Shown piece after piece: positions 1 through 64,000 of a stretch of 64,000 nucleotides of DNA. The stretch comes from Actinokineospora inagensis DSM 44258. Lineage in GTDB: Bacteria > Actinomycetota > Actinomycetes > Mycobacteriales > Pseudonocardiaceae. The notes under the pieces were generated by a model. It was not told the origin of the DNA and did not search any database. It saw nothing but the letters and a program-made list of their open reading frames with translations. Every line of letters begins with the position of its first letter. The first letter of the stretch is position 1. The DNA lies in NCBI RefSeq assembly GCF_000482865.1, contig NZ_KI519517.1, forward strand, positions 126,548 through 190,547, given 5' to 3'. Made by a program: the position numbers and the translations under genes.

Positions 1-478
1 CCTGCAGGTACGTCTTCCACGACACGTGCGCCTGGTCGAGCTGGTTGAACAGCGTCGGCACCGACTGCGGGTACACGCACCCGGTCGACGCGTAGGTCTG
101 CCCGTCCGCCGCCGGGAAGCCCGGCTGCACGTTCTTGTACTGCGGGCAGTCCGCCTGGTTGTCCGGCGCCGGGCTCTGGCCGGACACCAGCGAGATGTAG
201 TTGCCCAGGCTGAAATGGCTCGTCCCGTAGTACTGCCGGAGGAGCAGTCCGTAACTGGGCAGCGTCTTCCACAGGTAGTCGTTCTGGTTCAACCCGGTGA
301 ACGTCGCCTCGTACGACTTGTTCTCCAGGATGAACGTCCACACGTGCCCGACCTTCGGCGGCTGGAACCCGCCCCGCGCACGCTCCGCCCCGGCCGACGC
401 GGCACTCGCCGTGCCCACCGCCACCGCACCACACACCACCGCCACGAACAACCGGCGCCACCGCCGCGGTCTCACCAC
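1..478 (-). CDS. Secreted phosphoesterase (PF04185-like), 3' end missing
   Basis: The reverse complement starts with GTG-GTG at 478/475, with a GGGAGGT ribosome site about 5 bases upstream, and runs open off the left edge. The first ~30 residues are a Sec signal peptide (basic VVRPRRWRR, then a hydrophobic stretch ending in an ASA-type cleavage region). The mature start reads VGHVWTFILENKSYEATF, followed by a segment with NYISLVSGQSPAPDNQ. This is the N-terminal pattern of the alkaline-phosphatase-fold phosphoesterase family that includes SapM-like phosphatases and bacterial phospholipase C relatives, where the Glu-Asn lies at the metal site. Only about 159 residues are visible, so the remaining catalytic residues cannot be checked. 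The exported location follows from the signal peptide; the substrate is unknown. Confidence 0.75.
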   Translation of the reverse strand, partial: MVRPRRWRRLFVAVVCGAVAVGTASAASAGAERARGGFQPPKVGHVWTFILENKSYEATFTGLNQNDYLWKTLPSYGLLLRQYYGTSHFSLGNYISLVSGQSPAPDNQADCPQYKNVQPGFPAADGQTYASTGCVYPQSVPTLFNQLDQAHVSWKTYLQ

Positions 479-690
479 GCCAGACCTCCCTTTTCGCTCT
501 ACTCGCCAATCTGGCCGCCTGAATCTACGACCGGGATCGGGGTCCGCATTCCGAACTTCGGATGAACAAGCCTGCTGAACCGTGCGAACCGCTGATCGGG
601 TGATTGTTTTCCACTCGACCGATCGACAATTCATGGGGTTTTGTTTGCCTTGGGCGCCGTAGATTTGGGTGTTGGTAAAGGGACCTTCTG

Positions 691-1449
691 CTATCGCCCG
701 TTTCCGCGGAGCCGGTTGAGCAGGTCGTAGGTCTTCCCGACCATCGTGTCGAAGCGCCCGGGGGCGACGTTGACATAGCGCTCGCAGTCCGGCTGCCGGG
801 TGAAGGAGAACAGGTAGCGGCCCCGCTCGGTGTCGTAGAACGTGCAGCAGTCGTCGCCGGTCGTGCGGTGGCCACCGAGACCGTCGCGCACGCCCGCGCA
901 GATCTGGCCCGCACCCCGACGGGGCAGCCCGGCCACGTCCAGCACCCGCCGGACATCGCGGTGGGCGGGAGCGCCGTTGATGGCCGCCCGCAGGTCGGAT
1001 TCCGGCACCGACAGGCTGGGGCCGGGGGCAGGCGGCGCGTCCGGGATCTCGGCGAGGAGGCCCTCGGCCAGGGCGTCCGGCCGGAGTGGGCGGAGCACGA
1101 CCTGTCCGGAGGCGGGCACGTGGCATGCCAGCACCGCGTCCGGTCCGCCGGCCGCGACGTGCAGGTGGTAGCGACCGACCGCGGGTGACTCCACAGTGGA
1201 CGTGAGCTCCAGCGCGCCTCGACCGAGCACGGTCATCGTGCGCAGGAACTCCTCGGTTGGTTTTCCCGCCCGCCACAGCCCGTGCTCCGCGAGCCGTAGG
1301 CGCACATCGTCGTTGTGGGCCTGGGTTTCCTCGGGGTTGCGCCAGATCGGGTCCGGGGACAGCCAGGCGGGTAACGCGACACCGGCCTCTTGCGCACCGA
1401 CGAGCAAGCAGTCGGCGGCGAGCACAACCTCACGGTCCATCACCAGCAC
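691..1449 (-). CDS. espG: EspG-family ESX secretion chaperone
   Basis: A 252-residue soluble protein opening MLVMDREVVLAADCLLVGAQ, with an interior FLRTMTVLGRGALELTSTVE and a C-terminal FDTMVGKTYDLLNRLRGNG helix. This pattern is typical of the EspG family (PF14011), cytosolic chaperones that bind the tip of PPE proteins and deliver them to the ESX (type VII) secretion machine. The GTG at 1449 is preferred because AGGAG lies 5 bases upstream; an ATG at 1440 is possible. It overlaps the end of the PPE gene by 20 bases, which implies translational coupling and supports a chaperone role for that PPE protein. No ESX core genes (EccB-E) are in the window. Confidence 0.8.
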   Translation of the reverse strand: MLVMDREVVLAADCLLVGAQEAGVALPAWLSPDPIWRNPEETQAHNDDVRLRLAEHGLWRAGKPTEEFLRTMTVLGRGALELTSTVESPAVGRYHLHVAAGGPDAVLACHVPASGQVVLRPLRPDALAEGLLAEIPDAPPAPGPSLSVPESDLRAAINGAPAHRDVRRVLDVAGLPRRGAGQICAGVRDGLGGHRTTGDDCCTFYDTERGRYLFSFTRQPDCERYVNVAPGRFDTMVGKTYDLLNRLRGNGR

Positions 1450-2785
1450 CGCGACTCCTCTCCGGGGCGCCGATGACCGGCGGCATCAACTTCGGCAACG
1501 GGCCGACCAGCGCGTTGTCCGGATCGGCTTCCTGCAGGTATTCCGGGGTCTCGTGCTCGGTGTCCTCGGCTCCGTCGCCCCGGCCGCCGTGGCCTGCGGC
1601 ACCGACACCGCCCATGCCCGATCCACCCGGATGTCCGCTGCCACCCATCGGACCACTGGTGAGGCGGCCGCCCGCGCCGAGGCCACCCGGCGTGCCCGCG
1701 CCGACCCGGTTGCCGGTACCGGCGCCAATCTCTGGTCCCGTGCCGCTTCCCCTGCCCACGCCGGAGCCAGTTCCGGCTCCCGTGCGTGCCCCGTCCGGTC
1801 CGAATCCGCTGCCGGGCAGGGCACCGCCTTCGGGGTTGCCGCCCGGTCCACCGAGACCGGGGTTCGACCCACCGGGGCCGTATCCGCCGGGGCTGCTGTT
1901 GTAGTCGCCGCCTGATGGTGTGGACGGCAGATAACCCGCCGTCGTCGTGTAGTCCGGTGGCGTTGTGTTGCCGGGCGCTGTGGTGTTGCCGGGCAGAGTC
2001 GCGTTGTTCGGCAGAGTCGTGTTGTTGGGCGACGGTGGCCCGGAATTGTGCGCCGGCGTATTCGCCACCAGATGTCCCGCTCCGCCGGAAGGGGGCGCAA
2101 CGGTGCCGGGTCTGTGGCCACCGCCTTGGCTCGAACCCCTGTATCCGGAATCGGCAGCCGAGTGGCCGGGAACTCGGCCACCGCCGGACGGGCTGTATGA
2201 CCCTGGCCCGGTGCTGAGTCCCGGGGGTTGTCCGCCATCGGCGGGGACGGGGGGCTTGATGTCGCCCCCGGCGGGCGGAAGCGCCAACTCGCCGTACAGC
2301 GATGGCGTCGCCCAGCGTCCGGAATTGTCCGTGGATTGGCCGTGGTAGAGGGTGTAGGCGTCGATGACCTGCCGGGACTTCTGATTCCAGGCGTTGATCT
2401 CGGTGGACCGGTTGGACATGAAGGAGAGCGGTGTGCCGCTGACCCAGTCGTCCGCCGGTTTGTTTCCCAGGTGCCCCACCGCCGCGACCTTGTTCTGCAG
2501 GTCCTTGAACGAACTTCCCTGACCCGTGTACAGCCCTTGTGCCTGCGTCAGGTGATCACCACTGACTCGCGAGGCCTGGACCAGTGGGCTGGCGCCCGCG
2601 TACGCCTGTCCGGCCGCGTCGCCCTGCCAATGCTCGCCCATGGCGCCCTGTAATTGCAGCATTTCGTCGGCGATTTCGTGGTGCAGGGTGGAGGGCTCCG
2701 CCGACTTGTCGCCGCCCGCGTACATGCCGCTCGGGCCGGTGCCGCTGTTGATCAGTTGAATGATCTGCGGCGCGCTGTAAGCCAT
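1430..2785 (-). CDS. PPE-like type VII secretion substrate with Gly/Pro/Asn-rich tail
   Basis: 451 residues. The first ~150 form a helical PPE/WXG-type module beginning MAYSAPQIIQLINSG and containing HWQGDAAGQAYAGA, a W-x-G turn. The rest is low complexity: Pro/Gly/Ser repeats and an Asn/Thr run (NNTTLPNNATLPGN). PPE proteins normally pair with a PE protein and are exported by ESX systems with EspG help; both a PE-like gene and espG are in this operon. The ATG overlaps the TGA of the preceding lipoprotein gene (TGATG), so translation is coupled. The likely location is cell envelope or secreted. The low-complexity tail is unlike the tandem PE/PPE repeats of mycobacteria. Confidence 0.75.
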   Translation of the reverse strand: MAYSAPQIIQLINSGTGPSGMYAGGDKSAEPSTLHHEIADEMLQLQGAMGEHWQGDAAGQAYAGASPLVQASRVSGDHLTQAQGLYTGQGSSFKDLQNKVAAVGHLGNKPADDWVSGTPLSFMSNRSTEINAWNQKSRQVIDAYTLYHGQSTDNSGRWATPSLYGELALPPAGGDIKPPVPADGGQPPGLSTGPGSYSPSGGGRVPGHSAADSGYRGSSQGGGHRPGTVAPPSGGAGHLVANTPAHNSGPPSPNNTTLPNNATLPGNTTAPGNTTPPDYTTTAGYLPSTPSGGDYNSSPGGYGPGGSNPGLGGPGGNPEGGALPGSGFGPDGARTGAGTGSGVGRGSGTGPEIGAGTGNRVGAGTPGGLGAGGRLTSGPMGGSGHPGGSGMGGVGAAGHGGRGDGAEDTEHETPEYLQEADPDNALVGPLPKLMPPVIGAPERSRGAGDGP

Positions 2786-3378
2786 CACGCGCCGCCCTTC
2801 AACGTCGACACCGCGGCCTCCGCCGCCTTCGTCGAGATGGCGCACGGGTCCTGGTAGGACGGCGAAGATTTCTGGAGGTCGATGTTGACCGTGAAGACCT
2901 CGTCGTCGTGGACGCCGACGGCGATCTGGCACCCGCCGCTGTTGCGGAAGTCGGCGCTGCCAAAGAATGCCGCAGGATATCCACCGACGTTCGGGGATAC
3001 CTCGAAGTAGCCGGACTTGTTGTCCTGGCCCTTGTACACCGTCGCCAAACCGCCGTTCGCGGGCACGAAACCGATGGCGACACTGTTGCTGTCGGCGTCG
3101 GTCCAGATGCACATCGGGGCGACGTTGCCGTTGATCTGGCGATTGGCGGTGAGATTGGCGACTTGAGCGGCCTGGGCTTGGCTCAGCACAGCGCACGGGT
3201 TCTGCTCGAACTTGGCCGTGTCCAACGGGTTCGGCACCGGCGGCGCGGTCAACGACATCTCCGCCGAGGTCGAAGGGCTCGGTGCGGGCACCGGCGTCAG
3301 TTGGCTGGTCGGCGTCGAACACGCCGACACCGCACTCAGCGCGGTCACCGCGCTGACGGCCGCAGCGAGACGCCTCAT
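2785..3378 (-). CDS. DUF3558-type lipoprotein
   Basis: 197 residues. The N-terminus MRRLAAAVSAVTALSAVSAC carries a lipobox (VSAC, Cys20), followed by a Pro/Ser/Thr linker and then a domain with NPCAVLSQAQAAQVAN and MCIWTDADSNSVAIGF, and a late DPCAISTKAAEAAVSTL. The NPC...L start and the CIW centre are hallmarks of DUF3558, an extracytoplasmic lipoprotein family common next to ESX or PPE genes in actinomycetes. Its molecular role is not established. It overlaps the upstream gene by 4 bases (ATGA) and the PPE gene by one base, so it sits in the middle of a four-gene coupled operon. It was probably recruited as an envelope partner of the PPE substrate; that is inference. Confidence 0.75.
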   Translation of the reverse strand: MRRLAAAVSAVTALSAVSACSTPTSQLTPVPAPSPSTSAEMSLTAPPVPNPLDTAKFEQNPCAVLSQAQAAQVANLTANRQINGNVAPMCIWTDADSNSVAIGFVPANGGLATVYKGQDNKSGYFEVSPNVGGYPAAFFGSADFRNSGGCQIAVGVHDDEVFTVNIDLQKSSPSYQDPCAISTKAAEAAVSTLKGGA

Positions 3379-3866
3379 GGTCTCCGCCCGTGCTTGAGCA
3401 GCTTCGCGGCGGTCGTCTGTTCCTGTCTTTCGTACGTGTCGATTGCCGTCTTGAGCATTTTGGCGTATCCCAGGGCGTAGTCGTGCTGTTCTTTGGCGCT
3501 TGTGAGGTAAGCCTCGGCGTGCGCGTCCGCGGCCTGCTTCTGCCGGGTGCTGGCCTCGTCGTCGGCCGGCTTCTTCACGGCGCCCAGTTGAGCGCCGAGA
3601 TTCAGGGCGTTCGACAACTTGTCGGCGATCGCTTGCCACCGGGGGAGGAACCTGCGCATGGTCTCGATGTCCATGACATACCCGCCACTGGCGGCGGCGG
3701 CATTGACCTCGGCGTCTTCCTGCTGACGTCGCTGGTACACCTTGACGCCGACGGAGTTCATACCCAGGTCGTACTGTTCGTCCTGGGCTCGCCGCTTCGC
3801 CTGCTCCTCGGGCGGGAGATACCCGCCCCGGCCCGCCACCGGCGTTGGCTCCGCTGGTTGCGCCAT
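3375..3866 (-). CDS. Helical PE/WXG-like protein, first gene of the ESX operon
   Basis: 163 residues, rich in Ala, Gln and Lys, predicted almost wholly helical, with no signal peptide and no membrane segment. Near the C-terminus it has YERQE (Tyr145, Glu149), which fits the YxxxD/E export signal of type VII substrates placed after a helical hairpin. It leads an operon with a DUF3558 lipoprotein, a PPE protein and EspG, the position occupied by PE proteins in mycobacterial loci. I therefore read it as the PE-equivalent partner of the PPE protein, but the sequence has no PE motif and family membership is unproven. It starts with ATG at 3866 and overlaps the lipoprotein gene by 4 bases. Confidence 0.6.
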   Translation of the reverse strand: MAQPAEPTPVAGRGGYLPPEEQAKRRAQDEQYDLGMNSVGVKVYQRRQQEDAEVNAAAASGGYVMDIETMRRFLPRWQAIADKLSNALNLGAQLGAVKKPADDEASTRQKQAADAHAEAYLTSAKEQHDYALGYAKMLKTAIDTYERQEQTTAAKLLKHGRRP

Positions 3867-3960
3867 TCCTCAACCTCTCACCGTGTGACGCGTAATCACC
3901 CAATCGGATGACGCGCGTGGTCGCTGACGGGAATCACCCGAACCAAGGCAAAACCTCGGC

Positions 3961-3980
3961 TGACTGTAGTCGGTCAGTCA
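3961..3980. promoter_or_regulatory. Inverted repeat upstream of the ESX operon
   Basis: TGACTG and CAGTCA arms flank an 8-base loop, about 95 bases upstream of the first gene of the minus-strand ESX operon and downstream of the MFS gene. It could be an operator or a weak terminator for the MFS transcript. No promoter boxes can be called with confidence in the 274-base gap. Confidence 0.25.
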
Positions 3981-4140
3981 CCCTGCGGCGTCCACTTTGG
4001 CGGAACTCCGACATTCCAACCCGGTATAGGCACGTGGCGGACAAGACATTGCCGGTTCGCCGTCGGCGGTTGCCGGCTATTTCGCCCATGCGTGGCGGAA
4101 TCCCGCGTGGTTGGTCGATTTGACGTTGTCGCGGGCCTGC

Positions 4141-6171
4141 TCAGACCGGTTGGAGGTCGGTCTGCTGTTCGAGCATGAGCTTGCGGGCGATGCGGCGGAC
4201 GGCGGAGCGGACCTGGTCGTCGACGGTGGCGGGGTCGCGGCCCGCGGACCAGTCGGTGAGTTGGTCGAGCAGCCAGGACGTCCAGGCGTCGAGGAGGGTG
4301 GCGGCTTCGGCGAGGCCGCGGGCGGTGAGTTCGAGGCGGTCGTCGGCGGTGCGGGCGAGGTGGCCCGCGGCGACGAGGTCGTCGTAGAAGGAGGTGAGGA
4401 CGCCGTGCGGGATGCCCAGTTGGTCCTCGATGTCGTCCTGCCGGGTGGGGATGCCGAGGAGGTCGTCGCGCAGGTGCACGCCCATGATCCCCCACGCGGC
4501 GGGGACGTCGATGGGCAGGCCGGAGCGGGCGAGGACCTCGGCGGCGGCGTCCGGTTGGTGTCGCACCGACCGGCCGATCATGCTCTCCAGGTGGGCGTCG
4601 GGGTGCGGGTCGGCGGGCATGGCGAAGCCCTCGCCGGAACCGCGGGCGGCTTCCCGCGCGGTGCCGCGGATGGCGACCTGCGGCAGGGCGAGCGCGACCA
4701 GGAACCCGACGACGGCGACCGGCGCGGCGGCGAAGAAGACGGTGTGCAGCGCTTCGGCGTAGGCGTGCACGATCGGCGCTTTCGCGGCGGCAGGCAGGGC
4801 GTGCACGTCGGCGGGGTTGGCGATGGCCGAAGGCGAGACTTGTGCTTGGATCAGCGCTTGGGGCAGCAGGTTGCCGAGCTTGTTCGCGTACACGGTGCCC
4901 ATGATCGACGCGCCGAACGAGCCGCCGAGTGTGCGGAAGAACGTGACGCCGGATGTCGCCGCGCCGAGATCCCGGTAGGCGGCGGTGTTCTGCACGATGA
5001 TCGTCAAGACCTGCATGACCAGCCCGATGCCCGCGCCGAGCACAAACATGTAGACCGACTGCAGGAACACGGAAGTGCTCTCGTCCATTGTGGACAAAAG
5101 GTACAAACCCAGTGCGGTGACGGCGGTTCCGGCGATGGGGAACGGCCGGTACAGCCCGGTCGCGCTGACGACCTGACCGGAGGCCAGCGCGGTGACCAGC
5201 AGGCCGAGGACCATCGGCAGCGTGCGGATACCGGACATGGTCGCCGACGCGCCGCTGGTGTACTGCAGGTACGACGGCAGGAACGTGATCGCCCCGAGCA
5301 TGGCGAACCCGACGATGAAGCTGAGCAGCGACGCGATGGCGAACACCCGGCCGCGGAACAGGCGCATCGGCAGGATCGGCTCCTCGGCGCGCAGTTCGAC
5401 CAGCACGAAGATCGCGAGCGCCACGGCCGACCCGGCGAACAGCCCGATGATCGTCGGCGAGCCCCACGCGTACTCGGTGCCGCCCCAGGTGGTGGCCAGG
5501 GTCAGCCCGCTGGCGCCGAGCGCGACGAACAGCACGCCCAGGTAGTCGATCTTCGGCGCGGTCCGGTCGCCGCGCCCCGGGATCGCCCGCGCCGCCAGCA
5601 CGATGACGATGAGCGCGATCGGGACGTTGACGTAGAACGCCCACCGCCAGGACAGGTGGTCGGTGAACAGACCGCCCAGCAACGGCCCGATCACCGTCGT
5701 CACACCGAACACCGCGCCCAACGCACCCTGGTACTTCCCGCGCTCGCGCAACGGGATCACGTCGGCGATCAGCGCGGTGGCCGTCACCGCGATGCCACCA
5801 CCCCCGATGCCCTGCACGGCGCGCATCGCGATGAGCAACCCCATGTCATCGGCGAAACCGCAGAAGAACGACCCCGCGATGAACACGATGACGCTGAGCT
5901 GGAACATGGCCTTGCGGCCGAACAAATCGCCGAACTTGCCCGCCAGCACGGTGGCGATCGTCTCGGCGAGGATGTACGAGGTGACGACCCAGCTCATGTG
6001 CCCGGCCCCGCCCAGATCACCCACAATGGTGGGCAACGCGGTTGACACAATCGTCTGGTCCAGCGCGGACAGCAACATGCCGAGCAGGATGGTGCCGAAG
6101 ACGACGTTCATCCGAGCCCGCGTCAACGCCGCGGGCGCCCTGTCCAACGTGGCATCGAGGACCGTGCTCAT
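4141..6171 (-). CDS. DHA2-family MFS drug exporter with C-terminal winged-helix-like extension
   Basis: 676 residues. The first ~500 form a 14-helix major facilitator of the EmrB/QacA type: [23 protein letters not shown] in helix 1, [14 protein letters not shown] in loop 2-3, and [23 protein letters not shown] as motif C of proton antiporters. Such proteins expel hydrophobic drugs using the proton gradient. The last ~150 residues are soluble and contain [25 protein letters not shown] and [11 protein letters not shown], resembling a MarR/PadR-like winged helix; this tail occurs in a subset of actinobacterial DHA2 transporters and may sense substrate. ATG 6171 is preferred over an in-frame TTG at 6183. 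It stands alone, with a repeat array upstream. Confidence 0.85.
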
Positions 6172-6379
6172 CGCACCCGCCAACCACTAGTAGGCATAGT
6201 CCCCCGACGATAGGTGCGCTCCCGCCCGACCGCACCCGCTGTCGCACCGTCGGGTCTGATGAGGACAGTGCTCCCGCCTTGTTGCAACCAAAGGCCGAAA
6301 TCGTGCATACCTACCGAGCAGCCCCCATTTCCAGCCTACTGCTCACCCCCGACCCAACAACCCGCCCGCGCCCCCACCG

Positions 6380-7105
6380 GTGGACACCAACCCACGATGT
6401 GGACGAGCCATCCACATCTCCCCCCACTCAGGTCGCCAACACCCTGTAGACCAGCCATCCACAGGTCGCTGGTACCGCGCGCTGACACCATGTGGGCAAG
6501 ATACGCACACCCGCCACCGAGCAGAGGTGGATGAGGTGTCCACACCCGCCCGCCGGCACGTGGTGACGCTTCATGGTGATGGGGTGTCCACACTTCCTGC
6601 TCGCGCGGGTGGCCGGGGCGTGTGGGTGAGGCGTCCACATGGTGCTGGCGCGTGGTGGCGCGACCTGTGGATTGGCAGTTCGCGACTTCCGCCGGCGCGG
6701 ATGGTTGGGGGCGTGTGGGTGGGGTGTCCACATCTCTGCCGACATGTGATGACCCGGCCTGTGGATTGGGCTTTCCTGACTCTCGCTCTTGCGGGCCGGC
6801 CGGGAGTGGGTGGGGGAGGTGTCCACACTTCCTGTCAGTACGTGGTAGCGCGGCATGTGGATTGGGTGTTCGCGACTCGTGCTTGCGCGGGGTGGAGTGG
6901 GGTGTGTGGATGGGGTGTCCACACTTTCTGCCTGTGTGTGATTGGGCGGCTTGTGGATCGGGTGTGCACATGTACCGGCTGTTCGGCGGCTGGGGGGTTG
7001 TGCGTGGGGTGTCCACATCGCCTGGTTGCGTGTAGGGGTGGGGGTGAGGTGTCCACATCGGGGGAGGGGGTGGGCTGGGGAGGGGTGGGGGTGAGGTGTT
7101 CACAT
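6380..7105. repeat. Gene-free array with ~47/94-bp periodicity built on GTGTCCACA and TGTGGAT boxes
   Basis: GTGTCCACA occurs at 6536, 6584, 6724, 6819, 6915, 7009 and 7049, with one-base variants at 6631 and 7096. Steps are 48, 47, 93, 95, 96, 94, 40 and 47. Midway between them the inversely oriented TGTGGAT occurs at 6666, 6760, 6856 and 6952 (steps 94, 96, 96). At the left end GCCATCCACA occurs twice, 47 bases apart (6407 and 6454). The filler between boxes is also related (CTTGCGCGG-type, TTCCTG-type) but diverged. The boxes resemble DnaA boxes (actinobacterial form TTGTCCACA) but differ at the first base. The array lies between the MMPL stop and the MFS start and holds no credible gene. 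Confidence 0.8.
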
Positions 7106-7209
7106 GCTGTGGGGGTATCCCCAGGTTGATTGCGGGGGTCTGGGGTGGGGTGGTGTGGGCGATAGGGTGGAAATGGGGGCTGCTCAGGGCGGTTTGATCT
7201 TGGCGACGG

Positions 7210-9342
7210 CTACCGGGAGGCGTTGGCCAGGTCGGGGGTGGGGGACGGGAGGTCGGTGCCCTCGACGTCCAGGGTGGGGAGCCAGTGCAGCCAGCGGGGG
7301 AGCCACCAGGCGCGGGCGCCGATCAGGGTGAGGGCGGCGGGGACCAAGACCATGCGGACCAGGAAGGCGTCGGCGGCGATGCCGATGGCGAGGGCGAAGG
7401 CGATCGACTTGATGGTGGCCTCGCCGCCGGGGACGAAGGCGGCGAACACGGTGAACATGATCAGGGCGGCGGCGACCACCACCGGTGCTGCCTGGCGGAA
7501 GCCGGTGGTGATGGCCGCCGCCGGGTCGGCGCCGCGGTGGTGGGCCTCGTGCATGCGGGACACCAGGAACACCTGGTAGTCCATGGCGAGGCCGAACAGG
7601 ATGCCGATGACGATGATCGGGGTGAGGCTGATCAGCGGGCCGGTGGTCCGCAGGTTGACCGCCGTGCCCAGCCAGCCCCACTGGAACACGGCCACCGTGG
7701 CGCCGAGGGACGCGCCGATGGTCAGCAGGAAGCCGAGCACGCCGACCAGTGGGACCAGCAGCGACCGGAACACCAGGACCAGCAGCACCAGCGCCAGCCC
7801 GACCACCAGCACCAGGTACACCGGCAGCGCGGCGTCCAGCGTCACCGCCACGTCCACGCTCACCGCGGTCGTCCCGGTGACGTACGCGCCTTGGCCGCGC
7901 AGTTGGGCGCGCAGGTCGGTGACCAGGTGCTCGGTGTCCTCGCTGGTCGGGCCGGACTTGGGGATGACCGTCAGCAGGGCGGCGGTGCCGTGCTGGTTGG
8001 GGACGGGCTTGCTGACGTGGGCGATGTCCGGGCCCGCGATCGCCGCCCGCCCGGCCGTCTCGACGGCGTTCTGGCCCTCGAACAGGATCGTCAGCGGGCC
8101 GTTGAAGCCCTCACCGAACCCGTCCGCGAGCAGCCGTTGCGCTTTGTCGGCGGTGCTCCCGGCGGCCGGTGCCTGTACCAGCGTGGTCCGCATCGACGCG
8201 ACCGGGATGGCGACCAGGCCGAGGCCGACGACGGTCAGCAGCAGCGCGACGACCCGGTGCCGGGTGACGCCGGTGATCCACCCGCGGTAGAAGCCGCGGT
8301 CACGGGGCTCCCCAGCGGCGGTCCGCTGCTTGCGCGGCAGGGCACGGCGTCCGATGAGGCTCAGCACCGCGGGCACCAACGTCAACGCGATCAGTACGGC
8401 CACGACGATGGTCGCGGCGGCGGCGATACCCATCTGGGTGAGGAACGGGATTCCGGCGACCGCTAGGCCCGCCAGGGCGATGACCACGGTGATGCCCGCG
8501 GTGAGCACGGCCGATCCGGCGGTGCCCACGGCGGTCGCGATGGCCGTGCCGGGGTCCGCGCCACGCCGCAGTTCCTGTCGGTACCGGTTGATGATGAACA
8601 GCGCGTAGTCGATGCCCACGGCCAGCCCGAGCATCGTGGCCAGGATCGGGGTGGTCGAGCTCAGCGACACGAAACCGGTGGTGATGGTGATGCCGAGGAC
8701 CCCGATCCCGACGCCGACCGCGGCGGTCAGCAGGTTCATCCCGGCGGTGACCAGGGAACCGTAGGTCATGGCCAGGATCACCAGCGCGAGCACGACCCCC
8801 AGGGCCTCGACGACGCCGCCGACGTCCGGCGGTTTGTTGGCGATGTCGCCGCCGATCTCGACGGTCAGACCACCGGTCCGCGCCCGGTCGACGGCCGTGG
8901 TCAGCGCGTCTTTCTGCTCCGTGGTCACCGAGCCTGCGGGCACCGAGTAGGTGACCGTGCTGTACGCGGTGGTCTGCGTCGGGTTGACGGCCGGGGCCTT
9001 GGGGTCCAACGGGTTCGACGCGTTCGCCACGCCCGGCAGCTTGTTCAGTTCGGCCACCAGCGCGCCCACGGCCTGGACGTTCGGCGGGGCGGTCAGTTTC
9101 TGCCCCTCCGGCGCCTGCACCACCACGCGGGCGGTCGCGCCACCACCGCTGCCGAAGTCCGCCTTGATCTTGGCCAACGCGGTGGTGGACTCCTGGCCGG
9201 GGATGGCGAACTGGTTCGTGGTGTCCCCGGCCAGCGCGCCCGCGCCGATCCCGGTGCCCACCAGGACAACGAGCCAGAGCAGGACCACGACGAGCCTGCG
9301 GCGGTGGATGCCCGCGCCGAGCCGGTACAGCAACCGTGCCAT
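7210..9342 (-). CDS. MMPL-family RND transporter
   Basis: 710 residues with two copies of the MMPL/RND topology: helix 1 (RRRLVVVLLWLVVLVGTG), a periplasmic domain of ~130 residues, five more helices, then the repeat. Diagnostic segments are MLGLAVGIDYALFIINRYRQEL and ILFGLAMDYQVFLVSRMHEAH, the helix-4 Asp/Tyr signatures of the two halves that relay protons. Length and layout match the short YdfJ-like MMPL exporters of actinomycetes, which move lipids or small hydrophobic molecules out of the cell. The ATG lies 3 bases after the stop of the upstream TetR gene, so the two form one operon and the TetR probably controls it. The substrate is unknown. Confidence 0.88.
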   Translation of the reverse strand: MARLLYRLGAGIHRRRLVVVLLWLVVLVGTGIGAGALAGDTTNQFAIPGQESTTALAKIKADFGSGGGATARVVVQAPEGQKLTAPPNVQAVGALVAELNKLPGVANASNPLDPKAPAVNPTQTTAYSTVTYSVPAGSVTTEQKDALTTAVDRARTGGLTVEIGGDIANKPPDVGGVVEALGVVLALVILAMTYGSLVTAGMNLLTAAVGVGIGVLGITITTGFVSLSSTTPILATMLGLAVGIDYALFIINRYRQELRRGADPGTAIATAVGTAGSAVLTAGITVVIALAGLAVAGIPFLTQMGIAAAATIVVAVLIALTLVPAVLSLIGRRALPRKQRTAAGEPRDRGFYRGWITGVTRHRVVALLLTVVGLGLVAIPVASMRTTLVQAPAAGSTADKAQRLLADGFGEGFNGPLTILFEGQNAVETAGRAAIAGPDIAHVSKPVPNQHGTAALLTVIPKSGPTSEDTEHLVTDLRAQLRGQGAYVTGTTAVSVDVAVTLDAALPVYLVLVVGLALVLLVLVFRSLLVPLVGVLGFLLTIGASLGATVAVFQWGWLGTAVNLRTTGPLISLTPIIVIGILFGLAMDYQVFLVSRMHEAHHRGADPAAAITTGFRQAAPVVVAAALIMFTVFAAFVPGGEATIKSIAFALAIGIAADAFLVRMVLVPAALTLIGARAWWLPRWLHWLPTLDVEGTDLPSPTPDLANASR

Positions 9343-9345
9343 GGG

Positions 9346-9918
9346 TCAGGCCTCCACCTGATCGGGGTGCTCGGGTGACCCGAGCGCGTCCAGGCAGGTG
9401 GCCACGATGTGCCGCCGCCACGTCGTCCGGTCGCCCTGGTGCGTGGCGACGAGGCTGAGCACGACCAGCGCGCCCAACATGCCGATCACCCGCGCCAGCC
9501 GCGCCGAGTCGCCCTGGTCGGGGGCCACGTCGAACATCTCGAACACGAAGGCCTCGCCGATGCCCGGCCCACCGGTCTTCGCCACGCCGAGGCTGGTGAT
9601 GGAGCGGGACGCCAGCGCCACCAACCCGGGCCGGTCCAGCGCGAAGTCGGTGAGCAGTTCGACGGCCAGCCGGTCCCGGTCGCGGCCCGGCGGCAGCGGG
9701 GTGACCTGGTCGAGCAGGCGGCGGGTGTGTTCGCGGCCCATCGCGGTCGCGGCCTCGTGCAGCGTTTCCTTGCTGGGGAAGTGGTGCAGCAGGCCCGCCT
9801 TGGACAGCCCCACGGCGTCGGCGAGGGACTGCACCGACGTGTGCGCGAACCCGTGCTGGGCGAACAGGGCGGCGGCGCGGTCGAGGATCCACTCGTCCTG
9901 CCGGAACGCTCGGGTCAT
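9346..9918 (-). CDS. TetR-family regulator of the MMPL operon
   Basis: 190 residues from ATG 9918. The N-terminal helix-turn-helix reads FAQHGFAHTSVQSLADAVG followed by SKAGLLHHFPSKETLHEA, the standard TetR DNA-binding unit. The C-terminal half is a helical ligand/dimer domain (FALDRPGLVALASRSITSLG). It is first in a two-gene operon with the MMPL exporter and faces two dyads in its own leader, so autorepression relieved by the exported compound or its precursor is the likely logic. An upstream in-frame start at 9963 would run through those dyads, which is why the shorter start was chosen. Confidence 0.82.
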   Translation of the reverse strand: MTRAFRQDEWILDRAAALFAQHGFAHTSVQSLADAVGLSKAGLLHHFPSKETLHEAATAMGREHTRRLLDQVTPLPPGRDRDRLAVELLTDFALDRPGLVALASRSITSLGVAKTGGPGIGEAFVFEMFDVAPDQGDSARLARVIGMLGALVVLSLVATHQGDRTTWRRHIVATCLDALGSPEHPDQVEA

Positions 9919-9937
9919 GCGGTCGACGCTACCGGGG

Positions 9938-9976
9938 ACCGACCAGTTCGGTAGGTGCGCCAACCGGAACGGTTGG
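9938..9976. promoter_or_regulatory. Probable TetR operator: two dyads upstream of the TetR-MMPL operon
   Basis: Dyad 1 is ACCGA-CCAGT-TCGGT (9938-9952). Dyad 2 is the perfect CCAACCG-GAA-CGGTTGG (9960-9976). Both contain ACCG/CGGT half sites, as expected for one regulator binding twice, and lie 20-58 bases upstream of the TetR start codon. Binding by this TetR is inference. Confidence 0.55.
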
Positions 9977-9993
9977 TGTCCTTGATCACGACA

Positions 9994-10027
9994 ACGCGGT
10001 GGGTGACCTGGTGATCACCCACCGCGT
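9994..10027 (-). terminator. Strong hairpin terminator downstream of the P450 gene
   Basis: ACGCGGTGGGTGA (9994-10006) pairs perfectly with TCACCCACCGCGT (10015-10027), a 13-bp stem with an 8-base loop. It separates the minus-strand P450 transcript from the TetR-MMPL operon. There is no T tract, as is usual in high-GC actinomycetes. Confidence 0.6.
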
Positions 10028-10180
10028 CAGGGGTTTCGGGTTCGGGTGTGTTCGGGGTGGGGCGTTGAATGCGGTTGTCGTCGAGGCGCCGTTTGTTCCA
10101 CGAGTAGGGGGCGGGCGAGGTGTCCACCGCGGGCTGGATGGGTTCGGATCGCCCGGCGCCGTTCGCCGCGCGGGGCTGGA

Positions 10181-10316
10181 GCGCGGTGCTCGCGGATTGC
10201 CGCTTGGTGCTCGTGCAGTGCTCGTGAGTTGCTACGCGGTGCTTGCGGGCTGCCGTGCGGTATTCGTGAGTTGCCGCGTGGTGTTCGCGGGTTGGTGTGT
10301 GGTGTTCGCGAGTCGG
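10181..10316. repeat. 21-bp degenerate tandem repeat at the 3' end of the P450 gene
   Basis: Units of 20-21 bases of the form CGCGTGGTGTTCGCGGGTTGG begin at 10181, 10201, 10233, 10254, 10275 and 10296, with an 11-base partial unit at 10222. The array stops 8 bases from the P450 stop codon. The period is a multiple of three, so it would give a seven-residue repeat if translated, but no start, ribosome site or plausible protein is present. The rest of the 9919-10323 gap holds the dyads and hairpin listed separately. Confidence 0.65.
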
Positions 10317-10323
10317 CGAGTGG

Positions 10324-11535
10324 TCAGGTGGCTGGGTTGGCCCAGGTGATCGGCATGTGTGCGGGGCCGCGGGTGGACAGGCCGGACTTCCACTCGATGC
10401 CGTCTTCCGTGCCCGCGAACCGAAGGCCGGGCAGTCGCCGGAACAGGGTGTCCAGGGCGACCTGGAGTTCCATTCGGGCCAGTGGGGCGCCCAGGCAGTG
10501 GTGCGGGCCGTGGCCGAAGCCGACGTGGGGGGCGCCCGCGCGGTCGACGTCGAGTCGTTCCGGGTTGGGGAAGATCGAGGCGTCCCGGTTGGCGGACGCC
10601 AGCGCGGGCAGGACCGGTTCGCCCGCCTTGACCAGGACGCCGCCGAGTTGGACGTCTTCCAGGGCGTACCGGGCGATGCCGCCGCCGATGCCGAGCGGTA
10701 CGTACCGCATCAGCTCCTCCACGGCGCGGGGGACGAGTGACAGGTCGGCGCGGACCCGGTCGAGTTGGTCGGGGTGGGTGAGCAGGGTGTAGACGAAGTT
10801 CGGGATCTGCGACGCGGTCGTCTCGTGTCCGGCGACCAGCAGGCCCATGGACAGCGACACCAGTTCTTCCTCGGAGAGCCGGTCTTCCTCGTCGCGGGCG
10901 ATCACCAGGGCGCCGATCAGGTCGTCGGTCGGGTGCTGCCTGCGTTGGGCGATGAGGCCCGCCATGTAGTCGGTGAGGCGGTCTATGTAGACGCGGGCCT
11001 GGTCGGGCGTGTACTTCGTGGTCGCCAGGAACGCGTCCGACCACACGCGGAAGTCCACCCGGTCCTCGTAGGGCACCCCGAGCAGTTCGCAGATGACGGT
11101 AACCGGCAGCGGTAGCGCGAACTCGTCGACGAGGTCGACAGGCCTACCGTGCTCGATCATCGCGTCGACCAGCCCGTTGGCGATGTCTTGGGCGCGCGGT
11201 CGTAGCTGCTCGACCCGCCGCACTGTGAAGGCCTTCATAACGAGGCGGCGCAGCCGGGTGTGGTCGGGCGGGTCCAGGCCCAAGATGCTGCCCGGTGGGG
11301 ACGGGTGCGGCCGCATCCTCGGCTCGTCGCGGTCCTGGCCCGCGGCCCGGGAGAACCGCGGGTCGCCCAGCACGACCTTGATGTCCTCGTAGCGGCTCGC
11401 CACCCACGCCGGTTCGCCGTAGGGCAGGCGGACCCGGATCAGCGGCTGGTCGGTGCGCAGGGTCTCGAACAACGGCTCCGGGTCGAGGTGCCGCGGTTCG
11501 CTGAACGGGTACGCCCTGGGTTCGGTGGTCGTCAT
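10324..11535 (-). CDS. Cytochrome P450 (bacterial class I, CYP105/107-like)
   Basis: 403 residues from ATG 11535 (in-frame GTG/TTG options lie up to 11550). It has the I-helix VAGHETTAS, which carries the oxygen-activating acid/Thr pair; the K-helix EELMRYVP (ExxR); and the haem loop HVGFGHGPHHCLGAPLAR with the Cys thiolate ligand. The substrate-recognition region near residue 80 (RMRPHPSPPGSILGLDPPDH) contains the DPPDHTRLR motif of soluble actinobacterial P450s. It needs an external ferredoxin and reductase; none is adjacent. It diverges from a TetR gene with a dyad between them, so it is probably induced by the TetR ligand. The substrate cannot be predicted. Confidence 0.92.
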   Translation of the reverse strand: MTTTEPRAYPFSEPRHLDPEPLFETLRTDQPLIRVRLPYGEPAWVASRYEDIKVVLGDPRFSRAAGQDRDEPRMRPHPSPPGSILGLDPPDHTRLRRLVMKAFTVRRVEQLRPRAQDIANGLVDAMIEHGRPVDLVDEFALPLPVTVICELLGVPYEDRVDFRVWSDAFLATTKYTPDQARVYIDRLTDYMAGLIAQRRQHPTDDLIGALVIARDEEDRLSEEELVSLSMGLLVAGHETTASQIPNFVYTLLTHPDQLDRVRADLSLVPRAVEELMRYVPLGIGGGIARYALEDVQLGGVLVKAGEPVLPALASANRDASIFPNPERLDVDRAGAPHVGFGHGPHHCLGAPLARMELQVALDTLFRRLPGLRFAGTEDGIEWKSGLSTRGPAHMPITWANPAT

Positions 11536-11564
11536 CACCACGCTCCACAACGCTCGGTAGTCAG

Positions 11565-11586
11565 ACGGTCATCTTAAGTACACCGT
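11565..11586. promoter_or_regulatory. Dyad between the P450 and TetR genes
   Basis: ACGGT-CAT-CTTAAG-TAC-ACCGT is a 22-base palindrome centred on CTTAAG, with symmetric outer arms ACGGT/ACCGT. It sits in the 107-base divergent promoter region. A TetR dimer bound here could block both promoters. Confidence 0.55.
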
Positions 11587-11642
11587 AGCAGCGATGTGAG
11601 ATGCTTGCCTTAGGTCAATCCGGTCATGGACGGGGCACCGCG

Positions 11643-12275
11643 ATGGGCACATCGGTCAAACGGGACCAGGCTGGGACAACCCGCGCGCTGCTGCTGCGCA
11701 CCGCCGAACGCCTCTTCGCCGAACGCGGCCTCGCGCAGGTCTCCAACCGGCAGATCGTCGAGGCTGCAGGCCAGGCCAACAACTCGGCGCTGACGTACCA
11801 CGTCGGCACCCGCACCGACCTGATCCACGCCATCGCCCGCGACCACGGCGAGCCCATCGCCCACCGAACCCAGCGGATGGTGGAGGCGGCGCGCGGCTCC
11901 ACCGACCCGCACACGCACGTCGCCAGCCTGGTCCTGCCCTACACCGAACACCTGGCGGACTTGGGCAACCCGAGTTGGTACGCCCGGTTCACCGCCCACA
12001 TCGCCGCCGACCCCGCGTTCGCCGGTGGCGTGCTGGCCGACCCGCTGCTGGCGCCGTACTTCCGCGAGGGCCTGGACACATTGCACGCCTACGTGCCCGA
12101 CCTACCGCACGAGGAAGCCGAACTACGCGGCCAGACAGTGCGGCTGGCGATCATCCACACCTGCGCCGCCCAGGAACGCGCCGCCGCCGAAACCGGCGTC
12201 CCCGCCGACTGGGCCCTCGTCGGCCGCTGGCTCACCGACGCCGTGACCGGTCTCCTGCTGGCCGCCAGCCGCTAG
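11643..12275 (+). CDS. TetR-family regulator divergent from the P450
   Basis: 210 residues from ATG 11643. The DNA-binding helices are LLRTAERLFAERGLAQVSNR and QIVEAAGQANNSALTYHVGT; the last is an unusual recognition helix for the family, with YHVGT in place of YHHFP/YYHFG. The rest is a helical ligand domain with DLGNPSWYARFTAHIAADP. It is divergent from the P450 gene, with the palindrome at 11565-11586 between them. It ends 3 bases before the convergent MarR stop. Regulation of the P450 is inferred from geometry only. Confidence 0.8.
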   Translation: MGTSVKRDQAGTTRALLLRTAERLFAERGLAQVSNRQIVEAAGQANNSALTYHVGTRTDLIHAIARDHGEPIAHRTQRMVEAARGSTDPHTHVASLVLPYTEHLADLGNPSWYARFTAHIAADPAFAGGVLADPLLAPYFREGLDTLHAYVPDLPHEEAELRGQTVRLAIIHTCAAQERAAAETGVPADWALVGRWLTDAVTGLLLAASR

Positions 12276-12278
12276 TGG

Positions 12279-12710
12279 TCATTCCTGGTCGGCCAGGGCG
12301 GCGAGCAGGGTGATCGCCGAACGTTCGTCGACCGGGTGGAAGAACGCCGTGTCGACGGCCTCGACGGCGGCGATCGCGGTGGGTGCCAAGGCGGTGCCGG
12401 TGTCGGTGATGTGGACGTGCTTGGCGCGGCCGTCCGCCGGGTCCGGGACCCGTTCGACCAGGCCCTTGCGTTCCAGGCCCGCGAGGACCTGGGACGCCAT
12501 CTTGATGTCCACCCCGGCGAACCGGGCCAGGGTCAACTGGTTCGGCGACTCGCCCTGGCCGTTGAGCCACCACGCGCAGGCCAGCAGGACGAACTGGACG
12601 TGGGTGAGGTCCAGCGGGGCCAGCGCCGCCGCGACCTCCCGCTGCCAGCGCAGGGTGGCCCGCCAGAGCAGGAAACCGGGGCTGACGGCGGGCAACCGGT
12701 GATCAGTCAT
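12279..12710 (-). CDS. MarR-family regulator
   Basis: 143 residues with the winged-helix core TLARFAGVDIKMASQVLAGLE and the wing GLVERVPDPADGRAKHVHIT, which contains the DxRxK/H-type hairpin of MarR proteins. The N-terminal dimer helix includes LTHVQFVLLACAWWLNGQG. The ATG overlaps the TGA of the SRPBCC gene by 4 bases, so the pair is co-translated. MarR regulators usually repress their own operon and release DNA on binding phenolic or other small ligands; a long inverted repeat upstream of this operon could be the site. Confidence 0.82.
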   Translation of the reverse strand: MTDHRLPAVSPGFLLWRATLRWQREVAAALAPLDLTHVQFVLLACAWWLNGQGESPNQLTLARFAGVDIKMASQVLAGLERKGLVERVPDPADGRAKHVHITDTGTALAPTAIAAVEAVDTAFFHPVDERSAITLLAALADQE

Positions 12711-13111
12711 CGAGCCTCCGCGTGCGCGACCAGGGCCGCCATTGTCTCCGGGAAGTCCCCGGTGATCATCGGGCCCACCTCGGCGGCGCCGTCGCCGGTG
12801 ATCTCCATCCGGTAGGTGACCTCGGTCTTGCCGTCGGCGGCGGCGAGGCGGTGGACGGTGCGCACGATCATGCCCGGCATGGTCGCCTCGTCCACGAACA
12901 GCCGGTCCGGCTCGACCTCGGCCAGCCGCAGGACGACCTCGCCGCCGTCGAGGGTGGTCATGGTGATCGTCGAGCCCGCCGCGAACGGGCCGTCGATCTC
13001 GGCCTTGCCGACATCGGTGTTCCAGGCCCGCCAGCCCGTGACGTCGGCCCAGGTGGCGAAGACCGCCGTGGCGGTGGCCGTCGTCGTCACCGTGTACTCG
13101 TAGCTCCACAT
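12707..13111 (-). CDS. SRPBCC (START-like) domain protein
   Basis: 134 residues, a single SRPBCC fold: the first strand WSYEYTVTTTATATAVFATW leads to the helix WADVTGWRAWNTDVGKAEID, then beta strands and a C-terminal helix FPETMAALVAHAEA lining the cavity. Such proteins bind hydrophobic ligands or act as cyclases/aromatases or stress proteins; no catalytic motif is evident here. It is first in an operon with a MarR regulator, an arrangement often seen in actinomycetes for ligand-responsive detoxification. Confidence 0.78.
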   Translation of the reverse strand: MWSYEYTVTTTATATAVFATWADVTGWRAWNTDVGKAEIDGPFAAGSTITMTTLDGGEVVLRLAEVEPDRLFVDEATMPGMIVRTVHRLAAADGKTEVTYRMEITGDGAAEVGPMITGDFPETMAALVAHAEAR

Positions 13112-13133
13112 GTCGTGCTCCCGTCGTCCGAAC

Positions 13134-13166
13134 TAGTCTGCACGCAGTCTATCTACGCGCAGACTA
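13134..13166. promoter_or_regulatory. Probable MarR operator upstream of the SRPBCC-MarR operon
   Basis: TAGTCTGC (13134-13141) and GCAGACTA (13159-13166) are perfect 8-base inverted repeats 17 bases apart, with a further GCAGTCTA in between. They lie 23-55 bases upstream of the SRPBCC start and face the amidase gene on the other side. Confidence 0.5.
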
Positions 13167-13281
13167 ATTTGCCAAGCCCCGCGACGTGCGCGCGCGGCAC
13201 AGTGTCGGTCGCGCAGGGACATTGACCCCGGCGGCGGGCGAACTTACGGTGCTGGCTTCGTGTGCCGGAGGAAGGACGGAC

Positions 13282-14583
13282 ATGCCGCCCACAGTTCCGA
13301 CGTTGGCCGACTGGCTGGCCTGGGACCCGGCCGAGCGGGACGCCCACCTGGCCGAGGCGGCCGCGCGCGCCGAGTGCTCCACGCACGGCGACTGGATCAG
13401 CCTCGCTCGCGGGACCGGTCACGGCGACGGCGAACTGGCGGGCATCCCGTTCTCCGTGAAGGACAACGTCGACGTCGCCGGATTCCCCACGACGGCCGGG
13501 AGTCCGCTGCTGGGGGAAGCTCCGGTCGAGGTCGACGCCACCGTGGTCGGCGTGTTGCGGGACGCGGGCGCGGTCGTGCTGGGCAAGACCAACCTGCACG
13601 AGCTGGCGTTCGGGATCACCAGCAACAACAAGGCGTTCGGGCCGGTGCGCAACCCCGCCGACCCCGGTCGGAGCGCGGGTGGGTCCAGCGGCGGCAGCGC
13701 GGCCGGGGTCGCGTTGGGCACCGTGCCGTTCGCGTTGGGGACCGACACGGGCGGGTCCGTGCTCATCCCGGCGGCGTTCTGCGGCGTGGTCGGGTTCCGG
13801 CCGTCGACCGGGCGCTACCCGGGGGACGGTGTGGTCAACCTGTCCAGCACCCGTGACACCACCGGCGTCAACGCGCACACCGCGGCGGATGTGCGGACCG
13901 TGGACCGGTTGATCACCGGGGAGCGCGGAGGTCCGGAGATCCCGTTGGCGGGGTTGCGGATTGGCCTGCCGCGCAAGCGCTTCGACGACCTGGAACCGGC
14001 CGTGGCGGCCGCGATCGCGGTTGCCACGGCCACTGTGGAGGGACTGGGGGTTCGGCTGGTCGACGTCGACCTCGGTGACGACATCGACGTCGCCGCGGGG
14101 GCGGGCAACGACCTCACCTGCTATGAAGCACCACGGCTGTTGGGCCGCCGGGTCAAGGCGCCGTTGGCGGACTGGCCGGACCGGATCGCCTCGCCGGACG
14201 TCCGCGCGTTGATCGACTCAATGCGGCTCAACCCGGTGTCCGCCGAGGCATACGAGTCGGCGCGGGCGGCCCGGTGGCGGTTGCGGCGCGCGTACCTGGA
14301 ACTGTTCGATGAGGTCGATGTGGTGCTGTTCCCGACCTCGCCGGTGTCGCCGCCGCTGATCGGGCAGGACGACGTGATCACCCTCAACGGGCGGCTCACG
14401 CCGACCTTCCCGACCGTCACCCGCAACGTCAGCCCCGGCACGGTCGTCGGTCTACCGATGTTGTCGATCCCGGCGGGTGTGACCGGCACCGGACTGCCGG
14501 TCGGGTTGTGCCTGGAAGCCCCGCCCTTCGCCGATGTCCGGCTCCTCGGGGTGGGCGAGGCGATCCAGTCGGCGTTCGCCTAG
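13282..14583 (+). CDS. Amidase-signature hydrolase
   Basis: 433 residues from ATG 13282, preceded by GGAGGAAGG. The Ser-cisSer-Lys machinery of the amidase signature family is present: the Lys in GIPFSVKDNVD, the Gly/Ser-rich SAGGSSGGSAAGVALG, and the nucleophile in GTDTGGSVLIPA. The usual Arg after the nucleophile loop (GGSIR) is replaced by Leu. These enzymes hydrolyse amides or act in GatA-like or allophanate-type roles; a lone copy of this length is most likely a catabolic amidase. The gene is convergent with, and overlaps by 4 bases, the flavohaemoglobin gene. Confidence 0.85.
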   Translation: MPPTVPTLADWLAWDPAERDAHLAEAAARAECSTHGDWISLARGTGHGDGELAGIPFSVKDNVDVAGFPTTAGSPLLGEAPVEVDATVVGVLRDAGAVVLGKTNLHELAFGITSNNKAFGPVRNPADPGRSAGGSSGGSAAGVALGTVPFALGTDTGGSVLIPAAFCGVVGFRPSTGRYPGDGVVNLSSTRDTTGVNAHTAADVRTVDRLITGERGGPEIPLAGLRIGLPRKRFDDLEPAVAAAIAVATATVEGLGVRLVDVDLGDDIDVAAGAGNDLTCYEAPRLLGRRVKAPLADWPDRIASPDVRALIDSMRLNPVSAEAYESARAARWRLRRAYLELFDEVDVVLFPTSPVSPPLIGQDDVITLNGRLTPTFPTVTRNVSPGTVVGLPMLSIPAGVTGTGLPVGLCLEAPPFADVRLLGVGEAIQSAFA

Positions 14584-15716
14584 AGCGCGCTGTCGAGCAT
14601 CCCAGGGCCGAAGACCTCGTAGCGGACGCGCTCGTCCGGCACGCCTCGGCGGAGCAGGCCGGAACGCATGTCCCGCATGAACTCCACGGGGCCGCACAGG
14701 TAGGCGGTCACGTCGTGGGGGAGTGGGATGGCGTCCACGTCGAGCCTGCCGTCGGTGGCGGAGTAGCGGGTCAGCACCGTCGCGTCGGTCAGGCCGCTGG
14801 TGAGGTGCTCGACCTCCGCGCGCAGGGCGTGCCGGTCGGCGGATCGCTCGGCGTGCGCGACGACGACCGGTCGGGTTGGTTGAACGCGGGCGATGTGGTC
14901 GAGCATCGATGCGGCCGGGGTGATGCCGATGCCCGCGCTGACCAGCAGGACCGGACCGTCGCCCGCGTCGAGCGTGTTCTCGCCCGCGGGCGGGCCGACC
15001 AGGACGGGTGCGTCGGCAGGCAGGTCGTGCAGGAACCCGGACACGACACCGATCCGCCGAACGGTGATCCGCAGCGAACCGCGACCCGGCCCCTGCGACA
15101 GCGAGTACTGGCGCGGCCGGCGGCGACCGTCCGGGAGGTCGACGGCGACCGAGACGTATTGGCCGGGAAGGAAATCCGGCACGGAACCGCCGTCGTCGGG
15201 CACCAGGGTGAACGACACCGCGGCCACGGCCTCGACCTGGCGTTTGGCCACCCGCCACCGCCGCCACGACTGGGCCGGATCCACCCCGCCGAGCTGGTAG
15301 AGCCGGGCCTCGGCGGCGATCAACCGGCACGCCAGCAGCCAGTACACCTCGTCCCATGCCGCCGCGACCGCGGGAGTCACCGCGTCGCCCAGCACCTCGC
15401 CGACCGCGGCCATCAGGTGGCGGCCGACCACCGGGTACAGCTCGGCGCGGATTCCGAGCGACACGTGCTTGTGCGCGACCCGTTCGGCCACGGGGGTGAA
15501 CGGCGCGCGCGGGTCGAGCAGGTGCTCGGCGAAGGCCACCACGGCGCTCGCGAGCGCCGCGCTCTGCCGTCCACCGGCCTGGTTGCTCTGGTTGAACACG
15601 TTCAGCAGTTCCGGGTGCGCGGCGAACAGCGCGGCGTAGAAGCGGTCGGTGATCTGGACGGCGTGTGCGCGAACCGCGGGCAACGTTGCGCGCACGACAT
15701 CGGGGTGGGACAACAT
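14580..15716 (-). CDS. hmp: Flavohaemoglobin (nitric oxide dioxygenase)
   Basis: 378 residues. The N-terminal globin has Tyr27 (B10), Gln51 (E7, in FNQSNQAGGRQ) and the proximal haem ligand His84 (AHKHVSLGI), the residues used to turn NO plus O2 into nitrate. The C-terminal ferredoxin-reductase module has the FAD motif RQYSL and the NAD(P) motif SAGIGITPAASML, and ends with an FGP-type tail (VFGPGML). Length agrees with Hmp of other bacteria. It protects against nitrosative stress in the cytosol. It is transcribed alone; the 357-base upstream region holds a perfect palindrome listed separately. Confidence 0.93.
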   Translation of the reverse strand: MLSHPDVVRATLPAVRAHAVQITDRFYAALFAAHPELLNVFNQSNQAGGRQSAALASAVVAFAEHLLDPRAPFTPVAERVAHKHVSLGIRAELYPVVGRHLMAAVGEVLGDAVTPAVAAAWDEVYWLLACRLIAAEARLYQLGGVDPAQSWRRWRVAKRQVEAVAAVSFTLVPDDGGSVPDFLPGQYVSVAVDLPDGRRRPRQYSLSQGPGRGSLRITVRRIGVVSGFLHDLPADAPVLVGPPAGENTLDAGDGPVLLVSAGIGITPAASMLDHIARVQPTRPVVVAHAERSADRHALRAEVEHLTSGLTDATVLTRYSATDGRLDVDAIPLPHDVTAYLCGPVEFMRDMRSGLLRRGVPDERVRYEVFGPGMLDSAL

Positions 15717-15819
15717 TGGGCGTCCTCCTGGTCGATTGCCCGTGGTGCCACCCCGATCAAACCGCCGGGTGGGCCGCCGGGGCTCGCGACAGTGATCAAG
15801 ACCGCAGCCGTTCCCAGTT

Positions 15820-15834
15820 TGTCCACAGTGGACA
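15820..15834. promoter_or_regulatory. Perfect palindrome in the divergent flavohaemoglobin / secreted-protein region
   Basis: TGTCCAC-A-GTGGACA lies about 105 bases upstream of the flavohaemoglobin start within the 15717-16073 gap. It could be a repressor site. The same core recurs elsewhere in the window, including inside genes, so a locus-specific role is uncertain. Nothing else was recognised in the gap apart from the AAGGAA ribosome site at 16062 for the downstream gene. Confidence 0.3.
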
Positions 15835-16073
15835 CGGTGTCGCGATTGCCCGGATCGGCTTTGTTGACCGCGGCATAACTCGTGGGTCGAGAAAGTGCTA
15901 TTACCGCGGTGAGCTGCGGATACCGGCCGACTGGTCGGTGTGGCCCTTGCCGTGGCGCGGAACCCGCGGTTTAGCTAGTGGCTCGTCGGGCCACTAGGTG
16001 CCCACGCGGGGCGATCACCGCTGGTCCCAGCTCGCCCCGCGGCTGTTCACCCTGCGAACACAAGGAAACCGTG

Positions 16074-16973
16074 ATGCGGAAACTGCTACTGATGGCCTGC
16101 TCGGCCGGGCTGGTCGCCGCGGCCGCCCTGGCGGGCGGTACGGCGGAGGCCGCCGCCCCCGCCGTGGCTGTCGCCCATGAGGTCCCCGGGCTGACCGGTG
16201 CCGCCGCCAAGGCCGCCGCCGGTCCCAGCGCCGACAAGTTCCTGCAACTGCGCCGCGAACAGGCGGGCAAGGCCGCCGCGCCGCGCATCGCCGCCCAGAA
16301 GCACACCTTCTGGGGGCCCGAGCCGCAGCTCAACAGCAACGCCGACGGCATGGTCGTCACCCAGAGCGTCACCCCGTCGCTGCGCATCTCCAACCGCAAC
16401 GACGTCGTCTACGCGCCAACGATGAAACCGACCGGCCACTCGTGCATCGAGGTCGTCACCGCGTACGGCCTCGGCCAGGCGGCCCAGGTGTGGGCGTGGG
16501 ACTGGTGCAAGTCGGTCTCGCCCGCCAAGGTCGTCCCGATCGACAGCTCGTTCCTGACCAACTACACCACCACGGTCAACGGCCACCCCGCCTACACCGT
16601 GCAAGAAGTCCGCACCAACGCGTCGGCCAACACCTGGACCGCGTCGCTGCGCAACGTCAAAACCGGCGCCTGGGACCCGCTGTTCACCCAGAGCGGCAGC
16701 GACCAGAGCACCCTCAACGAGGGCTGGGACATCTTCGAGATCTACGCCACCCACAACCCCTCAACCGGCAACGCCTACTACTGCGCCGACGCCCGCGGCG
16801 CCGTCTTCGAGTCCAGCTCCATCCAACTCCGCGTCAGCGGCGCGTGGACCGCAGCCACCCCGACCAACTCCCCGCTGCGCCCCACCGCCACCCCCCGCCC
16901 CGCCGACTACGACTGCACAACCCTGAAGTTCCAGGTCGTCACCGCGAACAGCAACTGGCGGGTGACGGTCTAG
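16074..16973 (+). CDS. Secreted protein of unknown function
   Basis: 299 residues from ATG 16074 with AAGGAA 7 bases upstream. A clear Sec signal peptide (MRKLLLMACSAGLVAAAALA, cut near AEAAA) is followed by an Ala-rich propeptide-like stretch to about residue 80, then a domain rich in Trp, Tyr, Asn and Thr (FWGPEPQLNSNADGMVVTQS, CIEVVTAYGLGQAAQVWAWD). Cys pairs (C-IEVV / W-C-KSV, Y-C-AD / D-C-TT) suggest extracellular disulfides. No catalytic motif is visible; the all-beta look would suit a carbohydrate-binding or structural role, but that is a guess. It stands alone and ends at a strong double terminator. Confidence 0.7.
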   Translation: MRKLLLMACSAGLVAAAALAGGTAEAAAPAVAVAHEVPGLTGAAAKAAAGPSADKFLQLRREQAGKAAAPRIAAQKHTFWGPEPQLNSNADGMVVTQSVTPSLRISNRNDVVYAPTMKPTGHSCIEVVTAYGLGQAAQVWAWDWCKSVSPAKVVPIDSSFLTNYTTTVNGHPAYTVQEVRTNASANTWTASLRNVKTGAWDPLFTQSGSDQSTLNEGWDIFEIYATHNPSTGNAYYCADARGAVFESSSIQLRVSGAWTAATPTNSPLRPTATPRPADYDCTTLKFQVVTANSNWRVTV

Positions 16974-16981
16974 TCGATTTT

Positions 16982-17049
16982 CCGCTGAACCTCCAGCGGA
17001 TGCCAGGGATGATGGAGAACCCGGCGCCCGTCCCCCCGACGGGCGCCGG
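16982..17049 (+). terminator. Double hairpin terminator after the secreted-protein gene
   Basis: The first stem is CCGCTG/CAGCGG (16982-16999). The second is an 11-bp perfect stem CCGGCGCCCGT / ACGGGCGCCGG with a 7-base loop (17021-17049). Both lie within 80 bases of the stop codon. Confidence 0.7.
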
Positions 17050-17399
17050 TCCCACATCGGCCCTTTCCGCCGCCTCCGCACTGTGCGTCTCACGCGGACA
17101 CGCTGCTCCAGCCCGCGACAAATCGCCCCAGCCGCCCACGCATCACTGAGCCGATTCCGGGAGACCTCCACAGGGCACAACGCCACCTGACAACGCAGGC
17201 CCCACCAGCCGCGCAACAGCCCAATTTCGCGCCGCACCTCTAGGACTCCCGGCCAGCCCCCACCCTTCCCGGGGGGCGTCCCCGAGGCCAGTCTACCGGC
17301 TCACGGCGTCGGTGGAAGGGGGGCGGGAAAGTTGGGGATGGCTGTGGGCTTTGTGGATAACTTGGGCTTGAGGGTGGGGGCCGGGTTTCGTGGCTGGGT

Positions 17400-18130
17400 G
17401 GGCGAGCAGGTCGCAGGGCCACGTGCGGGAGGGGAGTACGGGAGCGGTTGCGAGAACTGGGTGTGGGAGCCGGTCGCGGTTGGTGCTGGGAGGCCGGTTG
17501 TGGACGCTGGGTGCGGGGACCGGGCGGGAAGTGGCGGGAGCCCGGCTGTGAAGTCGGGTGGGGGTGCTGGCGGCGGGAGGTGGGTGGGTGTGCGGAGTCC
17601 GGCCGTGGGGGGCTGGGGGTAGGTGCTAGTCGCGGGAGGTGGTGGGTTGTAGTGAACCCGGCTGTGGGGAGCCAGTCGCGGGAGGTGGTGTGGGCCTGGT
17701 TGTGGGCTGAGTGTGGGTGCCGGTCACGGGAGGTGGTGTGTGGGGAGCCCGGCCGTGAAGGTGGGTGTGGGTGGCAGCGGCGGGAGGGGGGGGGGGTGGG
17801 GAGCGCCGGGGTGGGGGCTGAGTGTGGGTGCCGGTCACGGGAGGTGGTGTGTGGGGAGCCCGGCCGTGAAGGTGGGTGTGGGTGGCAGCGGCGGGAGGTG
17901 GTGGGTGTGGGGAGCTCGGTTGTGAGGGCTGAGTGTGGGTGCCACTCGCGGGAGATGGTGGATGTGGGGAGCCTGGTTGCGGAGGCGGGGTGTGGGTGCC
18001 AGCCGTGGGAGGTGGTGGGTGCGGGAGCTCGGTTGTGGGGGCTGGGTGCGGAAATGGGATGTGATTGCCTGAGCCGCGAGGGGGATACGGATTCGGTTGC
18101 CGGGCTGGAGTGCGGGAGCCGGCCGTACGG
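17400..18130. repeat. Gene-free G-rich array of ~46-57-bp units with 111-bp higher-order repeat
   Basis: GGGAGGTGG-type unit starts fall at 17634, 17680, 17728, 17782, 17839, 17893, 17950 and 18007 (steps 46, 48, 54, 57, 54, 57, 57), consensus around CGGGAGGTGGTG..GTGGGGAGCC.GG..GTG. An 84-base block at 17704-17787 is repeated exactly at 17815-17898, offset 111 bases. Weaker units extend left to about 17400 and right to about 18130. The G-rich strand is the plus strand throughout. The array fills the convergent gap between the secreted-protein gene and the SDR (16974-18246). Long open frames cross it, but they are low-complexity His/Pro/Arg shadows without start signals. Confidence 0.75.
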
Positions 18131-18246
18131 GAACTGGTGGCTCGGCCCAGGACAGGGTCGAGCCACCAGGTACGCGCGAGGGTGTTGAAGCCAGGCTCAG
18201 ACGGTGGTTGTTGGCCGGCCACGGGGTTGGCTGGGCGACTGCCGCG

Positions 18247-19179
18247 TTAGAAGGCGTTGGTGCCGGTGAGGTTGGCGGACAGGGTCCAGAGGCGGGCGGC
18301 TTGAGTGGGGTCGGTGGCGTAGTCGTGGACGTCGGTGGGGTTGGCGATGTCGCAGTCGAGGCAGTAGACGCCGCCGTGGGTGGATAGGTGGGGGGTGGTG
18401 GCGGCCCACACCTGGGTGGCGGCGCCTTGTTGGGGGGATTTGAAGGTGAGGTTGGCGGGGGTGCCGTCGGGGTGGATCCAGCCTGCTTCGACCATTTCGG
18501 CCTGGGTCAGGTGGCGCTGGAGCGGGGTGAGGATGGGGCCGGGGTGGACGGCGAAGGCCCGGACACCGGCGGGCGCGGCGAGTGCGTCCAGGTGGACGGC
18601 GAAGAGGATGTTGGCGGTTTTGGCCTGGCCGTAGGCCTGCCACTTGTCGTACCCGGTGGTGAAGTGGATGTCGTCCCAGCGGATGGGGGAGCGGCGGTGG
18701 CCTGCGGAGGAGACGCTGATGACGCGGGCACCGCCGTCGGCGAGCAGTGGCCAGAGGCGGTTGGCCAGGGCGAAGTGTCCCAGGTGGTTGGTGGCGAACT
18801 GGGCTTCCCAGCCGGGGCCGACGCGGGTCTCGGGGCAGGCCATGATGCCCGCGTTGCCGATCAGGATGTCGATGGGGCGACCCGCGTCGAGCAGGCGGTC
18901 GGCGAAGGCGGCGACGGTGTCCAGGTCGGCCAGGTCCATGTGGTCGATCCGGACGCGGGGGAGGTCGGCGAGGGCGGTGGTGGCCTGGTCGGGCCTGCGC
19001 GCGGGGACGACCACCTCCGCGCCCGCGTCGACGAGGGCGCGGGTGGTTTCCAGGCCGAGCCCGGAGTAGCCGCCGGTGACGACGGCGAGTGAGCCGGTCA
19101 GGTCGATGCCCGCCAGCACCTCCTGGGCGGTGCTGTGCTCGTCGAACCCGGATCCGATCTTGTGCTGCGCGGTGCTCAT
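18247..19179 (-). CDS. Short-chain dehydrogenase/reductase
   Basis: 310 residues. The NAD(P) motif is TGGYSGLGLETTRAL, the structural NAG motif is IGNAGIMACPE, and the active site is Ser (SVSSAGHRR) with YGQAK (Tyr-x3-Lys). The long form with FATNHLGHF resembles the retinol-dehydrogenase/WWOX-like SDRs, which reduce or oxidise small lipophilic carbonyls. It is monocistronic with a dyad directly upstream. The substrate is unknown. Confidence 0.88.
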   Translation of the reverse strand: MSTAQHKIGSGFDEHSTAQEVLAGIDLTGSLAVVTGGYSGLGLETTRALVDAGAEVVVPARRPDQATTALADLPRVRIDHMDLADLDTVAAFADRLLDAGRPIDILIGNAGIMACPETRVGPGWEAQFATNHLGHFALANRLWPLLADGGARVISVSSAGHRRSPIRWDDIHFTTGYDKWQAYGQAKTANILFAVHLDALAAPAGVRAFAVHPGPILTPLQRHLTQAEMVEAGWIHPDGTPANLTFKSPQQGAATQVWAATTPHLSTHGGVYCLDCDIANPTDVHDYATDPTQAARLWTLSANLTGTNAF

Positions 19180-19195
19180 GCCACCAGCCTAGGAA

Positions 19196-19211
19196 CTGGA
19201 GCGCACTCCAG
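19196..19211. promoter_or_regulatory. Operator-like palindrome upstream of the SDR
   Basis: CTGGAG-CGCA-CTCCAG is a perfect dyad starting 17 bases upstream of the SDR ATG. GGAGTGCGCTCC-type dyads commonly sit in promoters controlled by MerR- or TetR-type regulators. No such regulator gene adjoins the SDR. Confidence 0.45.
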
Positions 19212-19845
19212 CGCAAGCCGGGACATCTGAATGCGGTCGACAACCCCATTCCGCGGGCGGCCGGGGAATTTACAGTTGATCATCCAGCAGTTCATGGGTC
19301 GCCAGTGCGAACCGGGAGTCGGGTATCCGGTGAATGGTATGGCGGCGCCGGTCACGGGAGCCGTTGGATTCGGTGCGGTCGAGATCTGAACGGCCAACAA
19401 TGCGACGGCGGAGGCTCGGCGCGCGGCGCCAGTCGCCCGGAAGGTAGGGCGGACCAGTGGGCGACTGTGTGCTCGTTCCGTCGGTGGTCAGGTGGAAGCG
19501 CCAGCCATGTGCTCCAGGGCCTCGATCCGGAATGTTGGCCAGGTCTCGGCCTGCCCACGATGTCCCTGGCCGCGTTGCCGAAGCGACCAAGTACATCCAG
19601 TACGAGGCCGTTCCGGCGCCTTGCCAGGAACGCCGTGGACAGGCCGACACCCGGCTAACATTTCGGGTCGAACCACTAGGAACTGTGCTGCGGTCGATGC
19701 TGACAACCGCGTACCAGGTCGGTGACTGCGGCGGTGGTCTGCGCCAAGCGGGACCGCGATCCGGTGGTCGGCGTGCCCCGGGACCGCGGCCCCACTGTGC
19801 AGGCAGGCGAATTGGCTGGGATTCGCCATCCGCTCTGGAAAGCCG
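19212..19845. other. Gene-free stretch
   Basis: 634 bases between the SDR promoter and the methyltransferase stop codon. Base composition is less GC-biased than in genes. The open frames have no ribosome site and no family resemblance, and no tRNA-like or repeat structure was found. Confidence 0.5.
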
Positions 19846-20577
19846 TCACAGCCGATACACCGAGACGTGCGATGCCGATTCGGCGGCGAATGGTGTTCCG
19901 GTCCAGTCGGCGTGGCGGGATTCCAGGGTGAAACCGGCCAGGCGGGCCATCAGGTCCATCTCGGCGGGCCAGATGTAGCGGTGCCTGCTCCGGTCGACCC
20001 GGCCTTCGCGGAAGTGGTGCGAGACCAGGTGTTGGGTGAGCACGTCGTAGGTGTCGATCCCGGTGTACTCCGGATCGTGTTGCCACACAACGGAGTCCTG
20101 GCCCGGTGGGAGTTTCCGCAGGTCCGGCACCCCCAGTTCGAGGACGAACCGGCCACCCGGGGTCAGGTGCCGCGCGGCGTTGCGGAAGCACTCGACCTGC
20201 TCGTCCTGCGTCTGCAGGTTCGAGATCGTGTTGAAAACCAGGTACACCAGGCTGAACTCGCCCGGCACCCGCGTGGTCGCCATGTCCCCCCGGACCACTG
20301 GCAGCCTGGCCTCGTCCACCTTCGTCCGCAACTGCCTGATCATCGGCCCGGACAGCTCGATCCCGGTGACGCAGACCCCTCGTCGCTCCGCCAACGCGAT
20401 CCCCACCCGCCCGGTCCCGATCGCGAACTCCAGCGCCCGACCACCGGCCGCCAGCTCCGCCAACCGCTCGACCGTCGGCCCCAGCACCTCCGGCGCGAAC
20501 ATGCCCGCGTCGGAGGTGTCGTAGCGCTGAGCGGCATCCTCGTTCCAGATGTCCTCTTGTCGCATGCCCGCCACCAT
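19846..20577 (-). CDS. Class I SAM-dependent methyltransferase
   Basis: 243 residues (a shorter start at 20565 is possible). Motif I is ALEFAIGTGRVGIALAERRG, the acidic residue after strand 2 is in VTGIELSGPMIRQL, motif II is FSLVYLVFNTISNLQTQDEQ, and motif III is LTPGGRFVLELG. This is the Rossmann-like fold of small-molecule or tRNA-type methyltransferases; the VFNTISNL segment is typical of the methyltransf_25/11 families that act on small metabolites. It is monocistronic, so its substrate cannot be inferred from neighbours. Confidence 0.85.
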   Translation of the reverse strand: MVAGMRQEDIWNEDAAQRYDTSDAGMFAPEVLGPTVERLAELAAGGRALEFAIGTGRVGIALAERRGVCVTGIELSGPMIRQLRTKVDEARLPVVRGDMATTRVPGEFSLVYLVFNTISNLQTQDEQVECFRNAARHLTPGGRFVLELGVPDLRKLPPGQDSVVWQHDPEYTGIDTYDVLTQHLVSHHFREGRVDRSRHRYIWPAEMDLMARLAGFTLESRHADWTGTPFAAESASHVSVYRL

Positions 20578-20676
20578 CCCGAGGGCGGCCCGGTCCTGTC
20601 CACCGGATTTCCGTCCGGCGGGTCTTCGGTGGGCGACCTAGCCTGATAACCACCACCGACGGACGGGAGTCGTGCC

Positions 20677-20805
20677 ATGCCCCGGACCCACCGCAGGCGC
20701 ACCACGGCGGTTCGGTCGTACTTCCGCTACCACCACGGCCCTTTCTCCCTCATCGCCATGGGGATCGGCGCGGTGCTACTGATCCTGGTCCTGGCCAATC
20801 TCTGA
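20677..20805 (+). CDS. Small single-pass membrane protein (42 aa)
   Basis: A short frame from ATG 20677 to TGA 20803-20805, with GGGAG about 8 bases upstream. The N-terminus is strongly basic (MPRTHRRRTTAVRSYFRYHH), followed by one hydrophobic helix (FSLIAMGIGAVLLILVLANL) reaching the C-terminus. Charge distribution predicts an inside-in N-terminus. It overlaps the 3' end of the opposing DUF397 gene by 30 bases. The function is unknown; many actinomycete membrane peptides of this size are unannotated. Confidence 0.5.
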   Translation: MPRTHRRRTTAVRSYFRYHHGPFSLIAMGIGAVLLILVLANL

Positions 20806-21030
20806 ACTTTGTTGAGAACCGGTGACAGCACCGAGAAAGATTCGCCACGAGTGGTACGGGAAACGGATCGAACCACCTGGCCGATTGTATGACGTGCGGA
20901 CCCGGACACCCTTCTGTTCCCGCGCCAATTCCACGCAGTTGGTGTCGCCCTCGTTGCTGGCTGAGCTTTTGGCCCATCGCCTGCCGTATCCGTCGACCTC
21001 GACGACAGTCGGGCTGTGGTTGGCCGTCAT
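20776..21030 (-). CDS. DUF397 protein
   Basis: 84 residues containing the DUF397 pattern: RRWAKSSASNEGDTNCVELA, then VRVRTSYNRPGGSIRFPYHS and the Trp-Phe-Leu close (WRIFLGAV). GAAGGGAG lies 7 bases before the ATG. DUF397 proteins are small partners of XRE/DUF5753 regulators in actinomycetes and are thought to work with them in developmental or antibiotic control, possibly as a toxin-antitoxin-like pair. The XRE gene lies immediately upstream on the same strand with a 189-base gap. Confidence 0.82.
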   Translation of the reverse strand: MTANHSPTVVEVDGYGRRWAKSSASNEGDTNCVELAREQKGVRVRTSYNRPGGSIRFPYHSWRIFLGAVTGSQQSSEIGQDQDQ

Positions 21031-21219
21031 CGTGGACTCCCTTCATGACAGGGGAGTCGCGGCCGGGCACAGCGGTGCCGCCAACCGCCCCCCGACCGAA
21101 TCACTGAAGGGAAGATTAGGTCCCCGGTGCGCACCTCAGCTAGGTCCGAGCGAGCTAACCACGATCGCTCGGTGGACAGAAGTACGACAACCGGGGGACA
21201 ACTTCGGTCGGTGGTCGAG

Positions 21220-22071
21220 CTAGATCAGCGTTCCCCAGCCTTCCCAGTCGGTCAGCGGCACCGACATGTGCTCGAGTTGGGCGAACGCCTCGATGTACTC
21301 GTTAATGCGATTGGCGTCGCGTCGGATCAGCGTTTCCCGAATGGGGTTCTGGATGACGATCGTGGAATCCACCTGGTCGTCGTCGTAACCCACTGGCGTG
21401 TCGTAGATGGCGAACGAGCCCTGCATGGCCTGGTGGGTGCCGTGGGTGAACGGGATCACCGACATGGAGATGTTCGGTCGCTCGTTCATCTTGAGCAGGT
21501 GCTGGTACTGGGCCGCCATGATGTCGGGATCGGCAAGTCGCCGGTGCAGGACGGCTTCGTCGAACACGTACACGAACTCCTTGTTCGGGTCATCCAGAAT
21601 CCGCTGGCGCCCCACCCGGATCTGCACCCATTCGTCGATCTCCGACTCCTCGGTGGTGTACTTCGAAATCACCCGCCGGGCGGCGTCGGCGGTCTGCAGC
21701 AGCCCTGGAATGACCTGACCCTGGAACTGGCGCAGCATGGTGGTCGCCTCTTCCAGTTCCATGATCTGCACCAGGGTGGGCGAGACGGTCTTGTTGATCT
21801 TGTCCCACCACCGGCCCTCGGTGCGCTTGCGGGCGAGTTCGAGCAACTCCTCGACGTACGCCTTGTCGCTGACCTCGTAGTGGTGCAGCAACGCACGCAG
21901 GTCCGTGATCGAGACGCCGACCGCGCCCTGTTCGATTCGTACGATTTTGGAGAGTGACCACTCCAGGGCATCGGCCACCTGGCGTTGTGACTGCCCCATG
22001 CGCACCCGCGCGTGCCGCAGTTCCAGGCGGAGCTTGCGCTGCTGGGGTGCCACTCCCGGGATATCGGCCAC
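21220..22071 (-). CDS. XRE-family regulator with DUF5753 C-terminal domain
   Basis: 283 residues from GTG 22071, chosen because GGGAGG lies 7 bases upstream; a TTG at 22086 would run through that site. Residues ~10-70 are a helix-turn-helix (LRLELRHARVRMGQSQRQVA, ALEWSLSKIVRIEQG). The remainder is DUF5753, marked by QVIPGLLQTADAARRVI and the late ISMSVIPFTHG. Such proteins pair with DUF397 partners (found just downstream) and control development or secondary metabolism in streptomycetes. The divergent gene across a 178-base region may be a target. Confidence 0.85.
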   Translation of the reverse strand: MADIPGVAPQQRKLRLELRHARVRMGQSQRQVADALEWSLSKIVRIEQGAVGVSITDLRALLHHYEVSDKAYVEELLELARKRTEGRWWDKINKTVSPTLVQIMELEEATTMLRQFQGQVIPGLLQTADAARRVISKYTTEESEIDEWVQIRVGRQRILDDPNKEFVYVFDEAVLHRRLADPDIMAAQYQHLLKMNERPNISMSVIPFTHGTHQAMQGSFAIYDTPVGYDDDQVDSTIVIQNPIRETLIRRDANRINEYIEAFAQLEHMSVPLTDWEGWGTLI

Positions 22072-22249
22072 CTCGGTACCTCCCAAAACCTGCTTGAACG
22101 TGCCACACTGCTACATGTCTGAGAGCTCTACAGCCTACCGGTAGCAGCACTTAGCCTGGTTGAAAAGAGTTATATCGCAGCCTGACCGATCGCTCAGCCC
22201 GGGGTGCCCTGCGGGGTGGAGCTGCGCGGATCGAGACGGGGGTGGGGAA

Positions 22250-23914
22250 ATGTGTGCTTCGCGCGACGTCCGCGCCACCTGGGAGCGATCCCGGAACGTC
22301 TTGGTGGTGGTCCGGACGCTGACGGATCTCAGTCGAATGGGTGACGTGCTGCCCGCGCTCGACGCCGACGCGCGGCTTGGCCTGCACTGGGTCGTCAACG
22401 AGGGTTCGCAGTTCGCCGACCAGTTGCACCGTAGGCTCGGTGAACTCGAAGTGCGGCTGTTGACCTGGGAGGAGGCCTGCCGCAGGCGGTTTGACCTGAT
22501 CGTGGCGGCGCATTCGGACGGGGCGCTGGGGGAGTTGGACGGCCCGGTCGCCACGATGGCGCACGGCACCGGCTACAACCGCAAAGTCCTGTGGCGCACG
22601 GGCGATCCGGACGCTCCGGTGGGGATCTCCACCAACGAGTTGCGTCGGGACGGTCGGTCGGTGGCTGCGGCGATCGGGTTGTCGTGTGAGCACCAGATGG
22701 AGCAACTGTTCCGCTCCGATCCGGAGTCCGTGCCGCTGGCGTTCCAAATGGGGGACCCCACCTGGGACCGGATGTTGGCCAATCAGGGCAACGCCGCCGC
22801 GTTCCGCCGGGAGTTGGGTATCGCGCCCGACCAGACGCTCGTCGGTGTCAGTTCCACGTGGGGTCCACATTCCGCGTTCGGACGGGATTCCCTGCTCGTG
22901 GAACGGATTCTCGCTTGCCTTCCCCGGGATGAGTACCGGGTCGTGCTCGTCCTCCATCCCAATATCTGGACGTACCACGGGGGCTACTCGGTGCGCGGGG
23001 TCCTCGGTGACGCCATCGAGTCCGGGCTTGTCACGGTCTTGCCCACCTCGGACTGGCCTGCCGTGCTCATCGCGGTGGACGTGTTCATCGGCGACCACGG
23101 CTCGGTCAGTGTCTACGCGGCGGCGCTCGGGCGGCCGTTCCTGCTGACCGGTGTCGGGGAGAACGAACTCGTCAAAGGGTCGACGACGCTTGAATTCGTC
23201 CGCCAGGCAACAAAACTCGACCACACGCTCGACTTGCGCACCCAACTCCAAGCGGCCGCGACGGATGCGAACGTGGTACGGGCGGCGCGTTTGGCGATGG
23301 ACAACACCGGCAAGTCGCTCCAGTTGTTGCAGGCCAAGTTCTACGAACTCCTCGGGCTGGGCCTGCCCGTCCGGATTCCGCACCCCAGGCGATATCGGCC
23401 GCTGCGGCTGGAACGCGACGACATCGGTCTCACCGCCGCCCACTGTCGCACCACGCTCACCGTCCAAGACGACTGCGAGGTAACCGTTGTCGTTGAGCGG
23501 TTTCCGGCTGTGCTCGCCGATCGCCGCGCCGACCCGACTGATGAGGCGGAGTACGTCCTGGTGGTGGACGAGCGGGAGACCGCCCAGGTGCTCAAGGAGA
23601 ACGCCGAGGTTCGACTGTGCACTGTGGACAAAACGGAGACCGTGGCGTGGGACTGGATCGACCGGGTGGTCAGGGAATCGCCGTGCTTTCTCGCGGCGAG
23701 CGTGTGCGGTCCGGACATCTTCCTCGGTACTCGGGCGGGAGGTCGGTGGTGCGCGCGAGCGGCGGCGGCGATCGAGCCGGGGGTGGTCGCCGCCGCCGTG
23801 TACCGGTTGCTCGTCGAAGAGGGGTGCGCGCTGACAACGCCGGCCATCCACCTCGGCGAACGGCGGGTGCCGGTTCGGGTCAGCCGCCCGGCGAGCCACC
23901 TGGCGGACCCTTGA
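22250..23914 (+). CDS. TagF/CDP-glycerol glycerophosphotransferase-like GT-B protein
   Basis: 554 residues from ATG 22250 (GGTGGGG upstream). The first ~400 look like a two-domain GT-B fold: an N-terminal Rossmann-like half (NVLVVVRTLTDLSRMGDVLP) and a C-terminal half with LVGVSSTWGPHSAFG, VVLVLHPNIWTYHGG and VFIGDHGSVSVYAAALG, which matches the DxGS..Y motif region of TagF-type polyglycerophosphate transferases. The last ~150 residues are an unassigned alpha/beta domain. No signal peptide or transmembrane helix is seen. Divergence from the XRE/DUF397 pair is a recurring arrangement. The substrate is unproven; an enzyme acting on a cell-surface polymer is the best guess. Confidence 0.55.
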   Translation: MCASRDVRATWERSRNVLVVVRTLTDLSRMGDVLPALDADARLGLHWVVNEGSQFADQLHRRLGELEVRLLTWEEACRRRFDLIVAAHSDGALGELDGPVATMAHGTGYNRKVLWRTGDPDAPVGISTNELRRDGRSVAAAIGLSCEHQMEQLFRSDPESVPLAFQMGDPTWDRMLANQGNAAAFRRELGIAPDQTLVGVSSTWGPHSAFGRDSLLVERILACLPRDEYRVVLVLHPNIWTYHGGYSVRGVLGDAIESGLVTVLPTSDWPAVLIAVDVFIGDHGSVSVYAAALGRPFLLTGVGENELVKGSTTLEFVRQATKLDHTLDLRTQLQAAATDANVVRAARLAMDNTGKSLQLLQAKFYELLGLGLPVRIPHPRRYRPLRLERDDIGLTAAHCRTTLTVQDDCEVTVVVERFPAVLADRRADPTDEAEYVLVVDERETAQVLKENAEVRLCTVDKTETVAWDWIDRVVRESPCFLAASVCGPDIFLGTRAGGRWCARAAAAIEPGVVAAAVYRLLVEEGCALTTPAIHLGERRVPVRVSRPASHLADP

Positions 23915-23934
23915 CGGGGCGGCTGATCACCCGG

Positions 23935-26076
23935 TCATTCCGGGACGCCGGTCAGCCCGCGCAGGCGTCGGCGGAACTCGGCCGATTCGGGGGAGTCCGG
24001 TCCGACGATGGTGACCAGCCTGCGCAGCGCCTCGGCTTCCTTCACCGGTTGGCCGCGCTCGCGGGTGGTGGTGACCGCGCGCTCCAGGGCGGAGCGGGCG
24101 CGGTCGGGTTCGTCGAGTTGTTGGTAGGCGGCGCCGAGGATGATGTCGACCCGGGCCGTGGTCAGGTCGTCGCCGATGCCCTTGGCGAGGGTGGCGGCAC
24201 GGTCGAGCAGGGTGATCGCGCGGTGCGGGTCGTGCGCGCGGACCAGGACGTCGGCCAGGTGGTAGAGCTGCAGGGCGACACCGCGGTCGTCGGCGACCTC
24301 TTCGTTGATGCGCAAGGACCGCTCGAATTCCACAATAGACTCTTGCCACTGCTCGCGGTCGCGGTGCAGCACACCGAGGGACTCGCGGACGACCGCGACC
24401 GCGCGCGGCTCGGCCGATCGGTGCGCCGCGGCCAGCGCCAGGTCCAATTGCTCGGCGGCCTGGTCGAACTGGCCCAGTTCCACGTGGGCGCGGGCGAGTT
24501 GGTTGCGCGTCCGGGTCTCGGCGACGTCGTCGCCGAGACGAACCGCGGCCCGCACGCCCATGACGTGCGCCTCGACCCAGTCGGCGTGGTGCTTGCGGTC
24601 GTGCCAGAACGGCCACAGGGCCTCGCAGAACGCCAGCACGACCCGGGCGTCGCCGCGGCGGTCGGCGGTGCGGACGCTTTCCAGCAGGTTCTGCCGTTCG
24701 AGTTCCCACCAGTCGACCGCCGTCGCGGCGGTGGTGAACTCGGGGCCGGTCCAGTCGGTGGTGACGAGTTCGGTGGAGCGCCAGCGGGCCGCGCCGACCA
24801 CGGCCGTGTCGGCCGCCCGCGCGCCGGCCAGGTACCAGGCGGTGATCCGGTCCAGAATGGACTCCCGCTCGTCGGCGGGCTCGTCGTGGTCGGCCAGCGC
24901 CTGGGCGTGCAGCCGGACCAGGTCGTGGAACCGGAACCGCTCCGCCCGCAGCCCGTCGACCGGGGTGGTCTCGTCGACCGGGGTGGCCTCGACCAGGTTG
25001 GCCTCGAACAGGTGCTCCAGCGCGTCGGCCGTGTCCGGCACGGACAGCCCGGACACGGTGGCGGCGGCCGCCACGCTGAACTCCGGGCCGGGGTGCAGGC
25101 CGAGCCTGCGGTAGAGGGTCTGGAACCGGGGTTGCAGGTTCGCCACGGTGGCGTCGAAAACGGTGCGCACGGCATGACCTCCTACGGCCAACCTGCCGAG
25201 TCGGTGTTTGCGGTCGGACAGGTAGTCGCGCAGTCGCTGCGCGGTCCAGCGGGGTGCCTCGGCGAGTCGGGCGGCGGCGATGCGCAGGGCGAGCGGCAGG
25301 CCACCGCACAGGTCGATCAGGGCGGCGACGTCCTCGCGCGGCAGCGCGGCGCGGACCTGGTCGGGCAGGTCGTCGACGAGCATGTGGTAGCTCTCGTCGG
25401 CGTCGAGCGGGCGCAGCGCCAGCGTGCTCGCCCCGTCGACCACCAGGCCGCTGAGCTTGTGCTGACTGGTCACCAGCACGACGCTGCCCGCCGCGCCGGG
25501 GACGAACGGGCGCACCTGGGCGGCTTGGTCGGCGTTGTCGAGGACCACCAGCACCGGCGCGTCGGCGGTGCGCGAGCGGAACAACGCGGCCCGGCTGGCC
25601 AGGTCGGTCGGGATGAACTGCTCGTGCACGCCGAGCGCCCGCAGGAACCCGCCCAGCACGTCGGCGGTGGCCACCCCGCCGCGGCGGCGGTACGCGGACA
25701 GGTCGGCGAACAGTTGGCCGCCCGCGAACCGCGACCGGTTCAGCCACGCCCACTGCGTGCTGACCGTCGTCTTGCCAACACCGCTCATCCCGCTCACCAC
25801 GAGCACCCGTGGCCGTTGCGCGCACGTGGGCGTGCCCGCCAACTCGTCCAGGTCGCTCAGTTCCCGGTCCCGGGCCAGCAGGTCGCGGATCGGTGCCGGG
25901 ATCTGCCGCGGCACCGGGATCGGCATCCCGGCGGCGACGTGCAGGGTGAGCGACTCGATCCGCTCGGCCTGCACCAGGGTGCCCTGCACGGTCGGCGCGG
26001 CCGTGGTGACCGAGCGCCCGACGGCACGGCTGGAGCGGCGGTCCTCGCCCGGTGGTCCGAGCGGCTCGATGCTCAT
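23935..26076 (-). CDS. STAND ATPase with NB-ARC and TPR domains, AfsR-like without DNA-binding domain
   Basis: 713 residues. Walker A is GMSGVGKTT (residues 96-104), Walker B is PVLVVLDNAD, and the GLPLAL motif of NB-ARC proteins follows (LCGGLPLALRIAAARL). From about residue 330 a helical winged segment leads into TPR repeats up to the C-terminus. AfsR/SARP regulators have the same core but carry an N-terminal OmpR-type DNA-binding domain and BTAD; here the first 85 residues lack both. It is therefore a signalling ATPase whose output must come from a partner or from oligomerisation. It is convergent with the TagF-like gene. No partner gene adjoins it. Confidence 0.8.
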   Translation of the reverse strand: MSIEPLGPPGEDRRSSRAVGRSVTTAAPTVQGTLVQAERIESLTLHVAAGMPIPVPRQIPAPIRDLLARDRELSDLDELAGTPTCAQRPRVLVVSGMSGVGKTTVSTQWAWLNRSRFAGGQLFADLSAYRRRGGVATADVLGGFLRALGVHEQFIPTDLASRAALFRSRTADAPVLVVLDNADQAAQVRPFVPGAAGSVVLVTSQHKLSGLVVDGASTLALRPLDADESYHMLVDDLPDQVRAALPREDVAALIDLCGGLPLALRIAAARLAEAPRWTAQRLRDYLSDRKHRLGRLAVGGHAVRTVFDATVANLQPRFQTLYRRLGLHPGPEFSVAAAATVSGLSVPDTADALEHLFEANLVEATPVDETTPVDGLRAERFRFHDLVRLHAQALADHDEPADERESILDRITAWYLAGARAADTAVVGAARWRSTELVTTDWTGPEFTTAATAVDWWELERQNLLESVRTADRRGDARVVLAFCEALWPFWHDRKHHADWVEAHVMGVRAAVRLGDDVAETRTRNQLARAHVELGQFDQAAEQLDLALAAAHRSAEPRAVAVVRESLGVLHRDREQWQESIVEFERSLRINEEVADDRGVALQLYHLADVLVRAHDPHRAITLLDRAATLAKGIGDDLTTARVDIILGAAYQQLDEPDRARSALERAVTTTRERGQPVKEAEALRRLVTIVGPDSPESAEFRRRLRGLTGVPE

Positions 26077-26911
26077 CTTTGATCCCCCGGACGGGTTCGG
26101 GTTCCTCCGGTGGAGAAACCGGTCTTGTCGTTCGATCTCTCGAAAGCCCAGACTACCGGCGGGTTTATTCGGGTCGTCCGGATCGGCTGACCACGTACTC
26201 GAAAGGGTACGCCCCTCGCGCGTTCACCACGATAGCCCGGCCGGGCCGAGGCGTGAATCTGCTGCCCGGGTGGTGCGCCCCGACTGTCCATGGACAAATG
26301 GTTGACCTCGGCGGGCGCGTCCGATCGGGCGGCCACTGCGCCAGTCCGGTATTGATCGATCCGGTCACGGTTGGTGACACCACTCGGTGTGACCAGCGGC
26401 TGTATCGGTTGAGCCACGCCGCCATCGGGGTGCCCGCCGCGGTCGGTCGGGGCAATCCGGGCGATCGGCAACGCGCATTCCCGGGGTCGGATTTCGGCGG
26501 TCCGCCGCGATTTCCCGGTTGGATTGCACTGTCCGGTGTGAGGTTGTTTTTCGTGTGACTGGTGGATATTCGCGGCCCACGTCGTCGAGTGGTGGCGGAT
26601 GGCGGTGACCAGCGGACCGGCGGGATCACCGATGTCCGCTGGATGACGGTCGCCCATTCCGAAAGCCCGCCTGCCGCCGATTCGGCCGGAGGTGGAACGT
26701 CTACGTGCGTATAGCTGGCCCCCGGTCCGCCAGGGTGGTGCCCACGCCGAGTGCGCGCACTGCTCGGTGAGCAGACCTCCTGTGATCCGTGGACCGGATG
26801 TGTGCCGTCGTTCCCGGGCACGCTCCGTGATTCCGGCCCTGGGGCGGGCGGCGTCCCGGGCGGTGCGCGAGGATGCCGGTGGTCGGTGCCGGTCGAGTGG
26901 AAGGAAGCGTC
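26077..26911. other. Gene-free divergent region between the STAND ATPase and glutamate decarboxylase
   Basis: 835 bases with lower GC than the genes around it. It should hold both promoters. A 12-base palindrome TGTCCATGGACA sits at 26285. No gene, tRNA or repeat array could be supported. The open frames crossing it on the minus strand are low complexity. Confidence 0.5.
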
Positions 26912-28324
26912 GTGCCTCTCAACCACCCATCGCACGGTCGTGGGGGTCGCCGGGACGTGGCGGTCAACCCGTTGTTCACCCGGGAGCCGGTGCGGGTGCC
27001 GCGGGACCGGCTGCCGGACGACGGGCTGGACCCGGACACCGCCTACCAGGTGGTGCACGACGAGCTGATGTTGGACGGGAACTCGCGGCTGAACCTGGCC
27101 ACGTTCGTGACCACCTGGATGGAGCCGCGGGCGCGCGAGCTGATGGCCGAGTGCGCCGACAAGAACATGATCGACAAGGACGAGTACCCGCGCACCGCCG
27201 AACTGGAGCAGCGCTGCGTGCGGATGCTCGCCGGGCTGTGGCACGCGGCGGACCCGGACCACGTCGTCGGCTGCTCGACGACCGGGTCGAGCGAGGCGTG
27301 CATGCTGGCCGGGCTCGCGCTCAAGCGGCGCTGGCAGCACCGGCGGCGGGCGGCCGGGCTGCCGGTCGACCGGCCGAACCTGGTCATGGGCGTGAACGTG
27401 CAGGTGTGCTGGGAGAAGTTCGCCAACTACTGGGACGTCGACGCCCGGCTGGTCCCGATGGACGGCGACCGGTTCCACCTCACCGGCGCCGAGGTCGCCC
27501 GGTACTGCGACGAGAACACCATCGGCGTCGTCGCCATCCTCGGCTCGACCTTCGACGGCAGCTACGAGCCGGTCGCCGAGATCAGCGCGGCACTGGACGA
27601 GGTCCAGCGCGAGCACGGCTGGGACATCCCGGTGCACGTCGACGGCGCGTCCGGGGCGATGATCGCGCCGTTCTGCGACCCCGACCTGGCCTGGGACTTC
27701 CGGCTGCCGCGGGTGGCGTCGATCAACACGTCCGGGCACAAGTACGGCCTGGTCTACCCCGGGGTCGGCTGGGTCGTCTGGCGCGACGTCGCGGCGTTGC
27801 CGGACGACCTGGTGTTCCGGGTCAACTACCTCGGCGGCGAGATGCCCACCTTCGCGTTGAACTTCTCCCGGCCGGGCGCCCAGGTCGTCGCCCAGTACTA
27901 CAACTTCCTGCGCCTCGGCCACGACGGCTACCGGCGGGTCCAGCTCTACTGCCGCGAGGTCGCGACCAGCCTCGCCGCCCGCATCGCCGACCTGGGCGCG
28001 TTCCGGCTGATCACCGACGGCGGCGAACTGCCGGTGTTCGCCGTGACACTCGCCGACGGGGAAACCGGGTACTCCGTCTTCGACGTGTCGGCCGCGCTGC
28101 GCGAGCGGGGCTGGCTGGTGCCCGCGTACACGTTCCCGGCCAACCGGGAGGACCTGGCCGTGCTGCGGTTCGTGGTGCGCAACGGTTTCAGCCACGACCT
28201 CGCCGACCTGCTGATCGACGCGCTGAGCACGATCCTGCCCCGGCTGCGCGGCCAGGACAAACCCCAACACGGCCCCGAGTCCGCCGCCTTCTCCCACGGC
28301 GCGGACATCAACCGCCCCGGCTGA
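26912..28324 (+). CDS. gad: Glutamate decarboxylase (PLP-dependent)
   Basis: 470 residues from GTG 26912, chosen because AAGGAAG lies about 5 bases upstream and the length then matches GadB/GAD (about 466). The PLP-binding set is complete: STTGSSEACMLAGLALK for the phosphate and ring, HVDGASGAMIAPF with the Asp that bonds the pyridine nitrogen, and the Schiff-base Lys in NTSGHKYGLVYPG. It converts glutamate to GABA, consuming a proton. No GadC antiporter adjoins it, so a metabolic (GABA shunt) role is as likely as acid resistance. The C-terminus (SAAFSHGADINRPG) is not the typical GadB HxxT-type tail. Confidence 0.92.
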   Translation: MPLNHPSHGRGGRRDVAVNPLFTREPVRVPRDRLPDDGLDPDTAYQVVHDELMLDGNSRLNLATFVTTWMEPRARELMAECADKNMIDKDEYPRTAELEQRCVRMLAGLWHAADPDHVVGCSTTGSSEACMLAGLALKRRWQHRRRAAGLPVDRPNLVMGVNVQVCWEKFANYWDVDARLVPMDGDRFHLTGAEVARYCDENTIGVVAILGSTFDGSYEPVAEISAALDEVQREHGWDIPVHVDGASGAMIAPFCDPDLAWDFRLPRVASINTSGHKYGLVYPGVGWVVWRDVAALPDDLVFRVNYLGGEMPTFALNFSRPGAQVVAQYYNFLRLGHDGYRRVQLYCREVATSLAARIADLGAFRLITDGGELPVFAVTLADGETGYSVFDVSAALRERGWLVPAYTFPANREDLAVLRFVVRNGFSHDLADLLIDALSTILPRLRGQDKPQHGPESAAFSHGADINRPG

Positions 28325-28327
28325 GTG

Positions 28328-28344
28328 GTGTCCGAAATGGACAC
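28328..28344 (+). terminator. Short dyad just after glutamate decarboxylase
   Basis: GTGTCC-GAAAT-GGACAC begins 4 bases after the stop codon. The stem is only 6 bp, so terminator function is tentative. Confidence 0.35.
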
Positions 28345-28534
28345 ACCGACGGGGCGGTGACCGACTGGACCGCCTCCCGCGTGGTGGACTGTCGTTGGAC
28401 GGATCGTGCTGGAGGGGGTGCGGGGAGGTGGCTTGCCCCGCTGCCACTCGCGCCGAGTGCGCGGCCGCCGGGCTGCGGGGCCGTCGAGCGCACTCACCGG
28501 CTACCGGAAGCGGCTCCTGAAGAAACCCGCGATC

Positions 28535-29617
28535 CTAGTACGTCGTGTGCATCAGCCTGCGGACGTCGGTGAGGGTGTGGTGGGCGATGTCGCGGGCGCG
28601 GGCGTTGCCTGCCAGGAGGGTGTCGCGGAGGTGGGTGCGGTCGGCGATGAGGTCGGCGCGGCGGGTGCGGATGTCGCGGAAGTACTCGTTGACCGCCTCG
28701 GTGACCAGGCGTTTGAGGGCGCCGCTGCCGCCGTCGCCGATTTCGGCGGCCACGGCTTCCGGCTTGCGGCCCTGGCAGAGGGCGGCGAGCAGGACCAGGT
28801 TGGACACCTCGGGGCGGTTCGCCGGGTCGTAGGTGATGGTGCGGTCGGAGTCGGTCTTGGCGCGGGAGATCAGCTTGGCGGTCTCGTCGGCGGTGGCGCC
28901 GAGCGGGATGGAGTTGTTGCGGCTCTTGCTCATCTTGCCGCCGTCGGTGCCGAGCAGGATGGGGGCGTCGCTGAGCAGGGCGTCCGGCTCCGGGAAGTAC
29001 GGCTTGTCCGGGCTGTACTTGCGGTTGAACCGGCGGGCCACCAGCCGGGTGACCTCCAGGTGCGGCAACTGGTCCTTGCCGACCGGCACCGCGGTGCCCT
29101 TGCAGAACAGGATGTCGGCGGCCTGGTGCACCGGGTAGGTGAACATCAACCCGGACATGGCCGACTGCCCGGACGCGGTCATCTCGTCCTTGACCGTCGG
29201 GTTGCGGCCGATCTCGGCGACGCTGAGCAGGCTCAGGAACGGCAGGAACAACTGGTTGAGCGCCTCCACCTGGGAGTGCGCGAAGATCGTCGCCCGGCTC
29301 GGGTCGATGCCGATCGCCAGGTAGTCCGCGACCAGCGAGTCGACGTCCTGGGGCAGCGAGTCCGGGCTGTCCCGGTCGGTGATCGTCTGGTAGTCGGCGA
29401 CCAGCACGAACAGGTCGACGCCGAGGTCCTGCAGCCGGACCCGGTTCTGCAGCGTCCCGAAGTAGTGCCCCAGGTGCAGCGGCCCGGTCGGCCGGTCCCC
29501 GGTGAGCACCCGGTGCGCGCCGGGCTCGCGGTGCAGGGACTCCTCCAGGCGCGCGCTCCGCGCCTCCGCGTCGGCGTAAGAGGCGTCCGCGCCGCCGGTC
29601 GGCTCGCTGTCTGTCAT
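28535..29617 (-). CDS. trpS: Tryptophanyl-tRNA synthetase
   Basis: 360 residues. Class I signatures: HLGHYFG (HIGH equivalent, inside TGPLHLGHYFGTLQNRV) and KMSKSRNN. FTYPVHQAADILFCKGT and PVGKDQLPHLEVTR are the tryptophan- and ATP-binding segments of TrpRS. It charges tRNA-Trp in the cytosol. Actinomycetes often carry two TrpRS genes, one constitutive and one resistant to inhibitors such as indolmycin; which of these this is cannot be told without the rest of the genome. It is convergent with glutamate decarboxylase and lies downstream of a terminator, so it is a separate unit. Confidence 0.92.
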   Translation of the reverse strand: MTDSEPTGGADASYADAEARSARLEESLHREPGAHRVLTGDRPTGPLHLGHYFGTLQNRVRLQDLGVDLFVLVADYQTITDRDSPDSLPQDVDSLVADYLAIGIDPSRATIFAHSQVEALNQLFLPFLSLLSVAEIGRNPTVKDEMTASGQSAMSGLMFTYPVHQAADILFCKGTAVPVGKDQLPHLEVTRLVARRFNRKYSPDKPYFPEPDALLSDAPILLGTDGGKMSKSRNNSIPLGATADETAKLISRAKTDSDRTITYDPANRPEVSNLVLLAALCQGRKPEAVAAEIGDGGSGALKRLVTEAVNEYFRDIRTRRADLIADRTHLRDTLLAGNARARDIAHHTLTDVRRLMHTTY

Positions 29618-29680
29618 GGCTGCAGAGTCTACGGGGACCGCGGTCGCGCCCCGCGCGAGGTGCGCACGGTCGGGAAACGC

Positions 29681-29714
29681 GACGAGGGTCCTGGGCGCAC
29701 CCAGGACCCTCGTC
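29681..29714 (-). terminator. Very strong hairpin terminator
   Basis: A perfect 15-bp stem GACGAGGGTCCTGGG / CCCAGGACCCTCGTC with a CGCA loop, 10 bases after the stop codon of the DUF4288-like gene and upstream of trpS. Confidence 0.85.
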
Positions 29715-29723
29715 GAACCGAAC

Positions 29724-30056
29724 TCAGTCCGCCAGGTCGCCCTGGTGTTCCCGCCCGGTCGCGAAGTAGCGGTCCAGGTATTCCGGGGCGGGCAGCGCGC
29801 TGTCGCGCAGGAGGGAGAAGACCTCGGCGCCGGGGCCGAGTTCGGTGTCGCCGGTGGCGTAGGCCTGGGCGAGGCCGAGCCAGGTCACCCCGGTGTTCTC
29901 GGCGTACTCCCTGGCGTCGGTCTCCGCCTGGCCGATGGCGTCGGCCAGGTCGCGGGCCCGCCAGAGGGTGATCCGCTCCTCGAACGGGGTGCCGTCGGCC
30001 CCCGTCCACTGGAACACGCAGCGCACCGCGTACCACTCGTTCTCGTCGGCCGCCAT
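29724..30056 (-). CDS. Small cytosolic protein, DUF4288-like
   Basis: 110 residues from ATG 30056 with AGGAG 10 bases upstream. WYAVRCVFQWTGADGTPFEE, ERITLWRARDLADAIGQAE and DAREYAENTG resemble the DUF4288 pattern (WYAV, YEERI, A-x-x-EA), a small alpha/beta protein of unknown role. No signal or membrane segment. It starts 61 bases after the end of the RHS gene on the same strand, the place where polymorphic-toxin immunity genes usually sit, but such DUF4288 proteins also occur alone. Immunity is therefore only a possibility. Confidence 0.6.
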   Translation of the reverse strand: MAADENEWYAVRCVFQWTGADGTPFEERITLWRARDLADAIGQAETDAREYAENTGVTWLGLAQAYATGDTELGPGAEVFSLLRDSALPAPEYLDRYFATGREHQGDLAD

Positions 30057-30117
30057 CGGTCCGGTTTCTCCTGTCGGTTCAGCGCGAGTCGTGCTCGGAC
30101 AAGGGTATTCACGCCGC

Positions 30118-33100
30118 TCAGAACAACGCGAACAAGCCCACCAGTCCGACGGCGAACTCGGCGACCGCCGAGACCACCGCCACGACGGCCACCACCGCGA
30201 CGACCGCGACCACGACGACGGCCACCACTTCCAGGCCGGTCACCACGTCGTTGGCGAAGTTGTTCTTGTTGTTGTTGTCCCGCTTCTGGGCGTTGCGGTC
30301 ACCCGCGTACTTCTGCGCCTGCTTGATCTTCTGCTGTGCGCTCTTGTACGCCTTCTTGTCGTACGGTTCCCCGGCGTTCTTGGCGTCGACCGCTGCCTGC
30401 TCGTCGTCGCTGAGCTCCGGACCGGACTGGTTGCCCGGTCGGTAGCCGCCGCCTCCCTTGCCCATGGCGTAGGTCTCGCACAGGCCAGTGGGGTCGGTGA
30501 AGGTGAGCGGGTTGTTCGACGCGTAGGTGTAAGCGGCGCCGGTAGCGTCCACCAGCGGGTCGACGGTGAGGAACTGCGTGGTCACCGGGTCGTAGTAGCG
30601 GGCCCGCAGGTAGCTGAACCCGGTCTCCGCGTCGGTGTAGCCGCCCGCGTACTGGATCGGGGTCTTCACCCCGGTGGAGGTCGCGGTCACCCTGCCGTTG
30701 GGGTCGTAGGCGTAGCTGCCCGCGACCGCGCCGGTCGAGTTGAGCAGCGCCCTCGTCGAGCCCTGCGCGTCGTGGAAGTACCACTGCGATCCCGTGCCGC
30801 TGATCTGCTCGACTGGCACCCCGCCCGGCCCGTAGACGTAGTCCGTGCTGCCGTCGCTGAGCAGGTTCGGAACGCCACTATCGTCCCAACTGAACGCGCT
30901 GGTGGTGCCCGCCGCGGACTTGGCGGTGCGCAGGCCCGAGCCGTCGTAGGCGTAGATCGCGGAGCCGCCCGGACCGGCGACCGAGGTCAGCCGGTCGGCC
31001 TGGTCGTAGCCGTAGGTGGTCTTCGCCGCGCCGGACGGGGTCATCGAGATCCGGTCGCCCTGGGCGTTGTACTGGTAGCTGGTCGACCCGGTGGGGGCGG
31101 CCGCACAGCCCGCCGTGCTGGTCGCACCGGGCAGGGCCCAGCAGATCTGCCCGGCGGCGTCGAACGCCTGACCGGACCCGGCCGTGGTGGTCGGGTTCGC
31201 CGCGGCGTCGTAGCCGTAGTTCGCCGTGGTCGACCCGGTCGTGGCCGACTTGAGCTGTTCGCGGGGGGTGTAGGTGTAGGTCTGCGCGCCGCCGGGGAGC
31301 CCGGTGGGCGTCATGGTCAGCTCTTGGCCCGCGTTGTCCCTGGTGTAGGTCATCGAGGCCAGGGTCGTGCTGCCCGCGGCGACCTTCAGCGCCGAGAGCC
31401 TGCCGGTCGGGTCGAAGGTGTTGGTGACGACGTCGCCGTTGGGGTAGGTCGTGGTGGTCAACTGGTTGGCCGGGTCGTAGCCGAAGCCGGTGGCCTTGCC
31501 GTTCCAGTCGGTCACCGAGGTGGGCCGGTCCGCGTTGTCGAACACCTGGGCCACCGACTTCGCGGTGCTGCCCGGGTAGCCGATCGACGTGCGGTTGCCG
31601 TTGTCGTCGTAGCCGTAGGTGATCACCGCGCCGGAGCCCTGCTGGTGCCGGGTGACCTCGCCGAACGCGTCGTAGGTCCAGGACGAGGTACCGGTGCCGT
31701 CGGCCATCGTGAGCCTGCGGCCGTCCTGGTCGTAGGTGTAGTGCACGGCGGGGGTCGTGCCGTCCGAGTAGGTCACGGAGGTCGGGTGGCCCGCCGGGTC
31801 GTTGCCGACTGTGGTCGTCCGGCCGCTCGCGTCGGTCGTGGTCACCAGCCGCCCGGCCGGGTCGAGGTGCGACCCGGAGGTGCGGTGGTCCGGATCGGTC
31901 CGGCTCGCCCGCCTGCCCTGCCCGTCGTAGCCGAAGGTGGTGCGGTTGCCCGCGCCGTCCACGGTGGCGGACGCGGTGCCGTCCGGGTTGTACTCGACCT
32001 TCTGGATGGTCCCGTCGGCCAGGGTCGACTGCGTGGCCCGGTCGTCGGCGTCGAACGCGGTCGTCGTGGTGCGGTTGTTGCCGTCGGTGGTGGAGGTCTG
32101 GTTGCCGTCGGCGTCGAACGCGGCCGAGGTCTGGTGGCCCAACGGGTCGGTCGTCGTGGTGACGTGGCCCCAGGCGTCGTAGCCGAAGGTGGTGCACCCG
32201 GTCGCGGGCGGGACGCAGGTCGCCGTGACGCCTGCCGCAGCGCCCTTCGCGTCCACTGTGGACTTGAGTCGGCCGGTGGCGGTGTCGTAGCCGTGCAGCG
32301 TGTGCCCGCCGATCCGGTCCGTTGTGGACACTACGTCGCCGAACCCGTCGTAGGTCGTCGTTGTCGTGGCGCCCCTCGGGTCGACGACGCGGCTGAGGTC
32401 GCCGGGGTGCGCGGCGTCGTCGTAGTAGGAGTTGATGGTGCGGGTCGGCGCCGGGCCGAAGTTCCCGGTGGACGACTCGACGACGTTGTTGGCCTTGGTC
32501 ATCGTGCTCGACGTCGGGACCCGCTCACCGGCCGCGGCCGCCGGGATGTGCCCGGCCTGGTCGTACTGGTTGACCACGGCCACACCGGCCGGGTCGATCG
32601 ACTCGACGAGGTTGCCCGCGTCGTCGTAGGCGTAGTTGGTGGTCAGGCCGAGCGGGTCCGACGCCGACGTGCGGTTGCCGTGGTCGTCGTAGGTGTAGGT
32701 CCAGAGACCGCCGTCCAGATCGGTCTGGCCGCTCACGCCGAGGGTGACCGGGTCGTAGGTGAAGCTCGACGTGCCCGCGTCCGGCGTGCCGTACCCCTTG
32801 GTCTCGGACACCAGCAGCCGGTTCTGGTACGTGTCCAGGGTTTTGTGGCCGGACGGGTCCGTCGTCAGTGTCTGCCCGGTGGACAGGCCGCCGTCGGGGC
32901 CGTAGCCGAACGTCGTCGCGCCGCCGTTGGGGTCGGTCTGCTGGGTGACCCGTTCGGCGGTGTCGTAGGTCATCGAGGTCACCGCGGTCGCGGGGCCGCC
33001 GAAGTTCTTCGGCGTGCGCATCGAGGCCATCAGGTGCTTGCCCGCGACGTAGGTGTACTTGGTGTGGTCGTCGTCGTTGACCACGGGTGTGCGCGTGGTG

Positions 33101-36100
33101 CCGACACCGAGGACGTCGGTCAGGTTGTCCTCGGCGTCGTAGCCGTAGGTCACCTGGCGGCCCGCGCCGTCCGCGAGCCCGGTGATGTGGGCGCCGGTCC
33201 AGGTCAGCGTGTACGCCCGCCCGCCGGGATCGGTGATCTTGGTCAGGTGACCAGACCCGTCGTAGGTCAGCGCCGTGCGGTACGGGGTGGACGCCTTGCT
33301 GCCCGCCAGGTCCGACTCGGCGGTCAGCCGCCCGGTGGCGACGTCGAAGGTGTAGCTGGTCGAGCCGCGTCGCGTGTAGACGTAAGTGGTGCCGGTCTTG
33401 ACCAGGGTGGCGTCGAACCGCGGGATGGCGGGTGCGTAGACCCCGGAGCTGTTGGTGAACGCGACCTGCGAACCGTCCTCTTGGTGCACGGTGACGGCGC
33501 CGGTGCCCGCGTCGGTGGTCGCGCTGAGGTTGTAGGAGAAGTTCCAGCCCCACCCGAACGGACCGTTGACCGCCGAGGAGGCGTTGGGGCCGTTGGGGTC
33601 GGCGATGCTCTCGGCGTAGCTGCGGGTGAACTCCAGCGCCTTGCCGCGACCCGGCGTGGTCAGATCCGTGAAGGTGTCACCGAAGTACCCGGTGGACGTG
33701 TCGACCGGGTCGCCCGCGGTGCGGGTCCCGCAGGCGCAGTTGACCCACGCCGGGTTGGACCCCTTGGGCGCGTCCTGGATCCCCGGTGGCCCGCCGATCG
33801 GCTGGCCGGGGGTGCCGCCCTGCGGGACGAACGCGACGGCGTCGAAGGCGACGTCGAAGTCCGCGTAGCCGTAGCCGCCCTGGTTGGTGGAGCTGCCGTT
33901 GTTGTTCAGCGTGACGTTGCCGCCGTTCTGCATGGCGAACGTGCCGATGGTGACCCACTGCTCGGAGTTCCACGCCTGGTTGACCCGGATCCGCCACGGC
34001 GACACCCCGCCGCCGGGGTTGATGTTGTAGACCACGTTGGTCGCCTGCGCGCCGAGACCGGGCAGGTGCAGCTTGACCTTGTAGTACTGCAGCGACGGCA
34101 GGTTCGGCGTCCACACCCCGGTGTTGATCAGCGACGGGTTCGAGCCGTCCTCGGTGTGCGTGAACAGCACCCGACCGCCGAGACCGGTGCCGAGTTGGTG
34201 GGTGTCGACGGCGCCGATCGGGTCACCCGCGGCGTTGGTGCCGTAGGTGTAGGTGAACGTGCCGTTGCTGGTCCAGTTCGCCGCGCCGCAGCCCTGCAGG
34301 TTCAGCCGGTTCGGCTCGTCGTCGACGATGATCGACCCGCTGGGCACCTTGCTGGTGTCCTGGCTGCAGGTCGGCGGGTTGTCCGACGGGTTGGCCGGTT
34401 CGGTGCCGCCGGACACCGCGTAGGGGCTCGTCGCGCAGGTCGTCGCGCAGGACGGGATCCAGGTGACCGGGGCGTGCCACCAGCACTCGAAGTCGTTGAG
34501 CATGCAGTGGCTGGCGCCAGGGGTGGTCGGGTTCGTGGTGGTCGGGTCGCAGTGGTTGGCCGCGAGCGAGCACATGGCCGTGTACGGCGCGGGCTGCACC
34601 CAGGTCTGGCCGCCGTTGTAGGTCGGCTTCGCGTAGGCCTGGCTGCCGTAGCGCAGCAGCGGGCTCGCCGTCCACCCGAGCACGCGCTCCTGGTAGGGCC
34701 AGCTCGCCGGGTGCGCCGCGTCGGCGTAGGTGTCCTTCAGGTACGGGTCGCGGTTGGGCGGGTAGTCCAGGTTGCCGGGGTTGTTCGTCCAGCCGAGGCC
34801 CCAGGTGCCGTCCGGACCGGTGCAGGACGGACCGGGGGTGCAGCCGGTGCTGTTGCCGTTGGCCGCGTTCGGCTGGATGCCCGAGTTGTACGCCCAAGCC
34901 GCGAAGTACCAGTTCTCCAGGTACTTCGGGTCGCCGTTGTTGGCGATCACGCCCGCGCTGTAGAGCTGGTTCCAGGTGTTCTCCAGGATCTGCAGGCCCG
35001 CCGCGATGTTCTCCTGGTAGTCGACGGCGACCTTCCACTGGCCGTGCTCGGAGAGCGAGTGGTCGCCGATGTGCATGCCGTCGGTGACCTGGCCGATGCC
35101 GTAGCCGCAGTCGGACGCCGCGTAGTTGATGGAGACGATGTCGCCGCCCGCGCCGTAGTAGCTGGCGATCAACGGGTCGCCCGCGGTGCCCTTCGGCGCG
35201 TGCCAGGACGCCTGCGACCAGTTCGACTCCTGGGCCATGATGGCCTCGTAGATCGACCGCGGCACCGTGCTCGTCCCGCCCGCCGGGTGGCTCAGCGCGA
35301 TCAGCGGGAAGTCGCTGTTCGGGGCGTAGGCGACCAGGCCGAGGTTGGCGAAGTTGGCCGGGCGGGTGTAGGCGCTGCCGGTGAGCAGCCCCTGCTCGGC
35401 CAGTTGCACCGCCCAGTTCACCTGCGCCGGGTTCGGCTGCATGACCTGCCGGTTCGCGGTCAGCGGCGGCACGGCGCACTTGGGGGTCTGCGCGGCGGTG
35501 AGGTTCGGTGCCGTGCCTGCCGCGGCGGCGTCGCCCTTGGGGCTCAACCGGTTCAGGTGCGGCGCCTGCTGGGCCTTGGGCGCCACCGAGTACGTCGGCA
35601 CCTCGGTGTTCGCCTTCGCCGTGGTCGGTGGGATCACCGGGGTCCGCACGGTCGAGGTCTTGGTGGCCAGCACGACCGGGGCCGACTTCTGGCCGTCGGC
35701 GTCCGGGCCGAACAGCGCGTCACCGTCCAAAGAGGACGAATTGGCGCCGTGGGTGAGGTTCTTGGCGTAGACGGCGCTGACCCCCGCTGCCGCCAAGGCG
35801 TCGCCGGACGCCGGGGTGGCGTCGGCGAGGACGGCGTGTCCGCCACGGCCCTGGAACAACTGCACCCGGGACAGGTCGCCGCTGCCGAGCGTGCTCACGG
35901 CACCCGCGTGCTCGTGCGCGGCGGTCGCGATGCCGCTGCCCGGCTTGCTGTGCAGGAAGCTGACACCGCCGTCGGACGACGGACGCACCTGGTAGACGTC
36001 ACCGGGCAGGGTCGCGATCGTGGTCGGGTTCCCCTTGCCGGGCAACGACATCAGCCGGTTGCCCGCGACACCGACGATCCCGGCACCGGTCGGCACGGCC

Positions 36101-36729
36101 GAGGTGACCTGCCCGGGAGCGGTGACCGACCCGGTGACCTTCCCGGTGGCGAGGTCGGCCGTCACCAGCCTGGTCGTGTTGTCGACCGCGGCGGTGAACA
36201 CGGCGTCGTCGCCGGTGCCGCAGCCGGGGGAGTAGTACTTGAGGCCGACGCCACCCGCCAACGCGTGCACGGCTCCATCGGCCAGGTTCACCGAATAGGC
36301 GAACGCGCCGTGGTCCCGCGCGGCCTGAGTGTTCACCGCCGACGCGGGCAGAATCGCCAGGGCGGCGTACTTGCCGTCCCCGGAAAGGCACTGGTACCCG
36401 GTCCAGGACGAGTCGTCGAATCCCGCCGGGTGCAGCAGCGCGACTTCCCGCCAGGCGAAACCGGAACTCTCCCGACCCACCTCCACGTGGTAGCCGAGGG
36501 CGTCGCCCCAGCCGTCGACGGCCACATCCGCGGATTTCGCCGCGCCCGGCCCGAAATCACCCGGTGTGGGCGCGGTCGTCGGACTTGCCGGTGTTTGTGG
36601 CGCGGCATTGGCGGCCGACACCCCACCAACCGTGAGCGCGACCACGCCAACCGCGGCGGTCAAGAACCGGACGCCACGCCGCAAATCTCGCTGAACGGAC
36701 TTTTTTCGCGCACGATCAAGTTTGCGCAC
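30118..36729 (-). CDS. Sec-exported RHS-repeat protein with internal lysozyme-like domain
   Basis: 2203 residues from GTG 36729 (GGGGAGG 9 bases upstream). Layout: signal peptide (FLTAAVGVVALTVGGVSAAN); a beta-propeller-like region to ~residue 340; a lysozyme/SLT-like domain at ~480-650 (AIMAQESNWSQASW with the likely catalytic Glu, then CGYGIGQVTDGM); a beta-sandwich at ~750-960; the DUF6531-type entry (GYFGDTFTDLTTPGRGKALE) at ~1010; more than 15 RHS/YD repeats (YDxxGN..) ; and the RHS core ending ARYYDPVTTQFLTVDPL and DPTGL near 2080. The ~120-residue C-terminus is Lys/Asn-rich, then almost wholly hydrophobic (Val/Ala-rich), with no known nuclease motif. RHS shells enclose polymorphic toxins; here a membrane-active tail is plausible. 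Confidence 0.88.
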   Translation of the reverse strand: MRKLDRARKKSVQRDLRRGVRFLTAAVGVVALTVGGVSAANAAPQTPASPTTAPTPGDFGPGAAKSADVAVDGWGDALGYHVEVGRESSGFAWREVALLHPAGFDDSSWTGYQCLSGDGKYAALAILPASAVNTQAARDHGAFAYSVNLADGAVHALAGGVGLKYYSPGCGTGDDAVFTAAVDNTTRLVTADLATGKVTGSVTAPGQVTSAVPTGAGIVGVAGNRLMSLPGKGNPTTIATLPGDVYQVRPSSDGGVSFLHSKPGSGIATAAHEHAGAVSTLGSGDLSRVQLFQGRGGHAVLADATPASGDALAAAGVSAVYAKNLTHGANSSSLDGDALFGPDADGQKSAPVVLATKTSTVRTPVIPPTTAKANTEVPTYSVAPKAQQAPHLNRLSPKGDAAAAGTAPNLTAAQTPKCAVPPLTANRQVMQPNPAQVNWAVQLAEQGLLTGSAYTRPANFANLGLVAYAPNSDFPLIALSHPAGGTSTVPRSIYEAIMAQESNWSQASWHAPKGTAGDPLIASYYGAGGDIVSINYAASDCGYGIGQVTDGMHIGDHSLSEHGQWKVAVDYQENIAAGLQILENTWNQLYSAGVIANNGDPKYLENWYFAAWAYNSGIQPNAANGNSTGCTPGPSCTGPDGTWGLGWTNNPGNLDYPPNRDPYLKDTYADAAHPASWPYQERVLGWTASPLLRYGSQAYAKPTYNGGQTWVQPAPYTAMCSLAANHCDPTTTNPTTPGASHCMLNDFECWWHAPVTWIPSCATTCATSPYAVSGGTEPANPSDNPPTCSQDTSKVPSGSIIVDDEPNRLNLQGCGAANWTSNGTFTYTYGTNAAGDPIGAVDTHQLGTGLGGRVLFTHTEDGSNPSLINTGVWTPNLPSLQYYKVKLHLPGLGAQATNVVYNINPGGGVSPWRIRVNQAWNSEQWVTIGTFAMQNGGNVTLNNNGSSTNQGGYGYADFDVAFDAVAFVPQGGTPGQPIGGPPGIQDAPKGSNPAWVNCACGTRTAGDPVDTSTGYFGDTFTDLTTPGRGKALEFTRSYAESIADPNGPNASSAVNGPFGWGWNFSYNLSATTDAGTGAVTVHQEDGSQVAFTNSSGVYAPAIPRFDATLVKTGTTYVYTRRGSTSYTFDVATGRLTAESDLAGSKASTPYRTALTYDGSGHLTKITDPGGRAYTLTWTGAHITGLADGAGRQVTYGYDAEDNLTDVLGVGTTRTPVVNDDDHTKYTYVAGKHLMASMRTPKNFGGPATAVTSMTYDTAERVTQQTDPNGGATTFGYGPDGGLSTGQTLTTDPSGHKTLDTYQNRLLVSETKGYGTPDAGTSSFTYDPVTLGVSGQTDLDGGLWTYTYDDHGNRTSASDPLGLTTNYAYDDAGNLVESIDPAGVAVVNQYDQAGHIPAAAAGERVPTSSTMTKANNVVESSTGNFGPAPTRTINSYYDDAAHPGDLSRVVDPRGATTTTTYDGFGDVVSTTDRIGGHTLHGYDTATGRLKSTVDAKGAAAGVTATCVPPATGCTTFGYDAWGHVTTTTDPLGHQTSAAFDADGNQTSTTDGNNRTTTTAFDADDRATQSTLADGTIQKVEYNPDGTASATVDGAGNRTTFGYDGQGRRASRTDPDHRTSGSHLDPAGRLVTTTDASGRTTTVGNDPAGHPTSVTYSDGTTPAVHYTYDQDGRRLTMADGTGTSSWTYDAFGEVTRHQQGSGAVITYGYDDNGNRTSIGYPGSTAKSVAQVFDNADRPTSVTDWNGKATGFGYDPANQLTTTTYPNGDVVTNTFDPTGRLSALKVAAGSTTLASMTYTRDNAGQELTMTPTGLPGGAQTYTYTPREQLKSATTGSTTANYGYDAAANPTTTAGSGQAFDAAGQICWALPGATSTAGCAAAPTGSTSYQYNAQGDRISMTPSGAAKTTYGYDQADRLTSVAGPGGSAIYAYDGSGLRTAKSAAGTTSAFSWDDSGVPNLLSDGSTDYVYGPGGVPVEQISGTGSQWYFHDAQGSTRALLNSTGAVAGSYAYDPNGRVTATSTGVKTPIQYAGGYTDAETGFSYLRARYYDPVTTQFLTVDPLVDATGAAYTYASNNPLTFTDPTGLCETYAMGKGGGGYRPGNQSGPELSDDEQAAVDAKNAGEPYDKKAYKSAQQKIKQAQKYAGDRNAQKRDNNNKNNFANDVVTGLEVVAVVVVAVVAVVAVVAVVSAVAEFAVGLVGLFALF

Positions 36730-37286
36730 TTCGGTGAACCTCCCCAGAACAGCCAACCGGCTGCAACCGGCGACGACCCGGCGATCCGGCGCCACCGAGA
36801 AAAACCTAACCCGCGCTCCCCGCTATCCCATCGTCCATTTGAGTGACATTTCCTCGAGGGCCGTTAAAACGCCATTCCGGCCGGTATAGCGGAATTAGCA
36901 AACCGTTCCCGATACGGCAACCGGAGACCGCCGAACCGCCGGTTTGATCATGTGAGTCGGACGATCGGGTCGCGGGCAACCGGGGTCCGGGCCACCTTGG
37001 CAGGCGCGGGTCGGGGCCGCGCCGGGCTACCACCGGCCCGGGGAACGCCTCGATGTACCGCTGGCCGTTGGCGAAACCCCGGCGCGCGTTCACCGGCAGC
37101 CGCAACAGCCACGAGAACGGCACCACGTCGACGGCGATCTGATGTCTCCTTGCGCGAGGCGATGACCTCGGGCGTTACCGGCTTGGTTAACACCAGCCGT
37201 TGCCGGACAACCAGTGCGCAGCGGGCGATGATCGCCACGCCCACGGGCCGCCGCCGTGGCTTCGCGCTCGATGGTGACTGCGCCCC
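36730..37286. other. Gap between the RHS and WXG-effector genes
   Basis: 557 bases containing the RHS promoter. On the minus strand a 106-codon frame (36806-37126) reads plausibly at its start (WLLRLPVNARRGFANGQRY) and has AAGGAG about 20 bases upstream, too far to be convincing; it matches no family I recognise and may be a gene remnant. No repeats or RNA genes were seen. Confidence 0.4.
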
Positions 37287-38555
37287 TCAGAGCGTTCCGT
37301 GGGTGCGCCAGGGTCCGTCGGAGCCGGGCTCGGCGGCGGTGCGGCGTTGCTCGGCCCAGTGGTCTTGCCACTGCTTGACTCGCTCCTCATGGCCGGGCTC
37401 GGCGTCTTCGTCCCGGTGGGCCTGGTCGCTGGTCGCCTGGACGAACAGGTCGCCCGCGATCGCGGGTGCCTTGGGGGCCGAGGTGGTGAAGGTGTGGCCA
37501 CCGAGCTTCACCTCCACCTCCCGCTCCATGTGGTCCTGGATCTTCTCCAGGGTGGGGTTGGTTGACCCGAACTTGTCCTGGTAGGCCTCCTTCTTGCCCT
37601 TGCCCAGGTCGTCGCCGAGTTCTTTCCGGTAGCTCTTGAGCCGGTCGCCCTGGTCGCCCAGCTTCGCCAGCTTGTCCGCCCGGTTGGCGCCGTTGGCGGC
37701 CTCTTTGACCGCCTTGGCCGACTTGCCCGTCTGGAGGGCGAGCGTCTTGTGGTAGGCGCGCGTCGCCTCCTTGAGCTTCTTGCTGCTGCCGATCATCGCC
37801 CCGCGGGACTGCTTGGCGTCCTTGGCCACCTTCTCCAACTTGGTGACCACTTTGGACACCTTCGCGGCGTTCTCGCCCGCCAGGGTCGCCCCCTCGGCGA
37901 CCTCGTCGGCGATGAACGCGGCCTCGGAGCCGCCGAAGGTCACCGGGGCCAGTGCGCTCGCGGCGGCGAACTTGATGATCGCGTCCGAGCAGAACTGGGT
38001 GATCGCGTCCCGGATGGCGCCGCGCACCACACCGGCGACGTCGGCGGCGGCGGTCATGGCCGTGGCGGCGGACTTGGCGTGGTCGGCGCCGCCCGCGACG
38101 ACCTTGGCGAAATTGTCGACCGAGGCCCGGTAGGCGGCGACCGCCGTGCCCTGGCAGCCGTCGAGCGCGGCCAAGGCGCCGCTGTACTTCTCGGCGGTCT
38201 GCTGGAGTTGTTCGGCGATGTCCGACCAGGTGTTGGCCATGGCGTTGACCGCGTCCGGATCGCCCGCCAGCAGGTCCAGACCTTCCTTGAGGAAGCTGAT
38301 GTGCTCGATCAGCCAGCCCAGGACGCCGGAGAGCACGCTGCCCAGCGGGTCCATGGCGTAGCCGAGCAGGTCCATGCCGACGCCGAGCACGTCACCGGAC
38401 AGGGCGCCCCAGTCGCCGGTGAAGCCGTCGTAGATCAGGTTGGCCGAGCTGCCGAACAGGCCGGACGCGTCCCACGCCTGCGTCGGGCTGGCCGTGTTCG
38501 ACAGGAAACCGCTGGAGTCCTCGATGCCGCTGGCCGGGCTCTCCGGGGCGGTCAT
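37287..38555 (-). CDS. WXG100/LXG-like type VII effector candidate
   Basis: 422 residues. Residues ~40-85 are hydrophobic (LSGDVLGVGMDLLGYAMDPL, SVLSGVLGWLIEHISFLKEG). Residues ~100-210 form a WXG100-like helical module (ANTWSDIAEQLQQTAEKYSG, then GCQGTAVAAYRASVDNFA). The middle is a long Lys/Ala-rich coiled region. The C-terminus (HTFTTSAPKAPAIAGDLFVQ onwards) is a short polar domain that matches no toxin fold I know. It is last in a YbaB-EspC-effector operon and overlaps the EspC gene by 4 bases. That arrangement in actinomycetes usually exports the last protein through ESX; the target is unknown. Confidence 0.65.
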   Translation of the reverse strand: MTAPESPASGIEDSSGFLSNTASPTQAWDASGLFGSSANLIYDGFTGDWGALSGDVLGVGMDLLGYAMDPLGSVLSGVLGWLIEHISFLKEGLDLLAGDPDAVNAMANTWSDIAEQLQQTAEKYSGALAALDGCQGTAVAAYRASVDNFAKVVAGGADHAKSAATAMTAAADVAGVVRGAIRDAITQFCSDAIIKFAAASALAPVTFGGSEAAFIADEVAEGATLAGENAAKVSKVVTKLEKVAKDAKQSRGAMIGSSKKLKEATRAYHKTLALQTGKSAKAVKEAANGANRADKLAKLGDQGDRLKSYRKELGDDLGKGKKEAYQDKFGSTNPTLEKIQDHMEREVEVKLGGHTFTTSAPKAPAIAGDLFVQATSDQAHRDEDAEPGHEERVKQWQDHWAEQRRTAAEPGSDGPWRTHGTL

Positions 38556-38884
38556 TCGGCACCGCCGCCGAGCTTGTCCGCCAGCGCCTGGAAGCCCTTG
38601 GCGGCCTGGGTGTCGGTGTCGGAGTACGCCTGCCGCATGTCCGCGAACCGGTTGGCCACGTCCTCACCGGCTGACTTGGCGGCGGCCACGTGGGCCTCGG
38701 CGCTGTCGGTCCAGGCCATGAGCACCTCGGCGAGGAACTGCCCCACGATGCCGAACGCCCGCACGTTGCCGACGTAGTCACTGGCCGCGGCCGAGGCTTC
38801 CGGGAGGGAGTCCATCAGGGCGCGGAGTTCGCGTTCGTGGGTTTCCAGGACCTTGAGGTCGATCTCGAATCCGCCGTCGGGCAC
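38552..38884 (-). CDS. EspC-family (ESX) secreted protein
   Basis: 110 residues from GTG 38884 with AAGGGGAA upstream. FEIDLKVLETHERELRALMD, SDYVGNVRAFGIVGQFLAEV and a C-terminal RQAYSDTDTQAAKGFQALAD match the EspC family (PF10824): helix, AFG turn, helix, then the YxxxD export signal (YSDTD). Such small proteins dimerise with or escort a larger type VII substrate. It lies between a YbaB-like gene and the WXG effector, coupled to the latter by a 4-base overlap. Confidence 0.78.
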   Translation of the reverse strand: MPDGGFEIDLKVLETHERELRALMDSLPEASAAASDYVGNVRAFGIVGQFLAEVLMAWTDSAEAHVAAAKSAGEDVANRFADMRQAYSDTDTQAAKGFQALADKLGGGAE

Positions 38885-38886
38885 GG

Positions 38887-39372
38887 CTAGTTCCCCTTTC
38901 GGAGCTGGTCCTGGTGGTCGAAGTCCTGCTCGTCGTCCTCGCGGGGGGACGATGGCCGGGGGCGCCGCTCCGGTTGCGGCGGCGGGACGTTCGACGTCGG
39001 GGGAGTGGGTGCCGGTTCCGGGGGGATCTCGACCTCCGGAATCTGGTCCCGGACGAAACGCATGGCGGCGGAGTTGGCTCCGACGAGCGGTTCCATGACG
39101 GCGGCGATTTGTCCGGTCGCGGCGGCCTGGGCGCGTTTCGCGGTGGCCAGGATGAGGGCGGCGAGCCGGTCGCGCGGCATTTCGTCGGCTTTCGCGCTGA
39201 ATGTCAAGTTCTGCAGGGCGCCCGCGGCATTGACGGTCGTGGTGACGGTTCCGTCGGAGCTGGTTGCGGTGCCGGACAGGGCCGCGATCCTGGCTTTCGT
39301 CTCCTCGGCGCGGGCCAGGAGTTGGGCCGTGCGGCGCTCGTAGTCGCCGATCAGTTGCTGCGGGTTCGTCAA
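38887..39372 (-). CDS. YbaB/EbfC-like protein
   Basis: 161 residues from TTG 39372, preferred because GAGGGAG lies 7 bases upstream; the longer in-frame start would cross the terminator at 39469-39504. The first ~100 residues fit the YbaB/EbfC fold: TAQLLARAEETKARIAALSG, VTTTVNAAGALQNLTFSAKA and AALILATAKRAQAAATGQIA. In actinomycetes, YbaB-like proteins often head ESX-substrate operons, as here, where they may act as chaperones rather than DNA-binding proteins. The C-terminus is an acidic Pro/Arg/Asp-rich tail. The stop lies 2 bases before the EspC start. Confidence 0.72.
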   Translation of the reverse strand: MTNPQQLIGDYERRTAQLLARAEETKARIAALSGTATSSDGTVTTTVNAAGALQNLTFSAKADEMPRDRLAALILATAKRAQAAATGQIAAVMEPLVGANSAAMRFVRDQIPEVEIPPEPAPTPPTSNVPPPQPERRPRPSSPREDDEQDFDHQDQLRKGN

Positions 39373-39468
39373 CGCTCGTCTCCCTCGGGTGTGCCGCGGG
39401 ACAAGGTAGCAATGCGCGAACCGGCGGGGATGGGAATCCGGGAAGGCAAAGGAATGCCCAAGAAATGG

Positions 39469-39504
39469 TGATGCGGGGTGGGGCGTGTGCCCCACCCCGC
39501 ATCA
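39469..39504 (-). terminator. Strong hairpin terminator of the metalloprotease gene
   Basis: A perfect 16-bp stem (TGATGCGGGGTGGGGC with GCCCCACCCCGCATCA) and a GTGT loop, 33 bases after the protease stop codon and upstream of the YbaB-EspC-effector operon. Confidence 0.85.
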
Positions 39505-39537
39505 ACGGTGCCGGATGTTCAGTTGTGGTCTACCCGA

Positions 39538-42500
39538 TCAACTGGTCTGCAGGGCGACGTCGTCGATCAGGAAGCTGGTCTGCAGGCTCTGGTCCTCGAT
39601 GCCGGTGAACTTGATGCTCACCGACTGGCCCGCGAACTGGCCGACGTTGATCGTCCGCTGCTCGTACCCGCCATTGGCGTTGAGGTTCGAGTAGCCGGCG
39701 ACGGTCTGACCGCCGACGGTGACGGTGAGCTTGTCGTAGGCGACAGCCTCGTTCTCGTCGGTGGTGACGTGCAGCCAGTAGGTCAGCGTGGAGTTGGAGC
39801 AGCCCGCCGGGATGGTGACGGTCTGCGCCGCGCTGTCGGTCCGGGTGCTGCCCCAGCCGTTCAGCCACGCCTTGTAGTTGCCGCTGCGCGGGGCCTCCTG
39901 CGCCGACGCGTCGATCACGCCGGAGGTGGTGGTCCACGGCGAGGTGCCGCTCTCGAAGCCGCCGTTGACGATCACGTTGGAACCGGAGCAGTTGCCCGGG
40001 TTCGTGTTGCCCACGGTGAGGCTGTAGGTGGCCGAGCGGGTCGCCGAGCCGACACCGGAGATCGTGATCGAGTAGTTGCCCGAGGCCACCGACGAGCCGA
40101 CGTTGATGGTCGCGGTGGACGAGGAACCGGTCTGCACCGAGGACGGCGCGAACGACACGGTGACGCCCGAGGGGGCGCCGGTGGCCGACAGGGTCACGTT
40201 CTGCGCCGAGCCAGAGGTGGTCTGGGTCGACACGGTGGTCGTGGCCGAGGCGCCCGGCTGGACCGAACCCGAGGTCGGGTTCAGCGACACCGAGAAGTCG
40301 TTCGTCGGCGGCGGGGTGGAGCTGACCGCCAGCTTCCAGATCGTGTACGCCACACCGTCAGCGCTGCGGTCGAGCGCCGTCGCGTTGATGTTGCTGGTCG
40401 TGTCGCACGAGCTGTGGTAGCAGGAGTCGTACGCCGCGTTCGCGGTGCCGCCCCACTTCGTCGCCTGCGCCGAGGTCTTGCGCGCCGACGCGCCGGTGGC
40501 GTAGCCCGAGGACGCGATGCCCGCGTTCTGGAACGAGTAGTCGTCGGACCGGCCCGCGCCCTCGGTGTTCTCCTCCGGCGCCAGGTTCAGCGAGGTCCAG
40601 TACTCCTTCAGCGGCGCGGCCACGGTGGTGTTGATGTTGTTGATGAAGTAGCCACCGTTCTTCGACGCGACCATGTCGAAGTTGTAGTAACCCTTGATGG
40701 CCGTGCGCTGCGCCGAGGTCAACTGGTTGACGTAGTGCTTGGAGCCGTTGAGGCCCTGCTCCTCGTCGGTCCACCAGGCGAACCGGATGTGCTTGGCCAT
40801 GCTCGGGTTCTTCGCGGCCAACTGGAGGGCGACCTCCAGCAGGGTGGCCGAACCGGAGCCGTTGTCGTTGATGCCCGGACCGGCGGAGACGCTGTCCAGG
40901 TGCGCGCCGAACATGTAGGTCGAGGTGGCGTCGCCACCCGGCCAGTCGGCGACCAGGTTGTTCGACACGTAGGTGCAGGTGGTGCAGCTCTGCTCGGCCA
41001 CGGTGTACCCGGCGGCCTGCAGCTTGCCCTTCACATACGCGACGGAGGCGGTGTAGCCCGCGCTACCGGCGCGGCGGTTGCCGCCGTTCTGCGACGCGAT
41101 GGTGTTGAGCTGGGTCAGGTGCGCCTGGACCGCGGCCGGGTCGATGTTCGGCGCGCCCGGGTCCGGGTCGCCGCCGCCACCGGTGACGGTCAGGTTGTAG
41201 GTCGCGGTGTGGCTGGTCGCCCCGGCACCAGTCACGGTGATGGTGTACGAGCCGTTGGCCACGGTCGAGCCGACGGAGACGGTCGCGGTGGACGAGGCAC
41301 CGGACTGCACCGACGACGGGTTGAACGACACGGTCACGCCCGCGGGCTGGCCGGTCGCCGACAGCGTCACGTTCTGCGCCGAACCCGAGGTGGTCTGGGT
41401 GCTGACGGTGAACGAGCCGGAGCTGCCCTTGGCGATCGAGCCCGACGCCGGGTTGAGCGAGAGCGAGAACTCGTTGCCGCCCTGCGGGGTGCAGGACGTC
41501 GGCTCACCGGACTGCGCGGGCAGCGTGATGGCGTCCCACGCGGCCTTGGTGCGGTTGTAGAAGTTGCACGTCGGGTCGAGGTTCTTCGCTGCGGTCAGGG
41601 TGGCGATCCGGTACTTCTTGTAGGTCATGCCGCTGGTCTTGAGCAGCATGCCGCCGTAGAAGACCCGGCCCGCGTCCTTGATGCCGATGCCGGTGACCGA
41701 GGACGGCCCGCCGGAGCAGATCGGGCTGGTCGGCTTGCCGCCGCCGGGGTTGTTGCCCTCGGCGAGCAGGTAGAACCAGTGGTTGAGCGGGCCCGCCGCC
41801 GCGTGCACCTCGGTGTTGGGGATGGAGGCGCTGTAGCAGTTCGGGTTGTTGCCGACCTGCGAGGGGTTGTACATGTTCCGGATCGGACCGGAGCCCTGCA
41901 GGTTGATCGTCTCGCCGACCAGGTAGTCCGGGGTGTCCTTGGGGTTGTTGGCGTACGCCTCGGTCAACGCGCCGAAGATGTCACCGGTGCCCTCACCCAG
42001 GCCGGACTCCGAGGAGGTGCCGCCCGGGGTGTTCTGGTCCAGGCCGTGGCCGTACTCGTGGCCCACGACGTCCATTGAGGCGATCCACTTGTTGGCCGAG
42101 TTGTGGCCGATGGTGATGGTCGAGCCGTCCCAGTAGGCGTTGAGCTCGTTCAAGCCCACCTTCGCGGGCCAGCTACGGCCGGAACCGTTGTGGCCGTTGC
42201 GGCCCAGCCAGTCACGCAGCATGTTCGACTCCTGCTGCGCGGCGTACATCAGCTCACCGCAGCCGGTTTCCTTGCTCGACTCCGAACCGGTTCCCCAACT
42301 GTCGGAGGACTTCGAGAACACCGTCCCGGTGCTGTAGTCGGAGCACTGCAGGCCCGGTCGGTTCGGGTCGACGAGGCGGTAGCTGCCGCCGGAGTTCGTG
42401 GTGTCGATGGAGACGTTGCCGTTCCACTCACCGTTGACGGTGCCGTGCGCGGCGTCCTCGACCTTGTCCAGCACGGCGCCGGTGGTGGCGTCGACCCAGA

Positions 42501-43053
42501 CGTTGAGGTGGCTCGGGCCGCCCTCCTTGCTCGTGCCGACCAGCACGTGCTCCCAGGCCAGCTTGGGGGAGTCGTCGACGACCTTGACGACCAGCCTGCT
42601 GGACTCGACCTTGCCGGTGCTCGCCTGCAGGCCCCGGGAGGTCTGCTCGGCGGCTGCCTTGGTGACCCGGGCGGTGGTGGACGGGACGGCCACCTTCGAC
42701 GCCTTGGTCGCGGCCATGATCGCCTGGACCCGGCCCTGGCCGTCGGCGAGCACCGTCGCGTCGCCGCCGACCACGGGCAGGCCGCGGTAGCTGCGCTGGT
42801 AGCTGATCGAGTAGAGGTCGTTGAAGTACGGGGTGACCAGGTCCCGCGAGTAGGCCTCGTCCGGGCCCTTGGCCAGCGCGTCCGCGCCGCTGGCGGCGGC
42901 CCGGTCGGCGGCGGACACGGCCAGCGCCTGGCGGTCCTGCACCTGCGCTGCCTTGTTGTCCTGACTGGCGAACACCGGACTGACGGTCACCGCGACCGCG
43001 CCGCCGGCCAACACGGCCAGGGCTAGCCCGGCCGTGAGCGTTCTGCGCTTCAT
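39538..43053 (-). CDS. Exported M4 metalloprotease fused to an M28 aminopeptidase
   Basis: 1171 residues from ATG 43053 (AAGGAG 7 bases upstream). Order: signal peptide (1-~29); FTP/PepSY propeptide (~30-190, with [20 protein letters not shown]); thermolysin-type M4 domain with HEYGH (332-336) and third zinc ligand Glu354 ([12 protein letters not shown]); an Ig-like module (~525-622); an M28 zinc aminopeptidase (~630-915) with [19 protein letters not shown] and [14 protein letters not shown]; a second, near-identical Ig-like module (~918-1012); and a C-terminal jelly-roll ([17 protein letters not shown]). Each catalytic domain has its full ligand set, so both look active. An endo- plus exopeptidase on one chain would degrade external proteins to amino acids. 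The frame is continuous with no sign of a sequencing join. Confidence 0.9.
40008..40302 (-). repeat. Internal duplication, copy 2 (Ig-like module)
   Basis: Encodes [20 protein letters not shown] through TYSLTV. It is closely similar in DNA and protein to 41180-41475; for example both contain [18 protein letters not shown]. It lies between the M28 domain and the C-terminal jelly-roll. Confidence 0.8.
41180..41475 (-). repeat. Internal duplication, copy 1 (Ig-like module)
   Basis: Encodes [20 protein letters not shown] through TYNLTV, the linker between the M4 and M28 domains. Near-identity with the second copy indicates recent duplication or gene conversion, and suggests how the second catalytic domain could have been inserted between two copies. 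Confidence 0.8.
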
Positions 43054-43603
43054 CGAATGCTCCTTGTGTGCAGGGTTGCGCACGGCACGACCGGCTCCCG
43101 CCTCGTGGGCTGGAACAGGTTCGACGGTGGAGCCGGACGGCACCGAGCGCAGCGAAGCATCCGGATTTGGTCAAGAGATCGTCAAGACCTCGTTCGCCGA
43201 ACGGACTGTATTGTCAACTTCCGGCAAATCACTCGAAGTGCGGCAAACACGACAACCAGCGACAATGATCCGCGGTCAACTGGCAATTGGTAATTCGCGC
43301 TCGGTCCGCGAAAGCCGGTTCGCACCGTTCCCGATCACCGGATTTCCCCGTTCACAGCCGGTGCGGGCGCGAGGAATGTTCCCGGCGAACGCGCCGGTGG
43401 AACTCTCGTCGCCCGAACGACCGCCCTGCTGCCGGGCTCGTTCCGCGCGCGACCGGCGCGGGTGAACGATCACAGCGGGTCGCCTGGTAACGGCGTCCCG
43501 TTGTTGGTGGTGGAAGCGGCGCGCGACGGTAGACGGGCGGGCCGAGCCCCGTCCCGTTCGGGTTCGGCGCGCACCAGGTTCCTTCCCTGCAAGGAGAACT
43601 CTC
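43054..43603. other. Divergent promoter region of the two protease genes
   Basis: 550 bases between two exported proteases transcribed away from each other. The central part (about 43160-43320) is clearly less GC-rich than the flanks, as expected of promoters. No strong dyad or gene was recognised. AAGGAG at 43591 is the ribosome site of the cysteine protease gene. Confidence 0.45.
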
Positions 43604-44278
43604 GTGGATCGGACAACCCTCCGGCGGAGCCTCCCCGGCGTCGTCGCCGTGGCCGCGGCCGTCGCGACCGCGTTCGCCGCGCCCACCGCGGCGTCGGCGA
43701 GCACGGTCGACCAGGCCCAGCCGCACGGCCTCATCAAGACCGCGGACCACTACCAGGTGCAGGAGATCGCACCCGTGAGTGCCCCGCTCAACGCCACCGC
43801 GCTGGCGTCGAAGAAGCTGACCTACACCCAGCAGGTGCAGCAGCAGAACGAGTGGTGCTGGGCCGCGGACGGCTCCAGCATCGAGCAGTCGCTCGGCGGC
43901 ACCGCGAGCCAGACGCAGTTCTGCGCCGCGGGCAAGGGCACCGGCGGTAGCTGCTACAACCAGGCCGCGCAGATCTCCGAGATCGTCCGCGGTTTCCAGG
44001 GCACCGGGTTCAGCGCCCAGAACGCCAACGGCGTGATCAGCTTCGCGTCGATCACCAACCAGATCAACGCGGGCATCCCCAACCTCACCGGCATCTACTG
44101 GACCTCCGGTGGCGGGCACGCCGAGGTGATCTACGGCTACGACTCGACCAACCAGACCCTGATGATCGGCGACCCCTGGCCGTCGTACCAGCGCTACCAG
44201 ACCTGGGCGTACAACCAGTACCGCAGCAACGGCCAGTTCCGCTGGAACGACACCGTCGTGAACATCAAGAAGCGCTAG
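43604..44278 (+). CDS. Secreted AvrRpt2/papain-like cysteine protease (C70-type)
   Basis: 224 residues from GTG 43604 (AAGGAG 7 bases upstream). Signal peptide to about residue 32, then a ~40-residue propeptide-like stretch. The catalytic Cys85 lies in QQNEWCWAADGSS, the hallmark of the AvrRpt2-like cysteine protease family (PF12385); His172 lies in GGGHAEVIYGYD, and an Asp follows in MIGDPWP. These proteins are compact papain folds that cut specific proteins outside the cell. The next gene begins 9 bases after its stop, with its ribosome site overlapping the stop codon, so the two are made together. Confidence 0.83.
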   Translation: MDRTTLRRSLPGVVAVAAAVATAFAAPTAASASTVDQAQPHGLIKTADHYQVQEIAPVSAPLNATALASKKLTYTQQVQQQNEWCWAADGSSIEQSLGGTASQTQFCAAGKGTGGSCYNQAAQISEIVRGFQGTGFSAQNANGVISFASITNQINAGIPNLTGIYWTSGGGHAEVIYGYDSTNQTLMIGDPWPSYQRYQTWAYNQYRSNGQFRWNDTVVNIKKR

Positions 44279-44287
44279 GAGTCGCTC

Positions 44288-45064
44288 GTGGCCTGCCGGA
44301 AGTCTTCCGTGTTCGGCGCGCTGGCCGCCGCCTGCGCGCTGCTGTTGACCGGTGGCACCGCCTCGGCGAGCGTCGCGGTGCCACCACCAACCCCCGCGGA
44401 CTTCGCCGCCGCCATGACCGCCGCCAAGAGCGACTCGGCGCTCAGCTACGCGAAGACCAACTTCCGGCAGGCCCACGGCACCGACCCGGCCACCGTCACG
44501 GTCGCCGACCGCGGTGTCCCGGTCTACGTGCTCAACCCCGCGTTCGTCGCGGGCACCCAGGGCGCGCCGGCTGGCGTGCTGCAGTACATCGCCGTCACCG
44601 CCACCGCCAACACCGGCGAGACCGCCACCCTGCGCGCCGCCCCCGAGAGCCCCGGCACCTGGGCCGTTGGCAGTGTCTTCTCCGGCAACGACGAGGAGAC
44701 CCTCAGCGCGAGACTGCGCCCCGACGCCGTCCTGCTGAGCGAGCCGCAGATCAACGGCTGGTACGAGCTGTCCTCGACCGGGGTGACGCTGCTGCAGGCG
44801 AGCCTCCCGCAGTCGCCGGTGAACCAGTTCCTGTCGCTGGCCGAATACCAGAAGCAGGTCAAGTCCCGCTACGGCGACAAGATGCCCGGCTCCACCTACG
44901 AGAAGGAACACGGCATCGGCTTCGCCCGCGGCGACGCGCCCCCGCCCGCCGCACCAGGTCTGTCCACAGTGGCCATCGTGTTCATCGTCATCGGCGGGGT
45001 CGTGGTGCTCGCCGTGGCGGGGGTGTTGGTGCTCCGCCGCCGCAGGCGGCCGGAGACTCCTTAG
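44288..45064 (+). CDS. Membrane-anchored surface protein paired with the cysteine protease
   Basis: 258 residues from GTG 44288 (AGGAG at 44277). Signal peptide (FGALAAACALLLTGGTASAS), a ~180-residue extracellular region with no known motif (SYAKTNFRQAHGTDPATVTV, LQYIAVTATANTGETATLRA), a short Pro linker, one transmembrane helix (VAIVFIVIGGVVVLAVAGVL) and a basic RRRRRP tail: a type I membrane topology. It is coupled to the cysteine protease gene. It could be an anchor, inhibitor or substrate of that protease; the sequence does not say which. Confidence 0.7.
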   Translation: MACRKSSVFGALAAACALLLTGGTASASVAVPPPTPADFAAAMTAAKSDSALSYAKTNFRQAHGTDPATVTVADRGVPVYVLNPAFVAGTQGAPAGVLQYIAVTATANTGETATLRAAPESPGTWAVGSVFSGNDEETLSARLRPDAVLLSEPQINGWYELSSTGVTLLQASLPQSPVNQFLSLAEYQKQVKSRYGDKMPGSTYEKEHGIGFARGDAPPPAAPGLSTVAIVFIVIGGVVVLAVAGVLVLRRRRRPETP

Positions 45065-45086
45065 TGGACAGTTCGTCGGTGGGCGG

Positions 45087-45818
45087 TCACGGTCTGCGGC
45101 GTTTGCTTCCGCCGCGCTGAGCGGTCCGAGCCCGATTCGCAGCCCTCCGTCCGCCGGGCTCGGACCGCTTCGGCGGCTGCTGCCGTGATTCCCGCTGGGG
45201 TTGCTGCTGGGACTCTTGGGACCCCCGACTGCTGTTGACCGTCCGCCCCCGCACGATGCCGATGAACAACTCGATGTCGTCGTCCGCGCGGTCCTCCAGC
45301 CAGCACAGCGCCACCGGGGACTCCGGCACGCCGGTGATCGGTCGGTAGGTGAGGTCCCGCCGGTGGTACAACCGCGCCAGCGACTGCGGCACGACCACCA
45401 CCCCCACCCCGGCCGCCACCAGTTCCAGCGCGTCCGGCGTCGTGGCGGGCCGCTCGATCGCGGGCTTCCCCGGTGGGGCCGCCCAGTCCAGCGCGTCGTC
45501 GAGCGGGTGGAACACGACGTCGTCGGCGATGTCGTCGGCTGTCACCTCGTCGGCCGCCGCGATCACGTGGTCCTTCGGCACCACGACGACACTCGTCTCG
45601 GTGTACAGCGGAATCGCGTGCAAACCCTCCCGGTCCACCGGCAACCGCACCAACGCCGCGTCAACCGCCCCATCCCGCACGGCCCGCTCCGCCCCCGCCG
45701 CGGCGACGGCCACCAGGTCGAGCGGCTTGGTGGACCGCTCGGCCCAGATCCGCGCCCACTTGGCGGGTGTGGCCCCCGGTACGTAGCCGAGGCGGAAGGG
45801 CTGGTCGGGGCCGGTCAC
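45087..45818 (-). CDS. LysR effector-binding domain protein lacking the HTH
   Basis: 243 residues from GTG 45818; an in-frame stop lies just upstream, so no DNA-binding domain is attached. Residues 1-~195 match the LysR substrate-binding fold: FRLGYVPGATPAKWARIWAE, AALVRLPVDREGLHAIPLYT and ELVAAGVGVVVVPQSLARLY. The last ~50 residues are a Gln/Arg/Lys-rich disordered tail. Free-standing LysR effector domains occur in actinomycetes and may act as ligand sensors or bind DNA through the basic tail. The gene is convergent with the surface-protein gene, with only 22 bases between stops. Confidence 0.75.
   Translation of the reverse strand: MTGPDQPFRLGYVPGATPAKWARIWAERSTKPLDLVAVAAAGAERAVRDGAVDAALVRLPVDREGLHAIPLYTETSVVVVPKDHVIAAADEVTADDIADDVVFHPLDDALDWAAPPGKPAIERPATTPDALELVAAGVGVVVVPQSLARLYHRRDLTYRPITGVPESPVALCWLEDRADDDIELFIGIVRGRTVNSSRGSQESQQQPQRESRQQPPKRSEPGGRRAANRARTAQRGGSKRRRP
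45120..45169 (+). terminator. Inverted repeat inside the 3' end of the LysR-like gene
   Basis: AGCGGTCCGAGCCCG (45120-45134) pairs perfectly over 15 bp with CGGGCTCGGACCGCT (45155-45169), loop 20 bases. It lies 55 bases after the stop of the plus-strand protease/surface-protein operon and within the codons for the basic tail of the convergent gene, so it may terminate the plus-strand transcript. Confidence 0.5.
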
Positions 45819-46087
45819 CAGCGCAGATTACCGGGTGTACGCGGTCACCGAACGGGCGACCAGCCACCCGCGGGGACGGTGGCCTGCCCGCGCGGGGGCC
45901 GGACGGTCGTGGTTGCGCCGGAAGGCTTATCCCAGGCCGGTATAACGCGCACCGAACGTGATAACCGGATGGGATTGGTCTTGGATGTCCGACTGGGACA
46001 CGATGGTGTGGCCGGGAACGCACGGGAAAGCGCCCGGTGGTCGCGCCCGGACTCGCGCAGGGGTCAGGTGGTCGCACAGCGCCGAGG

Positions 46088-46120
46088 TCCCACAACCCCG
46101 TGCGGTACGGGGCTGTGGGA
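46088..46120 (-). terminator. Hairpin terminator of the LysR gene
   Basis: A 14-bp stem (TCCCACAACCCCGT / ACGGGGCTGTGGGA, one G-U pair) with a 5-base loop, 46 bases after the stop of the biosynthetic-locus LysR gene. It lies in the 348-base gap 45819-46166, which otherwise holds only the presumed promoter of the HTH-less LysR gene. Confidence 0.7.
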
Positions 46121-46166
46121 CGGAGGCTGAGCCGGACTGCTCAGGGCGGAAGAAGCCGTTCGCCGT

Positions 46167-47138
46167 TCAGAAGGTGGGGGTCAGGTGTCTGCCCTCGTTG
46201 GCCCACCAGCGCCGGAAGTAGTCGTTGCGGGCGCCGTGGCGGTGGTAGAGCGCGACCAGTTCGGCGCAGACCTCCTCGATGTGCGCGCCGATCAGGGTGT
46301 CCGGGCGGTAGACCACGCGCAGGCACTGGCGCAGCGGGCTGCCGACCAGGCCGCGCAGCCGCACCCGGTCCGGGATGTCCTGGCCGGTGACCAGGGCGGG
46401 CGCGACGGCGGCCCGGGTGGCGACGAGCTCCTGCGCGGTGGGGGTGAACAGGACCTCGTGCTGCTGGTCCATCGACACCCCGTGCCGGTGGCAGACCTGG
46501 CGCAGGTAGATGGGCCACTGGCTGTGCCCGGGTGGCTCGTCCACCCAGGGGAAGTCGGCGACCGACTCCAGCCGCACCGCGTGGTCGCTCCCGAGCGGGT
46601 GGTCCGGGGCGACCATGACCAGGACCGGCTCGTTGGGCACGATGACCTCGCTGTGCACGCCGTCGGTCAGCCGCGGCCCGAAACCGGGCCACTCGTAGAC
46701 CATGGCCAGGTCGAGCGAGCCGTTGGCGACCATGTCGACGCTGGCCTGCGGGTCGGTCTCCTCGGTGAGCCGGACCCCGGGCACCCACTCCAGGCCCGCG
46801 AGCCAGCGGCTCAGCCCCAGGTGCAGGAACCCGCTGAACCCGCCGAGCCGCACCGGGGGCGCGGTGGCGAGTTGGGCCTGCGACTCGGCGCGCCGCCGGA
46901 TGCCTTGCAGACCGCGCAACACCGCGCGGGCCTCGGCGAGCACGTTGTGGCCGAACGGGGTGGGGCTCGAACCCCGTTCGGCCCGGAAGAACAGTTGTCC
47001 GCCCAGGGTGTTCTCGATGCGCTGGAGCTGGCCGGTGAGTCCGGGCTGGGACAGCCCGAGCACCTTGGAGGCGCGGTTCAGACTGCCGGACTCGGCGATG
47101 GCCACGATCACGCGCAGGTGGCGGATCTCGACCTCCAT
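46167..47138 (-). CDS. LysR-family transcriptional regulator
   Basis: 323 residues from ATG 47138 (GGAGA upstream). The N-terminal winged helix reads HLRVIVAIAESGSLNRASKV, LGLSQPGLTGQLQRIENTLG and FRAERGSSPTPFGHNVLAEA. The C-terminal effector domain spans from about residue 95 (VRLGGFSGFLHLGLSRWLAG) to the end. It lies downstream of the AKR and SDR genes on the same strand with a 231-base gap and a dyad between, so it is probably transcribed alone. It is the nearest regulator to the divergent PKS promoter and a plausible controller of the locus; its operator was not identified. Confidence 0.88.
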   Translation of the reverse strand: MEVEIRHLRVIVAIAESGSLNRASKVLGLSQPGLTGQLQRIENTLGGQLFFRAERGSSPTPFGHNVLAEARAVLRGLQGIRRRAESQAQLATAPPVRLGGFSGFLHLGLSRWLAGLEWVPGVRLTEETDPQASVDMVANGSLDLAMVYEWPGFGPRLTDGVHSEVIVPNEPVLVMVAPDHPLGSDHAVRLESVADFPWVDEPPGHSQWPIYLRQVCHRHGVSMDQQHEVLFTPTAQELVATRAAVAPALVTGQDIPDRVRLRGLVGSPLRQCLRVVYRPDTLIGAHIEEVCAELVALYHRHGARNDYFRRWWANEGRHLTPTF

Positions 47139-47358
47139 GTTGTTGTCTCCGTCCGCGGGGCCGGGGGCGCCTCGCCCGTTTTCACAGTTGTCGCGACACG
47201 CCCGATTGGGAACGGGGGATTGTCCCGGGACACCGCCACTGGCGATTCACCCGAGTGGCGGGGGACGATTCTCCGTTCACATCAAGAAATAGCGGCAGGC
47301 CGGACCGCCGGACCATTGTAGGGCCGGCTGCACCGCGGCGGGTCTATCCCAGGTTTAC

Positions 47359-47373
47359 ATAGCGCGTCGCTAT
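47359..47373. terminator. Short dyad at the end of the AKR-like gene
   Basis: ATAGCG-CGT-CGCTAT overlaps the AKR stop codon. The stem is 6 bp, so it may be a weak terminator or a regulatory site upstream of LysR. Confidence 0.3.
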
Positions 47374-48377
47374 AACGCGGCGGAGTCGACGGCCCGGTAT
47401 TGCGGCGGGGCAAATGTGAGCCTTGGGTCGGTTTGCACGAAACTTCCCATGAGCTGGTCGATCTGCGCGAGCACGTCGAGGTCGAGCGTGACCCCGGCGG
47501 CGCCCGCGTTCTCGCGCACCTGTTCCGGCCGCGACGCGCCCGCGATCACGGTGCCGACCAACGGGTTCTGCAGCACCCAGGCCAGCGCCAACTGCGCCAT
47601 GGTGAGTCCGCAGTGCCTGGCGACCCCGTCGAGCGGTTCGACCCGGGTGAGCAGTTCCTGGTGCAGTACCGGCCACACCAGCGCGCGGGCCAGTTCTCCG
47701 CCCGCGGCGCGGGAGTCCGGCGGGAACACCCCGCCGATGTACCGGCCCGCCAGCACGCCTTGACCGAGCGCGACCGCGGCGAGTTGTCCGATTCCCAGCC
47801 GTTCACACGCCGGGATCACCTGCGATTCCGGTACCCGCCAGAGCATCGAGTACTGCGGTTGGTTGCCGACCAGCGGGACCCGGTGCTTCTCGGCGAGCCC
47901 GGCCGCCTGCTGGATCTGCTCCGCGGTCCACTCCGAGGTGGCCACGTAGTGCACCTTCCCCTGCCGCACCAGGTCCGAGAGCGCGACGAAGGTTTCCTCC
48001 AGCGGCGTCTGGTAGTCGTACCGCAGGAGGTGGTAGAGGTCGATGTGGTCGGTGCGCAGCCTGCGCAGCGATCCGTTCAACGACGCGAAGATGTTCTTGC
48101 GGCTGAGCCCGCCCTGGCTGGGGCCGTTCTCCTCCGGCCAGAACACACCGGTGCTGAGCACCACCTCGTCGCGCCGGGTGCCGACCAGGCCGCGGGCCAG
48201 CGACTCCTCGGCGGCGCCACGACCCCAGGCCGCGGCCGTGTTGAACAGCGTCACGCCTTCCTCGACGGCGGCGCGCACGCACGCCTCCGCCTGGTCACCG
48301 GACTCGTAGGTGAGCCAGTTGCCGAAGCCCACCTCGCTCACCACCAGCCCGCTGGCGCCCAGGTTGCGGTACCGCAC
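47370..48377 (-). CDS. Aldo-keto-reductase-fold protein without catalytic tetrad
   Basis: 335 residues from GTG 48377, 3 bases after the SDR stop, so co-transcribed. The overall match is to the AKR6/Kv-beta-like family: MRYRNLGASGLVVSEVGFGN, the LSRKNIFASLNGSLRRLRTD helix, LGQGVLAGRY, and the NADPH clamp IAGASRPEQVREN. All four catalytic positions are changed: Asp to Asn46 and Tyr to Trp51 (LFNTAAAWGRG), Lys to Gly77 (LSTGVFWPEE), His to Leu118 (DLYHLLRYD). Neighbouring residues are well conserved, so this is not gene decay. It probably binds NADP(H) but cannot be a normal reductase; a sensor, scaffold or altered chemistry are options. Confidence 0.85.
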   Translation of the reverse strand: MRYRNLGASGLVVSEVGFGNWLTYESGDQAEACVRAAVEEGVTLFNTAAAWGRGAAEESLARGLVGTRRDEVVLSTGVFWPEENGPSQGGLSRKNIFASLNGSLRRLRTDHIDLYHLLRYDYQTPLEETFVALSDLVRQGKVHYVATSEWTAEQIQQAAGLAEKHRVPLVGNQPQYSMLWRVPESQVIPACERLGIGQLAAVALGQGVLAGRYIGGVFPPDSRAAGGELARALVWPVLHQELLTRVEPLDGVARHCGLTMAQLALAWVLQNPLVGTVIAGASRPEQVRENAGAAGVTLDLDVLAQIDQLMGSFVQTDPRLTFAPPQYRAVDSAAL

Positions 48378-48380
48378 GGC

Positions 48381-49229
48381 TCAGCCCCTCGCGCCCGGCT
48401 GCACGGTCTGGTGCATGTTCGCCTGCGCGCTGGCCGCCAGTGTCGGCAGGGTGGCCACCGTCTCGCGCACCCAGTCGTCCGGCGCGGCCGCTTTGCGCGC
48501 GTACGTGTCGCCCGCGCTCGGGTGCGGCAGAATGAGCAGCTTTTCCGCCCGCATGGCCGCGATCACCGATTCGGCCACTTCCTCCGGTTCGATCAGCGGT
48601 CCCATCGCGACCACCGCGGTCGCGGCCGGGTGTCCGGCGCGGACTCCGTCGACCAGGAACGGGGTGCGCACTCCCAACGGGCACAGGGCGCTGACCCGGA
48701 TACCGCGGGAGCGGTAGGTGAAAGCGAGCCATTCGGCCAGCGCCACGGCGGCGTGCTTGGTCACCGAGTAGGGCGCGTCGCCGGGCAGGCTCAGCAATCC
48801 CGCGCTGGACGCGGTGATCACCAGGTAGCCGTCGCGGGCCTTGAGCATGGCCGGGAGCGCGGCCTGCGCGGCGTAGACGTGTTGCAGCACGTTGAGCTCG
48901 AACGAGCGCTGCCAGTGCGTGTCGTCGGCGTGCACGCCGGTGCCGAACGCCACGCCCGCGTTGGAACAGAACACGTCCAGGCCGCCGTACTCGCCCTTGG
49001 CCAGGGCGACCAGGCCGCGCAGGTCCGCCTTGGACGCCGCGTCCGCCTGCCGGGCGCAGGCCCGACCACCTGCCCGGTTGATTGACTCCGCGACCTCGGC
49101 GGCTGCCTCGCCGTCCAGGTCGGACACGACGATGCCGCGCGCGCCCGCGGCGGCGAACCGCCTGGCCATCGCGGCGCCCATTCCGTGTCCCGCGCCGGTG
49201 AGCACGGCGACGCGACCGGTCAGCTCCAT
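48381..49229 (-). CDS. Short-chain dehydrogenase/reductase of the PKS locus
   Basis: 282 residues from ATG 49229 (GGGAGAA upstream). Classical SDR: TGAGHGMGAAMARRF for the cofactor, CSNAGVAFGTG, active Ser in ITASSAGLLSLPG and YSVTK (Tyr-x3-Lys). The Asp after strand 2 (VVSDLDGEA) favours NAD(H). It is first in an operon with the AKR-like gene and divergent from the PKS operon across a 286-base region, so it probably oxidises or reduces a carbonyl or hydroxyl in the product or its sugar. Confidence 0.88.
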   Translation of the reverse strand: MELTGRVAVLTGAGHGMGAAMARRFAAAGARGIVVSDLDGEAAAEVAESINRAGGRACARQADAASKADLRGLVALAKGEYGGLDVFCSNAGVAFGTGVHADDTHWQRSFELNVLQHVYAAQAALPAMLKARDGYLVITASSAGLLSLPGDAPYSVTKHAAVALAEWLAFTYRSRGIRVSALCPLGVRTPFLVDGVRAGHPAATAVVAMGPLIEPEEVAESVIAAMRAEKLLILPHPSAGDTYARKAAAPDDWVRETVATLPTLAASAQANMHQTVQPGARG

Positions 49230-49515
49230 GAGTTCTCCCTGCGTGCCAACGGTGAAGTGTTGCCAGAAATGTGAATGGCATCAGTGAATTCCTGCTGAGG
49301 CCGCCGACGCTAGCACGCACCGCGGTATCGAACCCGGTTTGCTGAAATCTCGCTCAAGGCGCACTCAAACCGATTATCCGAATGTAGCGAACCGGACGTT
49401 GCGCCGGGCATTGTCGCTGAGCCGCTGATGCGACGTTCACATTTGCCAGGAAATGGTGGCCGGAATTTTCTCGGGCACCGAACAAAGTGGTCGGAAGCGA
49501 TGATGAGGAGGCGCG
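49230..49515. promoter_or_regulatory. Divergent promoter region of the PKS locus
   Basis: 286 bases between the minus-strand SDR-AKR operon and the plus-strand PKS operon. It is less GC-rich than the genes. AGGAGG at 49505-49510 is the PKS ribosome site. It must hold promoters for both operons; I found no clear SARP direct repeats or long dyad. Confidence 0.5.
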
Positions 49516-52500
49516 ATGTCCCACGCGCAGGTCGGTGCCCGGTGGCGCGTGCTTGGCCTGGCCCCCTTCGACCTGCCGGACCCCCGGCTGGCCGCCGCGG
49601 TGAGCCGGGGTGGCGGACTGGGGGTGCTCGACCTCGGCGTGGACGCCGTCGCCCAGCTCACCCTGGTCGCCGGGCTGGCCGACCGGATCGGGGTCCGGGT
49701 GCGGGCGGGGTGCCCGCTCGGTCCGGCCGACCTGCCGGACCGGGTGGAGGTGGTGCTGCTCGGGCCGGACGCGCCGTGGTCGGTGCGGGAGGCGGCGGCG
49801 CACAAGCCGGTCCTGGTCGAGGTGACCGGGGCCGACCAGGCCACGGCGGCGCTCGCGGACGGGGCGCACGGGGTGGTCGCGGTCGGCACCGAGTCGGCGG
49901 GCCCGGTCGGTGACCTGAGCGCGTTCGTGCTGCTGCAGCGGTTGCTGCGCCTGGACGTGCCGGTGTGGGTGCGCGGCGGTATCGGCCCGCACACCGCGTT
50001 GGGCGCGGTGGCCGCGGGCGCCGCCGGGGTCGTGCTGGACAGCCAACTCGGCCTGTTCGGCGAGAGCGACCTGTCCCCGGAGCTGCGGCGGCGGTTGGCC
50101 GCCGCGGACGGCTCGGAGACCGAGGTGCGCGACGGTCGCCGGTACCTGCGCGGCACCGACCTGCCGCTCGGTGAGGACGCGCACCTGGCCGCCACCCTCG
50201 CCGGGCGCTACGACTCGGCCGAGGCGCTGGTCCGGGCGTTGACCCGGGACCTGGCCACCGCCGGGGTCGGCGTGGACCCCCGCGCGCAAGGTGCCCCGGT
50301 CCGCGCGACGCTGGGCGTCGAGCACGCGGTGTTCCAGGGCCCGATGACCCGGGTCAGCGACCTGCCGGGGTTCGCCGAGGCCGTGTCCGAGCAGGGCGCG
50401 ATGCCGTTCATCGCGGTGGCCCTCGCCGGCGGCAAGCGCACCGAGGAGATGTTGCGCGCCACCGCCGAACTCCTCGGTGACCGGCCGTGGGGCGCGGGCA
50501 TCCTCGGGTTCGTCAGCGAGGACCTGCGTGCCGCCCAGTTGGCCGCGATCCGCTCCGTGCGGCCGCGCAGCGTCCTCGTCGCGGGCGGTACTCCCGCCCA
50601 GGCCGCCGCCCTGGAGGCCGAGGGGATCACCGCGTACCTGCACGTCCCGTCGCCGACCCTGCTCGGCCAGTACCTGGACCAGGGCGCGCGCCGGTTCGTC
50701 TTCGAGGGCTCGGAGTGCGGCGGCCACATCGGCCCGCGGTCCAGCTTCTCGCTGTGGGAGGCGCAGTTGGGTGTGCTCGCCGCCCGCCGGGACGTGGCGG
50801 GCGTGGAGATCGTCTTCGCCGGTGGCGTGCACGACGACGTCTCGGCCGCCGCGGTCGCCGCGATGGCCGAGCCCGCCGCCCGCCGCGGTGTCGGCGTCGC
50901 GGTCCTGATGGGCACGGCGTACCTGTTCACCGAGGAGGCCGTGCGGCACGGCGCGATCACCGGCCGGTACCAGCGCGAGGTGGTGGCCGCCGACCGGACC
51001 GTCACCGTGCGCACCGCCCCCGGCCACGAGACCCGCTGCCTGCCCAGCCCGTTCGTCGACCACTTCGAGGCCGTCGCCGCCGACCTGACCGCGCGGAACG
51101 TGCCGTCGCGGGACCGCTGGCAGGAGTTGGAGGAGCTCAACGTCGGCCGGTTGCGCATCGCCAGCAAGGGCCTGCGCCGCGAGGGCGACCGGTTGGTCCC
51201 CGTCGACGAGGTCGGCCAGGTCGCCGAGGGCATGTACATGGTCGGCCAGGTCACCGTGCTGCGCGAGGACCTCACCGACATCGCCACCCTGCACCGCGCC
51301 GTCACCGACGACGCCGCCGCCTTGCTGCGGTCCAGACAGGCGCCGGAACCCGCGAAGGCCCGCGTCCAGGAACCGTGTGACGTCGCGATCGTCGGTATGG
51401 CCTGTGTGTTCCCCGGTTCCGACGACCTGGCCTCGTTCTGGTCCGGCGTGCTGCGCGGCCGCGACGAGGTGACCGAGGTGCCGCCGGACCGCTGGGACGC
51501 GGACACCTACTACCGCGACGGTGGCGGCGAACCCGGCACCACCCCGTCCAAATGGGGCGGTTTCCTCCCGGCCATCCCGTTCGACCCGATGTCCTTCGGC
51601 ATCCCGCCCGCCTCGATGGGCGCCATCGATCCGGCGCAGTTGCTGTCGCTGGAGATCGCCCGCCGCGCGCTGGCCGACGCCGGTTACCTGGACCGGCCGT
51701 TCGACCGGGAGCGGGCGAGCGTGATCTTCGGCGCGGAGGCGGGCGGTGACCTGACCAACGCGACCGTGTTGCGCGCGCTGCTGCCGTCCTGGTTGGGCGA
51801 GTTGCCCGAGGAGTTCAACGACCTGCTGCCGCGGCTGACCGAGGACTCGTTCCCCGGCACGCTGACCAACGTCATCTCCGGCCGGATCGCCAACCGGCTG
51901 GACCTGGGTGGCGCGAACTACACCGTGGACGCGGCCTGCGGGTCGTCGCTGGCCGCGCTGGACCTGGCCTGCCGGGAACTGACCCACGGCGGCAGCGACC
52001 TGGTGCTGTGCGGCGCGGTCGACATGCACAACGGCATCAACGACTACCTGATGTTCACCTCCGCTGGCGCGCTCTCGCCCACCGGCCGGTGCAGGCCGTT
52101 CGACCGCGACGGCGACGGCATCGCCCTCGGTGAGGGGGTCGCGTGCGTGGTGCTCAAGCGCCTCGCCGACGCCGAACGCGACGGGGACCGGGTCTACGCC
52201 GTGGTCAAGGGCGTCGGCACCGCGAGCGACGGCCGTTCCCTCGGTCTCACCGCGCCCCGCCCCGAGGGCCAGCGGCGCGCGCTCGACCGGGCTTACGAGA
52301 TCGCCGGGGTGTCGCCGACCACGGTCGGCCTGATCGAGGCACACGGCACCGGCACGGTCGTCGGCGACGGCACCGAGTTGACCACCCTGACCGGTTTCTT
52401 CTCCGACGCGGGCGCCGAACCGGCCTCCTGCGCGCTGGGTTCGGTCAAGAGCCAGATCGGGCACACCAAGTGCGCCGCCGGTCTCGCCGGGCTGATCAAG

Positions 52501-55500
52501 ACCGCGCTGTCGCTGTGGTTCGGCGTCATCCCGCCCACGCTCAACCTGACCGAGCCGGTGGCGACCTGGGACCGGCGGACCAGCCCGTTCACCTTCAGCA
52601 CCCGGCCGCGGCCGTGGCTGACGCCGCGGGACAAGCGGGTCGCCGGGGTGAGCGCGTTCGGGTTCGGCGGCACCAACTTCCACGCCGTGCTGACCACCGG
52701 GCCCGGCGCCCCGCTGGACCGGCACGCGCTGCGCGACTGGGACGCCGAGTTGTTCCTGCTGCACTCCACCGAGGCCGTCCAAGACCTGCTGGCCCTGACC
52801 ATCGGCGAGGAGTTGCCGCTCGCCGAGTTGGCCGTGCGGGTCGCCGGGTGGCCGACCAAGGGACCGGTGGCGCACGCCGTCGTCGCCCGGGACCACACCG
52901 AGTTGGCGGGCGCGCTGCGGTCGGCGTTGGACGGCAGGCGGGACCGGGCGCTGTTCAGTGCCGAACCCCAAGCCGACCCCGGCAAGATCGCGTTCCTGTT
53001 CCCCGGCCAGGGCAGCCAGCGCACCGGGATGCTCGCCGACCTGTTCGTCGCCTTCCCGGACCTGCGCGCGCACCTGGACTCGCCCGCCGCCGCGCTCGCG
53101 TTCCCGCCCACCGCGTTCGACTCCGACGCCGAGGCCGAACAGGACGCCGCGCTGCGCGACACCCGCGCCGCGCAACCCGCGCTGGGCATCGCCGGGAGCG
53201 CCGTGGCGGACCTGCTCAACCGGGTCGGCGTGCGGCCGGACCTGTTGGGCGGGCACAGCTACGGCGAACTGGTCGCCCTCTCGGTCGCGGGCTCGTTCGA
53301 CCGGGACACCCTGCTGCGGCTCAGCGTCCGCCGCGCCGAGGCGATCATGACCGCCGCCGCGGACGACCCGGGTGCGATGGCCGCCGTCCGCGCCCCCGCC
53401 GACACGGTCGCCCTGCTGCTCGACGAGTGGGACCTCGCCGACGACGTGGTCCTGGCCAACCACAACGCGCCCGAGCAGATCGTCCTGTCCGGACCGACCG
53501 CGCCGTTGACCGACGCCGTCGAGCGGTTGCGCGCGGAAGGCTTGTCCGCCAAGCAGATCCCGGTCGCGTGCGCGTTCCACAGCTCCGTGGTCGCCCCCGC
53601 CGCCGAGCTGTTCGCCACCGCGTTGGCCGCCGAGGACGTCCGCCCGCCCGCGCTCCCGGTGTACGCCAACCGGACCGCAGCCGCCTACGAGTCCACTTCG
53701 GACGTTCGGGCGGAGCTGGCCGAGCAGGTGGCCAACCCGGTTCGGTTCGTCGAGCAGGTGCGCGCCATGTACGACGCGGGCGCCCGCACCTTCGTCGAGG
53801 TCGGCCCCGGCTCGGTGCTCACCGGGCTGGTCGGCGCGATCCTCGGCGACACCCCGCACACCGCGATCGCCTGCGACCCCGGGGCCGCCGGGCTGCGCGG
53901 CTTCCTCACCGCCCTGGCCCGGCTCGCCGCCGCCGGGGTCGCCATCGACACCGACTGGCTGGTGCGCGGCCGCGCCAGGCAGTCGGCTCCCCCCGCGCCG
54001 TGGACGGTCGACGGCCAACTGGTCCGCCGCGCCGACGGCGGCATCCCGCGCGGGGCGCTGGTCCCCGCCCGACGAATCACGAGGTCCCCGATGTCATCGG
54101 ACAGCCCGTCCACCGAGAACGGCTTCCACAGCGAGCGAGACGAACGCGACAGCGTTGTCGCCGCTTTCCTGCGCACCAACCGGGAAATGGTCACCGCCCA
54201 GCGCGATGTGCTATTGGGCTACCTCGGGCATTCCGCCGGAGCCGTGTTCGCCGCGCCCGCCGCCCCGGTGCTGGTGGCCGCCCCGGTCGCGCAGGCGCCG
54301 GTGGTGCAGGCGGTGCCGACCGAGTCCGTCGCCGCGCCGGTCGCCACGGCCGTCCCGACGCTCGTCGAGGAACCGGTGACCGCGCCTGAGCCCGCCGAGG
54401 AACCCGGTGGCCTGCGGCCGGAGGACGTGCTGGCCGCCGTGGTCGAGGTGATCAGCGCCCGCACCGGCTACCCACCGGAGATGATCGACGGCGACCTCGA
54501 CCTTGAGGCCGACCTGTCCATCGACTCGATCAAGCGGACCGAGATCGCGGGCACGCTGATCGCCAAGCTCGGGGTCAGCGCCGAGGGCACCGTGCACGAC
54601 GAGCTGCACCGCAGGCGCAGCGCGCAGGCCATGGCGTTCTGGCTGGAGGAGCGCCTCGGCATCGCCGAGGAGGCGGCGCCGGACACCGCCCGCGCCATCG
54701 TCGGCGTCCGGCCGCGCCGCTTCCTGCCCTGCTCGGTCCCCGCCGCCGCCGTGGGCGCCACCCCGGACCTCGCGGGCCGCAAGGTCCACTTGCGACACGA
54801 CCAGGCCCGCGCCGAGCACGCCGCCGCCGTCGCGGCCATGGTCACCGGGCACGGCGCGACGACCGTCGAGAGCGGCAACGACACGCTCATCGTGCTCACC
54901 CCGCTCACCCCCGCCGACGAACCCGTTGCCCCGCAGGTGTTCTCCGCGCTGCGCGACGCCGTCGGCGCCGGGGTGAGCACCCTGCTGGTGGTGTCCCCGC
55001 ACGACAACGGCCAGGCACCCCTGCACGCCGTGGGTCTGCGCGGCATGGTCCGCTCGGTGCACGTGGAGCACCCGACCCTGTCGGTCCGGCTCGTCGAGGT
55101 CGACTCCGGCACCGACCCGGCCACGCTGGCGGACGTGCTGGCGGTCGAGCTGGCCGACCGGAGCGACCTGTCGGTGGTCCGGCACACCGGCGCCGACCGG
55201 GTGTCCTTCGAGGTCGTCGACGCCGAACTGGCCGCGGCCGACCTCGGCTCGCTCGGCCTGGACCGCGACTCGGTCGTCCTGGTCCTCGGCGGCGCCCGCG
55301 GCATCACCGCCCGGTGCAGCGCCGCGCTGGCCGCCGCGGCCGGGTGCCACCTGGAACTGGCAGGCCGGACGCCATGGCCGCCGGAGTCGGCGCTGCCGCC
55401 GGAGCTGACCAACGCCGACGAGAACGCGCTGCGCGCCGCGCTGGCCGCCGAGGGCCGCCCGCTGCCCGAGGTGGAGCGCGCGGTCCGGCAGATCATCACC

Positions 55501-56100
55501 CAGCGCGAGGTGTCCTCGACCATCGCCCAGGTCCGCGCCGCGGGTGGGCAGGTCGACTACCGGCAGATCGACGTGCGCGACGCCACCGCCGTCCGCCAGC
55601 TCGTGAAGGACGTGCACGCCCGGCACGGCAGGCTCGACGGCGTCATCTACGCCTCCGGTGTCCTCGACGACCGGCTGATGCTGGAGAAGGGCGACGACTC
55701 CTTCCACCGGGTGTTCTCCACCAAGGTCGACGGCGCCCGCGCCCTGCTCGACGGGCTCGCCGAGGCCGGTGTGCGGCCCGGCTTCACCACCCTGTTCGGC
55801 AGCGTCTCGGCCGTGTTCGGCAACCGCGGCCAGGTCGACTACGCGGCGGGCAACGACGCCCTGGAGACCCTGGGCAACGCCTTCGGCGACCGCACCGGCT
55901 GCCGGGTGGTCACCATCCACTGGGGACCGTGGGCGCCGACCGGTGAGCACGGCGGCATGGTGTCCGAGGAGCTGGCCCGCGACCTGGACCGGCGCGGCAT
56001 CGGCCTCATCGACCCGGACGCGGGCACCGAGTGCCTGCTGCGCGAGCTGGCGCACGGCGAGGCGGACACCCGCGCGGTCGTCTACACGGCGTGGGTGTGA
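49516..56100 (+). CDS. Iterative type I PKS: NMO/PfaD-like barrel x2 - KS - AT - ACP - KR
   Basis: 2194 residues from ATG 49516. Residues ~8-250 are a reduced copy of a nitronate-monooxygenase-type barrel (LAPFDLPDPRLAAAVSRGGG). Residues ~260-615 are a full copy with GPMTRVSDLPGFAEAVSEQG and the FMN motif GSECGGHIGP, like PfaD-type enoyl reductases. KS (~618-1070) has Cys808 in DAACGSSLA, then EAHGTGTVVGD and GHTKCAAG. AT (~1157-1500) has Ser1248 in GGHSYGE. A single ACP carries Ser1671 in DLSIDSIKRTEI, the DSIKR form found in PUFA-type synthases. The C-terminal KR (~1915-2194) has GGARGITA and VDYAAGND. It would extend and reduce an acyl chain on its own ACP, with the fused barrel as enoyl reductase. 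The next gene starts within its stop codon. Confidence 0.9.
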   Translation: MSHAQVGARWRVLGLAPFDLPDPRLAAAVSRGGGLGVLDLGVDAVAQLTLVAGLADRIGVRVRAGCPLGPADLPDRVEVVLLGPDAPWSVREAAAHKPVLVEVTGADQATAALADGAHGVVAVGTESAGPVGDLSAFVLLQRLLRLDVPVWVRGGIGPHTALGAVAAGAAGVVLDSQLGLFGESDLSPELRRRLAAADGSETEVRDGRRYLRGTDLPLGEDAHLAATLAGRYDSAEALVRALTRDLATAGVGVDPRAQGAPVRATLGVEHAVFQGPMTRVSDLPGFAEAVSEQGAMPFIAVALAGGKRTEEMLRATAELLGDRPWGAGILGFVSEDLRAAQLAAIRSVRPRSVLVAGGTPAQAAALEAEGITAYLHVPSPTLLGQYLDQGARRFVFEGSECGGHIGPRSSFSLWEAQLGVLAARRDVAGVEIVFAGGVHDDVSAAAVAAMAEPAARRGVGVAVLMGTAYLFTEEAVRHGAITGRYQREVVAADRTVTVRTAPGHETRCLPSPFVDHFEAVAADLTARNVPSRDRWQELEELNVGRLRIASKGLRREGDRLVPVDEVGQVAEGMYMVGQVTVLREDLTDIATLHRAVTDDAAALLRSRQAPEPAKARVQEPCDVAIVGMACVFPGSDDLASFWSGVLRGRDEVTEVPPDRWDADTYYRDGGGEPGTTPSKWGGFLPAIPFDPMSFGIPPASMGAIDPAQLLSLEIARRALADAGYLDRPFDRERASVIFGAEAGGDLTNATVLRALLPSWLGELPEEFNDLLPRLTEDSFPGTLTNVISGRIANRLDLGGANYTVDAACGSSLAALDLACRELTHGGSDLVLCGAVDMHNGINDYLMFTSAGALSPTGRCRPFDRDGDGIALGEGVACVVLKRLADAERDGDRVYAVVKGVGTASDGRSLGLTAPRPEGQRRALDRAYEIAGVSPTTVGLIEAHGTGTVVGDGTELTTLTGFFSDAGAEPASCALGSVKSQIGHTKCAAGLAGLIKTALSLWFGVIPPTLNLTEPVATWDRRTSPFTFSTRPRPWLTPRDKRVAGVSAFGFGGTNFHAVLTTGPGAPLDRHALRDWDAELFLLHSTEAVQDLLALTIGEELPLAELAVRVAGWPTKGPVAHAVVARDHTELAGALRSALDGRRDRALFSAEPQADPGKIAFLFPGQGSQRTGMLADLFVAFPDLRAHLDSPAAALAFPPTAFDSDAEAEQDAALRDTRAAQPALGIAGSAVADLLNRVGVRPDLLGGHSYGELVALSVAGSFDRDTLLRLSVRRAEAIMTAAADDPGAMAAVRAPADTVALLLDEWDLADDVVLANHNAPEQIVLSGPTAPLTDAVERLRAEGLSAKQIPVACAFHSSVVAPAAELFATALAAEDVRPPALPVYANRTAAAYESTSDVRAELAEQVANPVRFVEQVRAMYDAGARTFVEVGPGSVLTGLVGAILGDTPHTAIACDPGAAGLRGFLTALARLAAAGVAIDTDWLVRGRARQSAPPAPWTVDGQLVRRADGGIPRGALVPARRITRSPMSSDSPSTENGFHSERDERDSVVAAFLRTNREMVTAQRDVLLGYLGHSAGAVFAAPAAPVLVAAPVAQAPVVQAVPTESVAAPVATAVPTLVEEPVTAPEPAEEPGGLRPEDVLAAVVEVISARTGYPPEMIDGDLDLEADLSIDSIKRTEIAGTLIAKLGVSAEGTVHDELHRRRSAQAMAFWLEERLGIAEEAAPDTARAIVGVRPRRFLPCSVPAAAVGATPDLAGRKVHLRHDQARAEHAAAVAAMVTGHGATTVESGNDTLIVLTPLTPADEPVAPQVFSALRDAVGAGVSTLLVVSPHDNGQAPLHAVGLRGMVRSVHVEHPTLSVRLVEVDSGTDPATLADVLAVELADRSDLSVVRHTGADRVSFEVVDAELAAADLGSLGLDRDSVVLVLGGARGITARCSAALAAAAGCHLELAGRTPWPPESALPPELTNADENALRAALAAEGRPLPEVERAVRQIITQREVSSTIAQVRAAGGQVDYRQIDVRDATAVRQLVKDVHARHGRLDGVIYASGVLDDRLMLEKGDDSFHRVFSTKVDGARALLDGLAEAGVRPGFTTLFGSVSAVFGNRGQVDYAAGNDALETLGNAFGDRTGCRVVTIHWGPWAPTGEHGGMVSEELARDLDRRGIGLIDPDAGTECLLRELAHGEADTRAVVYTAWV

Positions 56101-59100
56101 GCCAGGTGTCCAGACCACCGCAGGCGCGGGAACCGGTGGCGATCGTCGGGATGGCGGTGATGCTGCCCGGCGCGCCGGACCTGGAGACCTACTGGCACAA
56201 CCTGCGCGCCGGGGTGGACGCCATCACCGACGTCCCCGCCGACCGCAGGGACCCGCACTTCCACGCGGGAGTCGCGGACCCCACCAAGCCGGTCCCGCCG
56301 GACCGCACCTACTGCCACCGCGGCGGGTTCCTGGCGCCGTTCGACATCGACGCCGCCGGGCTGGGCATCATGCCCAACTCGGTGGACACCATCGAACCGG
56401 ACCAACTGCTCTCGCTGCGGGTCGCGTCGATGGCGGTCGCCGACGCGGGCGGGCTGTCCACGCTCGGCGACCCGACGAGGATCGGCGTGATCCTCGGCCG
56501 CGGCGGCTACATCGGTCCGCGCATGGTCGGCCTGGAGCAGCGGGTCCGCACCGTCCGCACGGTGATGCGGGTGCTGGCCGAGCTGAACCCCGGCATGAGC
56601 CCCGAGGAGTCGGAGCGGGTGCGGTCGGCGCTGCTCGACCCGTTCGGTCCGGCGCAGCCCGAGGCGGCGATCAACCTGGTGCCGAACCTGGCCGCGTCCC
56701 GGGTCGCCAACCGGCTGGACCTGCGCGGTCCCGCCTACACGGTGGACGCGGCGTGCGCGTCGTCGCTGCTCGCGGTGGACCAGGCGGTCGGCGAGCTCGA
56801 CTCCGGCCGCTGCGACGCCGTCCTCGCCGGCGGGGTCTACCACGGCCACGACGACACCTTCTGGGCCGTGTTCAGCCAGTTGCGGGCGCTGTCGCCGACG
56901 CAGGGCAGCAGGCCGCTGTCCCGCGACGCCGACGGGCTGCTCATCGGTGAGGGCGCCGGTTTCGTGGTGCTGCGCAGGCTCTCCGACGCGCACCGCGACG
57001 GCGACCGGGTCTACGCGGTGATCCGCGGGGTCGGGTCGGCCAGCGACGGCCGCACGCAGAGCCTGTTCAACCCGGACACCGCGGGCCAGCAGGCCGCGCT
57101 GCGCCGGGCCTGGTCGGCGGCCGGGCTGGACCCGGCCGCGCCGGACTCGGTCGGCATGGTGGAGGCGCACAGCACGGCGACGCCGGTGGGTGACGCGTCC
57201 GAGTTGACCGCGCTGGCCGAGGTGTTCGGTGCCCCGCCCGGCTCGTCGGCGGTGATCGGGTCGGTCAAGTCGATGATCGGGCACACGATGCCTGCCGCCG
57301 GGGTCGCCGGTCTGGTCAAGGCCGCTTTGGCGGTGTACCACGGGGTTCTGCTGCCGACGCTGCACTGCTCGGAGCCCAACCCGCTGCTGGCCAAGACCCG
57401 GTTCCGGGTGCTCGACGAGCCCCGCCCGTGGGAGGGCGCGGGTCCGCGTCGGGCCGCGGTCAACGCGTTCGGGTTCGGCGGGATCAACGCGCACGTCGTG
57501 ATCGAGCAGGACGTCACACCGGCGTCGTCGGGCGCGGTGAGTGTCGACGAGCCGGAACGGGTGCTGCGCCTGGCGGCGGACGATCCGACCGAGTTGTCCC
57601 GACTGCTCGACGCGCACGCCGACAACCCCACCGGGGAACCGGTCGGCACGGGTCGGTACCGGCTGGGCATCGTCGGTCCCAACGCGAAGCGGCTCTCGGT
57701 GGCCCGCCGCGTGCTGGCCAGAGCGGGGCAGCCCGGGTGGAAGTGGTCCTCCGGTGACGTGTGGTTCACCGGCGAGCCGCTGCTGCACGAGTCGGGCGCC
57801 AAGACCGCGTTCGTGTTCCCCGGCTTGGAGGCCGAGTTCGCGCCGCGGGTCGAGGACGTGGCCGCGCTGCTCGGCGAGACACCGCCCACCATCGGCACCG
57901 AGACCGTGCCGGAGCACGTCGCGGCGGTCGCCGATGTCGGCATGCTGCTGCACCGCGCCCTGGGCCGGATGGGAGTGCGTCCGGACGGCTTCGCCGGGCA
58001 CAGCATCGGCGAGTGGACCGCGGCCGTGCTCGCGGGCATGTTCACCGGCGACCGCCCGGGGATCGGGCTCGACGGGTTCCCGATGCCCGAGGTCGACTAC
58101 CTCGCCCTGGGCTGCTCGGTCGAAGAGGCCGCAGCGGGCATCGTCGGCGAGTCGGATGTTGTTGTCTCCCATGACAACGCGCCGAGGCAGACCGTCGTGT
58201 GTGGACCTCCGGCGGCGGTCGAGCGGCTGGGGGTCAAGTTCCGGGCCGCCGGGGTGTTCGCCCGGTCGCTGCCGTTCCAGACCGGGTTCCACACCCCGAT
58301 GATGCGGCCGTTCGTCGAGACCTACCTGAGCGCGATGGACGCGACCGGGGTGCGGCCGGGCACCGTCCCGATGTGGTCGGCCACCACCGCCGACCGGTAC
58401 CCCGCCGACGTCGCCGCGCTGCGCAGGCTCTCCGCCGACCACCTGCTGCTCCCGGTCCGCTTCCGCGAGCTGGTCGACCGGATGTACGCCGAGGGCTACC
58501 GGGTGTTCCTGCACATGGGCCCCGGTCAGCTCGGCTCGTTCGTGGCCGACACCCTGGCCGACCGGCCGCACCTGGTGATCAACGCCGCCTCCGGGCTGCG
58601 CACCGGCCTTGCCCAGTTGCGCCGGTTGGGTACGGCGCTGTGGGTCGATGGCGGGGAGCCCGACCTCGGGGCACTGGACCGCCGGACCCGGGAACCAGGT
58701 AAGTCCGAAGTGGACAAACCGGTGCGGCCGGGCATCACGGTTCGGGTCACCACGCCGACGCTCGCGGTCCAGGCGGTGCGCGGGCTGCTCGACCGGCGGG
58801 TCCCGCTCGGCGCGCGGCCGGACCTGCCCGCCGACCTGCCGGAGACCGTCGCCGCTGAACTGGCCGCCCTGCTCGCCGAGACCGACGACACGGTCCGCTC
58901 GGTGGTGGCCGCCGTCGCCGAGAGGCCGAAGCGGTCCAACGGACACCGGGCGCACACCCCGGCCCCGCGGGTCGTGCCGTCCCCGCCGTCTGGCGCGGTG
59001 ATCACCAAGGCGCCGACCGCCCCGGCCACGGTGCGGACCAGCGTGTTGCGGATCTCCGTCGAGACCATGCCGTACCTGCGTGGGCACCGGTTCTTCCGGC

Positions 59101-60212
59101 AGCGCGCGGACTGGCCGGACGAGACCGACTACCGCCCGGTGGTGCCCGCGACGACGTTGGTGGAGTGGGCGCAGCGGGCGGCGGAGCAGGCGTGGCCCGG
59201 CGAGGTCGCGGTGGCCGTGCGGGACATCCGGTTCACCCGGTGGGTGATCGCCGCCCCCGCGCAGGACATGGAGATCCGGGTCGACCGGCCGGTGCCCGGC
59301 GGGCCAGTAATTGTCCACATGGGACAGTCAGCGGTGATGGCGGTCGACCTGGCGGCGGACTACCCGCCCGCCCCGGCGCCCCGCCCGCACCCCGGCCCGC
59401 TCGACGGCCCGGTGCTGACGCACAAGGAGATCTACGGCGAGCGGCAGATGTTCCACGGCCCGCAGTACCAGGGGCTGACCGAGGTCACCGCGCACGTCGG
59501 CGACCAGCTCTGCTGCCAGGTCGCCGTGCTGCCCGCGCCGGGTTCGGTGCTCGACAACGTCGGCCAGGCGCTGGGCTGCTGGCTGCAGGTGAAGGCGGAG
59601 CGCCGGATACTCGCCTTCCCGGTGCGGGTCGACTCGATCACCTTCCACGGCCCGCCGCCGCCGATGGGGGTGCGGGTCGACTGCGTCGCCGACGCGCGGC
59701 TGCCCGACGACTCGGCGGTGGAGATGGACGCCGAGGTGACCTACCACGGCAAGGTCTGGGCCAGGATCACCGGCTGGCACGACATCCGGCTGGACTGCGA
59801 CCAGGCCGACCACGGCGTGTACGCCTTCCCCCGGGACAACTCGCTGTCCACGCCGCTGGCCGACGGCTGGTGGCGGGCGGTGGACCGGTGGACGACGCTG
59901 GCCTCGCGCGACGTGTTCGTCGGGGTCTACCTGAACGCGCCCGAACGGGCGGAGTACGCGGCGGTCCCGCCGCGCGAGCAGCGCGGATGGCTGCTCGGGC
60001 GGGTGGCCGCCAAGGACGCCGTGCGCGGCTGGCTGGCCGAGCACGGCGGGGAGCGGGCCTTCCCCGCGGAAATCCTGGTGACCGGGGACGGCGACCGTCT
60101 CCGGGTGCGCGGACACCACGGCCGGTCGCTGCCCGGGTTGCGGGTCATCCTCGCGCCCGGCGGCCCGACCGCCGTGTCCGCCCGAGTGGAGAGGACCACC
60201 GGAGATGGCTGA
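56097..60212 (+). CDS. Iterative PKS subunit: KS - AT - DH - PPTase-like
   Basis: 1371 residues from GTG 56097, overlapping the first PKS stop by 4 bases (GTGA). KS (~10-471): Cys220 in DAACASSLL, His in EAHSTATPVGD (EAHGTGTPVGD in most KSs) and GHTMPAAG. AT-like (~569-850): FVFPGLEAEF replaces the usual FPGQGxQ, but the nucleophile Ser636 in AGHSIGE and the late TGFHTP are intact. DH (~990-1245): His997 in YLRGHRFFRQ followed by PVVPATTLVEW, like DHs of PUFA and enediyne synthases. C-terminus (~1255-1371): GRVAAKDAVRGWL resembles the Lys-Glu/Asp motif of phosphopantetheinyl transferases. It provides condensation and dehydration to its partner and may activate the locus ACPs itself. Confidence 0.87.
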   Translation: MSQVSRPPQAREPVAIVGMAVMLPGAPDLETYWHNLRAGVDAITDVPADRRDPHFHAGVADPTKPVPPDRTYCHRGGFLAPFDIDAAGLGIMPNSVDTIEPDQLLSLRVASMAVADAGGLSTLGDPTRIGVILGRGGYIGPRMVGLEQRVRTVRTVMRVLAELNPGMSPEESERVRSALLDPFGPAQPEAAINLVPNLAASRVANRLDLRGPAYTVDAACASSLLAVDQAVGELDSGRCDAVLAGGVYHGHDDTFWAVFSQLRALSPTQGSRPLSRDADGLLIGEGAGFVVLRRLSDAHRDGDRVYAVIRGVGSASDGRTQSLFNPDTAGQQAALRRAWSAAGLDPAAPDSVGMVEAHSTATPVGDASELTALAEVFGAPPGSSAVIGSVKSMIGHTMPAAGVAGLVKAALAVYHGVLLPTLHCSEPNPLLAKTRFRVLDEPRPWEGAGPRRAAVNAFGFGGINAHVVIEQDVTPASSGAVSVDEPERVLRLAADDPTELSRLLDAHADNPTGEPVGTGRYRLGIVGPNAKRLSVARRVLARAGQPGWKWSSGDVWFTGEPLLHESGAKTAFVFPGLEAEFAPRVEDVAALLGETPPTIGTETVPEHVAAVADVGMLLHRALGRMGVRPDGFAGHSIGEWTAAVLAGMFTGDRPGIGLDGFPMPEVDYLALGCSVEEAAAGIVGESDVVVSHDNAPRQTVVCGPPAAVERLGVKFRAAGVFARSLPFQTGFHTPMMRPFVETYLSAMDATGVRPGTVPMWSATTADRYPADVAALRRLSADHLLLPVRFRELVDRMYAEGYRVFLHMGPGQLGSFVADTLADRPHLVINAASGLRTGLAQLRRLGTALWVDGGEPDLGALDRRTREPGKSEVDKPVRPGITVRVTTPTLAVQAVRGLLDRRVPLGARPDLPADLPETVAAELAALLAETDDTVRSVVAAVAERPKRSNGHRAHTPAPRVVPSPPSGAVITKAPTAPATVRTSVLRISVETMPYLRGHRFFRQRADWPDETDYRPVVPATTLVEWAQRAAEQAWPGEVAVAVRDIRFTRWVIAAPAQDMEIRVDRPVPGGPVIVHMGQSAVMAVDLAADYPPAPAPRPHPGPLDGPVLTHKEIYGERQMFHGPQYQGLTEVTAHVGDQLCCQVAVLPAPGSVLDNVGQALGCWLQVKAERRILAFPVRVDSITFHGPPPPMGVRVDCVADARLPDDSAVEMDAEVTYHGKVWARITGWHDIRLDCDQADHGVYAFPRDNSLSTPLADGWWRAVDRWTTLASRDVFVGVYLNAPERAEYAAVPPREQRGWLLGRVAAKDAVRGWLAEHGGERAFPAEILVTGDGDRLRVRGHHGRSLPGLRVILAPGGPTAVSARVERTTGDG

Positions 60213-60513
60213 AACGACCACCGTGTTCGACGCGGTCGTCGAGTTGATCGGCGGACTGGTCGGCGACGATCTGGACATCCTCGGGGTCGAGGTGCGCCAC
60301 GACACGGCCTTCCACGAGGACCTCGGCCTGGAGAGCATCGACCTGGTCACCCTGGCGGGCCTGCTCACCGAGCGCTTCGGCCCCCGGGTCAACCTCGCCG
60401 AACACCTGGCCGAGTTCGACCTGGACGACGTGATCGGCCTGACCGTCGGCCAGATCGCCGACTACGTCGCGGCCTGCCTGCGCGACTCGGACGGCCTGCC
60501 CGAGGGGGGATGA
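60205..60513 (+). CDS. Discrete acyl carrier protein
   Basis: 102 residues from ATG 60205, overlapping the PKS end by 8 bases. Ser44 in EDLGLESIDLVTL is the phosphopantetheine site, and the four-helix ACP pattern (FDAVVELIGGLVGD..., LTVGQIADYVAACL) is clear. It lacks the DSIKR form of the ACP inside the first PKS, so it is a second, different carrier: perhaps for loading the starter or handing the finished chain to the hydrolase. Confidence 0.88.
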   Translation: MAETTTVFDAVVELIGGLVGDDLDILGVEVRHDTAFHEDLGLESIDLVTLAGLLTERFGPRVNLAEHLAEFDLDDVIGLTVGQIADYVAACLRDSDGLPEGG

Positions 60514-60828
60514 GGTGCCGGAACCGAAGGTCAACGGTCCGCGTACCGACTACCGGTGGCGGTCCGGCACCCGAAACCCGTCCGGGGCGGTACCGGGTGC
60601 CGACGGCCGAGCGAGGTCCGCGGCCGCGCACCGGTGGCCCGGCTTCGTTGTCCGCGCCTGCCACCACTCGGCGAACCACGGGCGTTGCCCGCTTGGCCGC
60701 CCCGCGCCCGGAGGAGACATGCCTGGAATCGAAGGTGGCAGCCGCATACCGGTGGCTGGGTGCCGTCCTGTTGCCTGGAACCGTGCGCGCTGTTCGCTCG
60801 GTCGCGCCGGGTGTGGAGGAGGGGTGGC
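60514..60828 (+). repeat. Degenerate duplications of the hydrolase gene start
   Basis: The 315-base gap before the hydrolase holds two decayed copies of its 5' end. At 60515 a GTG start gives MPEPKVNGPRTDYR, against MPELKVNGLRTNYQ in the hydrolase. At 60719 GGAGGAGAC-ATG is followed by DNA (ATGCCTGGAATCGAAGGT...) that aligns with the hydrolase start and its leader (GGAGGAGGGGTGGC-ATGCCTGAGCTGAAGGT). Both lose the frame or the similarity after roughly 50-90 bases. These copies carry start codons, and the second also a ribosome site, so they could be translated briefly as leader peptides. Confidence 0.65.
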
Positions 60829-61611
60829 ATGCCTGAGCTGAAGGTCAATGGGCTGCGCACGAACTACCAGGTGCTCCCCGGGACGGGCAGTCCGTCCGAG
60901 ACGGTGGTGTTCATCCACGGTATGGGCACCGACAGCCTGGCCAGCTTCTACCTGACGCTGGCGCCGCCGGTGGCGGCGGCTGGGATCGACGTGATCAGTT
61001 ATGACCTGCGTGGGCACGGCAAGTCCGAGCGCCCGGTGAGCGGGTACACGCTGGCCGATTTCGTCGCGGACCTGGACGAGTTGTTGCGGTCGCTGGTCGG
61101 TGACCGGCCCGCGCACCTGGTGGGCAACAGCTTCGGCGGCACGATCGCGTACGCCTTCGCCGCCACCCACCCGGACCGGGTCCGGTCGGTGGTGTCGATC
61201 GAGTCCGAGCCGCCGACGGAGTTCTGGGCGGCGAAGATGACCGGCATCCTGGCGGCCACCACCGAGATGCTCGGCGTGGAGGAGAACTACGAGTGGATCG
61301 AGGCGACCTTCGGCGCGCACCACCGGCGGCTGGCCCGGTTGGCGGCCAAGCGGTTCACCTCGACCACGATGGCCGAGGAGGTGCCGACCGGGACGATGAT
61401 GACCATGGACGACGTGGCCGCCATCGAGGTGCCGGTGCTGTCCATCCTGGGCCGGTTCGGCTACCAGTCCGACGACCTGGACGCGTTGACCTCGCTGATG
61501 CCGCGCGGTGAGCTGTTCGTCTTCGACGACCAGGGCCACTCGGTGTTGGTCGAGCAGCACCGGGCGGTGCGCGGGCTGCTGGTCGACTGGGTTCGGAGGC
61601 ACAGCGGATGA
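60829..61611 (+). CDS. Alpha/beta hydrolase (stand-alone thioesterase candidate)
   Basis: 260 residues from ATG 60829 with GGAGGAGG upstream. Oxyanion motif FIHGMGTD, nucleophile Ser101 in VGNSFGGT, RGHGKSERP after strand 4, and His237 in DDQGHSVLVEQ complete the fold. The PKSs lack a thioesterase domain, so this enzyme is a reasonable candidate for chain release or for hydrolysis of a glycosylated or esterified intermediate. It overlaps the glycosyltransferase gene by 4 bases. Confidence 0.88.
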   Translation: MPELKVNGLRTNYQVLPGTGSPSETVVFIHGMGTDSLASFYLTLAPPVAAAGIDVISYDLRGHGKSERPVSGYTLADFVADLDELLRSLVGDRPAHLVGNSFGGTIAYAFAATHPDRVRSVVSIESEPPTEFWAAKMTGILAATTEMLGVEENYEWIEATFGAHHRRLARLAAKRFTSTTMAEEVPTGTMMTMDDVAAIEVPVLSILGRFGYQSDDLDALTSLMPRGELFVFDDQGHSVLVEQHRAVRGLLVDWVRRHSG

Positions 61612-62765
61612 GCAGGCTGCTGTTCGTCGTCCCGCCGCTGGCGGGCCACGTCAACCCCCTGGTTGGCGTGGCCGCCGCGGCCGTCGCCCGCGGCCACGAG
61701 GTGGCCTGGGTCGGCCCGTGCCCGGTGGTGCGGGACCTGGTCGGGGAGCGGGTGTACCCGGCCGGGTCCTATGTGGAGCGTCGGCCCGCCGGGCTGCGCG
61801 CGTTCGCCGCGCTGCGGTTCCTGTGGGCGGAGTTCCTGGTGCCGCTGGCCGACGCCATGGTGCCCGGGGTGCTGGCCGCGGTGGCGGACTTTGACCCGGA
61901 CCTGCTGGTGGTCGACCAGCAGGCGTTCGCCGGGGCGCTGGTCGCCGAGCGGCTGGGGCTGCCCTGGGTCACCTCGGCCAGCACCTCCACCGAGCTGGCC
62001 GACCCGCTGGGGTCGATGCCGCGCATCGCCGAGTGGGTGCGCGACCAGCAGCGCGGCCTGCGCGACCGGCACGGCGTGCCCGGCGACGACGACCTGCGGT
62101 TCTCGCCGCACTCGGTCGTCGTGTTCAGCACCGCCGAGCTCGCCGGTGACCCGATGGTGTCGGTGGCGGGCCCACACTACGTCGGCCCGTCGCTGGCCCG
62201 GCGCAGGCCGGTGGAGTTCCCGTGGGCCCGGCTGCGGCCGGGCGCCCGGCTGGTGCTGGTCACCCTGGGCACCACGAACTCCGAGGCGGGCGGCCGGTTC
62301 CTGGCCGAGTGCGCGCTGGCGCTCGCCGAGCTGCGGGACCGGGACCTGCAGGGCGTCGTGATCGACCCGGGCGGCTTCCTCGCCCCGGCCGGGGACGTGG
62401 TCGTGGTCCCGTCGGCGCCGCTGCTGGACCTGATCCCGCGCGCGGCCGCGGTGGTCTGCCACGGCGGGCACAACACCGTGTGCGAGACCCTGGCGCACGG
62501 TGTCCCGCTGGTCGTCGCGCCGATCCGGGACGACCAGCCGGTGGTGGCCGACCAGGTCGTCGCGTCCGGTTCCGGTGTGCGGCTGCGGTTCGACCACGCC
62601 CGCGCACCGGACATCGCCAAAGCGGTGCGCGCGGTCACCGCCGAACCGGGTTACGTCGAGGCGGCCTGCCGGGTGCGGGCGTCGTTCGACCGGGCGGGTG
62701 GCGCCCAGGCCGTGGTGTCCCGGGTGGAGGACCTAGTGCTCAGCTCGCGGATCGCGCGCAGGTAG
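61608..62765 (+). CDS. GT-B glycosyltransferase (MGT/UGT-like)
   Basis: 385 residues from ATG 61608 (ATGA overlap with the hydrolase). N-terminal acceptor half: LLFVVPPLAGHVNPLVGVAA with the catalytic His. C-terminal donor half: LVLVTLGTTNSEAGG and the nucleotide-sugar motif CHGGHNTVCETLAHGVP, followed by DDQP. This is the macrolide/UDP-glycosyltransferase family (GT1), which transfers a sugar to a lipophilic hydroxyl or acid. As last gene of the PKS operon it most likely glycosylates the product to a glycolipid or glycosylated polyketide. No sugar-nucleotide genes are in view, so a common donor such as UDP-glucose is likely. Confidence 0.9.
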   Translation: MSRLLFVVPPLAGHVNPLVGVAAAAVARGHEVAWVGPCPVVRDLVGERVYPAGSYVERRPAGLRAFAALRFLWAEFLVPLADAMVPGVLAAVADFDPDLLVVDQQAFAGALVAERLGLPWVTSASTSTELADPLGSMPRIAEWVRDQQRGLRDRHGVPGDDDLRFSPHSVVVFSTAELAGDPMVSVAGPHYVGPSLARRRPVEFPWARLRPGARLVLVTLGTTNSEAGGRFLAECALALAELRDRDLQGVVIDPGGFLAPAGDVVVVPSAPLLDLIPRAAAVVCHGGHNTVCETLAHGVPLVVAPIRDDQPVVADQVVASGSGVRLRFDHARAPDIAKAVRAVTAEPGYVEAACRVRASFDRAGGAQAVVSRVEDLVLSSRIARR

Positions 62766-64000
62766 AGCGGATCGATCCGGTAGCGGGTGTCGCCGTCCGC
62801 CCGGGTGCGGCCCTGCGGTGCCGGGTCGGCCAGCCGGATCCAGGTGAGCCGGTCGAGCAGGTCGGTCGCGTCGTCGGGGGAGAGGTCGACGCTGCGGGCC
62901 ACCCAGTCCGCGGACACCGCGTCCGGCCGGTCGTCGCGGTGCGCCAACCGCACCAGCGCCGCCCAGTCGGTGGCGTCGAGCCCGTCGGCGCTGCGCGCCA
63001 CGCTGGCCGCCAGGTCCAGCTTGCCCGCGGTCAGCGGCGGGTCGGCCAGCCGCTGCGCCAGCCTGCCCAGTGACCAATGTGGACGGTAGCGGGCGAGCTC
63101 GGCGAGCACGGCGGCGGCCATCGGCAGCCCGCGGCAGCGGGTGACCAGCGACCAGGCGGCCAGCGGTTCGCGTTCCACGCGGGCCTGCCCGACCCGGGAG
63201 GTGAACAGGGTCAACAGGTCCTCGGGCGCCATCCGCGGCAGTTCGACCGACACCACCGGGGCGGACAGCCGCGACGCGCACCCCAGCACCAGCGCGCTGT
63301 CCGGGGAACCCGGTGCCAGCGCGGAGAACTCGGTGCCGTCGGTCACGTTGTCCAGCACCACCAGCAGCCGGGAGTCCCTGGTGTGCTTGCGGAACGAGAG
63401 CACCCGGGCCGCGAGTCCTTCCGGGATCGCGGTGCCCGGCCGCAGCGCGCGCAGGAAGTTGCCGAGGATTTCGGTGGGGGAGTGCTCGGCGACGTCGGCC
63501 AGCAGCCTGCCGTCCGGGTAGGCCGCCCGCGCCTGCTCGGCCACGCGCGCGCAGAACGTGCTCGTCCCGACACCAGGCGCCCCGACGACGGCGAGCACCG
63601 CCGGACCCGATCGCGGTGTCCTGGTCAGCTCCGCCAACGCGAACTCCGCCTGCGGCCCGTGCCCGACGACCTCACCGGTCGGGAACACCTGTTCCGGGCG
63701 GCCGTAACGGGGAACCCGCAACGGGCGCACGGTCGACACCGGCGGCGCGGACTCCGGCGGCTCGTCGCGCAGGGCGCGTTCGAACGCCGACCGCAGTGCC
63801 TGACCGGGTTCCAGTCCGGACTCCCGCGCCAACCGGGCCCGCACGTCGTGGAACAGGTCCGTGGCGCGGGCGCGCTGACCGACGCAGGCGAACCCGAGCA
63901 GCAGCGACGCGTAGAGCTGTTCGTGCCGGGGGTCTTCGCGCACCACCCGGTCGACCTGCGCCAGCACCGCCTCCGGTCGACCGAGGTCGAGCTGCACCCG
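62651..64000 (-). CDS. SARP/AfsR-type regulator, N-terminus beyond the right edge
   Basis: About 450 residues are visible; the gene enters from the right edge. The first ~75 visible residues are the end of a BTAD domain (VVREDPRHEQLYASLLLGFA, ARLARESGLEPGQALR), so a SARP DNA-binding domain should lie outside the window. A STAND/NB-ARC ATPase domain follows, with Walker B RLLVVLDNVTD and the GLPMAAAVLAELARY motif. Its P-loop reads VVGAPGVGTSTF: the essential Lys is Thr (codon at 63563-63565). There is no TPR region; the protein ends soon after a winged-helix segment. Its 3' end overlaps the convergent glycosyltransferase by 115 bases. It probably activates the PKS operon. Confidence 0.82.
   Translation of the reverse strand, partial: RVQLDLGRPEAVLAQVDRVVREDPRHEQLYASLLLGFACVGQRARATDLFHDVRARLARESGLEPGQALRSAFERALRDEPPESAPPVSTVRPLRVPRYGRPEQVFPTGEVVGHGPQAEFALAELTRTPRSGPAVLAVVGAPGVGTSTFCARVAEQARAAYPDGRLLADVAEHSPTEILGNFLRALRPGTAIPEGLAARVLSFRKHTRDSRLLVVLDNVTDGTEFSALAPGSPDSALVLGCASRLSAPVVSVELPRMAPEDLLTLFTSRVGQARVEREPLAAWSLVTRCRGLPMAAAVLAELARYRPHWSLGRLAQRLADPPLTAGKLDLAASVARSADGLDATDWAALVRLAHRDDRPDAVSADWVARSVDLSPDDATDLLDRLTWIRLADPAPQGRTRADGDTRYRIDPLYLRAIRELSTRSSTRDTTAWAPPARSNDARTRQAAST

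Follow-up and report, generated by a model that had tools for sequence, protein, structure and literature searches.

Gene and domain content of the locus

The window, that is, the whole stretch of 64,000 nucleotides of Actinokineospora inagensis DSM 44258 that was analysed, carries on its forward strand a cassette of five genes encoding two megasynthases (P1 and P2), a free acyl carrier protein (ACP), an alpha/beta hydrolase and a glycosyltransferase (GT), which follow one another in this order with small gaps or overlaps, except for one spacer before the hydrolase. The open reading frames, gene order and tight spacing of the operon proposed in the initial annotation were all confirmed in the window sequence. 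P1 (49516..56100, + strand; 2194 aa) shows domain matches to two NMO stretches followed by KS, AT, ACP and KR, in agreement with its description as NMO/PfaD-like barrels fused to KS-AT-ACP-KR. The first TIM-barrel-like module, NMO1 (49516..50250, +), was matched by phmmer to FabK at residues 22-204, and the second TIM barrel, NMO2 (50281..51315, +), is a FabK/PfaD-like enoyl reductase of active type, with the motifs EGSECGGHIG and GPMTRV and a PF03060 match at 265-527. The KS and AT (51361..53850, +) have intact active sites, as does the KR (55270..55940, +) with regard to its NADPH and S/Y sites, and the ACP (54430..54585, +; LSIDSIKR) is the only internal one, as had been stated, a single DSIKR motif being found.

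P1 proteins were compared in an alignment of 38 rows (the window, L001-L003, L045-L063, L065-L075, L077 and L080-L082); L064, L076 and L078, which are split or partial, as well as L079, L083 and L101-L120, lie outside it. His404 and Met277 of NMO2 are kept in all 38 rows, and none of the 38 has a His at the catalytic position of NMO1, where 29 carry another residue (19 R, 3 P, 3 A, 2 Q and 2 K) and nine a gap. No motif-I Met was seen in NMO1 when the window sequence was inspected by eye. The KS and AT signatures are intact among the alignment rows listed; the row of L051, cut by a contig end, has neither ACP nor KR, and that of L057 shows the ACP motif variant DSINA. The two barrels were modelled with AlphaFold, which predicted eight strands in NMO1 with low confidence (mean pLDDT 59), and a Foldseek search with this model matched FabK structures with TM under 0.55; since the model is weak, these matches do no more than agree with the sequence result. 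NMO1 would be a non-catalytic partner of NMO2 in a covalently linked ER pseudo-dimer, with a predicted pairing of the two barrels. A heterodimer of two FabK/PfaD-type barrels has been solved for ERb/ERc of the Thraustochytrid PUFA synthase (PMC13311796), in which both barrels have the catalytic His and lie on separate proteins, whereas those of P1 are in tandem and the first is His-less. No mention of such a His-less barrel was found in the parts of PMC3098273 and PMC13291983 covered.

The start of P2 (ca. 56106..60212, +) was placed near 56106, directly after the P1 stop, on the basis of a comparison with L002 and of the position of that stop, and replaces a candidate start at 56031. P2 shows domain matches to KS, AT and a PKS-type DH (PF14765/PF21089), and the Cys-His-His of the KS, the GHSIG of the AT and the His and Asp of the DH are all present. 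The KS-AT-DH part of the KS-AT-DH-PPTase partner described earlier therefore stands, but its PPTase (59850..60209, +) is a truncated remnant: no match to PF01648 was found in the window P2 at E<=0.01, whereas the Streptomyces homologue does match, and the half in which relatives have GIDIE and KEA is absent both here and in the Actinokineospora kin. A working PPTase in P2 was ruled out, since the catalytic half, with the Mg-binding Asp/Glu and the KEA, is gone. A PDB search with the C-terminus of P2 gave no match at E<=1. With a strict motif, the full PPTase was detected in 23 of the 59 scanned loci (window counted), and three other PPTase matches are located elsewhere in the A. inagensis genome. 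The idea that the KS of P2 serves as a chain-length factor (CLF) was also discarded, Cys-His-His being found in 30 of the 32 rows of the P2 alignment, including the window, with a gap in the other two. One KS alone was found in four loci (L047, L053, L056 and L058).

Domain matches bear out the free ACP, hydrolase and GT1 glycosyltransferase that had been proposed after P2. The ACP gene (60205..60513, +; LGLESIDLV) is followed by a 315-base spacer (60514..60828, +), single-copy in the genome, in which the beginning of the hydrolase gene recurs in partial, decayed form; comparison with A. enzanensis, A. auranticolor and L045 showed no such spacer in any of the three. The hydrolase gene (60829..61611, +; nucleophile in VGNSFGGT, His in DQGHSV) starts with the ATG at 60829, preceded by GAGGAGG, and not at 60556, which falls within the spacer; a gene at 60510-60836 was rejected, as it overlaps the decayed hydrolase copies. 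The cassette ends with the GT gene, of the GT1/MGT type (61608..62765, +).

The Actinokineospora locus is larger than 49516..62765. Upstream, on the reverse strand, lie a divergent SDR oxidoreductase (48381..49229), an aldo/keto reductase (AKR; 47370..48377) and a LysR regulator (46167..47138); downstream, there is a SARP-type regulator (62651..64000, also on the reverse strand), which runs past the window end and is complete in L012:3199-5049, and further on come genes for an ABC transporter and for a KS-DH-ER-KR-ACP protein that has no AT. Kin more than 45% identical were found for the SDR in 20 and for the AKR in 14 of the 62 loci compared, near the cassette in these, for the ABC ATPase in 10, for the SARP regulator in 3, and for LysR in 3, which are those of the closest relatives; these counts are lower bounds, because most loci comprise only 20 kb. 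P1 is 77-79% identical to that of A. enzanensis and A. auranticolor.

Conservation of the five-gene unit

A search for the NMO module (600 aa) gave hits in 30 of the 298 genomes taken for the order and in 54 of the 394 sampled for the class, A. inagensis itself being counted each time. The 62 loci compared comprise 36 from the order list, 20 places from the class list and the named loci, minus L044, an apparent duplicate of L002; they are not independent, L081 and L083 being near twins and many others coming from one genus. The order P1-DH-ACP-hydrolase-GT was found in 50 of them, in a test that did not require the P2 KS and that counts L078, with broken frames and from a genome 74% complete. 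This recurrence of the ordered set indicates that the cassette is not a chance arrangement, and P1-DH-ACP-hydrolase-GT is a conserved unit. The 12 exceptions include four loci cut by contig ends (L003, L051, L060 and L106) and two, L076 and L079, that have a partial P1 and no cassette. No GT was found in L057 and L059, either in 20 kb or in ca. 14 kb more downstream, so glycosylation would not be universal. Hydrolase and GT are present in L077, whose ACP was missed by the locus search and found by blastp, and in L117, in which no ACP was found on the locus search or on re-check. The remaining two are the Type P-like loci L080 and L082.

Two Streptomyces linear plasmids carry all five genes and a methyltransferase gene following them, with IS elements nearby. 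Apart from these elements, no further biosynthetic neighbours were found among the genes listed for the two plasmids, in tables that are incomplete. No mention of the ACP-hydrolase-GT trio was found in the parts of PMC3098273 and PMC13291983 covered. What makes the system of interest is the set of five genes, its occurrence on plasmids and the joining in tandem of an inactive and an active reductase barrel.

Placement among Pfa-type synthases

A KS tree of 59 rows, from 35 chosen loci plus the window, was rooted at midpoint. The P1 KS falls in a clade of 22 rows (100/99), next to a Rhodobacteraceae plasmid KS (93/88), and this group joins the ArsA-like KS of Beijerinckia and Methylosinus (91/86) and then the KS from three PKS loci on plasmids (L122-L124; 93/98), which were taken as Pfa-type from their layout and not from a label. 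The P2 KS belongs to a clade of 17 rows (100/100), whose neighbour is the second KS from the same three loci (93/84). Support between the groups is moderate. The best NCBIfam match of both P1 and P2 is TIGR02813 PfaA, yet under its cut-off, which is in line with the initial reading of a PUFA-synthase-like locus with a fused TIM-barrel reductase. Because of the KS placement and of the domain order of Beijerinckia, P1 and P2 can be read as putative pfaDA and pfaBC, the latter without CLF.

These results place the cassette as a well-conserved member of a known, chemically uncharacterised kind that resembles Type M. The claim that the set is not a described system was not upheld, since both a fused pfaDA with pfaBC-PPTase (PMC13291983) and Type M (PMC3098273) are in print. 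Type M secondary-lipid synthases have been described in Actinosynnema, Frankia, Renibacterium and S. avermitilis, with their product given as unknown and the PPTase most often in direct proximity, and R. salmoninarum probably has no complete fatty-acid pathway other than Type M (Shulse and Allen 2011, PMC3098273); no product for them was found in the open-licence literature. Fused pfaDA and pfaBC with PPTase have been described in two Flavobacteriales, Aquimarina and Flavobacterium, and likened to Renibacterium, and, in Ottowia, a pfaDA fusion is clustered with a glycosyltransferase (PMC13291983); the pfaDA fusion is thus not new. The window shares with Type M an actinobacterial Pfa-like locus, the fusion of pfaD to the N-terminus of pfaA (ER-KS-AT-ACP-KR), present in P1, and a layout of P1 and P2 that fits that of Renibacterium as worded in PMC13291983. 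It differs in that P2, matched to the fused pfaBC by its KS-AT-DH, has a truncated PPTase, in a comparison for which Type M is known here by description and not by aligned proteins. As regards Frankia, the parts of the vesicle-lipid literature seen report the PKS FRAAL4072 and three glycosyl transferases as nodule-abundant, with no tie to the cassette locus.

The comparison with Type P was made with the ArsA-like proteins of Beijerinckia and Methylosinus, not with Azotobacter ArsA. Beijerinckia indica pBIND02 (L080) and, similarly, Methylosinus (L082) encode two NMO barrels, KS, AT, ACP and KR in one protein, as in P1, and share with it the His-less first barrel and a neighbouring KS in the tree; a separate partner protein is likewise present, DH-PPTase in L080 and annotated only as PPTase in L082. 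On the other hand, these loci have type III PKS-like genes and a GT unmatched by the window GT, and lack a second KS-AT and the ACP-hydrolase-GT trio. Membership of Type P was rejected, type III PKS genes being absent from the locus and the sole PF02797 match of the genome lying on another contig (C70). The Type P pathway of Azotobacter leads to the C22-26 acyl chains of phenolic lipids, which were not found in Beijerinckia (PMC3098273). The single ACP had been considered unlike PUFA-type systems, which does not hold either, as ars is a named example without multiple ACPs (PMC3098273); the ars-like Beijerinckia protein carries two PP-binding stretches. Assignment to the PUFA synthase Types A/B was discarded on account of the one ACP, the fused ER, the one PKS-type DH and the second KS with C-H-H, where those types have tandem ACPs, a separate PfaD, two DH/I domains and a CLF. 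By their description in PMC3098273, HglE/HglC (Type F) resemble the window in being a Pfa-like synthase whose alkyl chain enters a glycolipid, but Type F has KS-CLF-AT and no DH/I, whereas the window has no CLF. An hglE-KS of Actinokineospora is listed in the literature without a product.

Proposed route and nature of the product

The cassette probably encodes a Type M-like secondary-lipid synthase, of fused pfaDA and fused pfaBC, that makes a reduced chain iteratively and is coupled to a trio for release and glycosylation. P1 and P2 would act as one iterative synthase, in which malonyl units would be loaded by the P1 AT and condensed by KS on the internal ACP; the KR of P1 would then reduce, the DH of P2 dehydrate, and NMO2 of P1 reduce the enoyl group with FMN. 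The finished chain, reduced and possibly beta-hydroxy, would pass to the free ACP, be released by the hydrolase and be glycosylated by the GT. Off-loading, glycosylation and export are suggested by gene content and conserved order; gene and domain content, intact active sites, conserved order and KS placement are observed, whereas all the chemical steps, and any chain length, sugar and acceptor, are predictions.

The initial annotation had predicted a reduced, possibly partly unsaturated chain. A PUFA-synthase-like product, that is, a partly unsaturated or polyene chain that is then glycosylated, would be consistent with PfaA as the best NCBIfam subfamily of both proteins and with KSs standing beside those of loci read as Pfa-like. 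It is nevertheless unlikely, as the single DH is of the PKS type, with His and Asp, no FabA-type DH/isomerase being matched in the locus proteins at E<=0.01, the ER, KR and DH sites are intact, and Type P, the closest relatives for which a product pathway is known, supplies phenolic lipids with their C22-26 acyl chain (PMC3098273). A long, reduced acyl chain is favoured because the reductive sites are intact, the DH is not of the PUFA-isomerase kind and the Ars system offers a parallel; the "partly unsaturated" portion of the prediction is weakened, and a glycosylated lipid is supported as likely.

For the last two genes, the RhlA/RhlB pair of rhamnolipids would provide an analogy. No entry named RhlA or RhlB appeared among the best 60 of 175 hydrolase PDB matches listed, and one GT match is named rhamnosyltransferase (9ke1). 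Among PDB structures, the hydrolase matched 3qit best (E 1.2e-13), an entry deposited as polyketide synthase that we take to be a thioesterase domain; the similarity of the hydrolase is also PcaD- and esterase-like, which gives no proof that it acts on acyl-ACP. For the GT, a match to TIGR01426, a subfamily of macrolide GTs, was accompanied by weaker ones to macrolide-inactivating and OleI models, and YjiC and oleandomycin GTs are among its closest PDB kin. These matches and the nearby ABC transporter genes would fit a self-protection enzyme that temporarily inactivates an intracellular bioactive lipid or polyketide, instead of making a final glycolipid, but every score is below the curated cut-offs and the GT stands last in an order conserved across families, which makes such a role quite improbable.

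Since the synthase and the trio occur together in most loci examined, and do so on the Streptomyces plasmids, the loosely defined "secondary lipid" can be restated as a glycolipid prediction open to test with a small gene set. A hitherto unrecognised, mobile and widespread actinobacterial glycolipid pathway, with Type M-like synthases throughout the class sharing the trio and the His-less barrel as a structural partner only, can be put forward tentatively, with somewhat more doubt than confidence; were it true, a single chemistry of long-chain acyl glycosides might serve spore, hyphal or Frankia envelopes, or a secreted surfactant.

In Actinokineospora, the neighbouring SDR and AKR might tailor this product and an ABC-2 system export it. 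The chain could also prime the AT-less KS-DH-ER-KR-ACP protein, or enter it as a branch, so that a hybrid polyketide would form. This is very improbable: in the other loci checked, mostly 20 kb, no close copy of this PKS was seen next to the cassette, the plasmid cassettes stand without it, and it is on the opposite strand. Nonetheless, A. inagensis, A. enzanensis and A. auranticolor all have the AT-less PKS on the far side of the SARP and ABC genes, with best segments 68-69% identical, and the A. inagensis copy has no GHSxG AT motif.

Synthase variants in related loci

Only one KS per locus was found in four further members of the synthase family (the relatives' loci L047, L053, L056 and L058), and their P2 proteins, the counterparts of the pfaBC-type megasynthase, therefore seem to be AT-DH-PPTase-like. 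By motif count, P1, the pfaDA-type partner, carries five DSIKR-type ACP motifs in L047 and three in L058. A Rhodobacteraceae plasmid (L121:9895-24514) carries a further variant of the fused synthase: its P1-like gene is accompanied by genes for a TauD-type dioxygenase and a methyltransferase, along with one for a large protein annotated as a PPTase.

The spacer between the ACP and hydrolase genes

This spacer (window 60514-60828) is filled with copies of the hydrolase gene's 5' end, arranged in tandem and decayed; the three relatives compared (A. enzanensis, A. auranticolor and the L045 locus) lack them.

Neighbouring genes

An AT-less KS-DH-ER-KR-ACP protein, encoded at L012:7050-11894 on the downstream side, adjoins the cassette locus and is kept in three Actinokineospora genomes. 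The genes for a sulfotransferase, another PKS, a P450, an AMP ligase and a thioesterase (L012:14955-19627 and L013) probably constitute a separate cluster directly downstream. Within the window, the minus strand encodes an RHS-repeat protein of 2225 aa that includes a domain of the Golvesin C-terminal type (30118-36795), as well as a protein in which thermolysin-type M4 and M28 peptidase domains are joined (39538-43143).
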